The notes under the pieces were generated by a model. The model was given only the letters and a program-made list of their open reading frames with translations, made no database searches and was not told where the DNA came from. A program made the position numbers and the translations under genes. Shown here piece after piece: positions 1 to 37,186 of a DNA stretch of 37,186 nucleotides. Within the stretch, counting starts at the first letter, position 1. Each line of letters opens with the position of its first letter. The stretch comes from a virus: positions 1 to 37,186 of the IMG/VR virus record IMGVR_UViG_3300036944_000021; one strand, 5' to 3'.

Positions 1-1
1 T

Positions 2-709
2 GGCGTGCAAGTCAACGACGTGTTGGCCTATCAGTCCGACATGAACTTGATGAACATGTTCACCGAAGACGCCGCCAAGCAGTTGAAGATCGCTATCGAA
101 AACGAAGTGTTCTTCAACAACATGGTTACTGAAGGCCCTGCCGCTGCCAACGAAGGCGCTACTGCTGGTGCTATCTCTGCTGCCTACAACTTGGGCACAG
201 ACACAGCTCCTATCGACCAAGCAACTCCTGAAAACGTGCTGAAGGGTATCCTGCGCATGTCTACAGTGCTGGACGAGCAAAACGTGCCTGAAGATGGTCG
301 CTGGTTGATTATCAGCCCCTTTGACCGTCACCTGTTGATGCAATCCAACATCGCTCAAGCCTACTTTACTGGTGACGCTCAGTCGACCATCCGTAGCGGC
401 AAGATCGGTATGTTGGACCGCTTCACTGTGTACGTGTCCAACTTGCTGCCTCGCGGCGCTGCTGGCAAGGCACTGGTTGCTGGTTTGACCGATCCCGCCA
501 CTGGCGGTACCGTGTCTAGCGCCAAGGCCCGTCGTACCATGGTCGCTGGCACCAAGGCAGCAATGTCTTTCGCCATGACCGTGAACAAGACTGAGCCTCT
601 GCGTAACCAGACTGACTTCGGCGACATCGTCCGTGGTTTGGCTGTGTATGGTCGCAAGACTGTCAAGCCAGAAGCTCTGGTCGTTGCTCAAGTCGGCTCC
701 GCCAGCTGA
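2..709 (+). CDS. Major capsid protein, C-terminal part (cut by window edge)
   Basis: The reading frame is already open at the first bases (GGC, then GTG at 5), so the true start lies upstream and this is a 5'-truncated gene with about 235 residues visible. The protein has features of a P22/HK97-like phage coat: an alternating helix/strand pattern, the stretch DGRWLIISPFDRHLLM (near residues 98-113), and a C-terminal half with SGKIGMLDRFTVYVSNLLP, a typical capsid axial-domain pattern. It forms the icosahedral shell. It is followed at once by a strong intrinsic terminator and a small decoration-like gene, the usual order in virion blocks. The capsid assignment comes from remembered family resemblance and position; the exact fold family is not certain. 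Confidence 0.8.
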   Translation, partial: GVQVNDVLAYQSDMNLMNMFTEDAAKQLKIAIENEVFFNNMVTEGPAAANEGATAGAISAAYNLGTDTAPIDQATPENVLKGILRMSTVLDEQNVPEDGRWLIISPFDRHLLMQSNIAQAYFTGDAQSTIRSGKIGMLDRFTVYVSNLLPRGAAGKALVAGLTDPATGGTVSSAKARRTMVAGTKAAMSFAMTVNKTEPLRNQTDFGDIVRGLAVYGRKTVKPEALVVAQVGSAS

Positions 710-715
710 TGAACT

Positions 716-742
716 GGGCCCCTTCGGGGGCCCTTTCTTTTT
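716..742 (+). terminator. Intrinsic terminator after capsid gene
   Basis: A perfect 7-bp GC-only stem (GGGCCCC / GGGGCCC) closes a TTCG tetraloop and is followed by TTTCTTTTT. It lies 7 nt past the capsid stop codon. The structure should end or attenuate capsid transcripts before the next gene. Confidence 0.9.
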
Positions 743-763
743 CCCTAATTTCTGGAGATTCTC

Positions 764-1096
764 ATGTCTACTCAATTTGCTCGCAGCATTGGCGGCTACC
801 AAACAGCCACCGCTGGCACAACCCAAACTCAAGCCGGTGCTACTGCACTGACCGGCGCTGTGAACGTCGTTACCACTGGCAATGCCAGCGACGGCGTCAA
901 GCTGCCTGCTGAGCGCCCTGTTGGTGACATTGTTCACATCGTGAACATTTCCGCTGCTGCTTTGAACGTGTACCCAGCTACTGGCGGCACGATCAACGGT
1001 GGTTCTGCCAACGCAGCCAAAGCCTTGGCCGCTAACATGTCTGGTGCTTACATCAGCTTGGGCAGCGAAAACTGGGGCGCTGTTCTCAGCGCCTGA
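764..1096 (+). CDS. Small head decoration-like protein
   Basis: This 110-residue protein is rich in Ala, Gly, Thr and Val, with no charged clusters, no signal peptide and no membrane segment. The middle (residues about 48-70) reads as beta strands (GDIVHIVNISAAALNVYPAT), and the C-terminus AYISLGSENWGAVLSA resembles the end of small capsid-stabilising or head-fibre-like proteins. GGAG lies 8 nt before the ATG. It is insulated on both sides by TTCG-loop terminators, as expected of an abundant virion component made in stoichiometry with the capsid. The decoration role is inferred from position, size and composition; no catalytic motif is visible. Confidence 0.5.
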   Translation: MSTQFARSIGGYQTATAGTTQTQAGATALTGAVNVVTTGNASDGVKLPAERPVGDIVHIVNISAAALNVYPATGGTINGGSANAAKALAANMSGAYISLGSENWGAVLSA

Positions 1097-1112
1097 TCGG
1101 TGGCACAATAAA

Positions 1113-1134
1113 GGGGCTCTTCGGAGCCCCTTTT
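1113..1134 (+). terminator. Intrinsic terminator after decoration-like gene
   Basis: A perfect 7-bp stem GGGGCTC / GAGCCCC with a TTCG loop is followed by TTTTACATTTT. It has the same architecture as the terminator after the capsid gene but a different stem sequence, so the two are not copies of each other. Confidence 0.9.
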
Positions 1135-1153
1135 ACATTTTACGGAGTATTGA

Positions 1154-1456
1154 ATGAACGTCCATGACCTTCTCGACCGCCTTGGCGGTGAAATCCTGTC
1201 CAACAAAGCCCGCGCTATGGTTGGCGGCAAGATCGTTATCCTTGCCCGCTTGACTGGCGATGACTGGGTGTACACCGATGAGGGCCAAGAGTTGGCCAAT
1301 GCGCATTCCAATGCAGCTGCTGAAGAGACTGCAGCCAAGCCTAAACGCGCCAAGAAGGCTGCCGAACCGGTGGCTGAGACTGAACCCACCACAGAAGCCC
1401 CTACCACTGAAGCTCCTGCTGCGGTAGAATCGGGCGATGTAGCGCCTGAACTGTGA
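1154..1456 (+). CDS. Unknown protein with acidic/Ala-rich tail
   Basis: This 100-residue protein has two parts. The first 50 or so residues look folded (MNVHDLLDRLGGEIL, then VGGKIVILARL and DDWVYTDEGQELA). From about residue 52 it is low complexity, rich in Ala, Glu, Thr and Pro, with a short basic patch KPKRAKKA near residues 62-69. ACGGAG lies 7 nt before the ATG. It sits between the decoration-like gene and the first adaptor gene, so a virion assembly or head-completion role is possible. I do not recognise the family. Confidence 0.6.
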   Translation: MNVHDLLDRLGGEILSNKARAMVGGKIVILARLTGDDWVYTDEGQELANAHSNAAAEETAAKPKRAKKAAEPVAETEPTTEAPTTEAPAAVESGDVAPEL

Positions 1457-1464
1457 GGTAGACC

Positions 1465-2142
1465 ATGGCCACCGTAAAAGTTGTTGACCTGATTGTAAGA
1501 GCACAGACGCTCTTGCAGGATGAAGACTCTGTGCGGTGGACCGTTGCCGAGCTGCAGTACTGGCTCAATGATGCGTACAAGGAAACGATTGGGCTGCGCC
1601 CAGACGCCAATACGCAGACAGCCGAGTACACCTGCGTGGCTGGCGCACGTCAGGTTCTTACAGGCAGCTTCCCCAACGCCATCCGGCTTGTTGAGGTTGT
1701 GCGCAACCTCGCTACTACATCGAACAAATACAGCGTCAGGTTAACTGATCGCAAGAGCCTCGACACACAGCGACGCTCATGGTACGCGGACACACCAAGC
1801 GCCAGCGTCGAGCTTTACATGTTTGACCCGCGTACCCCAAAACAGTTTCTGGTGTACCCACCAGCTACAACAGCAGCACGTCTTGAAGTGATTTACTCCG
1901 TGCTGCCAGCAGAACACACCCTGTCTGACGCCCAGCTGTTGAACCCCACTACGTCAGAGACAATTCGCATTGACGACATTTTTGCCACTGCGTTGTTTGA
2001 CTACATGCTGTACCGTGCCTTCAGCAAGGACGCTGAGCAGACAGCCATGACGCAGCGGGCCGTGGCTCACTACCAAGCCTTCCAGAACGCTCTGGGCATT
2101 AAACAACAAGTTGACGCTGCCTCGCAGCCGGGAGTTGCGTAA
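1465..2142 (+). CDS. Phage head-tail adaptor-like protein (first)
   Basis: This 225-residue protein opens with a helical segment containing VRWTVAELQYWLNDAYKETI and LRPDA (residues about 24-48), a pattern I associate with phage adaptor proteins (DUF6682-type) that dock under the portal. The middle is strand-rich and the end is helical (IFATALFDYMLYRAFSKDAEQ), as in connector proteins that form a ring below the portal. The stop overlaps the next start as TAATG, implying translational coupling with the next gene, which also looks adaptor-like. The adaptor call is a family resemblance; the structural position is inferred. Confidence 0.65.
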   Translation: MATVKVVDLIVRAQTLLQDEDSVRWTVAELQYWLNDAYKETIGLRPDANTQTAEYTCVAGARQVLTGSFPNAIRLVEVVRNLATTSNKYSVRLTDRKSLDTQRRSWYADTPSASVELYMFDPRTPKQFLVYPPATTAARLEVIYSVLPAEHTLSDAQLLNPTTSETIRIDDIFATALFDYMLYRAFSKDAEQTAMTQRAVAHYQAFQNALGIKQQVDAASQPGVA

Positions 2143-2750
2143 TGGCAAAAACATGGGACGACTTTCTTCCTCTGCTGTCGCCACACCTCAGCGGATGCCC
2201 AAACGAGACGATGAAGGAGTATCTTGGCATTGTCGCCTCGGACTTCTTCGCCCGTTCCTATCTGTGGCGCGAGCAGATTGACGCGATCTACGTGGCTTCT
2301 AACGTCACAGAGTACGACTTGGACTCTGATGCTGTGGTTGAGGACGTCATCTCTGTCGTGTACAACGAAGCCCCGCTGACGCGTTCTGACCTGCGCTTGA
2401 TCGGCGCTGAGAAGTTGTCTGAGGTCGGCGAGCCCCGGGAGTACTGGGTTCAGGCCGATCAGAGCATCCGCATTTTTCCCACACCTGAAGAGCGTACAAC
2501 GCTCAAGGTATACGCCGTTCTCAAGCCTAGCCGCTCTGGTACAGGTGTAGAGGATTGGATTTACGAGACTTGGGCCGACACGCTTGTGAGTGGTGTTGTC
2601 GCACGATTGGCCATGATTCCCAACAAAGAGTGGACCGATGTGGCTATGGCTACTTCCCAGAAGGCTACCTACGAACGGGCGATCACGACTGCCCGGGTAC
2701 GTGATTTTCGCGGCGTCAGATTGATGGTGCGCCAGCGCCCAGCAGCATAA
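2142..2750 (+). CDS. Second head-tail connector/adaptor-like protein
   Basis: This 202-residue protein starts inside the previous stop (TAATG). It has an N-terminal helical region (WDDFLPLLSPHLSGCPNETM), a central strand-rich domain with EYDLDSDAVVEDVISVVYN, and a C-terminal helix ending in basic RVRDFRGVRLMVRQRP. The order helix, beta barrel-like centre, helix matches the phage adaptor or tail-tubular-A-like proteins of podoviruses. Size and tight coupling to the upstream adaptor-like gene suggest the two form successive rings between portal and tail. No enzymatic motif is present. The exact family is not recognised with confidence. Confidence 0.55.
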   Translation: MAKTWDDFLPLLSPHLSGCPNETMKEYLGIVASDFFARSYLWREQIDAIYVASNVTEYDLDSDAVVEDVISVVYNEAPLTRSDLRLIGAEKLSEVGEPREYWVQADQSIRIFPTPEERTTLKVYAVLKPSRSGTGVEDWIYETWADTLVSGVVARLAMIPNKEWTDVAMATSQKATYERAITTARVRDFRGVRLMVRQRPAA

Positions 2751-2759
2751 GGAACGACG

Positions 2760-3092
2760 ATGACTGAAAAGATCAAACTGGTGCAAGGTGATACACGCCC
2801 TGCACTCGTCTGCACCATCACAGACGACACAACCAATGCACCTATTGACATCACGGGGGCCACGGTTGTCTTAAAATTTCGTGCTGCCGGTGCGACTGCG
2901 TTGACTGCGACCGTAACTGGAGCTATCACCAATGGCGCTGCTGGGCAAGTTGCTTTCTACCCTGCATCAGCACCAGAGATGCTTCAAGGCGCTCCGGGCG
3001 ACTACGAGGGTGAAATCGAGATCACGTTTGCCGACAGTCAGATTCAGACCGTGTATGACACGCTGCGCTTCAAGGTGCGTGAGGACTTCTGA
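2760..3092 (+). CDS. BppU-like N-terminal (Ig-like) baseplate/tail protein
   Basis: This 110-residue beta protein begins IKLVQGDTRPALVCTITD and continues with PIDITGATVVLKFRAAG, the hallmark opening of the upper-baseplate (BppU) N-terminal domain family seen in many phages. It ends EITFADSQIQTVYDTLRFKV, a final strand pair. The domain stands alone here, without a long C-terminal extension. GGAACGACG upstream is a usable ribosome site, and the stop TGA overlaps the next gene's ATG (TGATG). The likely role is a structural adaptor in the tail or fibre attachment region; this is inferred from the family. Confidence 0.6.
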   Translation: MTEKIKLVQGDTRPALVCTITDDTTNAPIDITGATVVLKFRAAGATALTATVTGAITNGAAGQVAFYPASAPEMLQGAPGDYEGEIEITFADSQIQTVYDTLRFKVREDF

Positions 3093-3793
3093 TGGCCATT
3101 CGTGTCACCGGCAACACCACAACGTCTTCTCTGCGTGCTGTAAAGCCGCGAGTAAGCGTAAGCTATGTGGACGCCAGAGCAACACAAAGTGCGGTAATTC
3201 CAGCAGCTGAGGTTGCCTATATTCTGCTGAACGCAGACGCCTTCTTAGATACCACAGGGCGGTTCCGGTACGTACCGGAGATCGTTGTTGTAAGTGACGC
3301 TGTCGCGCTTGCCGTATCCAAACAATTTGCAGACGCTGTAAGTGTTGCGACGACAGTCGATGTCTTGACGCTAGAAACCGTCAAAGCGCTGCAAGATTCT
3401 GTCAGCTTTACTGAAGTGTTCGTTGCCACGCTGGTGTTTATCCGCACATTTGCTGACTCTGTGTCGTTCACTGAAGCCACCACTTTCGCAGTTGACAAGC
3501 CACTTGCAGACGCAGTGACGTTCAGCGAGACGACAACACGAGCGTTCATAAAGTCTTTAGTTGATGGCGTGGCCATGAACGACTCGTTCGACTTGGGTGA
3601 TGGGGCGGTTTTTGCCTTTACCAAGGGTGTGTCCAACGTTGTGTCTGTCCAAGACGCAAAGATTCTTACCCCGCAAAAGGGCGTTAGCGATATGATTGGA
3701 GCCTCAGACGCGGGCTCCTTGATTTCGCAAGGCTACTGCGACTTCAGTTACTTCGCCGAAGATTATGTCGGCGCGTCCAGAACCTTTTCATAG
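3092..3793 (+). CDS. Virion protein with repeated 18-24 residue units
   Basis: This 233-residue protein, translationally coupled to the preceding gene, has roughly seven degenerate repeats between residues about 66 and 214. Each unit carries a core like FADSVSFTE or LADAVTFSE followed by a hydrophobic stretch and a basic residue. The pattern (A/V)-D-(A/S)-V-(S/T)-F-(T/S)-E recurs every 18-24 residues and predicts a regular beta structure, such as a fibre shaft. The N-terminal 65 residues are non-repetitive and end with GRFRYVPEI. No known enzyme motif is seen. Context (tail gene block) suggests a tail or baseplate appendage; the function is inferred. Confidence 0.6.
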   Translation: MAIRVTGNTTTSSLRAVKPRVSVSYVDARATQSAVIPAAEVAYILLNADAFLDTTGRFRYVPEIVVVSDAVALAVSKQFADAVSVATTVDVLTLETVKALQDSVSFTEVFVATLVFIRTFADSVSFTEATTFAVDKPLADAVTFSETTTRAFIKSLVDGVAMNDSFDLGDGAVFAFTKGVSNVVSVQDAKILTPQKGVSDMIGASDAGSLISQGYCDFSYFAEDYVGASRTFS

Positions 3794-3802
3794 GAGCTTT
3801 TC

Positions 3803-4240
3803 ATGCTTAACGATCAGATCAAAATCACCGGCCAAGTGCGCATCGTCGTAACCGGCGCAGACGGCCAAATCAAAGACCAGCGCGAAATCAAAAACTTGGT
3901 TGTCACCACTGGCAAGCAGTTCATCGCGGCTCGCATGGTTGGAACGCCTACTGAGATGAGTCACATGGCCCTTGGCGCGTCTAACACTGCCGCAGCTATT
4001 GGAGACACTGCGCTTGGTTCTGAGCTCGGGCGTGTGGCTTTGGCTTCAGACACTGCGTCTGGCGCGGTCGTGACGTACACTGCATCTTTTCCAGCTGGCA
4101 CAGCCACTGGCGCGGTTGTCGAAGCTGGTGTGTTCAACGCCTCCAGCTCCGGCACAATGCTGTGCCGCACAGTATTCGCCGTTGTCAACAAGGGTGTAGA
4201 TGATGCCATGAGCGTTACTTGGGCCATCACGGTCTCATAA
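3803..4240 (+). CDS. Tail/baseplate-associated beta-rich protein
   Basis: This 145-residue protein follows an AGGAG ribosome site. It begins IKITGQVRIVVTGADGQIKDQ and REIKNLVVTTGKQFIAARM, then has MSHMALGASNTAAAIGDTALGSELGR and a C-terminal strand pair (AVVNKGVDDAMSVTWAITVS). This layout, including the 'hMALG.....A...TxLGsElgR' pattern, is common in small phage tail or fibre-associated proteins. It is probably a structural component of the distal tail. No catalytic residues are apparent, and the assignment rests on remembered resemblance. Confidence 0.55.
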   Translation: MLNDQIKITGQVRIVVTGADGQIKDQREIKNLVVTTGKQFIAARMVGTPTEMSHMALGASNTAAAIGDTALGSELGRVALASDTASGAVVTYTASFPAGTATGAVVEAGVFNASSSGTMLCRTVFAVVNKGVDDAMSVTWAITVS

Positions 4241-4274
4241 TTTACGCACTGGCGTTTAGGCCAAAGGGGGAAGT

Positions 4275-4592
4275 ATGAGTACAGTTGTGTTGCGAAGTGT
4301 CAAGGGTTCGCCCTTGACCAACAATGAGGTCGACGCTAACTTTAGCAACCTTAACTCTGACAAGTACCAAGATGGTGGTGCCCTTGGCACCCCTGCGTCT
4401 GGCACAGTCACCAACCTCACTGGCACTGCATCCATCAACATCAACGGAACAGTCGGTGCTACGACGCCCAATACTGGCGCATTCACGACGCTGACGGCAA
4501 ACAGTGGCAACACAGTGCTGGACGCAAGCAACTACACAACATACGCTGACCCTGCTGGTACGGCGGTGGCGATGGCAATCGCATTGGGGTAA
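4275..4592 (+). CDS. Short fibre-type protein (fibre N-terminal module only)
   Basis: This 105-residue protein opens with LRSVKGSPLTNNEVDANFSNLNSDKYQ, a module I know as the very N-terminus of long phage tail fibres, where it is normally followed by hundreds of shaft residues. Here it continues through ALGTPASGTVTNLTGTASI and TTPNTGAFTTLTANSG and then stops after AVAMAIALG. A GGGGGAAG ribosome site precedes the ATG. It may be a genuine short adaptor or the relic of a longer fibre whose distal part has been exchanged. It is separated by only 3 nt from the next gene. Confidence 0.55.
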   Translation: MSTVVLRSVKGSPLTNNEVDANFSNLNSDKYQDGGALGTPASGTVTNLTGTASININGTVGATTPNTGAFTTLTANSGNTVLDASNYTTYADPAGTAVAMAIALG

Positions 4593-4595
4593 ATC

Positions 4596-4922
4596 ATGGC
4601 AAACACCTTCACCAGATATTTGAACAAGAGCGTAGGCACATCGGCTGCCACGGTTGTCACGGTTGGGTCCTCCACGCAGACCACCATCATCGGCCTGTCT
4701 TTGGCCAACACCACTACTTCACCGATCACAGTCAGTGCATTCATCACGGCGTCTGCTGTGGACTACTACCTCATCAAGGATGCCACAGTCCCTGTGGGAG
4801 GCACGCTGGTGGTTGTCGGTGGGGACCAAAAAACCGTGCTGGTGACGAACGATGTTCTGAAGGTCATCTCCTCCACAGCCGCCTCGGCAGACGTCATCAC
4901 ATCTGTCCTCAACATCACGTAA
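4596..4922 (+). CDS. Small beta-rich tail/virion protein
   Basis: This 108-residue protein is dominated by Thr, Ser, Val and Ala in alternating strand patterns (TTIIGLSLANTTTSPITVSAF; GGTLVVVGGDQKTVLVTNDVLKVIS), with no helices of note and no signal peptide. It sits between a fibre N-terminal-type protein and an S74 fibre. It looks like a compact beta sandwich, probably a virion surface or tail-tip component. I do not recognise a named family. Confidence 0.55.
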   Translation: MANTFTRYLNKSVGTSAATVVTVGSSTQTTIIGLSLANTTTSPITVSAFITASAVDYYLIKDATVPVGGTLVVVGGDQKTVLVTNDVLKVISSTAASADVITSVLNIT

Positions 4923-4931
4923 GGGTAGAGC

Positions 4932-6089
4932 ATGTCTTACGTAGGCAACACCAACACCACGCAGGCGTTCACGCCAGCCATCGATTACTTCAGCGGCAAC
5001 GGTTCCACGGTCGCGTTTACGCTATCCCGCCCTGTCGCCTCGGTTGCGCAGGTGCAGGTGGTGGTCAACAACGTGGCTCAGAACCCCACTGATGCGTACA
5101 CGGTCCTAAACAACACGATCACATTCACAGGCGCACCGTCGTCTGGCACGAACAACATCTACGTGTACTACACCAGCCCAATCACTCAGGTGATTCAGCC
5201 GGGTCAGGGCACTGTGACATCGAGCAGCTTTGGCCCCATCACGGACTTCACTACGACAGGCAACACCATTCTCGGTAACGCTTCCACCGACACACTGAAC
5301 GTGGGTAATGGCGGCTTGGTTAAAGATGCCAACGGTAACGTGGGTATTGGGACGAGTTCGCCTTATTCTGGTTCAAGAGCAGATATTCAAATTGCCATAA
5401 GTACTGCAAACTATGCGTTTCAGATTCGCACTTTTGATGCGGGAACAGTTGACGGTTCTACCACTGCAAAAGTCTTTCGCGCAGTAAACAGCGGCGGTGG
5501 TAACTGGGCCAATGCTCAATACGATGCTTGGGCGCACATCTGGACAAGAGCGGGAACTGAGATTGGTCGCTTTGACTCCAGCGGTACTTTGCTTATTGGC
5601 CGAACCATCGCAGTGTCTGGTCAAACTCGCTTGGGGCTTGATGCAACAGCTTCCATCGCTGGCTTTGTGAGTGAAACAGGGCCAACAACCACGGTAATCC
5701 ACGGGCGTTTTTACAACGGCAACGGCAACGTAGGAAATATCAGCACCAACGGCAGTGCGACCACATACAGCACTTCTTCCGACTACCGCTTAAAACATGA
5801 CATCGCCCCCATGACTAGCGCGTTGGTCCGTGTCGCTGCGCTCAAGCCTGTCACCTACAAGTGGAACGCTGACGAATCTGTTGGTGAAGGTTTTATTGCC
5901 CATGAGTTGCAAGCCGTTGTGCCTGACGCCGTTGTGGGGGAAAAAGACGCAGTAGACGCTGAAGGTAATCCTGTCTACCAAGGCATCGACACCAGCTTCT
6001 TGGTTGCCACACTGACCGCAGCCATCCAAGAACAGCAAGCCATCATCACCGCTTTGACAGCCCGAGTCATAGCACTGGAGAACAAATAA
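4932..6089 (+). CDS. Tail fibre/spike with C-terminal S74 intramolecular chaperone
   Basis: This 385-residue fibre has three regions. Residues 1-80 form a module with FSGNGSTVAFTLSRPVASV and NNIYVYYTSP that recurs at the start of the fibre at 7341. The central part is a shaft/receptor region with NLNVGNGG-type strands. A peptidase-S74 domain starts at SSDYRLKHDI (residues 282-291). Ser282/283 and Lys288 match the Ser-Lys dyad that lets these trimeric chaperones cut themselves off after folding the fibre. GEGFIAHELQAVVPDAV and a C-terminal coiled coil (AAIQEQQAIITALTARVIALENK region, about residues 363-385) complete the domain. The stop overlaps the next start (TAATG). S74 identity is firm; receptor specificity is unknown. 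Confidence 0.85.
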   Translation: MSYVGNTNTTQAFTPAIDYFSGNGSTVAFTLSRPVASVAQVQVVVNNVAQNPTDAYTVLNNTITFTGAPSSGTNNIYVYYTSPITQVIQPGQGTVTSSSFGPITDFTTTGNTILGNASTDTLNVGNGGLVKDANGNVGIGTSSPYSGSRADIQIAISTANYAFQIRTFDAGTVDGSTTAKVFRAVNSGGGNWANAQYDAWAHIWTRAGTEIGRFDSSGTLLIGRTIAVSGQTRLGLDATASIAGFVSETGPTTTVIHGRFYNGNGNVGNISTNGSATTYSTSSDYRLKHDIAPMTSALVRVAALKPVTYKWNADESVGEGFIAHELQAVVPDAVVGEKDAVDAEGNPVYQGIDTSFLVATLTAAIQEQQAIITALTARVIALENK

Positions 6090-7177
6090 TGGCACTCAGT
6101 AAAATTGACACCTCATCCATCTCGGCGCTGGGGTACGGCTTTAAGAACCGCATCATCAACGGTGACATGCGGATTGACCAGCGTAATGCTGGTGCAGAGA
6201 TTAACCCTGCTGTTTCTGGAAGCTATTACCTTGACCGTTGGATTGTTCAATCATCGCAAACAGGAAAGTTCAAGATTGGCCAAAGTGCTGGAGCAGTTAC
6301 GCCCCCGTCCGGGTTTACAAAATACTTAGGCTGCACTTCTTTATCGGCTTACTCCGTTGTGGCTGCGGATGCGTTTAACGTGGGTCAACGACTTGAAGGT
6401 CTTAACGTATCTGACTTGGCTTGGGGCACAGCTTCAGCCGCCACTGTTAGATTGTCTTTCTGGGTTTACTCAAGTTTGACTGGTACTTTTGGTGGATCGG
6501 TTCAAAACAGCGCCAGCGATAGGTCTTATCCGTTTTCCTACACAGTCTCTGCTGCCAACACATGGGAGTTGGAGACAATTACCATTCCCGGCGACACAAC
6601 AGGAACTTGGTTGACAGATAGCGGTGTTGGCATCCGTTTGTTTTTCAGCCTTGGAACCGGGTCAACTCAAAGCGGTACGGCAGGTGCATGGGCCGCAGGA
6701 AACTTTCGATCTGTTACAGGCGCAACATCTGTTGTCGGCACAAACGGAGCCACCTTCTACATCACCGGTGTTCAACTTGAAGCTGGCACCACAGCCACTT
6801 CGTTTGACCGCAGGGATTACGGGAGTGAGTTGATGATGTGCCAGAGGTACCTGCCTACTATTATTGCAACCTCTAATGGCGCATACTATTGTATGGGCTA
6901 CGCCCAAACCGCAACGCAAGCCAATCTTTTTTACCCGTTCAAAGTCACAACAAGAGTGCCCCCAACTGGCGTTACGGTAAATAGCGCATCTTCTTTCGGG
7001 GCAACAACTCAGGCTTCTGGGGGAGCGGGTACTTCTATTGGTTTTACCAACGCGTCATTGGATGGCTGCAATTTTTTCTTAAATACTTCTGGTTCAACAT
7101 ACTCAGCCGGTCTGCCTCTTTTTCTCTATTCAACTAACTCCACGGGCATTATTCAATTTACGGGATGTGAGTTATGA
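6089..7177 (+). CDS. Tail fibre, NRIINGDM family, paralogue 1
   Basis: This 362-residue fibre has a conserved N-terminal anchor (FKNRIINGDMRIDQRNAG, residues about 18-35, then a YYLDRW motif), a galactose-binding/carbohydrate-module-like beta sandwich (about 45-230, with VRLSFWVYSSLTGTFGGS), the junction VQLEAGTTATSFDRRDYG, and CQRY near residue 253. Beyond CQRY the roughly 110 C-terminal residues share nothing obvious with the other paralogues except the terminal -EL. The same plan recurs at 8535 and 9809. DNA encoding the distal part is richer in A/T than the anchor. It probably binds host surface glycans, with the variable tip setting specificity (inference). Its stop overlaps the partner gene's start (ATGA). 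Confidence 0.75.
   Translation: MALSKIDTSSISALGYGFKNRIINGDMRIDQRNAGAEINPAVSGSYYLDRWIVQSSQTGKFKIGQSAGAVTPPSGFTKYLGCTSLSAYSVVAADAFNVGQRLEGLNVSDLAWGTASAATVRLSFWVYSSLTGTFGGSVQNSASDRSYPFSYTVSAANTWELETITIPGDTTGTWLTDSGVGIRLFFSLGTGSTQSGTAGAWAAGNFRSVTGATSVVGTNGATFYITGVQLEAGTTATSFDRRDYGSELMMCQRYLPTIIATSNGAYYCMGYAQTATQANLFYPFKVTTRVPPTGVTVNSASSFGATTQASGGAGTSIGFTNASLDGCNFFLNTSGSTYSAGLPLFLYSTNSTGIIQFTGCEL
6146..6192 (+). repeat. 47-nt direct repeat copy 1 (fibre anchor)
   Basis: This segment, encoding NRIINGDMRIDQRNAG, is identical over 47 nt to 8589-8635. A third, diverged copy begins near 9871 and keeps the first 17 nt. Identity at the DNA level at synonymous positions suggests recent duplication or ongoing recombination between fibre genes. 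Confidence 0.9.
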
Positions 7178-7344
7178 CAACACCAGTTTGGAAACTTTTG
7201 CCGCTCACTTTTATGCAACAAACTCAAGTTGTTTGGCGTGAATGGCCCGATGGCCGCCAAGAATCTTGTTTGGTGACTGCTGTTGAATACCTACAATGGC
7301 TGGACGAGGGCAACACGCCTGAGCCAGCAGAGGAGACTCCATGA
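7174..7344 (+). CDS. Small fibre-partner protein, 56 aa (mosaic)
   Basis: This short gene starts within the stop of the upstream fibre (ATGA) and ends within the start of the next (ATGA). Its product begins MTTPVWKLLPLTFMQQ and ends VEYLQWLDEGNTPEPAEETP. The C-terminal YxxWLDEGNTPxPA signature is shared with the small proteins at 9636 and 10693, while its first 35 residues differ. Proteins with this ending accompany fibre genes in many phages and are candidates for fibre-assembly factors or tail-tip parts; the role is inferred from position. DNA encoding WLDEGNTP is part of a 25-nt repeat shared with the 9636 gene. Confidence 0.7.
   Translation: MTTPVWKLLPLTFMQQTQVVWREWPDGRQESCLVTAVEYLQWLDEGNTPEPAEETP
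7295..7319 (+). repeat. 25-nt direct repeat copy 1 (WLDEGNTP)
   Basis: Identical over 25 nt to 9757-9781. Both copies encode the KWLDEGNTP/QWLDEGNTP end of a small fibre-partner gene, just ahead of the next fibre gene, and so mark the boundary between cassettes. Confidence 0.9.
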
Positions 7345-8381
7345 GCTATATCGGCGCAGAGCCAACCACAGCAGCTTTTGTAACGGACACGTTCTCGGGT
7401 AACGGCTCAACGGTTGCGTTCACCATGCAGGTGGCTCCGGCCACGGCCACATCCGTCATTGTCGCCATCACAGGCGTACTGCAAGACCCATCAACCTACT
7501 CTGTGTCGGGCACCACCCTGACGTTCAGCCAAGCTCCGCCGACAGGAACAAGCAACATCTCGGTGCGCTATATGGGCATCCCTGCCAGCGGCGTGACGAC
7601 AACGGCCTACCGCACTGTGACCGACTTCACAGCGACCGCAGGCCAGACCACATTCAGCGTGCCGTCATACACGGTGGGCTACATCGACGTCTACCGCAAC
7701 GGCGTGCGCTTGGCCGCTGCCGACTACACGGCCACAAACGGAACCACGGTTGTTTTAGTCAACGCCGCCACTTTGGGCGACTCTGTGGTGACCGAGAGCT
7801 TCTACGTCAGCTCGGTGCTGAACGCCATCTCTGCCACGGCGGGCGCGGTGAACACCACGTACTTAGCCGACAACTCGGTGACTACAGCAAAGATTGCACC
7901 GGGCGCGGTGGTGCAGGCTGACTTGGCTACAAACGTAGCCGGTACCGGCCCTGCGTTTAGTGCTTACTTTTCTGGCAACCCCGGTTTATCAGCAAACACG
8001 GCAACAAAAATTGCTTATAACACCGAGGTTTTTGATACGAACAGCAACTTTGATACTACAAATAATAGATTTACGCCAACCGTGGCTGGATATTATCTGG
8101 TTACGGTGATGGCTAAAATTTATACTGGAACAAGCCAAGCATCTTTTGCCAAAACTATTTACATATACAAAAATGGCTCTAATTACAAAGAGGCGCAGTT
8201 TGATGGATATTTTGCGTATTCAAACAATAATCACACTATGTCTATAACGTCGTTGGTTTATTGCAATGGAAGTACAGATTATATTGAAGGCTATGCTCTT
8301 ATTGGCGTTGCTGGAAACTTAATAGGTGGCGCTACTACTGGCAATACATTTGAAGCACATTTGGCACGGAGCGCAACATGA
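7341..8381 (+). CDS. Tail fibre with C-terminal C1q/TNF-like domain
   Basis: This 346-residue fibre begins with the FSGNGSTVAFTMQV / SNISVRYMG module also found in the S74 fibre at 4932. A second strand-rich segment (RTVTDFTATAGQTTFSV, residues about 94-160) and a short shaft (NSVTTAKIAPGAVVQADLA) lead to a C-terminal domain (about 205-346). The pattern there, AFSAYFSG then YNTEVFDTNSNFD and NNRFTPTVAGYYLVTV, is the C1q-like jelly-roll signature (trimeric, receptor-binding). DNA of this last domain (about 7960-8370) is visibly A/T-rich compared with the GC-rich front, suggesting a swapped-in module. Start and stop both overlap neighbours (ATGA). Confidence 0.75.
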   Translation: MSYIGAEPTTAAFVTDTFSGNGSTVAFTMQVAPATATSVIVAITGVLQDPSTYSVSGTTLTFSQAPPTGTSNISVRYMGIPASGVTTTAYRTVTDFTATAGQTTFSVPSYTVGYIDVYRNGVRLAAADYTATNGTTVVLVNAATLGDSVVTESFYVSSVLNAISATAGAVNTTYLADNSVTTAKIAPGAVVQADLATNVAGTGPAFSAYFSGNPGLSANTATKIAYNTEVFDTNSNFDTTNNRFTPTVAGYYLVTVMAKIYTGTSQASFAKTIYIYKNGSNYKEAQFDGYFAYSNNNHTMSITSLVYCNGSTDYIEGYALIGVAGNLIGGATTGNTFEAHLARSAT

Positions 8382-8542
8382 CCTTGTACGAAAAAATCAA
8401 AGCCCTGTACCCCGAACTCACAGACCGTGACTTCTTAACCGTCGTCCGATTGCAAAACGACAGCGATGGCCGTGGCGACTACATTGCTGCGTGGGATCAC
8501 CCCACACTGGCACGACCAACACAGGAGCAGTTAAATGACTAA
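8378..8542 (+). CDS. XkdW-like small fibre-associated protein, 54 aa
   Basis: Start overlaps the stop of the C1q fibre (ATGA) and the end overlaps the next fibre by 8 nt. The product begins MTLYEKIKALYPELTDRDF and continues LQNDSDGRGDYIAAWDHPTLARPTQEQL, the pattern of XkdW-type phage proteins encoded next to tail-fibre genes. It has no signal peptide or membrane segment. It differs from the WLDEGNTP-type partners in the other cassettes, so this cassette carries a different class of partner. The function is unknown; a role in fibre assembly is only suggested by position. Confidence 0.7.
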   Translation: MTLYEKIKALYPELTDRDFLTVVRLQNDSDGRGDYIAAWDHPTLARPTQEQLND

Positions 8543-9635
8543 CGCAGTCAATATCGCGCAAAGCGGATCAACCAACGTCTCATGGCGCAACCGCATCATC
8601 AACGGTGACATGCGGATTGACCAGCGTAATGCTGGCGCGAGTGTGACCTTCACAAACCAATACTTGGTTGATCGCTGGGCTGGGGTTGAAGATACTGATG
8701 GGGCCATGACAGCTCAACAAGTGGCTGATGCACCGACTGGGTTTGTTAACTCGCTTAAATTTACGACCACTACCGCTGATGCAAGTTTGGCTGCTACACA
8801 GTACGCATCTACTTCTCAGTTCATTGAGGGGTACAACACATCTGATTTGGCATGGGGCAGTGCATCCGCTCAAACAATCACGATTTCTTTCTGGGTCAAA
8901 TCTAGCTTGACCGGAACATTTGGCGGCTCTTTAAGAAACAACGGATACAACAGGTCTTACCCGTTTACTTACGCAATCAGTGCGGCAAACACTTGGGAGC
9001 AAAAAACTGTAACGATTGCGGGGGATACCAGCGGTACATGGGCAACTACCACAGACGCCGGGATTAGACTTTCTTTCGGTCTTGGTGTTGGCTCGACCTA
9101 TAGTGGTACTGCCGGGTCTTGGTCTTCAAATAATTACATCACAAGCACCGGAGCAACCTCTGTCATTGGGACGCTTAACGCTACTTGGCAGATCACAGGC
9201 GTACAGCTTGAAGCTGGCAGCGTTGCTTCCCCGTTTGAGCGCAGGGACTACGGGCGTGAGTTTGCGTTGTGCCAGCGGTACTACGAAACCAGCTACCCTC
9301 CCGGATACCCCGCAGGATATAACTTTGGCGAGCAATACCCTTGGGGCACAAGCAAGCCCAACGCAGTAAACTTTATTGCAAGCGATGACCAGACCACTTC
9401 CGTAAGTTTGAGATTTGTTGTTCAGAAGCGAGCATCGCCAACAGTGGTTATTTATTCCCCAAACAACGGCTCATCTGGGTTTGCATGGGTATATAAAGGT
9501 ACTGGCGGGGCAGGCAACGTATCTGCAGGCGTAACTTACACATCTGAAAGTTTGTGGAACATTAGTCAATCGCTTTCCGCCATAAACCAAGCAAACGAAT
9601 CTTATTTTCACTTCACCTCAAGTGCGGAGTTATAA
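8535..9635 (+). CDS. Tail fibre, NRIINGDM family, paralogue 2
   Basis: This 366-residue paralogue of the fibre at 6089 has the anchor WRNRIINGDMRIDQRNAG (residues about 17-34), YLVDRW, the beta-sandwich motif ITISFWVKSSLTGTFGGS, VQLEAGSVASPFERRDYG and CQRYYE. The tip after CQRYYE is unlike the other two and includes an aromatic/Pro-rich stretch (SYPPGYPAGYNFGEQYPW); it ends YFHFTSSAEL. AGGAG lies 8 nt upstream of the ATG. The first anchor DNA is identical to paralogue 1 over 47 nt. A likely glycan or receptor-binding appendage, by resemblance. Confidence 0.75.
   Translation: MTNAVNIAQSGSTNVSWRNRIINGDMRIDQRNAGASVTFTNQYLVDRWAGVEDTDGAMTAQQVADAPTGFVNSLKFTTTTADASLAATQYASTSQFIEGYNTSDLAWGSASAQTITISFWVKSSLTGTFGGSLRNNGYNRSYPFTYAISAANTWEQKTVTIAGDTSGTWATTTDAGIRLSFGLGVGSTYSGTAGSWSSNNYITSTGATSVIGTLNATWQITGVQLEAGSVASPFERRDYGREFALCQRYYETSYPPGYPAGYNFGEQYPWGTSKPNAVNFIASDDQTTSVSLRFVVQKRASPTVVIYSPNNGSSGFAWVYKGTGGAGNVSAGVTYTSESLWNISQSLSAINQANESYFHFTSSAEL
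8589..8635 (+). repeat. 47-nt direct repeat copy 2 (fibre anchor)
   Basis: Identical partner of 6146-6192, lying in the anchor-encoding part of fibre paralogue 2. The distance between copies (2443 nt) spans one full fibre, the C1q fibre and two small partner genes, so recombination between them would delete or duplicate those genes. Confidence 0.9.
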
Positions 9636-9809
9636 ATGTACCAACTGCTGGCCAACCCAAGACAAAAATCCGAGCTGCTTTTGGCGATCAAGCGCCTATC
9701 CGACAACGCCTTCATCCCATTTGACCCGGCCAACACAGACTACCAGCAGTACATGAAATGGCTGGACGAGGGCAACACGCCACTGGCTGCTGACGAGGAG
9801 AACACATAA
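9636..9809 (+). CDS. Small fibre-partner protein, 57 aa
   Basis: ATG follows the stop of the upstream fibre directly (TAAATG) and the stop overlaps the next fibre start (TAATG). The product contains IKRLSDNAFIPFDPANTDY and KWLDEGNTPLAADEENT. It is clearly homologous to the protein at 10693 (MYQL start, IKR..DNAFIP.DP.N.DY, WL.EGNTPL). It is probably a dedicated partner or assembly factor of the preceding fibre; this is inferred from strict pairing. It has no membrane segment and no catalytic motif. Confidence 0.7.
   Translation: MYQLLANPRQKSELLLAIKRLSDNAFIPFDPANTDYQQYMKWLDEGNTPLAADEENT
9757..9781 (+). repeat. 25-nt direct repeat copy 2 (WLDEGNTP)
   Basis: Identical to 7295-7319; see that entry. 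Together with the anchor repeats it brackets exchangeable fibre-tip DNA. Confidence 0.9.
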
Positions 9810-10690
9810 TGGCACTGACAACTGTCGATCAGGGTCTGCTTGGTCCGTACGCCCAGTACACGGGGTTCAAAAACCGCATCATCAACGGCGGGATGGACAT
9901 CTGGCAGCGTGGTACAAGCACGACTACGACTGGAAATACTTACCTAGCAGATCGATGGGTGTCTGCGTTTGCCACTGGCGGGACTGTTAGCCAAGAGACA
10001 TCAAGCATCCCGACAGGCAGCCGCTATGCGTGGAAGTTTGTTGCAAGCGCATCGAATGCGTTTATGCAAATGGGCCAGCAAATTGAGTTCATGAACTGCT
10101 TGGATTTGCAGAACACAACTGTGACCATTTCGTTTATGGCGCGTTCAGTTAATTCAAACGCTGGCTCTACTGCACTAACTGTTCGCACCAGAACGATTGC
10201 TGGTGTTGATGGGGCTTGTATTTTTGCAGGCAGCAACAGCGACACTGCTGTGACGTTGACAACCACTTGGACACGTTACACAGTGACCAGAACATTGCCA
10301 TCCACTTTCGGTTCTCTTTCGCTTGAGTTTATCCTTGGCTCCCATGTTAGCGGCGATGGCTTTATGCTCTCACAAGTCCAACTGGAAGCCGGTACTGTTG
10401 CGTCCACATTTGACCGCAGGGATTACGGGCGTGAATTGATGATGTGCCAGCGGTATTACGAAGTTGGGTCTCTAAAGACTTATATTGGTGGTGCATCAGC
10501 TTCGGGTATTTCTATTGCCACGATTTTTAAAGTTACAAAACGATCAGGCCCAACAATGAGCTATGGGACGGCAGGCGCTCGTGGGTATCTTCCGGGTTCA
10601 ACTGAGTGGGCAGAAAATGAGTCGTTTGGTGTATCTAGGGGTTCAAGCAATGAGCTTGCTTGTACTTGGTCGGCAGCAGCGGAGCTTTAA
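9809..10690 (+). CDS. Tail fibre, NRIINGGM family, paralogue 3
   Basis: This 293-residue fibre is the most diverged of the three. Its anchor reads FKNRIINGGMDIWQRGTST (residues about 19-37), then TYLADRW, a beta-sandwich (VTISFMARSVNSNAGS), VQLEAGTVASTFDRRDYG and CQRYYEVG. The distal 80 residues differ from the other two and end in AAAEL, in parallel with SSAEL and GCEL of the paralogues. It is coupled to the preceding small gene by TAATG and has GAGGAG upstream. The beta-sandwich resembles carbohydrate-binding modules, so glycan recognition is a reasonable inference. Confidence 0.75.
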   Translation: MALTTVDQGLLGPYAQYTGFKNRIINGGMDIWQRGTSTTTTGNTYLADRWVSAFATGGTVSQETSSIPTGSRYAWKFVASASNAFMQMGQQIEFMNCLDLQNTTVTISFMARSVNSNAGSTALTVRTRTIAGVDGACIFAGSNSDTAVTLTTTWTRYTVTRTLPSTFGSLSLEFILGSHVSGDGFMLSQVQLEAGTVASTFDRRDYGRELMMCQRYYEVGSLKTYIGGASASGISIATIFKVTKRSGPTMSYGTAGARGYLPGSTEWAENESFGVSRGSSNELACTWSAAAEL

Positions 10691-10692
10691 TC

Positions 10693-10860
10693 ATGTATCA
10701 ACTTCAACCTGATCAATACGGCCAGCCAGCCGCCTGCATCAAGCGCATCGCTGACAACGCCTTCATCCCGATGGACCCATCCAACAAAGACTACGTTGAG
10801 TACCTAGCGTGGTTGGAAGAAGGCAACACGCCCCTTCCACCTGACACACAACCCGAGTAA
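10693..10860 (+). CDS. Small fibre-partner protein, 55 aa
   Basis: The ATG at 10693 is chosen over an in-frame upstream start because it gives an N-terminus (MYQLQPDQYG) matching the homologue at 9636 and lies just 2 nt after the fibre stop. The product has IKRIADNAFIPMDPSNKDY and WLEEGNTPLPPDTQPE. This is the last partner gene of the fibre array. A fibre assembly or attachment role is inferred only from pairing with a fibre gene. Confidence 0.7.
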   Translation: MYQLQPDQYGQPAACIKRIADNAFIPMDPSNKDYVEYLAWLEEGNTPLPPDTQPE

Positions 10861-10893
10861 AATTAGCCAAGTTCTTTTCAGCCGAGTCGTGAC

Positions 10894-11118
10894 ATGGACA
10901 ACCAACAACTTTTCAACCTCGTCGTATCCGTAGCTGGCTTTCTGGCGATCTATGTCATCAACAACCTGACGCGCCAGATTCAGCGGCTGGAAGACAAGGT
11001 TAACGAGCTACCCCACACCTACGTTGCCAAGGATGACTACAGGTCTGACATCAGTGAGATCAAGTCCATCCTGAAGCAGATTTTTGACAAGCTGGACGGC
11101 AAGGCCGACAAGTCATGA
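10894..11118 (+). CDS. Membrane-anchored coiled-coil protein
   Basis: This 74-residue protein has one N-terminal hydrophobic segment (residues about 6-24, LFNLVVSVAGFLAIYVINN) followed by a heptad-rich helix (IQRLEDKVNELP, then ISEIKSILKQIFDKLDGK). It opens the membrane/lysis cassette. The topology resembles small phage proteins that modulate holins or spanins. The end overlaps the next start (ATGA). The role is inferred from topology and place; I do not recognise a specific family. Confidence 0.6.
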   Translation: MDNQQLFNLVVSVAGFLAIYVINNLTRQIQRLEDKVNELPHTYVAKDDYRSDISEIKSILKQIFDKLDGKADKS

Positions 11119-11207
11119 AAGACTTCGCCGAGGCTTTTGTCGCGGCGATTTTAATCATGGCCATCGTTATCTGGACAGCAAAGATAGTAGTCGAGGTACT
11201 GAAGTAA
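11115..11207 (+). CDS. 30-aa single-pass membrane peptide
   Basis: This tiny gene starts inside the upstream stop (ATGA) and ends inside the downstream start (TAATG), so it is locked in a chain of translationally coupled genes. The product is MKDFAEAFVAAILIMAIVIW followed by TAKIVVEVLK, with a single hydrophobic helix of about 18 residues and one charged group on each side. Its position among lysis genes suggests a holin accessory or pinholin-like peptide. Existence rests on coupling and composition; there is no strong Shine-Dalgarno of its own. Confidence 0.5.
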   Translation: MKDFAEAFVAAILIMAIVIWTAKIVVEVLK

Positions 11208-11698
11208 TGGACCCACTAACCGCGTTAGCGGCGGTAAGCGCTGCAGTCAATCTCGTCAAGAAGGCCGTCAAGACCGTCGATGACGTGCGCAGCCTCGGCC
11301 CGGTGTTGGGTAAATACTTTGATGCCAAGGCTGATGCTGTCAAGGTGCTTGAAGATGCCAACAAGGGTGGCTTTGCTGGCTCCAACATGGGTAAGGCTGT
11401 TGAACTGGAACTGGCTATCGAGAACGCCCGTCAGTTTGAAGAACAGGTCAAGCAGTTGTTCTTTCCTAACAACATGGATGTGTGGGAGAAGATTGTTAGT
11501 CGCCGCAAGCAAATGGACGAAGACGACAAGGCACAGCGCAGAAGGGCTGCTGATGCTGCTGTCCAATTGCGTAAGAAGCGCAAGGCTGCATTTGAATTGT
11601 GGACCGCCATTGCATTGGCATTGTTTGTCTTTGTCCTCCTGATGTGGGTTGGCCTTGAGATCGTCTACTACTGCCGGGAAGTCAAATGTGGAAACTAA
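11207..11698 (+). CDS. Tail-anchored inner-membrane-type protein, 163 aa
   Basis: The ATG at 11207 overlaps the upstream TAA (TAATG). It is preferred to an in-frame start further upstream, which would run through the 30-aa gene. The protein is helical: MDPLTALAAVSAAVNLVKKAVK, a long amphipathic middle with KQLFFPNNMDVWEK, a basic coiled-coil segment (RRKQMDEDDKAQRRRAAD, about 100-117), and a C-terminal membrane helix (about 129-152, LWTAIALALFVFVLLMWVGL) followed by a short tail with two Cys. It may be the inner-membrane partner of the lipoprotein encoded next, with which it overlaps by 13 nt. The function is inferred from topology and neighbours. Confidence 0.6.
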   Translation: MDPLTALAAVSAAVNLVKKAVKTVDDVRSLGPVLGKYFDAKADAVKVLEDANKGGFAGSNMGKAVELELAIENARQFEEQVKQLFFPNNMDVWEKIVSRRKQMDEDDKAQRRRAADAAVQLRKKRKAAFELWTAIALALFVFVLLMWVGLEIVYYCREVKCGN

Positions 11699-11895
11699 TC
11701 CCTCTGCTGTTTCTGGTTGGCTGCGATGAGTCCTACAGGTACTTTTGCCAGAATCCTGACAACTTCCAAAAGGAGCAATGTCAGAAGCCACGCTGCCAGT
11801 TTACGCAGACCTGCCCTGAATACATGATTGCGCCTGTCTTGGAGAAACAAATTGAGCAAACCAAACCAGCCGCCGAGCCAACGCCTGTCCGCTGA
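11686..11895 (+). CDS. Small Cys-rich lipoprotein of lysis cassette
   Basis: This 69-residue product starts MWKLIPLLFLVGC, a short signal peptide with lipobox L-V-G-C, so Cys13 should become lipidated. The mature part has four more Cys (21, 32, 37, 43), a pattern compatible with two disulfides in the periplasm, and a Pro-rich C-terminus. Residue +2 after the lipid Cys is Asp, which in enterobacteria is the inner-membrane retention signal. It could therefore differ from a classical Rz1 outer-membrane spanin. The gene overlaps both neighbours (13 nt before, 44 nt after). The lipoprotein call is firm; the spanin-like role is speculative. Confidence 0.65.
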   Translation: MWKLIPLLFLVGCDESYRYFCQNPDNFQKEQCQKPRCQFTQTCPEYMIAPVLEKQIEQTKPAAEPTPVR

Positions 11896-12160
11896 ACAGA
11901 TACAGGTCCGCATTTGGGCCTTTGTTGTTATTGCAGTGACGCTGATTCTGATGTTTATTGTGGGCGCTATGCTGTACTCAGTGACATTCGTGACGCAGCC
12001 AATCAAGGCAATGGCTCCAATAGATCAGGCGTACACTAAGATGCTCAACGACATCGTGCTGCTGATTGTTGGCGGTATCGGTGGCATCATGGGCAAGCGC
12101 ATTGTGTCTGACGCAGCCAACGCCATTCAACCTAAAGAGGAACCAGATGAACCTAAGTGA
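11852..12160 (+). CDS. Two-helix membrane protein (holin-like)
   Basis: I chose the TTG at 11852 because GGAG (11841-11844) lies 7 nt before it; another TTG at 11828 has no such site. The 102-residue product has a polar N-terminus (SKPNQPPSQRLSAEQIQ), a long hydrophobic helix (about 23-46, AFVVIAVTLILMFIVGAML), a linker, a second hydrophobic helix rich in Gly (about 69-83, IVLLIVGGIGGIMG), and an acidic/Pro tail. Two membrane passes next to a 3TM-type holin suggest a second holin or antiholin. The overlap with the lipoprotein gene is 44 nt. No family is assigned. Confidence 0.6.
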   Translation: MSKPNQPPSQRLSAEQIQVRIWAFVVIAVTLILMFIVGAMLYSVTFVTQPIKAMAPIDQAYTKMLNDIVLLIVGGIGGIMGKRIVSDAANAIQPKEEPDEPK

Positions 12161-12581
12161 CCTGAACCCGCTGGCCGCTATTGGCGGTAAGCTGATCGAC
12201 CGATTCCTGCCAGACCCTGCCGCCGCTGCAAAAGCCAAAGCAGAGCTGGCCCAGATGCAAGAAAACGGCGAGTTGGCTCGTATGGCCAACGAGACCGACC
12301 TGTACAAGACTGAGCAGAACAACCTGACAGACCGGCTCAAAGCCGACATGTCGTCGGACTCTTGGCTGTCCAAGAACATCCGCCCCATGACGCTGCTCCT
12401 GATCCTTGGGGGTTACTTTACGTTTGCCATGATGAGCGCGTTCGACTACGACACAAACAGGTCGTATGTTGAGTTGCTTGGGCAGTGGGGCATGCTGGTG
12501 ATGAGCTTCTACTTTGGTGGCCGCACCCTTGAGAAAATCATGGACATGAAGTCTAACAAACAAGATAAGGAAACCAAATGA
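12147..12581 (+). CDS. Holin, 3TM-type
   Basis: The start at ATG 12147 (AGAGG 6 nt upstream) removes an implausible N-terminal extension. The 144-residue product begins with an amphipathic region (LNPLAAIGGKLIDRFLPDP), a helical KAKAELAQMQENGEL segment, then SSDSWLSKNIRPMTLLLILGGYF and two hydrophobic stretches (about 74-93 and 106-124) before a basic tail. The 'SWLSKNIRPMTLL' motif and following layout match the Holin_3TMs family as I remember it. It would form inner-membrane lesions that release the endolysin. It overlaps the endolysin start by 4 nt (ATGA). Confidence 0.75.
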   Translation: MNLSDLNPLAAIGGKLIDRFLPDPAAAAKAKAELAQMQENGELARMANETDLYKTEQNNLTDRLKADMSSDSWLSKNIRPMTLLLILGGYFTFAMMSAFDYDTNRSYVELLGQWGMLVMSFYFGGRTLEKIMDMKSNKQDKETK

Positions 12582-13210
12582 TCACAGCAGAACAAGTTCA
12601 AAAGCTAGGTCTGTTTGCTGACTGGCTGGACCCTCTCAACGAGGTGTTTACACGTTTTGAGATCAATACGCCTGAGCGCATGGCCGCATTTATTGGCCAG
12701 TGCGCACACGAGTCCGGTAACTTCAAAGTGCTGCAGGAAAACTTGAACTACAAGTCTGACGCGCTTATGAAGCTCTTCAGCCGCTCTCGTATAAGTGAAG
12801 AGGACTGCAAGAAGTATGGTCGCCGTGACGATATAAAGCAGCGTGCTGACCAAGATGCCATTGCCAATATCATCTACGGCGGTGATTTTGGACGCAAGAA
12901 TCTTGGCAACACAGTGTTTGGTGACGGTGCCAAGTACAAGGGCCGAGGACTTATTCAGCTAACGGGCAAAGCCAACTATTCCCAAGCAGCAGAGGCTTTG
13001 GGGGTAGACTTGCTCAATTCTCCTGAGCTTGTGGCCCAGCCACAGTACGCTGCGCTAACAGCTGGTTGGTTCTGGAATCGTGGAAAGCTCAACGCTTTTG
13101 CTGATTCTGGCGACATCGAAAGCCTGACCAAAAAAATCAACGGCGGGACGATTGGACTGGATGACCGTAAGAAGCACATTGCTCATGCTTTGGAAGTTCT
13201 TGGCGCGTAA
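12578..13210 (+). CDS. Endolysin, glycoside hydrolase family 19
   Basis: This 210-residue enzyme has the GH19/chitinase-lysozyme signature: FIGQCAHESGNFKVL (Glu45 the likely general acid), NIIYGGDFGRKNLGN, KYKGRGLIQLTGKANYSQ (substrate-cleft motif) and a C-terminal TKKINGGTIGLDDRKKH. In phages these enzymes cut the beta-1,4 bonds of peptidoglycan. There is no signal peptide or SAR helix, so export should depend on the holin just upstream, with which its start overlaps (ATGA). It is full length for a single-domain GH19 endolysin and lacks a separate wall-binding domain. Confidence 0.9.
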   Translation: MITAEQVQKLGLFADWLDPLNEVFTRFEINTPERMAAFIGQCAHESGNFKVLQENLNYKSDALMKLFSRSRISEEDCKKYGRRDDIKQRADQDAIANIIYGGDFGRKNLGNTVFGDGAKYKGRGLIQLTGKANYSQAAEALGVDLLNSPELVAQPQYAALTAGWFWNRGKLNAFADSGDIESLTKKINGGTIGLDDRKKHIAHALEVLGA

Positions 13211-13228
13211 CGCCTCGCCCGGTACAAT
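13200..13228 (+). promoter_or_regulatory. Sigma70-like promoter before collar fibres
   Basis: TTGGCG (13200-13205) and TACAAT (13223-13228) are separated by exactly 17 nt, with -35 matching 4 of 6 and -10 matching 5 of 6 consensus bases. Predicted transcription starts near 13235, leaving a short leader with AGGAG before the ATG at 13252. It overlaps the end of the endolysin gene. Sequence match only. Confidence 0.5.
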
Positions 13229-13251
13229 AGCGCCCAATGCAGGAGTCATAG

Positions 13252-14226
13252 ATGGCACAACAGTTTGCAAACAATGCTAGGGCGCTATTGGTGGCCGGGA
13301 TCAGCGATACCGATACATCCATCGTCATTGAGTCATCCAAGGCTGACTTGTTCCCTGTAGCCAACGTAGGCTCAGGCTCTTTGCCGTCCGCAAGCAGCTG
13401 GTTTAAGGTAACGCTGCAGAACTCTTCAGGAGCTGTCGAAATCGTGGCTGTGCGCACCCGCACAGCTGGCTCCGGGGTTCTTTCCAATGTGATCCGTGGG
13501 TATGACGGCACAACCCCCCTGAACTTTGTGTCTGGCACAGTCGTTGGGTTGCGTATTACAGCAAATGACGTTCAGACAGCGCTTGATATGCCAAGCCAGA
13601 ACAATACATTCAGCGGTAACAACACATTCAGCGGTAGCAACACATTCAGCGGCAGCAACACATTCTCGGGCGCACTTAGCGGCGCAGGTCTCATAAACCT
13701 CTTGTACCCCGTTGGCTCGGTGTACATCAACGCCACGAATAACACGAACCCGGGCACTTTGTTCGGGGTCGGCACTTGGACAGCTTTCGGTGCAGGTCGC
13801 GTTCCAGTTGGTTTTGACTCGGGCAACTCGCTGTTTAACTCTGCCGAAGAGACTGGCGGTAGCTACGATGCAACACTGGTTTCACATACACACACGGGTA
13901 CAACGGGTAGTGAGAATCAGAATCACACCCACGGTGTTAGCGGGAGTACAGATACCCAAGGTAGTCACCAACACACTATTCCGCACAACATTGATAGCGC
14001 CACGGCAGGTGACTATATTTCAGGTAACGACGGCCCCAACAACGTAGGGGGTAATGCGTCTCCCACCGATGTTGCTGGCGCACACAGCCATTCATTCTCG
14101 GTAACTTCTGGTGGCATATCCAACAATCACCAGCACGGTTTTACCACTGCTTCCAGCGGCTCTAGCGCAACCAACGCCAACATTCAACCGTACATCACCG
14201 TGTTTATGTGGAAGCGCACTGCGTAA
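13252..14226 (+). CDS. Collar-type tail fibre with gp10-like C-terminal domain, paralogue 1
   Basis: This 324-residue fibre has an N-terminal module (residues 1-110: MAQQFANNARALLVAGI, WFKVTLQNSS, VAVRTRTAGSG, VIRGYDGTTPL), a hexapeptide shaft of four NTFSG units (about 118-141), and a C-terminal domain starting YPVGSVYINATNNTNPGTLFG and GTWTAFGAGRVPVGFD, the pattern of the T4 baseplate Gp10 C-terminal/collar domain. A His-rich insertion follows with several HxH pairs (SHTHTG, NHTHG, HQHT, HSHS, HQHG), typical of metal-binding fibre tips. It ends YITVFMWKRTA. A probable receptor-binding protein, by domain resemblance. Confidence 0.75.
   Translation: MAQQFANNARALLVAGISDTDTSIVIESSKADLFPVANVGSGSLPSASSWFKVTLQNSSGAVEIVAVRTRTAGSGVLSNVIRGYDGTTPLNFVSGTVVGLRITANDVQTALDMPSQNNTFSGNNTFSGSNTFSGSNTFSGALSGAGLINLLYPVGSVYINATNNTNPGTLFGVGTWTAFGAGRVPVGFDSGNSLFNSAEETGGSYDATLVSHTHTGTTGSENQNHTHGVSGSTDTQGSHQHTIPHNIDSATAGDYISGNDGPNNVGGNASPTDVAGAHSHSFSVTSGGISNNHQHGFTTASSGSSATNANIQPYITVFMWKRTA
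13603..13674 (+). repeat. Four 18-nt tandem repeats encoding NTFSGx
   Basis: Four consecutive 18-nt units encode NTFSGN, NTFSGS, NTFSGS and NTFSGA. The central copies are nearly identical at DNA level, so slippage could lengthen or shorten the fibre shaft in 6-residue steps without a frameshift. Confidence 0.9.
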
Positions 14227-14231
14227 GGAAC
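14206..14231 (+). repeat. 26-nt direct repeat copy 1 (fibre 3' end)
   Basis: Identical to 15208-15233. It encodes the final MWKRTA, the stop and the ribosome site of the following gene. It marks the boundaries of the duplicated collar-fibre genes. Confidence 0.9.
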
Positions 14232-14235
14232 AAAT

Positions 14236-15228
14236 ATGGCACAACAGTTTACAAACAACTCCCGCGCACTGCTGACCGCCGGTATTACGAACTCGGCTAC
14301 CACCATTGTTATTGAGTCTACAAAAGCTGATTTATTTCCTGTAGCCAACGTAGGCACAGGCTCACTTCCATCTGCAAATAACTGGTTCAAGGTCACGCTG
14401 CAGGACTCCAGTGGTAACGTAGAAATTGTGGCTGTGCGCACCCGCACAGCGGGCTCAGGTATTCTGGCCAACGTAATTCGTGGGTACGATGGCACTACGC
14501 CATTGGCGTTTGTTTCAGGTACTGTTGCAGGCCTGCGCATCACCGCTGAAGATGTGCAGACTGCGCTCGACTTGCCTAACCAAAACAGCGTCTTCACCGG
14601 GGACAACTCGTTTTCCGGGACCAACGAGTTCACAGGTACACAGACATTTTCCGGGCTAACTACGTTTAGCGATGTTACTGAATTTAGTGATAGCGTCACG
14701 TTCAACAGCAGCCCAGAGGTTCCTACGCCTACATTTGGCGACTCCAGCGACAAGGCCGCAAGTACATCTTTTGTGCAGGCCGCTCTACGGGCTGTATACC
14801 CAGTAGGTTCCATCTACATCAACGCTGGCAGTAACACCAGCCCAGCAACCCTGCTGGGTTTCGGTACTTGGACAGCTTTCGGTGCAGGTCGAGTGATGGT
14901 CGGCTTGAATGGCAGCGACTCACTGTTTGATTCTTTGGAAGAGACAGGAGGTAGCAAAGATGCGATTGTTGTAAGTCATACGCACGGGGTTACCGACCCG
15001 GGCCACACCCACACACCCGGCCCCGGTGTCAACTACGTTACGGACCCGTTTGCTGGCGATGGTACGGTTGATAGTTCACGGGTTACTGGGCCAGACGAGA
15101 AGAACCTGAGCAAAAACGCGTCCTCGGGAAGCACCACAGGTGTCACAGTTAACTCAACAGGCTCCAGCGGCACTAACGCCAACCTCCAGCCGTACATCAC
15201 CGTGGCGATGTGGAAGCGCACTGCGTAA
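14236..15228 (+). CDS. Collar-type tail fibre with gp10-like C-terminal domain, paralogue 2
   Basis: This 330-residue tandem paralogue of the upstream fibre has the same N-terminal module (MAQQFTNNSRALLTAGI, VRTRTAGSGILANVIRGYDG). The shaft has seven diverged hexapeptides (SVFTGD, NSFSGT, NEFTGT, QTFSGL, TTFSDV, TEFSDS, VTFNSS) at 14587-14712, and a spacer with DSSDKAASTSFVQAA. The C-terminal domain has YPVGSIYINAGSNTSPATLLG, WTAFGAGRVMVG, a shorter His region (SHTHGVTDPGHTHT) and the MWKRTA end. A GGAAC ribosome site follows the previous stop. Two divergent tips suggest two receptors or a heteromeric tip; this is inference. Confidence 0.75.
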   Translation: MAQQFTNNSRALLTAGITNSATTIVIESTKADLFPVANVGTGSLPSANNWFKVTLQDSSGNVEIVAVRTRTAGSGILANVIRGYDGTTPLAFVSGTVAGLRITAEDVQTALDLPNQNSVFTGDNSFSGTNEFTGTQTFSGLTTFSDVTEFSDSVTFNSSPEVPTPTFGDSSDKAASTSFVQAALRAVYPVGSIYINAGSNTSPATLLGFGTWTAFGAGRVMVGLNGSDSLFDSLEETGGSKDAIVVSHTHGVTDPGHTHTPGPGVNYVTDPFAGDGTVDSSRVTGPDEKNLSKNASSGSTTGVTVNSTGSSGTNANLQPYITVAMWKRTA

Positions 15229-15233
15229 GGAAC
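15208..15233 (+). repeat. 26-nt direct repeat copy 2 (fibre 3' end)
   Basis: Identical partner of 14206-14231. The distance between the copies equals one collar-fibre gene. Confidence 0.9.
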
Positions 15234-15237
15234 CACC

Positions 15238-17250
15238 ATGACAGCAGTAAACATCAAAGCGTTCCGTGGTCAAATTCCCCGTGTGAGCGAGCGACTGTTG
15301 CAGCCAAACAACGCTGCACGAGCAGTTAACTGCAAGATCACAGCTGGTAGTCTGGACCCGCTTGCAGGGTTGGAGCAGGTGTACGACGCCAATCGGCTGG
15401 TTGAGACCATTTACCGCTATCGCGCTTTTCGCAGCGGTGTGTTTGTTGACAACTGGCTTACATGGGCGGAAGACGTCAACGTCGTGCCGTCTCCCAACGC
15501 GAACGACCCATTCGGTCGGTTCTACTTCTCCAGCGAGTCGTATGAGCCGCGCATGTCTTCGTATGACTTGGCGATCAACACGGTGCCCTACCCAACTGCA
15601 TGGTATGCACTTGGAATCACAGCACCAACAACGGCTCCTACCGTTGGGCATACTGGTGGAAGCGGTAGTACTGAGTCGCGGATTTACGTTTATACGTATG
15701 TCACTGCGTTTGGAGAAGAATCTCCGCCATCTCCGCCATCTGCGTTGTACACAACACATTTAAATGCCACGTGGAACATCACTGGTATGCAGACCGCGCC
15801 GCCAAACAGCGGCTCTGTTACTGCAGCAACATCCATCAGCAGCGATGTGGTACGCGTGACACTGGGTACAGTGTTTGGTATCGCCCAGTACGACACAGTT
15901 ACATTCGCGAGCGTGGGTGGGATGACTTCGCTCAATGGTTCGTTCCGTGTGCAATCCGTAGATACCGCAACAAACCAGATTACTGTGTCGTTGACCACCG
16001 CGCAAACTTACACATCTGGCGGCACATGGACAAGAAACGCTCCGTTCAACACTTCTGGTATGGTCAAGCGCATCTACCGCACTGTTGGAACCGGCGGCGT
16101 GTTTTTGTTTGTCGCCGAAGTGGCTGTCGCTACTACGTCCTACGCTGACACTGTTGCTGCTGACAGCCTCGGTGAAGAGTTGCCTACCGCAGATTCATCT
16201 CCACCACCCAAGAACTTGATCAGTATTATCAGCCTCCCCAACGGCTGTCTTGCTGGCATTGCGGGCAATGAATTGTGCTTCAGCGATCCGTACATGCCAT
16301 ACTCGTGGCCTATCCGCAACCGTTATGCGTTTGCTGGTGTTGGCGTGTCGGCTATTGCAGCCAGTAACTCGGTCATCGTTTTGACAGAGACTTTTCCGAT
16401 CTTGTACACGGGCTCCGACCCTGAAGCGATGAGTGGTAGTACCTTGGAAACCTACGCCCCTTGCGTGGCCAAGCGCGGCGTTGTGGACATTGGCGGCGGT
16501 GCGTTGTACCCTAGCTTTGACGGCCTGTGGCTTGTTTCTACCCAGCAGGTACAGTGCATTACGAGAAAGTTGTACCGTGAAGAAGAGTGGTCGCAGCTGA
16601 ATCCTTCTACATTTGACGCCGTCTTTCATGACGGGCAGTACTATGCCTACTACGAAGGCCAAAACAACAGCCGTATTGTGGTGCTAGATGTCGGCAATCC
16701 CGATAGTGTTGTCGAGGTTGACGAGACGGCAGATGCCATGTACCGCAACGAGCTTGACGGTAAACTGTATGTTGCCAAGGGTGAGATTCTGTACGAGTGG
16801 GATGTTGATGCGGGTCGGTACTATGAAAGCGACTGGCAGAGCGTGGACATGCAGTTCCCTTCTCCCGTGAAGTTTGCCGCCGTGCAAATTCATGCGGACT
16901 TTAACGCTATTGTCCCTGTCGACACAAGCCAGATCACTGCCAATGAGGCGCTTATAGCAGCTGGTGCAGACGCTGTTGCTGGGCATCTGAATGGCATGGA
17001 GCTGCTGAGTACAGAGATCAATGGCAGCTTTATTGTCCCTGTCGAGCTAGACACCGCCAGACGGGTGCAGTTCACGCTGTATGACAACGAGGTTCCTGTG
17101 TATACCAAGAACGTCACTTCGGCCAAGTTCTTCCGCCTGCCCGCTGGGTTCAGCAGCGAAGTCTACGCCGTAGGCTTGAGCTCCTCAGTTAAGGTGTACA
17201 GCGTCACAGTGGCCGAGTCTGTGGCAGAGTTGTCGACGACTTCAGCATGA
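15238..17250 (+). CDS. Tail nozzle/tubular-like beta-propeller protein
   Basis: This 670-residue protein begins VNIKAFRGQIPRVSERLLQPNNAARAVNCKITAG, an N-terminal pattern I associate with large podovirus tail proteins of the nozzle/tubular-B type. The body is strand-rich: an Ig/fibronectin-like stretch (SRIYVYTYVTAFGEESPPSPP, residues about 145-165), a beta segment with VTFASVGGMTSLNGSFRVQSV, then propeller-like blades (GGALYPSFDGLWLVS, YYAYYEGQNNSRIVVLDV, DGKLYVAKGEILYEWD) and a C-terminal beta domain. It is placed between the fibres and the ejection proteins. The nozzle role is inferred from size, fold impression and order. Confidence 0.55.
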   Translation: MTAVNIKAFRGQIPRVSERLLQPNNAARAVNCKITAGSLDPLAGLEQVYDANRLVETIYRYRAFRSGVFVDNWLTWAEDVNVVPSPNANDPFGRFYFSSESYEPRMSSYDLAINTVPYPTAWYALGITAPTTAPTVGHTGGSGSTESRIYVYTYVTAFGEESPPSPPSALYTTHLNATWNITGMQTAPPNSGSVTAATSISSDVVRVTLGTVFGIAQYDTVTFASVGGMTSLNGSFRVQSVDTATNQITVSLTTAQTYTSGGTWTRNAPFNTSGMVKRIYRTVGTGGVFLFVAEVAVATTSYADTVAADSLGEELPTADSSPPPKNLISIISLPNGCLAGIAGNELCFSDPYMPYSWPIRNRYAFAGVGVSAIAASNSVIVLTETFPILYTGSDPEAMSGSTLETYAPCVAKRGVVDIGGGALYPSFDGLWLVSTQQVQCITRKLYREEEWSQLNPSTFDAVFHDGQYYAYYEGQNNSRIVVLDVGNPDSVVEVDETADAMYRNELDGKLYVAKGEILYEWDVDAGRYYESDWQSVDMQFPSPVKFAAVQIHADFNAIVPVDTSQITANEALIAAGADAVAGHLNGMELLSTEINGSFIVPVELDTARRVQFTLYDNEVPVYTKNVTSAKFFRLPAGFSSEVYAVGLSSSVKVYSVTVAESVAELSTTSA

Positions 17251-17441
17251 CCAAAGCCGCTATCCCAGCCGTTATGACCGGTAAGCCCGACTTGGATCGG
17301 GCGCTGTCGTCTATCAAACAGAACTTGGACGCCATCACGGCTCAAGCCAAGAACGTAGACCGCCTGCAGCCGTTGCCCGCTACCGCCACGCTGGCTGAAG
17401 TGATTGCCCAGCTAAACGCCGTAGTGGAAAGATTGCAGTAG
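17247..17441 (+). CDS. Small helical protein coupled to nozzle-like gene
   Basis: This 64-residue protein starts within the stop of the previous gene (ATGA). It reads MTKAAIPAVMTGKPDLDRAL, SSIKQNLDAITAQ, then a short linker and LAEVIAQLNAVVERLQ, two helices separated by a Pro-rich turn, which could form a helical hairpin. It has no membrane segment. Coupling implies a partner or assembly factor for the 670-residue tail protein. I do not recognise a family. Confidence 0.55.
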   Translation: MTKAAIPAVMTGKPDLDRALSSIKQNLDAITAQAKNVDRLQPLPATATLAEVIAQLNAVVERLQ

Positions 17442-17453
17442 ATCGGCCATAAT
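17425..17453 (+). promoter_or_regulatory. Candidate promoter giving a near-leaderless GNAT transcript
   Basis: TGGAAA (17425-17430) and CATAAT (17448-17453) lie 17 nt apart (4/6 and 5/6 consensus). The expected start site is at about 17460, one base before the ATG at 17461, which has no Shine-Dalgarno sequence. Sequence match only. Confidence 0.35.
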
Positions 17454-17460
17454 ACGCACC

Positions 17461-17877
17461 ATGGCAGAACTCGTCTATGACCAAGCAGATCGTATCGGTG
17501 CATGGGTTGCCCAACAAGTCGGCCAAGGGGCTGACTGGGGTAGTTTCTACGCACTGGGTGTGGTCGAAGGGGGCGAAGTGATTGCAGGTGTAGTCATCAA
17601 CAACTTCAACGGAGCCAACGCGACGTGCCACATAGCTATCGCCAAGCAGACCAAGAAGATCATTCCGCTGTTCCGTGCGGTGTGCGACTACGCCTTCAAC
17701 TACGCAGGGCTGAAGCGGCTTACCGGGATGGTTCCATCCAACGAGCCGCACATCATAGCGTTCGACAAGCACCTCGGTTTCGAGGAAGAGTTCGTGATGA
17801 AAGACGGCGCACCGGGTGCCGACATGCACGTTTTGGTAATGTGGCCCGACACCTGTCGTTGGCTGCGCAAGGAGTAA
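17461..17877 (+). CDS. GNAT-fold acetyltransferase-like virion protein
   Basis: This 138-residue protein has a GNAT-like plan: strands GSFYALGVVEGGEVIAGVVIN, a helix after AKQTKKIIPLFRAVCDYAF (residues about 61-79), LKRLTGMVPSNEPHIIAFDKHLGFEEEFVM (the motif-B-like N-x-x-x-x-x-F-x-x-x-G-F, about 84-113) and a final strand with MHVLVMW. The usual acetyl-CoA P-loop (Q/R-x-x-G-x-G/A) is not evident, so catalytic activity is uncertain. Proteins of this type sit beside internal virion proteins in podoviruses, as here, and may be structural derivatives. The start lacks a ribosome site; see the candidate promoter. Confidence 0.65.
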   Translation: MAELVYDQADRIGAWVAQQVGQGADWGSFYALGVVEGGEVIAGVVINNFNGANATCHIAIAKQTKKIIPLFRAVCDYAFNYAGLKRLTGMVPSNEPHIIAFDKHLGFEEEFVMKDGAPGADMHVLVMWPDTCRWLRKE

Positions 17878-17880
17878 ATC

Positions 17881-18927
17881 ATGGGCGGTAAATCTAGTCC
17901 TCCACCACCAGACTACAGCGCAATGGCCGCTGCCACTGAGCGCGGCGTAGATGTTGCCGAACGCCTAGGTACACGTCAAATTGACTTTGCGCAAAGGCAG
18001 TACGAAGAAATGAAGCCTCTGGCTGAGCGCGTCGCTGCCTCCCAGATGGCTGCGCAAGACCAGCAGATGCGTCAGGCGCAGGAGTACTACGACTACCAGA
18101 CAGGTACGTTCCGACCCGTGGAGCAAGGGCTAGTGCGTCAAGCTCAGGAGTTCGACACAGAGGCTTACCGTGAGCTGCTGGCTTCGCAGGCTGCAGCAGA
18201 CACCGCCCGCGCTTTTGGCACCGCTGAAGGCGTGACAGCTAGGAATCTGGCCCGTCGAGGCGTAGGCCCCGGCTCCGGTAATGCCATGGCCATGCAAGGT
18301 CAGAACGCTCTGGCACTGGCTTCCGCCCGTGCAGGTGCCGCCACAGGGGCCCGCAATCAGGCTGAGCAGCTTGGCTTTGCACGCAAGCTGGACGTTGTTG
18401 GTCTTGGCCGAGGTCTGGCTGGTGCTTCGACTGCTGCTTATTCTGGTGCCACAGGTGCAGGCTCTGCCGGGTTAAACTCTGCTATGTCCGCTGGCAACCA
18501 GTATAGCCAAGCATTTGGCCAAGGTGCAGGCTATCAGATGGGCGGAGCTCAGATGGGTTTGACTGGTGCAGGCAACATCCTCAACTCGCAGACAAGCGTG
18601 TACAACACCGCGCAAAGCCAAGCTGATCCGTTTGCTTCCATTGTAGGCATGGGGCTCGGGGCTTACGCTGGCGGGTTTGGAAGCGCGGCAGGTAAGGCTG
18701 CTGGCTCTGACATTCGCCTCAAAATGAACATCGAGCGCGTTGGCACTGATGAGCGTACAGGCTTAGCCATCTACGAGTTTGAGTACAAGACTAACCCGGG
18801 TGAGCGTTTCCGTGGTGTCATGGCCCATGAGGTGGAAGTTAATTTCCCCGAAGCGGTTACTACACGCGCAGACGGCTACAAGGCTGTGTTCTACGAACGT
18901 CTCGGTATGCAAATGGTGAAGGTGTAA
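17881..18927 (+). CDS. Internal/ejection-type virion protein with C-terminal S74 domain
   Basis: This 348-residue protein opens MGGKSSPPPPDYSAMAAATE, the characteristic start of podoviral internal virion proteins. It continues with a long helical region rich in Gln/Ala/Arg (about 20-200), then a Gly/Ala/Ser/Gln-rich segment (about 200-270) with small-residue periodicity. The last 73 residues form a peptidase-S74-like domain: GSDIRLKMNIERVG (Ser276, Lys281), FRGVMAHEVEVNFPEAV and GYKAVFYERLGM. The Ser-Lys pair is retained. S74 domains are usually at the ends of fibres, so its presence on an ejection-type protein is notable. It is followed after 3 nt by the next internal protein gene. Confidence 0.7.
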   Translation: MGGKSSPPPPDYSAMAAATERGVDVAERLGTRQIDFAQRQYEEMKPLAERVAASQMAAQDQQMRQAQEYYDYQTGTFRPVEQGLVRQAQEFDTEAYRELLASQAAADTARAFGTAEGVTARNLARRGVGPGSGNAMAMQGQNALALASARAGAATGARNQAEQLGFARKLDVVGLGRGLAGASTAAYSGATGAGSAGLNSAMSAGNQYSQAFGQGAGYQMGGAQMGLTGAGNILNSQTSVYNTAQSQADPFASIVGMGLGAYAGGFGSAAGKAAGSDIRLKMNIERVGTDERTGLAIYEFEYKTNPGERFRGVMAHEVEVNFPEAVTTRADGYKAVFYERLGMQMVKV

Positions 18928-18930
18928 GTC

Positions 18931-20601
18931 ATGGCAGATTTCTTCAAAGGCCTCGCCGGTGGTTTTGGTACCGGCCTTCAGTTCGGTCAAGCTATTCGTG
19001 AGCGCAACATGCGTGATGAGCTTGCTCAGGCGTACGCCAAGCCAGAGACGTACACCGACTACACCCCTGAGCAGACACGTGAAATTCAACGCCTGCAGGA
19101 AACTGGTGCATACGACGTCCAAGCTGTACCCGGAGCTGAAGGCACTGCGCCAACTTTGCGTTACACACCAAGGCAAGGTCTTGACCTAGGCCAAGGCGAA
19201 ATGCCTGCAGCCCCAACTGAGATTGCACCGGGGCAAGTCCAGCGTTACGGCGGGCGTACTACTGCAGGGCAGTTTTCTCCTGAGCAACTGCAAGGTTTGC
19301 AGATGCGTGAGGCTGCTCGTGTCATGGGCGCTTATGGCGATCCCGTTCGTGCAGCGCAGTTGCAGGCAGATGCTATTCGTATGGAGCGTGAGGCTGAAGA
19401 GCGTCCGCTGCGCCAACGTGCGCTAAAAACTCAAGTTGAAGTTGGTGAATCTCAACTGCGCGGACTTGGCCGAGCCGAAGAAAAAGAAATTGGTTTTAAT
19501 ACGGCTTTTGATAAGATCAATAGCACGAAGTACGAAACGCCTGCAGAAAAAGATGCTGCTGTTTTAGCTGCTGTTTCACAGTACAAAGGCCCTGAAGCTG
19601 CAGCCGCTCTGCAAGCAAACTACAGTACCAACGAGCGCAATACCATTTTGACTCAAGGTGCTAAGTTTGACCAGACTCTCAAGCAGGCTCGCCTCAAAGG
19701 CCCAGCTGCAGCGCTCAAAGCCATTGATGACTTGAATGACAGTTTCAAGCTGGAAATCGACGGCTTCAAAGTGACGCAGGTCAACAACGACGGCACTCGG
19801 GTTCCGTTCCTACAAGCAAAGAATGCTGATGAGTTTGCTGTTTTGGTCGACTCTCGAATTAAAGAGGGTGGCGCTTTTGAGTTGGCCAAGTTCCGCCAAG
19901 ACGAGCAGACAAAAACTGCGCAGATTGCCTACTACAACGCATTGGCAAAGAAGGCTGCACAAGAGGGAGGGTCTGCTGCCAACCAACTGTCTGGCGTACA
20001 AGTGGGTTATTCACGTGACGAAAAGGGCAATCCCGTTCAAGTCATGAGCGCATTGCGTTTTAATAAACGCAGCGGCGAGTTGGAAAGCGTGCAAGTACCG
20101 TTGGGACGAAATGTTGTTCCTGCATCTGCGTTAGACCCTGAAAAAATTACAAAAGCTGCTGAGCTGCTTGTCGGTACCCCAGTGGACACAACAAACAAAA
20201 AGGGCCCACAGCACACGTTCCAAACAGCGCGGCAAGCTGTTACGGATCAGATTTTTAATCAGTACTTGGGCAATGGTGGTCCTGCGGCTGACCTTGATCC
20301 AAAAGGATTGGCAGCAAAGATTTTGGCTGGACAACCACCTGCTGCAGCGCCAGCACCAAAACCTGAAAGAACACCGGCTGCTGTTGGTATTGACCCAAAC
20401 AGACCTAATACAGCAGTAAACCCAGTTACAAACCTTCCTCGCGCAACCCCAGTTGGTGCGCCCAATTTGGTTGAGGCTGTTGGCCAAGGCCTTGATGCTG
20501 GACAAGCTCGCTACAAAACATATTTACAGTCTAAAATAGCCAACAGACAACCACTGACGGCAGACGAAAAAATTCGAGCGCAGAGGTTCGGCTTACAGTA
20601 A
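18931..20601 (+). CDS. Internal virion (ejection) protein, 556 aa
   Basis: This protein starts MADFFKGLAGGFGTGLQFGQ, a Gly/Phe-rich amphipathic opening typical of phage internal proteins. Residues about 95-175 are strongly helical with many Arg/Glu/Gln (LQMREAARVMGAYGDPVRAAQ). A central helical domain (180-350) and a strand-containing region (about 355-400, VQVGYSRDEKGNPVQVMSALRF) follow. The last 100 residues are Pro/Ala-rich with LVEAVGQGLDAGQARYKTYL near the end. It lies between the S74 internal protein and the 2499-residue giant. It is probably stored in the capsid and ejected with the DNA; this is inferred from gene order and composition. Confidence 0.6.
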   Translation: MADFFKGLAGGFGTGLQFGQAIRERNMRDELAQAYAKPETYTDYTPEQTREIQRLQETGAYDVQAVPGAEGTAPTLRYTPRQGLDLGQGEMPAAPTEIAPGQVQRYGGRTTAGQFSPEQLQGLQMREAARVMGAYGDPVRAAQLQADAIRMEREAEERPLRQRALKTQVEVGESQLRGLGRAEEKEIGFNTAFDKINSTKYETPAEKDAAVLAAVSQYKGPEAAAALQANYSTNERNTILTQGAKFDQTLKQARLKGPAAALKAIDDLNDSFKLEIDGFKVTQVNNDGTRVPFLQAKNADEFAVLVDSRIKEGGAFELAKFRQDEQTKTAQIAYYNALAKKAAQEGGSAANQLSGVQVGYSRDEKGNPVQVMSALRFNKRSGELESVQVPLGRNVVPASALDPEKITKAAELLVGTPVDTTNKKGPQHTFQTARQAVTDQIFNQYLGNGGPAADLDPKGLAAKILAGQPPAAAPAPKPERTPAAVGIDPNRPNTAVNPVTNLPRATPVGAPNLVEAVGQGLDAGQARYKTYLQSKIANRQPLTADEKIRAQRFGLQ

Positions 20602-20633
20602 CTTGTAATTCCAGCTAAAACAAAGGTGTCCTC

Positions 20634-23600
20634 ATGCCGTCTATTGCAGACCTGCGATCAGCCCTCGGGGCGTTTGCCAACGACAAAAGCGACGAGCAGC
20701 TTCTGCAATTAGCGTCAAATGCGGCGGGGGTTTCTCCAAGTCGTATTGCTTCTGAGTATGGCTACAAGCCAACAGAATCCGGCGTTGCTGGACTTCGCGC
20801 TGGTGCTGCCATTGACCGCTATCAAGCCGGTCTGTATGGGCTGGGTGAAGCTGTTACCGGAGCTGACTTTTTTCGCCGTGGCCGGGAGTCCAATGAGTTT
20901 GAAGCTAACGTAGCATCTGGTCGTGCCAGCGCACAAGGCGCAATTGAAAGCTTTGAAGACGTACAAGGTATTTCGGACCTGCCAAGCTACGTTGGTGGTT
21001 TGGCTATTGGCTCTGCCCCTTACATGGCCGAAGCCCTTGGCGGCGGTTTGGTTGCTCGTGGGTTGATGTCTGGTACTCGCGCTGCTCTGGGCACCGCTCG
21101 CGCTGCTGGTGATGTTGGTGCTGCTGCTCAAGCTGCTCGTACTCTTCGTGCCGGTCAGACTGCTGGTGGCGTAGCTGCCGCGTACCCTTCCGCTGTTGGT
21201 GGTATTTTGCAGGACCAGCGTGAGCAAGCTAGTGAAACAGACCTTGCTACTGCCGCAGCCTTGGGCGTGCCATTTGCTGCGCTTAACGCGCTTGGTATTG
21301 AAGGTGCTCTGGCTCGCCAGCAATTGATGCGATCTGGTATCAGCGCACTGGATAACTTGCAAGGTGTACGTGGAGGCTTAGCCCGTGCCGGAGTTTCCGG
21401 CGTTCGCACTGGTTTGGTAGAGGGCGGCACCGAAACTCTGCAAGAGATGACCAGCCAGCTTGGTCGCATGGCAGTTGATCCAAATGAGGCTTTTCTGTCC
21501 GACGCTGCACTTGACCGCTACAAAGAGTCTGCCATTGGTGGTGCTTTGCTTGGTGGTACGTTTGGCGGTGTTACAGGTTTTGGTCGCAGCGAAGGCTACC
21601 GTGCGCCCATGCAAGAGCGCGACCTTACTCAACCAGATACAAGCACCGAGCAGAAACCTATTCTTGGTTTGCAGTACAACCCGCTTGCTGGCACGCCGAT
21701 TATTTTCCCCGACGGCACTGTTGCTTTGGGCAGCGAACAAGAGATGCTGGCTCGCACTGGCATTAAACTTCCTGCTGCTCCTGCTACTACTGCTGAAACA
21801 GACCTGACTGCGCCAGCAGGTACAACCGCCACGACTACACCTGCTGGTGAAACCAAGCCAACTGTGCCATCTATCTTCAGCGAAACAGATACTGCGCTGA
21901 ATAAACTTGGTGTCAAACCTACAAAGAATTCTCGCGGCATCTACGACTACTTGGTGGCCGAGGGCATCGACCCTGCTTCACCAGAAGCTGAGCCAGTCAT
22001 GAACGCTTTGGCCGCCAGCAAAGTTGGCGAGGCCCGTAAGGCAGTTGGTGAAATCATCCGAGCAAGGAGTACCCGTGGCACAGGAGTTTCTACTGTACAG
22101 CAGCCTGCAGGAGGCTTGGGAGTCGGGAGCCCTGTCGTTCAAGGAAGCGTGGGAAATGCAGGACCAGCTGCTCCTGTCGCGGGAGCAGTGGTCGGAGGTA
22201 CCCCAGTCGCTGGAGGAGCACTTCAACAAACTGGCATTCTTCCAAGCCCCGCCGGGCAACAACCTACCACTGTAACTACTGGAGCACCAAGTGGCCCTCA
22301 AGCCTCTCAAACCATCGAAGCAGCGCCGCAAGGACAAACCACAACCGCCGTTCCAGCTGCCGCCCCAGCAGTAAGCCAGCCCCTTGCACCGGGTCAGTTC
22401 CGTCGCGCCCCTCGCCCAATGACTGTATTGGAAGCCGCAAATGCAGCTAAAGCCAAGCGAGAAGAAACGCAAGGATCGCAAGCACCTGCTGCCGAAGTAC
22501 CAGTCGTAGACGAACGTCAAGCCATCCTACAAAAAATCTTTGGTACGCGTAACGGCGACATTATTTTTGACGTGATTGGCATGGGCATGTCTGAGCAGGA
22601 AGCTGCTACCAAGTACGATCTTAGCCGTCAGGCCATTCAGAAGATTGCTGGTGCTACTGGTCAGAAAACTTGGCCAGAGCGCATTGCAAGAGCTAAAACA
22701 GAGTTTGGCCTTACCGACGCTCAGATTGCTGATGCGTTCAACACAGTTGCGCCAGATAGCACAGAGGGTCAGATAGCCAGCGAAGTCTTTACCCAGAGTC
22801 AAGACCGCATGGACGAGAACGAAGCTATTGAAGCCGGTTTGGGTAACATCGTCAAGACAGCTGGCGCTAGTACGGCTGCTGTTGAAGGCTTCACCGATCT
22901 CCAAAAAGAAATTGATGCCACTCTGGAAGCGTTAGCCGTAGAAACAGATGAAGCCGTCTTGGCAGAACTGAATGCTACGCTGACAGCGCAGATTGAAAAG
23001 GTCAAGGCTGTTGAAAAGCAAGCTAAGGCAGAAGTCCGAGCCCTTGCTGGCCGCAAGTCTGAAAAAGAAACTGCGGATGAAACCGCTGCCAAGGCTGAAC
23101 AACCCAAGGAACTAGGAGCAGAAGATGCCGTTCAAGTCGAAAGCCCAGCAGGGGTATCTGTTCAGCCAGAAGCCGAAGCTGGCCAAGGAGTGGGCAAGCA
23201 AGTACGGCGTGCCAAAAAGCCTGCCACAGAAGGTAAAGCCGCAGCCCCAGCGGTCCCAGCCAAAATCCTCACCGAAGCCGAGCAAGCAGCCCAAGCGTGG
23301 GATGTAGTCGCCGCTGAGTATCCTACAGCCCCCAAGTTCGCTGACCTGACCAAGGTCCAGCAGCAAAACTTCATTGAGTTCGGCTCTGATAACTGGGGTA
23401 AAGAAGACGTTGAGCTTGAGTTGACCAAGTTGGCCAAGGGCGGCATGAAGTTTGGCAAGGAGGGCGACATCAAGCCCGCAATAGCCAAGAACCCCTACAC
23501 TGCCAAAGAACTGCTGGCCGAGCTCAAGGACTTTATCCGTGCGGATATCCCCGGTCGTAAGTTGCTAGTGGTTGACTCCATTGAAGACCTGCTGCGTTCA

Positions 23601-26600
23601 CCTGACAAGATGGTCCGCGCTGTTGGTGCGAGTATTGCCCTTGAAGGTGCTTATGGCGTGGCCGTAAATGGCCGTGCGTACCTGATTGCTAACCGCATCC
23701 AAAAGGGCGCTGGCCGTGCTAAGTTCATGCACGAAGTCGGAGCACACTTGGGTTTGGAGAAGCTGCTGCCTAAAGCTCAATACGACAAGCTGACTCAGCA
23801 AATCCTTACTTGGGCCAGAAAAGACGACGGTTCCATCGAGTCCGAGTTGGCGCTGAACGCTGTTGAGCGCGTGCAAAGCGCAGGTACAAAACAAGAAGAC
23901 CGCCGTTCCGAAATGCTGGCTTACTTCATTGAAGAAGCCATGGAAGCTGGCATTGACCCAACTGCAGGCTCAAAGAATTCTGCAGCGCTTACATCTTGGT
24001 TCCGTACATTGTGGGCGGCGTTCAAGACTGCTGTGCGTAGACTGGGCATGAAGCCTGAGTCCATGAACGCGCAAGACGTGGTCAATTTGGCCTTTGGTGC
24101 TGCTCGTCTGGAGATTAACGGTACATGGCACGGCACTGCTGCTGATTTCCGCAAATTCAGTAACGAGTTCATGGGCACTGGCGAAGGCGCACAGGCTTAT
24201 GGTTGGGGTACATACTTAGCCCAACGCACTGGTATTGCCAAGGGTTACTGGTCTGCTGATGTTGATAGGAAGACTGCCAACCCAACGGCTACGTACAACG
24301 GTCGTCCGCTTAAAGACATCGTTAGCGAGGTCGGAGTTAAAGAGCAGTTTGATCTTGATCTAAACGAAGAAGAGCGGGCGCTCAGTCTTATTCTCCCGCG
24401 CCTTGAGGCGCAGTTAGATAATGGTAACAATGATGCGCTGCGTGATACTCTTAGGTCAATTACAAAAGATGCGTCTGGACCGCTGACTGGAAGACAGTAC
24501 AAACAAGCGTCTGAATGGCTGGATAAAAACTATTCTAGGTTTAAGGTAGCACCGGGTCGTAGCCCCGAAGGCACTTTGATGCGCGTTGACACAGCCGTCA
24601 CACCAGAAGAGACTTTGGACTGGGATCGACCCCTGAGTGAGCAGCCTGCCATCTTGGAAAAGCTGGGCATGCTCATGCCGCAAGGCCTGCAAGAAGCTCT
24701 GGCCGATCAGTACCAACAAAACGTGGAGGACATTGGCGAGCTGACGGGTGAAGACCTGTATCGCGGCCTGCGTTTTCTGGAAAAGAATGAAGGGGCCGTG
24801 TCTGAGTTCTGGGGTATTGACGACTACGTCGGTCAGCCGGGTAAGAAGGTTGCTTCTTTGTTCCTTGACTCCATGGGTATCAAAGGCATTCAGTTTTTGG
24901 ATGCAAAGAGTCGTGGCGGTAAGCGTATAGTTAGTTACGACGGTACAAGCTACAACTGGGATAAACTTGCAGAGTTGGCAAGACAAGCCAAAGGCGGTAC
25001 CGAAAGCATGAAATTCAGTCTGCTGCGCGACATTGCGTATGACGGACTGCCACAGGTGAAGAGCGAGCTGCAACAGCGCGTAGATGAGTTTGTAGATCGG
25101 ATGTTTACCGTTGACAAAGACTCGGCTGCAAGATATGGGGTCAAGTTCGATTCAGAAGCTGCGCTCAAGGACGCCAAGCAAAGAGGTGCTGAGACACCAT
25201 GGGGCGAAAAGCTGGCATGGCTTGAAGCTAACGAAGCAAACATCTCCATAGGCAAACCTGCCAAAACTCGCAACTTGGTTATCTTTGATGATAAGAACAT
25301 TTTCCGAGTTGGCTCTGAGGTTGCTGCTGATCGTCAGCGCATGAAGTTTGGCAAGAACATGTCATCACAAGGCCTGATCGACCGCAACATCGCCAAGCTA
25401 CCGAAGATGTCTCAGCAGCCGGTGAAGAACCTGACTGCTGCCATTGGTGACTTGGGCGGCAAGTACCTTGACTACGCCATCTTTACGAACGATCTGGTCA
25501 AACGTGCTCAGGCTTTGGGTTTGGGCGCTGCCAAAACATTTGCTGACCGCCTTGCTGCACGCAACGCCAAGGTGAGCGAAGAGGAACGCAAGATCGAAAA
25601 GATTGCCGACCGCTACGCGCTGATCGAAGATGCCAACAAAGGTTCTGGCCCCGGCTCTGTCAATGAGTTTCTGTTTGAGTCCACTCGCACTGGTAAGTGG
25701 GGCTATGACACAGCCAAGTTCAAAGCTGACCCAGCGATGAAGGCTAAGTTTGATGCCTTGGGCCCCAAGGCTCAGCAGTTCGTCAAGGATGTGTTTGCCC
25801 ATGGTGATGCCACGCTGTCAAACAAGAAGAAGATTGTTTTGGAAGCAGCCAACTCTGAGTACGACGCCATGATTAAGGCAGCTCAGGACGCGGGCGACAC
25901 ACAGACGGAAGCCAAGCTCAAGGCTGAGAAAGCCGCTACGCTCAAGCGTTTCCAGACGCTGTTCCGTTTGCGCGAAGGTATCCCATACGCCCCCATCAAA
26001 CGCACTGGTGCTTATGTGGTGATCGGCGAGTCCGCTGCGTACAAAGCTGCTAAAGCTAAAAAAGACACAGCGACCATTAAGAAGCTGGAGTCAGACCCAG
26101 ACCACTACCATGTGTCGTTTGTCGATACTAAGTGGCAGGCTCGTACCCTCAGCGATCAACTGACCGAGCAGGGTGTGTTCGATAGCCCGCAGATTGTTAA
26201 GCGCTCTGAGTCATTTGACGAAGCCTTCAGTGGTGAAGCCATGCTGCCAGCCCTGACAAAGATGCGTGCAGCTGTTGATCGCCGTGCGCAGGACGCCAAC
26301 GGCAAGAAAGACCCGACTGCTGGCAAGTTGCTCAACATCATCAACCAGTTGTACTTGGAGGCCTTGGCTGAGGGTAGTGCCCGCAAGTCTGAGATGCGTC
26401 GTCGTGGTGTGGCCGGTGAAGTGGACATGCTCCAGTCGTTCACACAGCAAGGCCGTGCCGATGCTAACTTCTTGGCCAGCGTTGAGTACGAGCCTAAGAT
26501 TCAGGATGCCCTGCAGCAGATGCGTAATCAGTCTCGCACTGGCGACCGCGAACGCAAATCAGAAATCTTTGACGAGCTGACCCAACGCTACGCTGACTCG

Positions 26601-28133
26601 CTTGAGCCTAAGAACAACCCGTTCATCAACGGCTTGACTAACATGGCGTCCAAGTTCTTCTTGGCTTCCAGCCCCGGTTACTACCTGCAGAACTTGACTC
26701 AGCCATTCATGATGTCCTTGCCTGCCATGGCGGGTCGTCACGATTACACCAAGGCTGCTGCTGAGCTGGCCAAGGCGTACACAGAGCTGGGTCCACTGTT
26801 CAAGGACGTGAAGCTGTTTGACCAACAGTTTGACTTCTCCAAAGTGCCTGCTGATGTGCGTGCAGCCATCAACGACTTGGTCAACCAAGGCAAGATTGAC
26901 ATTGGTCTAGCCACTGAGATCAACGAGTACAAGGTCGATGCTGATGGAAAACTCAGTCAGTTTGCGCAACGCCTGAACAAGGGTATGCGTCTGGCTGTCC
27001 AGAAGGTGGAAGCTACCAACCGCTTGTCTACAGCCATTGCTGCATACCGCTTGGAGTACGCCAAGACCAAGGACGCTGCCAAGGCAACCCAGTACGCCGC
27101 TGACATCCTTACTGAAACTCATGGTGACTACACAGCGTTCAACGCTCCTCGTGCATTCAACAGCCAGTGGGGTAAAGTGGCTTTGCAGTTCCGCAAGTTC
27201 CAGTTGATTCAGATTGCGTTTTACGCCAAGTTGATTCGTGATGCGTTTACCAAGCCAGACGAACGTGCTGCTGCCATGAAGACTCTGGCGTACTCACTTG
27301 GCCACACTGCCGTGTTTGCTGGCATGATGGGCTTGCCCGGCTACGCTGCCATTGCCGCAATCTTGGGCTTCTTCGGTGACGAAGACGAGCCATACGACCT
27401 GACCGCTGAGATGCGCAAGGCGATTGGCCCTGAGTGGGCTGACATGATTATGCGCGGCGCTCCTACCTTAGCTGGCATGGACTTGTCTGGCAAGATCGGT
27501 GCTGGCAACATGCTGTCCATCATGCCATTTAGTGACGCTGACTTGAGCACCAACGCAGGCCGTGCAGAAGCATTTGGTACATTGATGGGCGGTGCTGCTC
27601 TGGGTATGGCATCTCGTGTGGTTGACGGCTTAGGCTTGATTGCCAACGGTGACTACTACAAGGGTGTTGAGCGTGTCATGCCAAAGGGTGTGTCTGACGC
27701 ACTCAAGGCTGGCCGTCAAGCTGCCGAAGGTATGACTCGCCGCAACGGTGATGTGGTCTTGCCTGACAGCGAAATTAGTGCAATCGACACAGTGATGACT
27801 GGATTGGGTGTGCCTGCTGTAAAACAAGCTGTGACCTACGAGCGCCAGAACCGCATGCGTGACATCACTGAGAACTTCCAAGACCGCACCACTAAAATTA
27901 AGAACGACTACACCAAAGCTGTTCGGGAGCGGGATACCGAGGCTATGGCCGAAGCTCGTGCAGCATGGACAAAGTTGCAGCAAACTCGCCAACGTAACGG
28001 CTTGACACCGCAGCCAGTATCCAACCTGCTGAAAGCGCCGCAGGAACAGAGGGCTCGTGAGCAGCGTACCGTGGGTGGTGTACAGTACCGTGAAGGCCAG
28101 CGTAAACTGGCAGAATCCGTAGCTGAAAATTAA
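20634..28133 (+). CDS. Giant multidomain ejection protein (polyvalent), 2499 aa
   Basis: Residues 1-330 are Ala/Gly-rich helices of the type seen in DNA-ejection proteins (DLPSYVGGLAIGSAPYMAEA). A Thr/Pro/Ala linker (about 380-620) contains nested gene 1. A helix-turn-helix-like motif follows (MSEQEAATKYDLSRQAIQKI, 652-671), then a coiled coil and a second linker (about 825-895) with nested gene 2. HEVGAH at 1033-1038 resembles a zincin site. An ADP-ribosyltransferase-like region of the polyvalent-protein type begins WHGT (1165-1168) and GTGEGAQAYGWGTYLA (1181-1196), with GIKGIQFLDAKSRGG further on. Long helical domains fill about 1570-2200, then a hydrophobic segment (about 2218-2246) and a basic tail. 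It is probably packaged in the capsid and injected, combining channel and effector functions (inference). Confidence 0.75.
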   Translation: MPSIADLRSALGAFANDKSDEQLLQLASNAAGVSPSRIASEYGYKPTESGVAGLRAGAAIDRYQAGLYGLGEAVTGADFFRRGRESNEFEANVASGRASAQGAIESFEDVQGISDLPSYVGGLAIGSAPYMAEALGGGLVARGLMSGTRAALGTARAAGDVGAAAQAARTLRAGQTAGGVAAAYPSAVGGILQDQREQASETDLATAAALGVPFAALNALGIEGALARQQLMRSGISALDNLQGVRGGLARAGVSGVRTGLVEGGTETLQEMTSQLGRMAVDPNEAFLSDAALDRYKESAIGGALLGGTFGGVTGFGRSEGYRAPMQERDLTQPDTSTEQKPILGLQYNPLAGTPIIFPDGTVALGSEQEMLARTGIKLPAAPATTAETDLTAPAGTTATTTPAGETKPTVPSIFSETDTALNKLGVKPTKNSRGIYDYLVAEGIDPASPEAEPVMNALAASKVGEARKAVGEIIRARSTRGTGVSTVQQPAGGLGVGSPVVQGSVGNAGPAAPVAGAVVGGTPVAGGALQQTGILPSPAGQQPTTVTTGAPSGPQASQTIEAAPQGQTTTAVPAAAPAVSQPLAPGQFRRAPRPMTVLEAANAAKAKREETQGSQAPAAEVPVVDERQAILQKIFGTRNGDIIFDVIGMGMSEQEAATKYDLSRQAIQKIAGATGQKTWPERIARAKTEFGLTDAQIADAFNTVAPDSTEGQIASEVFTQSQDRMDENEAIEAGLGNIVKTAGASTAAVEGFTDLQKEIDATLEALAVETDEAVLAELNATLTAQIEKVKAVEKQAKAEVRALAGRKSEKETADETAAKAEQPKELGAEDAVQVESPAGVSVQPEAEAGQGVGKQVRRAKKPATEGKAAAPAVPAKILTEAEQAAQAWDVVAAEYPTAPKFADLTKVQQQNFIEFGSDNWGKEDVELELTKLAKGGMKFGKEGDIKPAIAKNPYTAKELLAELKDFIRADIPGRKLLVVDSIEDLLRSPDKMVRAVGASIALEGAYGVAVNGRAYLIANRIQKGAGRAKFMHEVGAHLGLEKLLPKAQYDKLTQQILTWARKDDGSIESELALNAVERVQSAGTKQEDRRSEMLAYFIEEAMEAGIDPTAGSKNSAALTSWFRTLWAAFKTAVRRLGMKPESMNAQDVVNLAFGAARLEINGTWHGTAADFRKFSNEFMGTGEGAQAYGWGTYLAQRTGIAKGYWSADVDRKTANPTATYNGRPLKDIVSEVGVKEQFDLDLNEEERALSLILPRLEAQLDNGNNDALRDTLRSITKDASGPLTGRQYKQASEWLDKNYSRFKVAPGRSPEGTLMRVDTAVTPEETLDWDRPLSEQPAILEKLGMLMPQGLQEALADQYQQNVEDIGELTGEDLYRGLRFLEKNEGAVSEFWGIDDYVGQPGKKVASLFLDSMGIKGIQFLDAKSRGGKRIVSYDGTSYNWDKLAELARQAKGGTESMKFSLLRDIAYDGLPQVKSELQQRVDEFVDRMFTVDKDSAARYGVKFDSEAALKDAKQRGAETPWGEKLAWLEANEANISIGKPAKTRNLVIFDDKNIFRVGSEVAADRQRMKFGKNMSSQGLIDRNIAKLPKMSQQPVKNLTAAIGDLGGKYLDYAIFTNDLVKRAQALGLGAAKTFADRLAARNAKVSEEERKIEKIADRYALIEDANKGSGPGSVNEFLFESTRTGKWGYDTAKFKADPAMKAKFDALGPKAQQFVKDVFAHGDATLSNKKKIVLEAANSEYDAMIKAAQDAGDTQTEAKLKAEKAATLKRFQTLFRLREGIPYAPIKRTGAYVVIGESAAYKAAKAKKDTATIKKLESDPDHYHVSFVDTKWQARTLSDQLTEQGVFDSPQIVKRSESFDEAFSGEAMLPALTKMRAAVDRRAQDANGKKDPTAGKLLNIINQLYLEALAEGSARKSEMRRRGVAGEVDMLQSFTQQGRADANFLASVEYEPKIQDALQQMRNQSRTGDRERKSEIFDELTQRYADSLEPKNNPFINGLTNMASKFFLASSPGYYLQNLTQPFMMSLPAMAGRHDYTKAAAELAKAYTELGPLFKDVKLFDQQFDFSKVPADVRAAINDLVNQGKIDIGLATEINEYKVDADGKLSQFAQRLNKGMRLAVQKVEATNRLSTAIAAYRLEYAKTKDAAKATQYAADILTETHGDYTAFNAPRAFNSQWGKVALQFRKFQLIQIAFYAKLIRDAFTKPDERAAAMKTLAYSLGHTAVFAGMMGLPGYAAIAAILGFFGDEDEPYDLTAEMRKAIGPEWADMIMRGAPTLAGMDLSGKIGAGNMLSIMPFSDADLSTNAGRAEAFGTLMGGAALGMASRVVDGLGLIANGDYYKGVERVMPKGVSDALKAGRQAAEGMTRRNGDVVLPDSEISAIDTVMTGLGVPAVKQAVTYERQNRMRDITENFQDRTTKIKNDYTKAVRERDTEAMAEARAAWTKLQQTRQRNGLTPQPVSNLLKAPQEQRAREQRTVGGVQYREGQRKLAESVAEN
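22075..22275 (+). CDS. Nested gene 1: 66-aa protein overprinted in giant gene
   Basis: This gene lies wholly inside the giant gene, in the +1 frame. GTG at 22075 has AAGGAG (22064-22069) 5 nt upstream. The product begins MAQEFLLYSSLQEAWESGAL and continues with SFKEAWEMQDQLLLSREQW and SLEEHFNKLAFFQAPP: balanced, amphipathic and aromatic-containing, as expected of a folded helical protein. In the giant frame the same DNA encodes only Gly/Ala/Val/Pro/Gln low complexity (residues about 481-547), as if that frame were the passenger. There is no database match from memory. It is a real gene in my judgement, on ribosome site plus composition; the function is unknown. Confidence 0.65.
   Translation: MAQEFLLYSSLQEAWESGALSFKEAWEMQDQLLLSREQWSEVPQSLEEHFNKLAFFQAPPGNNLPL
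23125..23307 (+). CDS. Nested gene 2: MPFKSKAQ-type small phage protein, 60 aa
   Basis: This gene lies inside the giant gene in the +1 frame. ATG at 23125 has AGGAG (23114-23118) 6 nt upstream. The product begins MPFKSKAQQGYLFSQKPKLA and continues KEWASKYGVPKSLPQKV before a Lys/Pro/Ser/Gln-rich tail ending KQPKRGM. The opening MPFKSKAQxxYLFxxxPxxAKxWAxxxG...LPxKV is one I recognise from small proteins encoded as separate genes in many phages; the function is not known. In the giant frame this DNA encodes an Ala/Glu/Lys/Pro linker (about 831-891). Recognition of the family plus a strong ribosome site makes this a confident overlapping gene. Confidence 0.75.
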   Translation: MPFKSKAQQGYLFSQKPKLAKEWASKYGVPKSLPQKVKPQPQRSQPKSSPKPSKQPKRGM

Positions 28134-28142
28134 GGAGTAACC

Positions 28143-28397
28143 ATGGCCAAGACACCTGCGTGGACACGCAAAGAAGGTAAAGCTGAAAAGGGCGGGCTTA
28201 ACGCCAAGGGGCGTGCCTCCTACAACAAGGCGAACCCCGGCAAGCCGGGGCTCAAGGCTCCGCAGCCAGAGGGCGGCCCACGGCGCGACTCGTTCTGTGC
28301 CCGTATGGAAGGCATGAAAAAGAAGCTGACCAGCGAGAAGACAGCTAACGACCCTAACAGCCGCATCAACAAATCGTTGCGTGCATGGAAGTGCTGA
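28143..28397 (+). CDS. Small basic conserved phage protein (DUF6321-like)
   Basis: This 84-residue protein follows an AAGGAG site 10 nt after the giant gene. It reads MAKTPAWTRKEGKAEKGGLN, AKGRASYNKANPGKPGLK, then RRDSFCARMEGMKKKL and TANDPNSRINKSLRAWKC. The motifs WxRKEGKxxxGGLNxKGRxSYN and SFCxRMxGMKxxL...NDPxSRINKSLRxWxC are strongly conserved in phage proteins I remember as DUF6321. It is lysine/arginine-rich with three Cys-free basic patches and two Cys. The biochemical role is unknown; nucleic-acid binding is plausible from charge only. Confidence 0.8.
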   Translation: MAKTPAWTRKEGKAEKGGLNAKGRASYNKANPGKPGLKAPQPEGGPRRDSFCARMEGMKKKLTSEKTANDPNSRINKSLRAWKC

Positions 28398-28398
28398 C

Positions 28399-28587
28399 AT
28401 GGCGACCAAGTCTAAATCCACAGTCAACGCTGCTGGCAACTACACCAAGCCTGAGCTGCGCAAGCGGATCGTGTCGCAGGTAAAAGCCGCAGCTGCGCAA
28501 GGCACCGGTGCTGGCCAATGGTCAGCTCGCAAAGCTCAGCTTGTGGCCAAGAAATACAAAGCTGCTGGTGGCGGCTATAAGGACTGA
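28399..28587 (+). CDS. Small basic conserved phage protein, 62 aa
   Basis: ATG at 28399 comes one base after the previous stop and is preferred to an upstream in-frame GTG inside that gene. The product reads MATKSKSTVNAAGNYTKPEL, RKRIVSQVKAAAAQGTGAGQ and WSARKAQLVAKKYKAAGGGYKD. The segment KPELRKRIVxxxKAxxxxGxxGQWSARKAQLxAKxYKxxGGGYK is a recurrent pattern in viral proteins I have seen, either free-standing or as the end of larger ones. No enzymatic motif is visible. It is strongly basic and probably binds nucleic acid (inference). Confidence 0.75.
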   Translation: MATKSKSTVNAAGNYTKPELRKRIVSQVKAAAAQGTGAGQWSARKAQLVAKKYKAAGGGYKD

Positions 28588-28590
28588 CAT

Positions 28591-28908
28591 ATGGCGGAAG
28601 AATTTAAAGAAAGCGCAAAGGGCGCGTTGATTGAAAAACTCACGTTTGCGGTATTGCCGCTTCTGTTTACCTGTGTTGTGTACCTCATGTCGGCGCTGTC
28701 CAATTTAAGCCACGAGGTGACGATTCTCAACAGCAAGATCAGTTTGGTCGTGACCAGCGACAACAAGCAGGCAACCAACACGGGGGCTGAACTGGCCCGT
28801 GAAAGGCTGCGCCAAGATTTGTCGCTTGAGATTCAGAAGAACCGAGACGACATTCAGTACAACCGCCAGAAGATTGCAGTCATTGAAACCAAGCTGGACA
28901 AAAGATGA
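28591..28908 (+). CDS. Membrane-anchored coiled-coil protein, 105 aa
   Basis: A short cytoplasmic-type N-terminus (MAEEFKESAKGALIEKL) precedes one hydrophobic helix (residues about 18-37, TFAVLPLLFTCVVYLMSALS). A long coiled coil follows (LSHEVTILNSKISLVV, then ARERLRQDLSLEIQKNRDD and IQYNRQKIAVIETKLDK). The topology resembles i-spanins and other phage membrane tethers, but the gene lies far from the lysis cassette, in the cluster of small basic proteins. The end overlaps the next start by 4 nt (ATGA). A role in membrane association is inferred. Confidence 0.65.
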   Translation: MAEEFKESAKGALIEKLTFAVLPLLFTCVVYLMSALSNLSHEVTILNSKISLVVTSDNKQATNTGAELARERLRQDLSLEIQKNRDDIQYNRQKIAVIETKLDKR

Positions 28909-29138
28909 AAGCCCCTCAGAAGTCCCTCAAAGAGTGGACCAACCAAAACTGGAAGACCAAAAGTGGAAAACGATCATCTGACACGGGCGAAAGGTATCTA
29001 CCTGAGTCTGCAATTAAAAGTCTTAGCCCTGCTGAATATGCTGCGACAACGCGTGCGAAACGCGCTGGCAAAGCTGCGGGGAAACAGTTTGTAGCGCAAC
29101 CCAAAAAGATCGCTGCGAAAACCGCGAAGTACCGTTAA
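28905..29138 (+). CDS. Small basic conserved phage protein, 77 aa
   Basis: The start overlaps the preceding stop (ATGA). The product contains LKEWTNQNWKTKSGKRSSDT, GERYLPESAIKSLSPAEYAA and TTRAKRAGKAAGKQFVAQPK, ending KIAAKTAKYR. The pattern KxWxxQxWxTKSGKxSxxTGERYLPxxAIxxLxPxEYAxTTxxKRxxxxxGKQ is one I recognise from proteins in diverse phages and large DNA viruses, possibly the DUF5872 family (uncertain name). It is highly basic, without Cys or membrane segments. The function is unknown. Confidence 0.75.
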   Translation: MKAPQKSLKEWTNQNWKTKSGKRSSDTGERYLPESAIKSLSPAEYAATTRAKRAGKAAGKQFVAQPKKIAAKTAKYR

Positions 29139-29156
29139 TTTCAACTGGAGAATCTC

Positions 29157-29339
29157 ATGAAAGCAATGCCAATGCGCGGTCAACGCACCGCAACAAACAA
29201 AGCCAAGGGTAACCCCTTTGGCAAAGGCGAGTCCAAGATGATGGAAGCCAAAGAGAAGAAGATGGCTGGCGGTGCAAAAGCCTACGCCGCCATGGAGAAG
29301 AAGTACGAAGGCAAGAAGTCAACCTCGAAAATGAAATAA
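29157..29339 (+). CDS. Small Lys/Met-rich protein, 60 aa
   Basis: The CTGGAGAA ribosome site and the spacing to neighbours are good. The product reads MKAMPMRGQRTATNKAKGNP, FGKGESKMMEAKEKKMAGGA and KAYAAMEKKYEGKKSTSKMK: one third Lys/Arg, many Met and no aromatic core, so it may be unfolded until it meets nucleic acid or a partner. It belongs to the run of tiny basic proteins after the giant gene. No family is recognised. Confidence 0.6.
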   Translation: MKAMPMRGQRTATNKAKGNPFGKGESKMMEAKEKKMAGGAKAYAAMEKKYEGKKSTSKMK

Positions 29340-29350
29340 GGAGAATCACC

Positions 29351-29494
29351 ATGATGTACGGAAAAATGATGATGGCCAAAGCCCCAGCAAAGTCCGCAGG
29401 CAAAAAAGCTGCACCTTTCAAACCTTGCAAGGGCTGCCCTAGCCCAGCTAAGTGCGCTAAGGCTGGCACCTGCCTCGCCAAAGCTAAGAAGTAA
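29351..29494 (+). CDS. 47-aa basic protein with four-cysteine motif
   Basis: AAGGAG lies 7 nt before the ATG. The product reads MMYGKMMMAKAPAKSAGKKA then APFKPCKGCPSPAKCAKAGT and CLAKAKK. Cys26, 29, 35 and 41 form C-x2-C-x5-C-x5-C, suitable for one zinc or iron-sulfur site, surrounded by Lys/Ala. This is the final gene of the plus-strand block. It is followed at once by a hairpin. The function is unknown; metal-dependent nucleic acid binding is an inference. Confidence 0.6.
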   Translation: MMYGKMMMAKAPAKSAGKKAAPFKPCKGCPSPAKCAKAGTCLAKAKK

Positions 29495-29496
29495 CG

Positions 29497-29530
29497 TAAA
29501 AAAACCCCCGGACCTTTCGGCTCGGGGGTT
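29497..29530 (-). terminator. Intrinsic terminator for the minus-strand operon
   Basis: An 8-bp stem (AACCCCCG / CGGGGGTT) has a 12-nt loop. On the minus strand the stem is followed by a run of T (seven A on the plus strand at 29498-29504, partly in the stem), giving a clear terminator 46 nt past the end of the primase-helicase. The plus strand lacks a T-run after the stem, so it is weak or inactive in the other direction. Confidence 0.8.
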
Positions 29531-29576
29531 AAAGTTCCTCAACACAAAGGAGCTGACATGACAATCAGCGGGGAGA

Positions 29577-32500
29577 TCATACCTCGTTGGCAGCGTCACC
29601 GTCAAACTGGTTGCTGACCAAGGACAATACTGGGCCTGTCGATTCAGCGTTAAGGCGTCGTGTATCAACCACAATGCAGCGTGTCTGCTGTGATGTGCAG
29701 TCTGTGCCGCGTGTGATGACAAACTTCTCACCTTGAGATACTAGCGCACCATCGTCCTTGAGACTAGCTACCATCGAGTGGTAGTCCATGCGGTTGGCCA
29801 TGCACCAGTCGCGCACTTCTTTCTGAGACAAGATCAGGCGACCAGCCAGCTCTTTGCTGTTGGCCGTGCCGAGAATATAACGACCGGCTATGGGCCCATT
29901 GACTCTGTTGCGTGGGGTCTCAGGGCCACGACCGTCGCGGCTATCACGGCACTCGGTGGTAACGATGATGCGCTGGCTCAGCATGCTGACCATACGCTGG
30001 AACCCATCCTCAGACGACACGGTGTTGTTCTCGTTGACAGACTCGGCCAGCTCACGCAGCAGGCTCACGGTAAACTTGTACAACTCCTTGATGTCGAACT
30101 CCACGATGCCCAACTTCTTGGCAATCTTGGCAATCACTATGGTGCAGGCGCTGTGGGCACGGTAGAAACGGAACTTGGGGTTGGACAGAACCTCGGTGAA
30201 TTTGCCCAACATGGTCTGCATATCGCGATACACCTCGGCTTCGTTGGCCAGAATGTATTTGACCATGGCAGCTCCAGCATGGCCGGAGTTAGCAGTCATC
30301 TTCTTGATGTGTTCAGCAGCCACCATGGCAGAGGCTGACCGCCATGCGTCCTCGCCTTCTTCTGTGTCGGGGTAGTCGGCACGGTTAACCAGCATCAATG
30401 AGTCGTAGCGGTCCACGTTCAGTTGAATCAGGCGCACGGCCTCGGCCTGTGAGTTGGCTTGGTTAGCGGCCAGCAGGCCGTAGAAGTCACGGTTGCCAGT
30501 AACATACACGTTGAGCCGCCACTCGGATGACTTGGCGAACACCACACCGCCACCCTTGGATGTGAGGCGAACCTTGTCTTGGCCATTGGACACGCCGTAG
30601 GCCACATCGCTAAACACGCCAGCTTCCATGTTGGTCAGCTCGTCAGCCAGCACCGGGATGTTGTTGTACACACCCAGCGTAGCCCACAGAGCGTTGGTGG
30701 TGAAGCCTTCCTTGGAGTTCAGGGTCATCTTCTCTGGATTGCCGAACGCAGCCAGCGCAGCGTGACAGGCAGTCGTCTTGCCGCGACCGGACTTGCCGCC
30801 CTGCAACGCAAGAATCAGACCCTTGTACAAGTCCTCACAGTGGTGAGATACCAGTGAGCCCCAGCCAGCGCAGATGGCGTACTGCCAGTGGACAGCCTCG
30901 GGGCGGTTGTACATGAAGTTCATGGCTTCGGCGTAGCCTTCCAAGCTACCACGGCTGTTCTTAAATGTGGCCGCACGTTCCTTGGCGTTGCCGCCCACCA
31001 GCACTTTGCGCTCGGTGCCGTCTTGCAGATACAGGGTCTCGCCGATAAGGAACGACTTGTGGTCATCCTTCCAGCCAAAGGCCGTCATGGTGTTGGTCTC
31101 AGTGATGCTGCGCTTTAAGGACTGCAGTTGGTCCAGCAGGTATGCCGCCATGTGCTCTCCAGCGTTTTTGTGGTTGCTCTTTGTGAGCTCGTATCTGGCC
31201 ATAGCCCTCAGCAAATCCGTTGGTGACGCCACGGACTCACCTGAAATCTCGAAGTCGCGGATGCGCTTGTCTGGTAGGTGCAGCCGGATGCCGTAACGGA
31301 ACGTGCCGTCTTCACCACGGATACGGGTCATTGGATAGAACAGGTTCTCACAGAACGGGAAAATCTGCAGCACGCCTTCCTTGTCGGGGATAAGGCGACT
31401 CAACAAGCCGGAGTCCCACTGATAGCCGCGTGGCAGGGCTGGCACAGCTGCTTGCTCCGCAACACCTTCCTCAGTAACAGTCTCTTCGACTGTGGCTTCT
31501 GGCTCAGGGATTACCCTACCAAGCTGAAGCGGTGTAGTGACTTTGCCTTTGAACGCGCAGCCATTGCAGCCGTCAGGGTTGCAACTCTGCAACGACTCGC
31601 AGGTAGTCGGACCCGCGTTCCAAGTATCGTACTTGACATCCCAGTCAAGGCTAGTGTGGCCAGACTCTTCGCGGTTGGACGTCCAAGTCTGAGCAATCTC
31701 ACGACCGCCCTCGCAGAAAGTCAGCAGCCCGATAACACGCCGCCAAACTTCGTACTCCACGTCACCCATGGTGTCACGCATCTTTCCGGCTTGCTGGCAT
31801 TTGTCGGCCATGACGTTGGCGTCTACGGGAACTTCGGGGTACTGTGTGAGGTGTGCGGTCAGGTCAGAGTTAAGGTCAGTCGGCTGATACTGCTTCTTGG
31901 GCGTCTCTTTGATAGGCTTGACGCCGTTCTCTTTTGCGTAGGCAAACAGCGTGACAGCGAACTCTTTTGGGTCAACAGCTTGACAGGTAGCAAGCAGCTT
32001 GACTGTCTTAGCATCACCGTTCTTGCGGTTGGTCGAACCAACTGGGCGCAGTATCGAACTGAAGTCAGCCGTACGTGTCGGGTCAGCAATAACCTTCTCG
32101 TGGGCCAGCGTAGCCTTGAGAACCGTAGCCACCTTGCGCCACAGCTCGTGGCCGATCTCATGGGTCAGGGGCCAGTATGCGTGTACGCCGTTACCGGAAT
32201 CCACCAGCATAGGGCGCGGGATACCAACGTCCTTAGCGAACTTGGCCATGGCAACACAGGCGTCCTTCTTGGTCAGGTAGCCCTGCCCCTTGTCGAACTT
32301 GTCTTGGCCACAGTCAACGTCCACCCAGAATGCCTTGGCCTTGTCCCAGTTCTCCGGGATTCGGTACTTGCGCTTGGGGTTGCCCTTGACGTCCAGCTCG
32401 TCCAACTCGATGACGGCTTTTTGATAGGACGCACAGGCGTGGTACACCGACAACTGTTTGCTGCCAGCCATACCCTCAATGGCTTCTGCCATGGTCTCAA

Positions 32501-32609
32501 GGTCAGTGTAGACCTTGTGAGCCGGGAATTTGTAGCCCTCTTTGAACAGGGCCAAGTAATGGATGCCGAACTCCGGCAGTATTGTTTTGAGGAACTCAAG
32601 GGTGTTCAT
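29577..32609 (-). CDS. Primase-helicase (PrimPol-like plus AAA+/DUF927-like)
   Basis: This 1010-residue replication enzyme has an N-terminal archaeo-eukaryotic primase-like domain with motif I FWVDVDCG (Asp97, Asp99), motif II SGNGVHAYWPL (His143) and motif III SSILRPVGSTNRK (Arg188-Asn194), which should bind metal and nucleotide. A Cys cluster CESLQSCNPDGCNGC (about 335-350) may bind zinc. An ATPase half has TAFGWKDDHKSFLIGE (DUF927-like), Walker A GGKSGRGKTT (604-613) and Walker B-type VLADELTN (about 653-660). It would unwind and prime phage DNA. It is the last gene of the minus-strand block and is separated from the SSB-like gene by a terminator and a possible leader peptide. Confidence 0.8.
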   Translation of the reverse strand: MNTLEFLKTILPEFGIHYLALFKEGYKFPAHKVYTDLETMAEAIEGMAGSKQLSVYHACASYQKAVIELDELDVKGNPKRKYRIPENWDKAKAFWVDVDCGQDKFDKGQGYLTKKDACVAMAKFAKDVGIPRPMLVDSGNGVHAYWPLTHEIGHELWRKVATVLKATLAHEKVIADPTRTADFSSILRPVGSTNRKNGDAKTVKLLATCQAVDPKEFAVTLFAYAKENGVKPIKETPKKQYQPTDLNSDLTAHLTQYPEVPVDANVMADKCQQAGKMRDTMGDVEYEVWRRVIGLLTFCEGGREIAQTWTSNREESGHTSLDWDVKYDTWNAGPTTCESLQSCNPDGCNGCAFKGKVTTPLQLGRVIPEPEATVEETVTEEGVAEQAAVPALPRGYQWDSGLLSRLIPDKEGVLQIFPFCENLFYPMTRIRGEDGTFRYGIRLHLPDKRIRDFEISGESVASPTDLLRAMARYELTKSNHKNAGEHMAAYLLDQLQSLKRSITETNTMTAFGWKDDHKSFLIGETLYLQDGTERKVLVGGNAKERAATFKNSRGSLEGYAEAMNFMYNRPEAVHWQYAICAGWGSLVSHHCEDLYKGLILALQGGKSGRGKTTACHAALAAFGNPEKMTLNSKEGFTTNALWATLGVYNNIPVLADELTNMEAGVFSDVAYGVSNGQDKVRLTSKGGGVVFAKSSEWRLNVYVTGNRDFYGLLAANQANSQAEAVRLIQLNVDRYDSLMLVNRADYPDTEEGEDAWRSASAMVAAEHIKKMTANSGHAGAAMVKYILANEAEVYRDMQTMLGKFTEVLSNPKFRFYRAHSACTIVIAKIAKKLGIVEFDIKELYKFTVSLLRELAESVNENNTVSSEDGFQRMVSMLSQRIIVTTECRDSRDGRGPETPRNRVNGPIAGRYILGTANSKELAGRLILSQKEVRDWCMANRMDYHSMVASLKDDGALVSQGEKFVITRGTDCTSQQTRCIVVDTRRLNAESTGPVLSLVSNQFDGDAANEV

Positions 32610-32641
32610 ACTTCACCCACTGTTGTTTTTCTGCAACTCAT
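32606..32641 (-). other. Possible 11-codon leader ORF before primase-helicase
   Basis: On the minus strand GGAG precedes an ATG by 5 nt. The ORF encodes MSCRKTTVGEV, and its TGA overlaps the primase-helicase ATG (ATGA). This allows translational coupling in place of a strong ribosome site for the large gene. Very short, so only a candidate. Confidence 0.35.
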
Positions 32642-32658
32642 AGCCACTCCAGAAAGCG

Positions 32659-32679
32659 AAAAAGCCCGCTGACGGGCTT
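32659..32679 (-). terminator. Intrinsic terminator between SSB-like and primase genes
   Basis: The stem AAGCCCG / CGGGCTT (7 bp) with a 4-nt loop is followed on the minus strand by TTTTT overlapping the end of the stem. It should limit read-through from the SSB-like gene into the primase-helicase. Confidence 0.8.
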
Positions 32680-32727
32680 GGAAGAGTAGGGCCAGTGTAC
32701 TTCAACGCCACCGGCCCCACAAGTTGC

Positions 32728-33660
32728 TTAGTCGTCGAAACTGATACCGTCGAGGTCGAGGTCCATGTCGTCGTCAACTGGAGCTGGCTTAGGAGCTGGC
32801 TTAGCAGCAGCTTTGGGCTTGGCCACTGGCTTAGGAGCTTCCTCTTCTTCGGCTTCCTCAACTACCGGCTTGGCTTTTGGCTTGGCCGCAGGAGCTGGGG
32901 CTTCTTCCTCGACAGGTGCTTCAGCAGCAATGGCAGCAACCACAGAAGAACCGAGGATGTTAGCCACAATATCAGATGCAGCGACCTCTTGGACTTCAGC
33001 GAAGCCGTCATCATCCAACAAACCCACAGCGGAGAATGTCAGCTTGGGAGACTCAGCTTGCAAGTCAAAGCCCACCTTGGTGACAACCATGTTGTAGCCA
33101 ACACCGCGCTTGGCCAACATCTGGCCATACTCGCCCAGAGCTTTGATAGATGCAGGCGGCACACGCAGCAGCATGGCGTCGTTGACCTGACCAGCAGGAG
33201 CCACAGCCATACGAACAGCATCAGCGCAAGCCTTACCCTTGGTAGCGCCCTTCTCTGATACGCGAGAGCCCCACTGGTTGTGCGGGCAGGTAGAGCACTT
33301 CTTGGCTTGCTTGTTCTGAGCATCGCCCGCTGGCTCAACACCATCGTTGGAGTAGCAGTCAGGCTTCTGGCCTTCGCTGGAATCCTTGTCGTAGCCCTTG
33401 ATGTAGAACACCTTGCTTGTGCCCTTGTTGGCTTTGAGCAGCACCACGTTCAGGCTGGTAGCAGCGCTGTCTGGGTCTTTAGGGTTCATCTGAATTTCAC
33501 GATCACCATCGCGTACCACGGCAAACACTTTGCCCTTGATGGAGATGACTGGGAAGCCACCGCCAGCGTGTGCAGTCAGGTCGGAGTTGAGCGCAGCGAT
33601 GTCAACTTTTTTCAGGAACGAGGGCAGGTTGCTGCCGGAATCAAATGGAATGATGTTCAT
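32728..33660 (-). CDS. ssDNA-binding protein-like, Cys4 and acidic tail
   Basis: This 310-residue protein has an OB-like N-terminal half (FPVISIKGKVFAVVRDGD, SLNVVLLKANKGTSKVFYIKGY) with four Cys (102, 122, 125, 145) arranged DCYSND..KKCSTCPHNQ..GKACAD, a likely zinc site. From about 250 it is a Pro/Ala/Lys/Glu linker, and it ends DDDMDLDLDGISFDD, an acidic tip with a near-terminal Phe like those of SSB and T7 gp2.5 that recruit replication partners. It would coat ssDNA during replication and recombination. Context with helicase, nucleases and primase supports this. A Cys4 variant is unlike bacterial SSB; the family is not named. Confidence 0.65.
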   Translation of the reverse strand: MNIIPFDSGSNLPSFLKKVDIAALNSDLTAHAGGGFPVISIKGKVFAVVRDGDREIQMNPKDPDSAATSLNVVLLKANKGTSKVFYIKGYDKDSSEGQKPDCYSNDGVEPAGDAQNKQAKKCSTCPHNQWGSRVSEKGATKGKACADAVRMAVAPAGQVNDAMLLRVPPASIKALGEYGQMLAKRGVGYNMVVTKVGFDLQAESPKLTFSAVGLLDDDGFAEVQEVAASDIVANILGSSVVAAIAAEAPVEEEAPAPAAKPKAKPVVEEAEEEEAPKPVAKPKAAAKPAPKPAPVDDDMDLDLDGISFDD

Positions 33661-33687
33661 AGTTTTCTCTGTGATGGGAGGAGGAGT

Positions 33688-34074
33688 TTATGCCGAACGG
33701 CGGATATTGACAACGCGCTCTGAGCGAATATTTACGCCCGGTGGTAACTCGTTGTCGTTGGAGTCGCGGAACTGTTCGATGGCGGTCTTTGATGCACGCA
33801 CCTCAAGCAAGCTCCACTCTTCGTTGGCCTTCACAAAGTCCATGAAGGCTTCACGATCTGCTACGCTGGCGGTTGTACGCACAGCGGTGTAAGCCGTACC
33901 ATGCTCAGTCTTCACTGAGTCCATGCCGGTCTTGTTGAATACGTCCAGCAGCTTGGCTTCCAGCTTGTCCATCTTTTCAGTGATGGGGGCAACCGAAGCG
34001 TCGAAGTCGGACTTCATCTGCGCTTTCTTGTCACGAAGCTGTATATACAGCGTGACGGCTTCTGATAATTTCAT
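33688..34074 (-). CDS. Small conserved-looking phage protein, 128 aa
   Basis: The N-terminal half is a coiled coil (MKLSEAVTLYIQLRDKKAQM, FDASVAPITEKMDKLEAKLL). A beta/alpha portion follows: TGMDSVKTEHGTAYTAVRTT, SVADREAFMDFVKANEEWSL, LEVRASKTAIEQFRDSN and LPPGVNIRSERVVNIRRS. This pattern (TESVxTxxGTAYxxxRTxAxVAD) is familiar to me from phage genomes near SSB or recombination genes, but I cannot name a function. It starts within the stop of the helicase gene (ATGA). Confidence 0.65.
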   Translation of the reverse strand: MKLSEAVTLYIQLRDKKAQMKSDFDASVAPITEKMDKLEAKLLDVFNKTGMDSVKTEHGTAYTAVRTTASVADREAFMDFVKANEEWSLLEVRASKTAIEQFRDSNDNELPPGVNIRSERVVNIRRSA

Positions 34075-35642
34075 TGTTCTATCCGCTCTTTCATCATGTC
34101 GAGTAACACACCCTGCATAGACTGTTTGTCCTGCAGTCTTTTATACACACGCCGCTCAACATCCGTACCTGCAATGTGAACGATCACTGTGGTTCTTGTC
34201 TGGCCCGGTCGCCTTACGCGAGCACAAGCCTGTTCGTAAGTTTCATTCGAGTGAACTGGGGCATACCACACGATGGTGGTTGCTGCCGTCAGTGTCAGGC
34301 CATGGCTCATGGTTGAGGCGTTAGCCACCAACACCCTTGGGTCAAGCCCTCGTTGAAACTCACTGAAAATTCTGTCGCGCTCCGATTTACTGGTGCCGCC
34401 ATGTACCGTTTCTACCGTGAAGTCCTTACGCAGTTCTGACGCCACGCTTTCCAGCGCACCTGTCAGTGGTACAAATACGATGACCTTGCCCTCGGACTCT
34501 TCTATGATTTCCTTCAGCACGTCCATGCGCGGCTTGGATGGGATGACAACCTCTTCGCCCCCTGTCCCGTACGCGACACCACATGCAATCTGAATCAGCT
34601 TGTTGGCTTTGACAGCCTCGTTAACCGCGAGAATCTGCCCACCGGAGTACTCGGTCGCCAGCTTGCTCATCATGTCCTTGTACGCCTTCTCTTGCTCCTT
34701 GGTGAGGGCCACGTCGCGGGTGATGAACGTCTGCTCTGGCAAGTCCACGCAGTCATCCAGTGAGAACCGGATAGCTGGCTGCATCATCTGGTACACGGCC
34801 TCGTTAGCGTCCTGCCTTGCCGCCCACTTGAATGGTGTGATCTGACGCATAACACGATCACGGAACGCACTGAAGTACTTGGGCACTGAGGCGTTGTCTG
34901 GTGTTACCAGCTTGCACTGAGCCCATGCGTCGGTAGGAGCGTTAGGTGTTGGCGACCCGGTCATACCCCACACCCGACGAGTGGACTGCTTGTTGCAGAT
35001 AGTGTTCAGAATCTTCCAGCGATCAGTGCCGGAGTTACGCGCAAGAGCAAGCTCATCGATCACGATCAAATCAATGTCAGGGCGCTTGGCCAGTTCATCT
35101 TTGATGGTAGCCAGCCCGTCGATGTTGATGACGTAGACATGCACGTCTTGCTTGAGCAGCTTGTTGCGTCTGTCCCGTGAGCCATGCAGTACCACGCAGT
35201 CTAGGTGCGGGAACGTCTGGAACACTGAGTCAGCCCAAGTACGCTCCATGGTAGACAGCGGACACACAACGAGCATCTTCTTGACTGTCTTGGTACGACG
35301 CATGTAGTCATACGCCCACAGTGCGCTGTTGGTCTTGCCAGTGCCCATGCCGTTGAGGCAGAACGCTCGGCTGTTCATAGACAGAAACGATGCCGTCTCC
35401 AGTTGAGCGGAGAACGGACTGTGCCTACCACTGACCTTGGGCCAGTCATAGTGCATGGGCATGGGGTCAGGAACCTCGAAGCCCAAGTTACGCAGCACCC
35501 GAGTTTCATCAGGTCTGTGTGGCACTGCTACCAGTGTCGCGCCTTTGTGTTCGACCAACACTGCGGTTGGTATGACTGTCGTTACTCTTGACGGGTTGCG
35601 AAGCTTGAGTACGACTGCCTTTTTTTCTTTGTGAATTAGCAT
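34071..35642 (-). CDS. SNF2-type DNA helicase/translocase
   Basis: This 523-residue superfamily-2 ATPase has Walker A NGMGTGKTNS (97-106), motif II VIDELAL (194-200), motif III-type GMTGSPTPN (226-234), motif V near NASTMSHGLTLTAA and motif VI QACARVRRPGQT (471-482), in the order of phage SNF2/DEAD-like helicases. The Q-type front SPFSAQLETASFL (75-87) is present. It has no HNH or accessory domain. It is probably involved in replication fork or recombination intermediate remodelling. The start overlaps the preceding gene's end by 7 nt. Confidence 0.85.
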   Translation of the reverse strand: MLIHKEKKAVVLKLRNPSRVTTVIPTAVLVEHKGATLVAVPHRPDETRVLRNLGFEVPDPMPMHYDWPKVSGRHSPFSAQLETASFLSMNSRAFCLNGMGTGKTNSALWAYDYMRRTKTVKKMLVVCPLSTMERTWADSVFQTFPHLDCVVLHGSRDRRNKLLKQDVHVYVINIDGLATIKDELAKRPDIDLIVIDELALARNSGTDRWKILNTICNKQSTRRVWGMTGSPTPNAPTDAWAQCKLVTPDNASVPKYFSAFRDRVMRQITPFKWAARQDANEAVYQMMQPAIRFSLDDCVDLPEQTFITRDVALTKEQEKAYKDMMSKLATEYSGGQILAVNEAVKANKLIQIACGVAYGTGGEEVVIPSKPRMDVLKEIIEESEGKVIVFVPLTGALESVASELRKDFTVETVHGGTSKSERDRIFSEFQRGLDPRVLVANASTMSHGLTLTAATTIVWYAPVHSNETYEQACARVRRPGQTRTTVIVHIAGTDVERRVYKRLQDKQSMQGVLLDMMKERIEQ

Positions 35643-35896
35643 GTGAGTTTCATTGCAGCCAGAGCGGCCATAACACCATCGTCTGTGTGATCGAAAGGCA
35701 TCGAGTGGACTTGCTCGTCACCTTTTACTTTCCAGCGAACAAGCAGCTGGTCGTCAAAAAAGTCACGCATTAGAGTGATGTTAGTCACACCATCCGGAAC
35801 TTCTCGACCAAACCACATGGTCGGCATGGCGCGAGTCATTGGATGTGGCCGAACCCAATTGCCTCGGTCTTCACTTGTCTGGGTTATAACTGCCAC
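35636..35896 (-). CDS. Small unknown protein, 86 aa
   Basis: I place the start at GTG 35896 because GGAGG lies 7 nt upstream; a GTG at 35914 would include that site inside the gene. The product reads MAVITQTSEDRGNWVRPHPM then TRAMPTMWFGREVPDGVTNI, TLMRDFFDDQLLVRWKVKGD and EQVHSMPFDHTDDGVMAALA. It is strand-rich, acidic at the end, without membrane segments. It overlaps the HNH-like gene by 26 nt and the helicase by 7 nt. The function is unknown. Confidence 0.55.
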   Translation of the reverse strand: MAVITQTSEDRGNWVRPHPMTRAMPTMWFGREVPDGVTNITLMRDFFDDQLLVRWKVKGDEQVHSMPFDHTDDGVMAALAAMKLTC

Positions 35897-36137
35897 TGCC
35901 TTTCCTCCATCCACGGTTGGTTGATCTATCTTGAACAGCTACGTTGGCTTTGTGATTGCCGCCGCCGTTCTCCAGTGACTTCTTGTGCGCTACGTCTTTA
36001 CCATCACCGACCTTGGCTTTGCCATCCTTGATGGCTTCGCGCCGTGCGGCGTTGTTCTTCACACGCTTGGCCACTTCTTCAGGGCGAGCGTTGTAGGCTT
36101 TTTGGTATTCAAGTTTGCGGGGTGTTGACTTGGTCAT
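35871..36137 (-). CDS. Degenerate HNH-like protein, 88 aa
   Basis: ATG at 36137 has GGAG 8 nt upstream. The product has a basic helical start (MTKSTPRKLEYQKAYNARPE, EVAKRVKNNAARREAIKDG), then GDGKDVAHKKSLENGGGNHK and ANVAVQDRSTNRG. This fits the HNH pattern DVxHxxxLxxGGxNxxxN....N (His51, Asn61, Asn65, Asn74), but the first His of the usual HH pair is Ala50. It could be a nicking-type nuclease, an inactive DNA-binding derivative, or part of packaging/recombination. It overlaps both neighbours. Confidence 0.55.
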   Translation of the reverse strand: MTKSTPRKLEYQKAYNARPEEVAKRVKNNAARREAIKDGKAKVGDGKDVAHKKSLENGGGNHKANVAVQDRSTNRGWRKGSGSYNPDK

Positions 36138-36453
36138 TTGGTCTCTCCAGTTTGAAGTAAACGTCGATTGAATCGAACAGGGTTTTCATATCATCAGGAT
36201 TGTCCACTACCCAAGCGAATCCGTCAGCGTTATGTATGGCTTCGATGACTCGATCTTGGTTGGCTGTAGTCTGACTGCGCTTGCCCGGAGCCTTGGTCTC
36301 GATGGCCACGAACAAACCTTTGTAGCAGCAGATGATGTCAGGGATACCGACCTGCCCCATGCCGTTGGACACGGGCATAAAGAACCAAGCGCCTCGCTCT
36401 TTAAGAAACTTCTTGCAAGCGTTTTTGACCTTGCCTTCTGGTGTACTAGCCAT
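36109..36453 (-). CDS. VRR-NUC-type nuclease, 114 aa
   Basis: ATG at 36453 is chosen because GGGAG lies 6-7 nt upstream; a GTG at 36474 adds seven residues without a ribosome site. The product contains TPEGKVKNACKKFLKERG (Glu6), MPVSNGMGQVGIPDIICCYK (Asp39), FVAIETKAPGKRSQTTANQD (Glu52-Lys54) and AIHNADGFAWVVD. The order E...GxPD...ExK...Q is the VRR-NUC (PD-(D/E)XK) signature seen in phage and in FAN1. It is a likely endonuclease acting on branched DNA. It overlaps the RecB-like gene by 8 nt and the HNH-like gene by 29 nt. Confidence 0.8.
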   Translation of the reverse strand: MASTPEGKVKNACKKFLKERGAWFFMPVSNGMGQVGIPDIICCYKGLFVAIETKAPGKRSQTTANQDRVIEAIHNADGFAWVVDNPDDMKTLFDSIDVYFKLERPNDQVNTPQT

Positions 36454-37102
36454 TCTTTCTCCCGTTGAACTCACAGCTCAATACTGGACACCAAGCCTTA
36501 CATAGCCCTGACGTTTTGGCTGGCCAGCTGTCTCTTTCGTAAGCAGACTCCAGCTTGTTCACGCGAGGTACAAAGTTCTGCCAAATGATCGGTACATCAG
36601 CCCGTTCGCGTGGCGTCCAGTCAATCTTCTTTTCCTTGAGCCAGATAAACCCCGTGGTAACTTTGTTGATCTCTGGGTGGTGGGCAAACACGTAGTTGGC
36701 GTAGAGGTCGAGCTGCTCAGTCGGCTTGCGCTTGCCAGTCTTGTAGTCTGCGACGACAGCTTTGTCACCGTGGATAACAACCAAGTCAGCGATGCCGCGA
36801 GTCCATGCGCCTTTCCACTCGGTGGGCTGGAAGTTGCGGTCGAGTGCGTATGCTTGTTCACACAACTTTGCACCGGGTAACTTGGCCAGCTTGAACGCCA
36901 GTGTCTGCCACTGCTCCATACCTTCAGGCAGCATGACACCATCCTTGATGAAGTCCTCAAACGCAGTGTGAACTCTTGTACCCCACTCAGTGTGTACGGT
37001 AGGCGGGTCAACGATGTCACGCTTGACCTTGAGGTGGTAGAACTTGCGGGGGCAGTTCTCGAACGTATCAAGCTGGCTGTACGTCCATGCTGGGTTTGTC
37101 AT
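36446..37102 (-). CDS. RecB/Cas4-like exonuclease (PD-(D/E)XK, Fe-S)
   Basis: This 218-residue nuclease has YSQLDTFENCPRKFYHLK (Cys17, 8-24), WGTRVHTAFEDFI (His45), a GIADLVVI motif (Asp106), VVADYKTGKRKP (Asp119-Tyr-Lys121) and EQLDLYANYV (Gln130, Tyr134): the full RecB-nuclease motif set. Three more Cys near the end (201, 205, 210: GLCKAWCPVLSC) with Cys17 should hold a 4Fe-4S cluster as in Cas4 and AddB. It is the first gene of the minus-strand block in this window and probably processes DNA ends for recombination. No CRISPR array or Cas1 is nearby, so it is a phage recombination nuclease rather than a Cas gene. Confidence 0.85.
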   Translation of the reverse strand: MTNPAWTYSQLDTFENCPRKFYHLKVKRDIVDPPTVHTEWGTRVHTAFEDFIKDGVMLPEGMEQWQTLAFKLAKLPGAKLCEQAYALDRNFQPTEWKGAWTRGIADLVVIHGDKAVVADYKTGKRKPTEQLDLYANYVFAHHPEINKVTTGFIWLKEKKIDWTPRERADVPIIWQNFVPRVNKLESAYERDSWPAKTSGLCKAWCPVLSCEFNGRKNG

Positions 37103-37122
37103 GTCATTCCAATGCGGTGACG

Positions 37123-37149
37123 CCCCAATACGTCATTTGACGGTTGGGG
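37123..37149. other. Imperfect inverted repeat upstream of minus-strand genes
   Basis: CCCCAA (37123-37128) pairs with TTGGGG (37144-37149) and encloses CGTCA-TT-TGACG. It lies about 20 nt upstream of the RecB-like gene, at the 5' side of its transcript. No T-run follows on either strand, so it is more likely an operator or mRNA hairpin than a terminator. The remaining 37103-37186 sequence holds no gene I can support. Confidence 0.35.
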
Positions 37150-37186
37150 TTTGTGTTCTGAAGCTATATCGTAGCAGCATGGTGAG

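Follow-up and report, generated by a model that had tools for sequence, protein, structure and literature searches.

The locus described here belongs to a podovirus-like phage and is its receptor-binding island. It lies in a viral DNA of 37,186 nucleotides (IMG/VR record IMGVR_UViG_3300036944_000021), the whole of which we call the window. We consider it quite probable that three of its fibre genes, together with the small genes that follow them (F1-p1, F3-p3 and F4-p4), belong to a widespread fibre family whose modules are exchanged between phages at fixed joints. The fibre would have as its modules a CBM-like beta-sandwich body, then a short helix with CQRY at its end, and lastly a tip of about 70-120 amino acids that varies quickly; the mini-gene follows. 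The joints would be the NRIING block that opens the body (the site of a 47-nt repeat), the block between body and tip that carries CQRY, the 3' end of the fibre gene and the 3' end of the partner gene. Genes of this family are mosaics, the joints have definite positions, and the first two of them are conserved at the level of codons. Homologous recombination is the mechanism with the best support; it would act during co-infection, with the joints serving as short homologies.

All features named below are on the plus strand. The island is bordered on the left by a conserved gene at 3803-4240 (phrog_5417; 94-95% amino acid identity in the relatives L110 and L112) and on the right by another at 10894-11118 (92-95% in L110, L112 and L121). 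A first fibre gene, at 4932-6089, has a C-terminus of the Peptidase_S74 chaperone type. Four more follow, each with a small ORF of 54-57 amino acids behind it, as a preliminary description of this DNA had reported: F1 (6089-7177) with p1 (7174-7344, 56 aa), F2 (7341-8381) with p2 (8378-8542, 54 aa), F3 (8535-9635) with p3 (9636-9809, 57 aa) and F4 (9809-10690) with p4 (10693-10860, 55 aa). Their stop and start signals are indeed near or overlapping: there is a 4-nt overlap in each of the first two pairs, p3 directly abuts F3, and a 2-nt gap lies between F4 and p4. The same description regarded the four as alike cassettes with a common VQLEAG..RRDYG..CQRY junction. The genes and the repeats exist, but the fibres are of two different types, and the junction is present in only three of the four genes. 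F1, F3 and F4 (type B) have in common the CBM-like body, the CQRY joint and a C-terminal tip. F2 (type A) lacks the NRIING block, CQRY and a type-B tip; its N-terminus is like that of the gene at 4932 (44% over 109 aa; phrog_18673), and it gives a weak C1q match below the cut-off.

The profile of phrog_4492 matches F1, F3 and F4 at E values of 1e-44, 4.8e-54 and 1.2e-45, in each case inside profile positions 781-1095 of 1096. Hence the window genes are without the long N-terminal part of that family. In the model of F3, residues 17-230 are CBM-like, residues 239-247 form the junction helix, and the tip follows. The fold of the body appears to be of the CBM4/9/22 type, since residues 18-228 of the AF2 model superimpose on 2y6j with Z 14.6 (rmsd 2.5, 158 aligned residues); the body model also resembles TSP4 of phage CBA120 (5w6h, Z 12.5). 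The curated cut-off of CBM_4_9 (25.9 bits) is not reached by any of the three fibres: F4 scores 16.2 bits, and F1 and F3 have no match. A sequence search of the PDB with the fibre profile gave no match at E 0.1, nor did an NCBIfam search with ten proteins at E 0.01. The type-B body is thus modelled as a CBM-like beta-sandwich, and glycan binding by it is putative. Among cultured phages, those of Synechococcus, of Methylophilales and others carry members of the fibre family. For the 2499-aa ORF, a search with the first 789 residues found no match among phage records.

The first joint, block I, is at 6146-6195 in F1 (NRIINGDMRIDQRNAG), at 8589-8638 in F3 and at 9872-9921 in F4. Its first 47 nt in F1 are identical to 8589-8635, which bears out the exact repeat of the preliminary description for two fibre genes. 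The second joint, with CQRY at its end, occupies 6761-6850, 9192-9281 and 10367-10456, respectively. The 25-nt exact repeat is likewise present, within the 3' parts of p1 (7295-7319) and p3 (9757-9781). We compared both repeats with 1000 synonymous-codon shuffles that keep both proteins and the codon usage. None of the shuffles reached 47 nt (mean 13, maximum 32), so that this repeat is far beyond chance, while 13 of the 1000 reached 25 nt and the shorter repeat is marginally beyond it. Across the family, the synonymous excess is 0.30 in block I and 0.23 in joint 2, against 0.074 in the middle of the body (p 9e-6 and 4e-4). Block I and the CQRY joint are therefore conserved beyond the protein level. 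The partner 3' block shows little codon excess across the family, although it would be expected to behave like the other joints.

Mosaicism that breaks at CQRY in related phages had been named beforehand as the test of exchange, and uniform divergence of body and tip as the outcome that would speak against it. The test was strongly positive, also in cultured phages. Across 216 relatives, the identity of the tips is uncorrelated with that of the bodies (Mantel r 0.02; 108 of 500 permutations gave a value as high), and the median tip identity is 28-36% in each bin of body identity below 95%. Among 38 pairs whose bodies are at least 80% identical, the tips are about 100% identical in seven, 40-60% in six and below 40% in 25. 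In the last set (15 independent groups), shared body DNA stops between -1 and +21 nt from CQRY; since homology downstream does not resume in 10 of these 25 pairs, only the 5' crossover can be located there. F4 is itself a case of this kind: its body, of a second subtype, is 84% identical at the nucleotide level to that of L251; the shared stretch extends from position -9 relative to joint 1 as far as -1 relative to CQRY, and the tip is replaced.

The converse arrangement is seen in 12 pairs, in which tips at least 60% identical sit on bodies below 80%. The breaks are at -94 to -35 nt in seven pairs and near -450 in four; the latter are inside the body, where the codon excess is not seen, and this means that not every boundary is a conserved joint. 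At the other end, the shared tract stops within 30 nt of the partner stop in eight of the first 11 pairs. In the twelfth pair, L048/L189, the identity per 100 columns is 94-100% through most of 6.6 kb and falls to 53-73% from about -600 to -30, which is a body swap between joints 1 and 2. A single BLAST piece spans this pair and it could be taken as unbroken; the identity profile shows a replaced body in a stretch that is about 99% identical. Thus, a shared part and a diverged part meet at a sharp break in the DNA, both ways round, and on these sequence comparisons exchange at the joints is strongly supported.

Could the tip simply evolve very fast, by diversifying selection, point mutation and indels, the joints being parts that are structurally constrained? 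Some observations would suit such a process. The tips belong to one homologous domain with FpVxMRxxPT and xEL motifs, six of the 38 close pairs have tips of intermediate identity, and in eight Pseudomonas putida phage isolates with a distant version of the fibre the tips vary from 74 to 100% with no break or swap. In the family at hand, uniform divergence of body and tip was not observed. Fast evolution without exchange does not account for the same tip on different bodies, as in the 12 pairs above and for the F3 tip, nor for the bimodal tips at body identities of at least 95% (seven pairs at about 100%, six below 40%). Neither would it change the body and keep the tip, as happened in 7B11-B/S-B28 and L048/L189. 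We hold this explanation to be unlikely.

Another explanation is that metagenome assemblers built chimeras at the short conserved blocks, with body and tip taken from different phages. Most pairs are indeed IMG/VR contigs, and the joints are just the places at which a mis-join could be made by a short-read assembler. Of the 37 shared tracts, which come from the 25 tip-swap and the 12 shared-tip pairs, seven are 95-99% identical, besides the surroundings of the body in L048/L189 at about 99%. Yet the other 30 tracts are 71-93% identical, too diverged for a mis-join, and seven combinations of body and tip recur in different contigs (body 98-100%, tip 100%). Isolate genomes also swap at the same joints. 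In S-H34 and S-N03 the bodies are 88% and the tips 21% identical; the DNA is 92.6% identical up to +8 and resumes 19 nt before the stop. In 7B11-B and S-B28 the N-terminal part is 98% identical, the body 53% and the tip 97%, with the change about 57-60 nt into joint 1. MEP401 and MEP402 (tips 32%) swap at the joints as well, less sharply. An artefact of this sort is extremely improbable.

The outcome of exchange would be a change in the surface structure that is bound and hence, in part, in host range. According to the records, S-H34 and S-N03 were both isolated on MW02, and MEP401 and MEP402 both on FZCC0133, while 7B11-B and S-B28, with near-identical tips, were isolated on different Synechococcus strains. 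Different tips with the same host, and nearly the same tip with different hosts, mean that the isolation host is not determined by the tip alone.

The type-B tips occupy 6851-7174 in F1, 9282-9632 in F3 and 10457-10687 in F4 (77 aa). They had been described as unrelated, and this is not upheld: 85 aligned tips keep the mid-tip FpVxMRxxPT motif and a C-terminal xEL, with hypervariable segments within this frame. Judged by these motifs, they are diverged members of one homologous domain. The lower GC content ascribed to the tips applies to all three window genes and to 180 of 233 unique genes (window included). Scans with the F1 tip only and the F4 tip only found no relative. A hypervariable C-terminal domain on a conserved frame is also what a diversity-generating retroelement, or some other targeted mutagenesis, might produce. 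We give this idea hardly any credence: a search for reverse transcriptase (PF00078) gave no match in the record, which may be incomplete (the control matched in 4 of 14 genomes), and tip lengths vary from 69 to 119 aa in the first 85 tips.

Small genes behind the fibre are the rule in this family. Among unique fibres with enough downstream DNA, and under a permissive ORF rule, 216 of 222 are followed by an ORF of 35-260 aa whose start lies between -15 and +60 nt from the fibre stop, and for 207 of these 216 the start is at -3 to +4. The gene after the fibre is longer in S-H34 and S-N03, with a product of 241 or 214 aa, and is not a mini-partner. Tip and partner are often one travelling unit in relatives: the F3 tip and p3 recur together on four other bodies (L331-L334), at 52-69% identity for the tip and 49-68% for p3. 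Over the family, partner identity correlates with that of the body (r 0.44) and less with that of the tip (r 0.07, a value equalled in 1 of 500 permutations), perhaps as a result of the division of the relatives into body subtypes.

The p1/p3/p4-type mini-gene is probably a stripped-down tail-fibre assembly chaperone, and the partner would then fold the tip. In a longer relative, from L036, this N-terminal motif of the partners is joined to PF16778 (E 1.3e-15). That domain is absent from all 48 members of partner set A2, which includes p1, p3 and p4, and these three have no Pfam match. No convincing sequence match to solved chains was obtained, the PDB search with the partner giving just four weak matches (E 0.59 or worse), and the partner model has no Foldseek match at E 0.001. 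The partner of F2 is different: p2 matches XkdW (PF09636; 31.7 bits, cut-off 24.6), resembles an ORF of L116 (92% identity over 52 aa), and has no kinship with the other partners detectable by profile comparison.

The island can also be replaced as a whole. At the nucleotide level, L110 and L112 match the window at about 90% in its first 3.2 kb and at 75-85% from there to 4236. Homology is back from 10847 in L110 (87%) and from 10893 in L112 (78%), with nothing in between except one 49-nt match in L110. The whole island is likewise replaced in L121. Within loci, none of 56 body pairs are mutual closest relatives. Tandem duplication is thus unsupported as the source of the arrays, which look imported rather than duplicated. 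The exchange of tips and cassettes foreseen in the preliminary description is consequently seen between phages and not among the cassettes of one genome.

The array might nevertheless be a cassette store for a programmed switch, in which recombination between the 47-nt repeats, or an inversion, swaps the expressed tip. The repeats are direct and exact, 2443 nt apart, at equivalent positions of F1 and F3, and copies of block I from one locus differ less than copies from different loci (median 3 versus 7 mismatches; 6 versus 3354 pairs, p=0.006). Against this, all fibre cassettes are on a single strand with intact starts, just one weak inverted pair (21 nt, 76%) is found in 5500-11500, and the record has no match to the resolvase family PF00239 or the tyrosine recombinases PF00589. 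The absence of mutual closest relatives within loci tells against it too, and deletion between the repeats would lose genes irreversibly. A switch of this type is very unlikely. Under exchange between phages, the arrays would be filled by imports from other phages, and the whole island would also be replaceable between its conserved flanking genes. A search for three families by name, and a Pfam/PHROGs scan of part of the ORFs, gave no candidate recombinase in this record, which may be incomplete. A bolder suggestion can be made, which we regard as possible though doubtful. The joints may be a shared recombination standard, kept alike across phage families in DNA and not just in protein for trade of bodies, tips and mini-chaperones in one common pool, with the tip-partner unit as a mobile cassette of half a kilobase that spreads in it.

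Phage receptor-binding genes are known to be modular, and to our knowledge there are few cases in which the precise units of exchange, and the DNA by which it is made possible, have been located. In the gp37/gp38 adhesins of T-even phages, short conserved motifs between hypervariable segments serve the exchange of specificity; the likeness to our family is in this general description of conserved motifs between hypervariable segments. We know other examples of exchangeable host-recognition genes. In marine phages, metaviromic islands hold host-recognition genes that are replaced between near-identical genomes, and fibre, carbohydrate-binding, C1q and XkdW genes are among those named (PMC3909814). 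Cryoconite phages have flexible host-recognition modules whose variants shuffle independently by module (PMC7468147). The window locus, replaced in its close relatives L110 and L112, is like a metaviromic island. In the passages concerned, those studies work at the level of islands and of genes or domains, through read recruitment and reconstruction, whereas for the present family we place the units of exchange and the joints within the gene, with codon-level conservation at two joints. Ackermannviridae are described as exchanging tailspikes via conserved 5' ends, and infectious phages with a new host were shown (PMC11414711). As in the window, several receptor-binding genes stand together there and conserved segments are proposed as homology; the conserved 5' part, as presented in that account, serves a branched spike complex, while the window joints flank a CBM-like body and tip.

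For the partners, the descriptions of Pam3 gp24-gp25 give a fibre gene with an adjoining assembly chaperone, in which residues 1-55 of gp25 are a small strand-plus-helix domain that binds the distal part of the fibre (PMC9608196). A chaperone gene alongside the tail fibre gene is also described in Alteromonas phages A5 and V22 (PMC10579305). Unlike the chaperones portrayed in these accounts, the window partners have 54-57 aa in all and hence no trimerising C-terminal domain. The XkdW-like protein of Bacillus phages Sam46 and Sam112, described as the product of a small gene beside tail genes, has been suggested to act in tail assembly or adsorption, with its function unproven (PMC8190038); p2 is in the same family and belongs to a type-A cassette, not to the CQRY family. 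Our literature search, which included linker and junction wording, found no description of this exact joint system.

The locus is a new and clear case of a known process by which phages are believed to track changing bacterial surfaces. The family is large, its genes are short, it occurs in cultured phages, and its joints are sharp both ways round. Existing metagenomes could therefore be used to measure how fast, and by what rules, tips and bodies are exchanged, and the mini-partner offers a minimal chaperone for study. If recombination itself maintains the codon conservation at the joints, this conservation would be the signature of a gene pool common to phage families.

The record is a virus contig of 37,186 bases, and its genes for a major head protein (phrog_267), an internal virion protein (phrog_511) and an endolysin (phrog_181) suggest a podovirus. 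Its fibre array opens with a type-A fibre gene at 4932 that has a Peptidase_S74 end. Four fibre genes follow, each with a small partner gene. F1 (6089-7177), F3 (8535-9635) and F4 (9809-10690) match phrog_4492, and their partners p1, p3 and p4 (the last at 10693-10860) match phrog_20370, p1 only weakly (E 6e-4). F2 (7341-8381) matches phrog_18673 and its partner p2 is XkdW; F2 has its N-terminus in common with gene 4932 (44% over 109 aa), which also matches phrog_18673. Since the profile and N-terminus matches split these genes into two groups, two cassette types are interleaved. The preliminary description had seen four cassettes of one kind: four fibre/partner pairs are indeed present, but the array is not uniform, with three of one type plus one (F2-p2).

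A second tandem fibre-like pair, 13252-14226 and 14236-15228 (phrog_8469 and phrog_24267), lies directly before the internal virion protein gene; its members resemble paralogues of each other, and L088 and similar relatives match at more than one place. A single ORF of 2499 aa occupies 20634-28133; a PHROG search with its first 755 aa (E 0.001) and a tblastn search of phage records with its first 789 aa gave no match. A contig from another record, L108, is 100% identical to positions 1-6510 of the window and ends within the F1 body.

We call the CBM-like part of the fibre its body and the C-terminal part its tip. Joint 1 is the NRIING block (block I) at the start of the body, and joint 2 is the body-tip junction ending in CQRY. 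In the F3 model (mean pLDDT 81), residues 17-230 are confidently predicted as a beta-sandwich, whose best fold match is CBM4-2 (Z 14.6) and which also matches the phage spike/fibre domains of CBA120 TSP4, K2-2 and Kp7 gp52; a helix at 239-247 coincides with the CQRY joint. Close viral models come from uncultured phages, Synechococcus phage S-B28 and Prochlorococcus phage P-TIM68. The partner is predicted to form three strands and one helix, a model without significant match in the PDB. A longer relative, in L036, has the same N-terminal motif fused to a PF16778 tail assembly chaperone (E 1.3e-15), and the partner of Synechococcus phage 7B11-B carries a tail assembly chaperone annotation. The N-terminal domain of Pam3 gp25 (residues 1-55), described as strands plus a short helix that binds the distal part of the fibre (PMC9608196), is similar to our partner in size and make-up. 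We infer that the partner is a mini-chaperone.

Scans with F3, F1, F4 (the best 80 matches each) and window genes 15238 and 2142 gave at least 327 loci. A body profile matched 303 ORFs, which lie in 242 of 328 sources with the window counted in; after leaving out 11 that run off a contig end, two without the profile start and two without its end, 288 fibre ORFs (233 unique) were kept, and 269 of the 288 have CQRY. Among the best 80 tblastn matches of F3, 32 stop at residues 249-256 (CQRY is at 246-249) and 48 run further; among the 40 listed of 93 matching phage records, 20 stop at 250-254. In an alignment of 85 sequences, information content is high across the body and drops after CQRY, to be regained only at a mid-tip FpVxMRxxPT motif and a C-terminal xEL (AEL, SEL, CEL or IEL in 223/233). 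Tips are therefore one domain with hypervariable segments, and not unrelated, as had been supposed.

Is the tip exchanged? Tip identity does not depend on body identity (Mantel r 0.02, n=216). In 38 pairs the bodies are at least 80% identical; their tips are near-identical in 7, intermediate in 6 and below 40% in 25. These 25 tip-swap pairs form 15 independent groups, with body DNA 77-99% identical and ending at -1 to +21 nt of CQRY. Homology returns at the fibre 3' end in 6 pairs, within the partner in 6 and past it in 3; no return is seen after the tip in the other 10. The shared tract starts within 10 nt of joint 1 in 7 of the 15 groups; one of these seven has room for no more than 72 nt, and a second is a cluster of six whose starts are mixed. 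A contig end hides the start in one further group.

The converse, tips at least 60% identical on bodies below 80%, occurs in 12 pairs, of which 7 break at -94 to -35 nt from CQRY and 4 near -450. In these 11, eight shared tracts end within 30 nt of the partner stop codon; of the other three, one ends at -66 and two, which are near-duplicates, at +145. The travelling unit is therefore mostly joint 2, tip and partner. The twelfth pair, L048/L189, is 94-100% identical per 100 columns across most of 6.6 kb, falling to 65% near +1470 and to 88-90% near +1900; from about -600 to -30, identity is 53-73%. A single BLAST piece spans the pair, and the low-identity body is visible in the per-100-column profile. 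By this profile one body has taken the place of another between joints 1 and 2, which favours exchange; that tips drift fast instead of being exchanged we consider very unlikely. Mosaicism breaking at CQRY is thus seen across relatives, and the core of the original idea, between-phage exchange at CQRY and of tip-partner cassettes, was right.

The window's own modules recur elsewhere. F4 and L251 share 84% identity in the body, over a tract that opens 9 nt upstream of joint 1 and closes 1 nt short of the end of CQRY; the tips are 29% and the partners 51% identical. Searching with only the F3 tip brought up four contigs, L331, L332, L333 and L334, with tips 69, 69, 65 and 52%, partners 68, 67, 60 and 49%, and bodies 54, 60, 40 and 28% identical to those of F3; the L331 body is nearer to F1 (63%). 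In the records of L332 and L333, fragments that cannot show absence, the internal virion protein of the window found no match.

Named isolates were compared to exclude assembly chimeras as the source of mosaicism. Synechococcus phages S-H34 and S-N03 are 98% identical in the N-part, 88% in the body and 21% in the tip; their DNA is 92.6% identical up to 8 nt past CQRY and 96.4% again from 19 nt before the stop, and the next gene encodes a protein of 241 or 214 aa instead of a mini-partner. Synechococcus phages 7B11-B and S-B28 are 98% identical in the N-part, 97% in tip and partner, and 53% in the body. The two cease to match about 57-60 nt into joint 1 and match again from 107 nt before the end of CQRY; on this pattern the body module is swapped between the 47-nt block and CQRY. 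In a third pair, the Methylophilales phages MEP401 and MEP402, the fibres are unlike, and identity returns (95%) in the final part of the partner; Methylophilales phage Venkman, too, has fibre-partner cassettes. By contrast, eight of 26 P. putida phages have tips that are 74-100% identical, without a break. Synechococcus phages S-H34, MA01 and S-N03 have short repeats of about 72-75% close to where successive fibre-like genes begin (L344 3425-3567 and 4206-5371, and the corresponding positions of L345 and L346), suggesting further joints.

The exchange had been thought to change host range. S-H34 and S-N03 have different tips and the same host, MW02; MEP401 and MEP402 likewise have differing tips and share FZCC0133; 7B11-B and S-B28 have the same tip and were isolated on WH 7803 and KSHK05. 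In these three pairs the isolation host does not show the tip setting the host, which weakens that step, although it neither proves nor disproves a role of the tip because other fibres and wider ranges may exist. A prophage-like region of the Polynucleobacter sp. UK-Kesae-W10 chromosome (L337 1-12780) is collinear with the window, with three fibre-partner cassettes between homologues of the left border gene 3803 and the internal virion protein, and has homologues of genes 3803, 4275, 4596, 4932 and 15238, hinting at a host of Burkholderiales type.

Whole islands are also replaced. The first 3.2 kb of the window are about 90% identical in L110 and L112, and the stretch from there to 4236 is 75-85% identical; identity returns at 10847 in L110 (87%) and 10893 in L112 (78%). 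Between these borders the fibre-like genes are different ones; the one match to the window there, in L110, is 49 nt long. L121 shows a similar replacement, more distant (upstream identity 70-90%). With gene 10894 as right border, or gene 12066 where 10894 is absent, the interval is 866-8059 nt in the 17 distinct records that have both borders (25 rows, window counted in), and 4 of the 17 have CQRY fibres. Two or more such fibres occur in 34 of the 203 non-redundant sources having them. In the S74-ended fibre (4932-6089), 49-50 nt at about 6003-6051 are kept 88% identical in L110, L109 and L111, the rest of the island being replaced; this is possibly another conserved joint. The last codons of the last island gene (10847-10860, ..QPE stop) recur at the ends of different last genes in L110 and L121, so the right crossover of the island seems to lie within the 3' end of that gene; they also end a related last gene in L116.

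Both exact repeats that had been claimed, of 47 nt and 25 nt, are present. In 1000 synonymous shuffles, with both proteins and codon usage fixed, none reached 47 nt (maximum 32) and 13 reached 25 nt. F1 and F3 use the same codon for 14 of 16 shared residues in a 17-residue block around the 47-nt repeat, 13 of 20 at the CQRY joint and 31 of 90 in the remaining body. In a set of 99 dereplicated F3-like bodies, the normalised sharing of synonymous codons reaches 0.30 in block I (p 9e-6) and 0.23 in joint 2 (residues 205-232; p 4e-4), versus 0.074 mid-body; the partner 3' block, unlike these two, has little excess. The excess is not a gene-start effect, since it persists in proteins whose body begins at least 60 residues in. 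The exact 47-mer is present in L205 and L226 too; together with the family-wide excess, this makes the 47-nt repeat a local case of a family-wide joint.

A search of the record for reverse transcriptase, resolvase and phage integrase families gave no match; a PD-(D/E)XK exonuclease-like gene lies at 36449-37102. The simplest reading is that, during co-infection, homologous recombination would act through the short joints that phages have in common. The codons of joint 1 agree somewhat better within loci than between them (6 pairs, p=0.006), which may reflect gene conversion or a common codon usage. Modular, exchangeable phage receptor proteins are already well known (PMC3909814, PMC7468147, PMC11414711). 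Because none of the 56 within-locus body pairs are mutual nearest relatives, the arrays described here look as if they were assembled by import.
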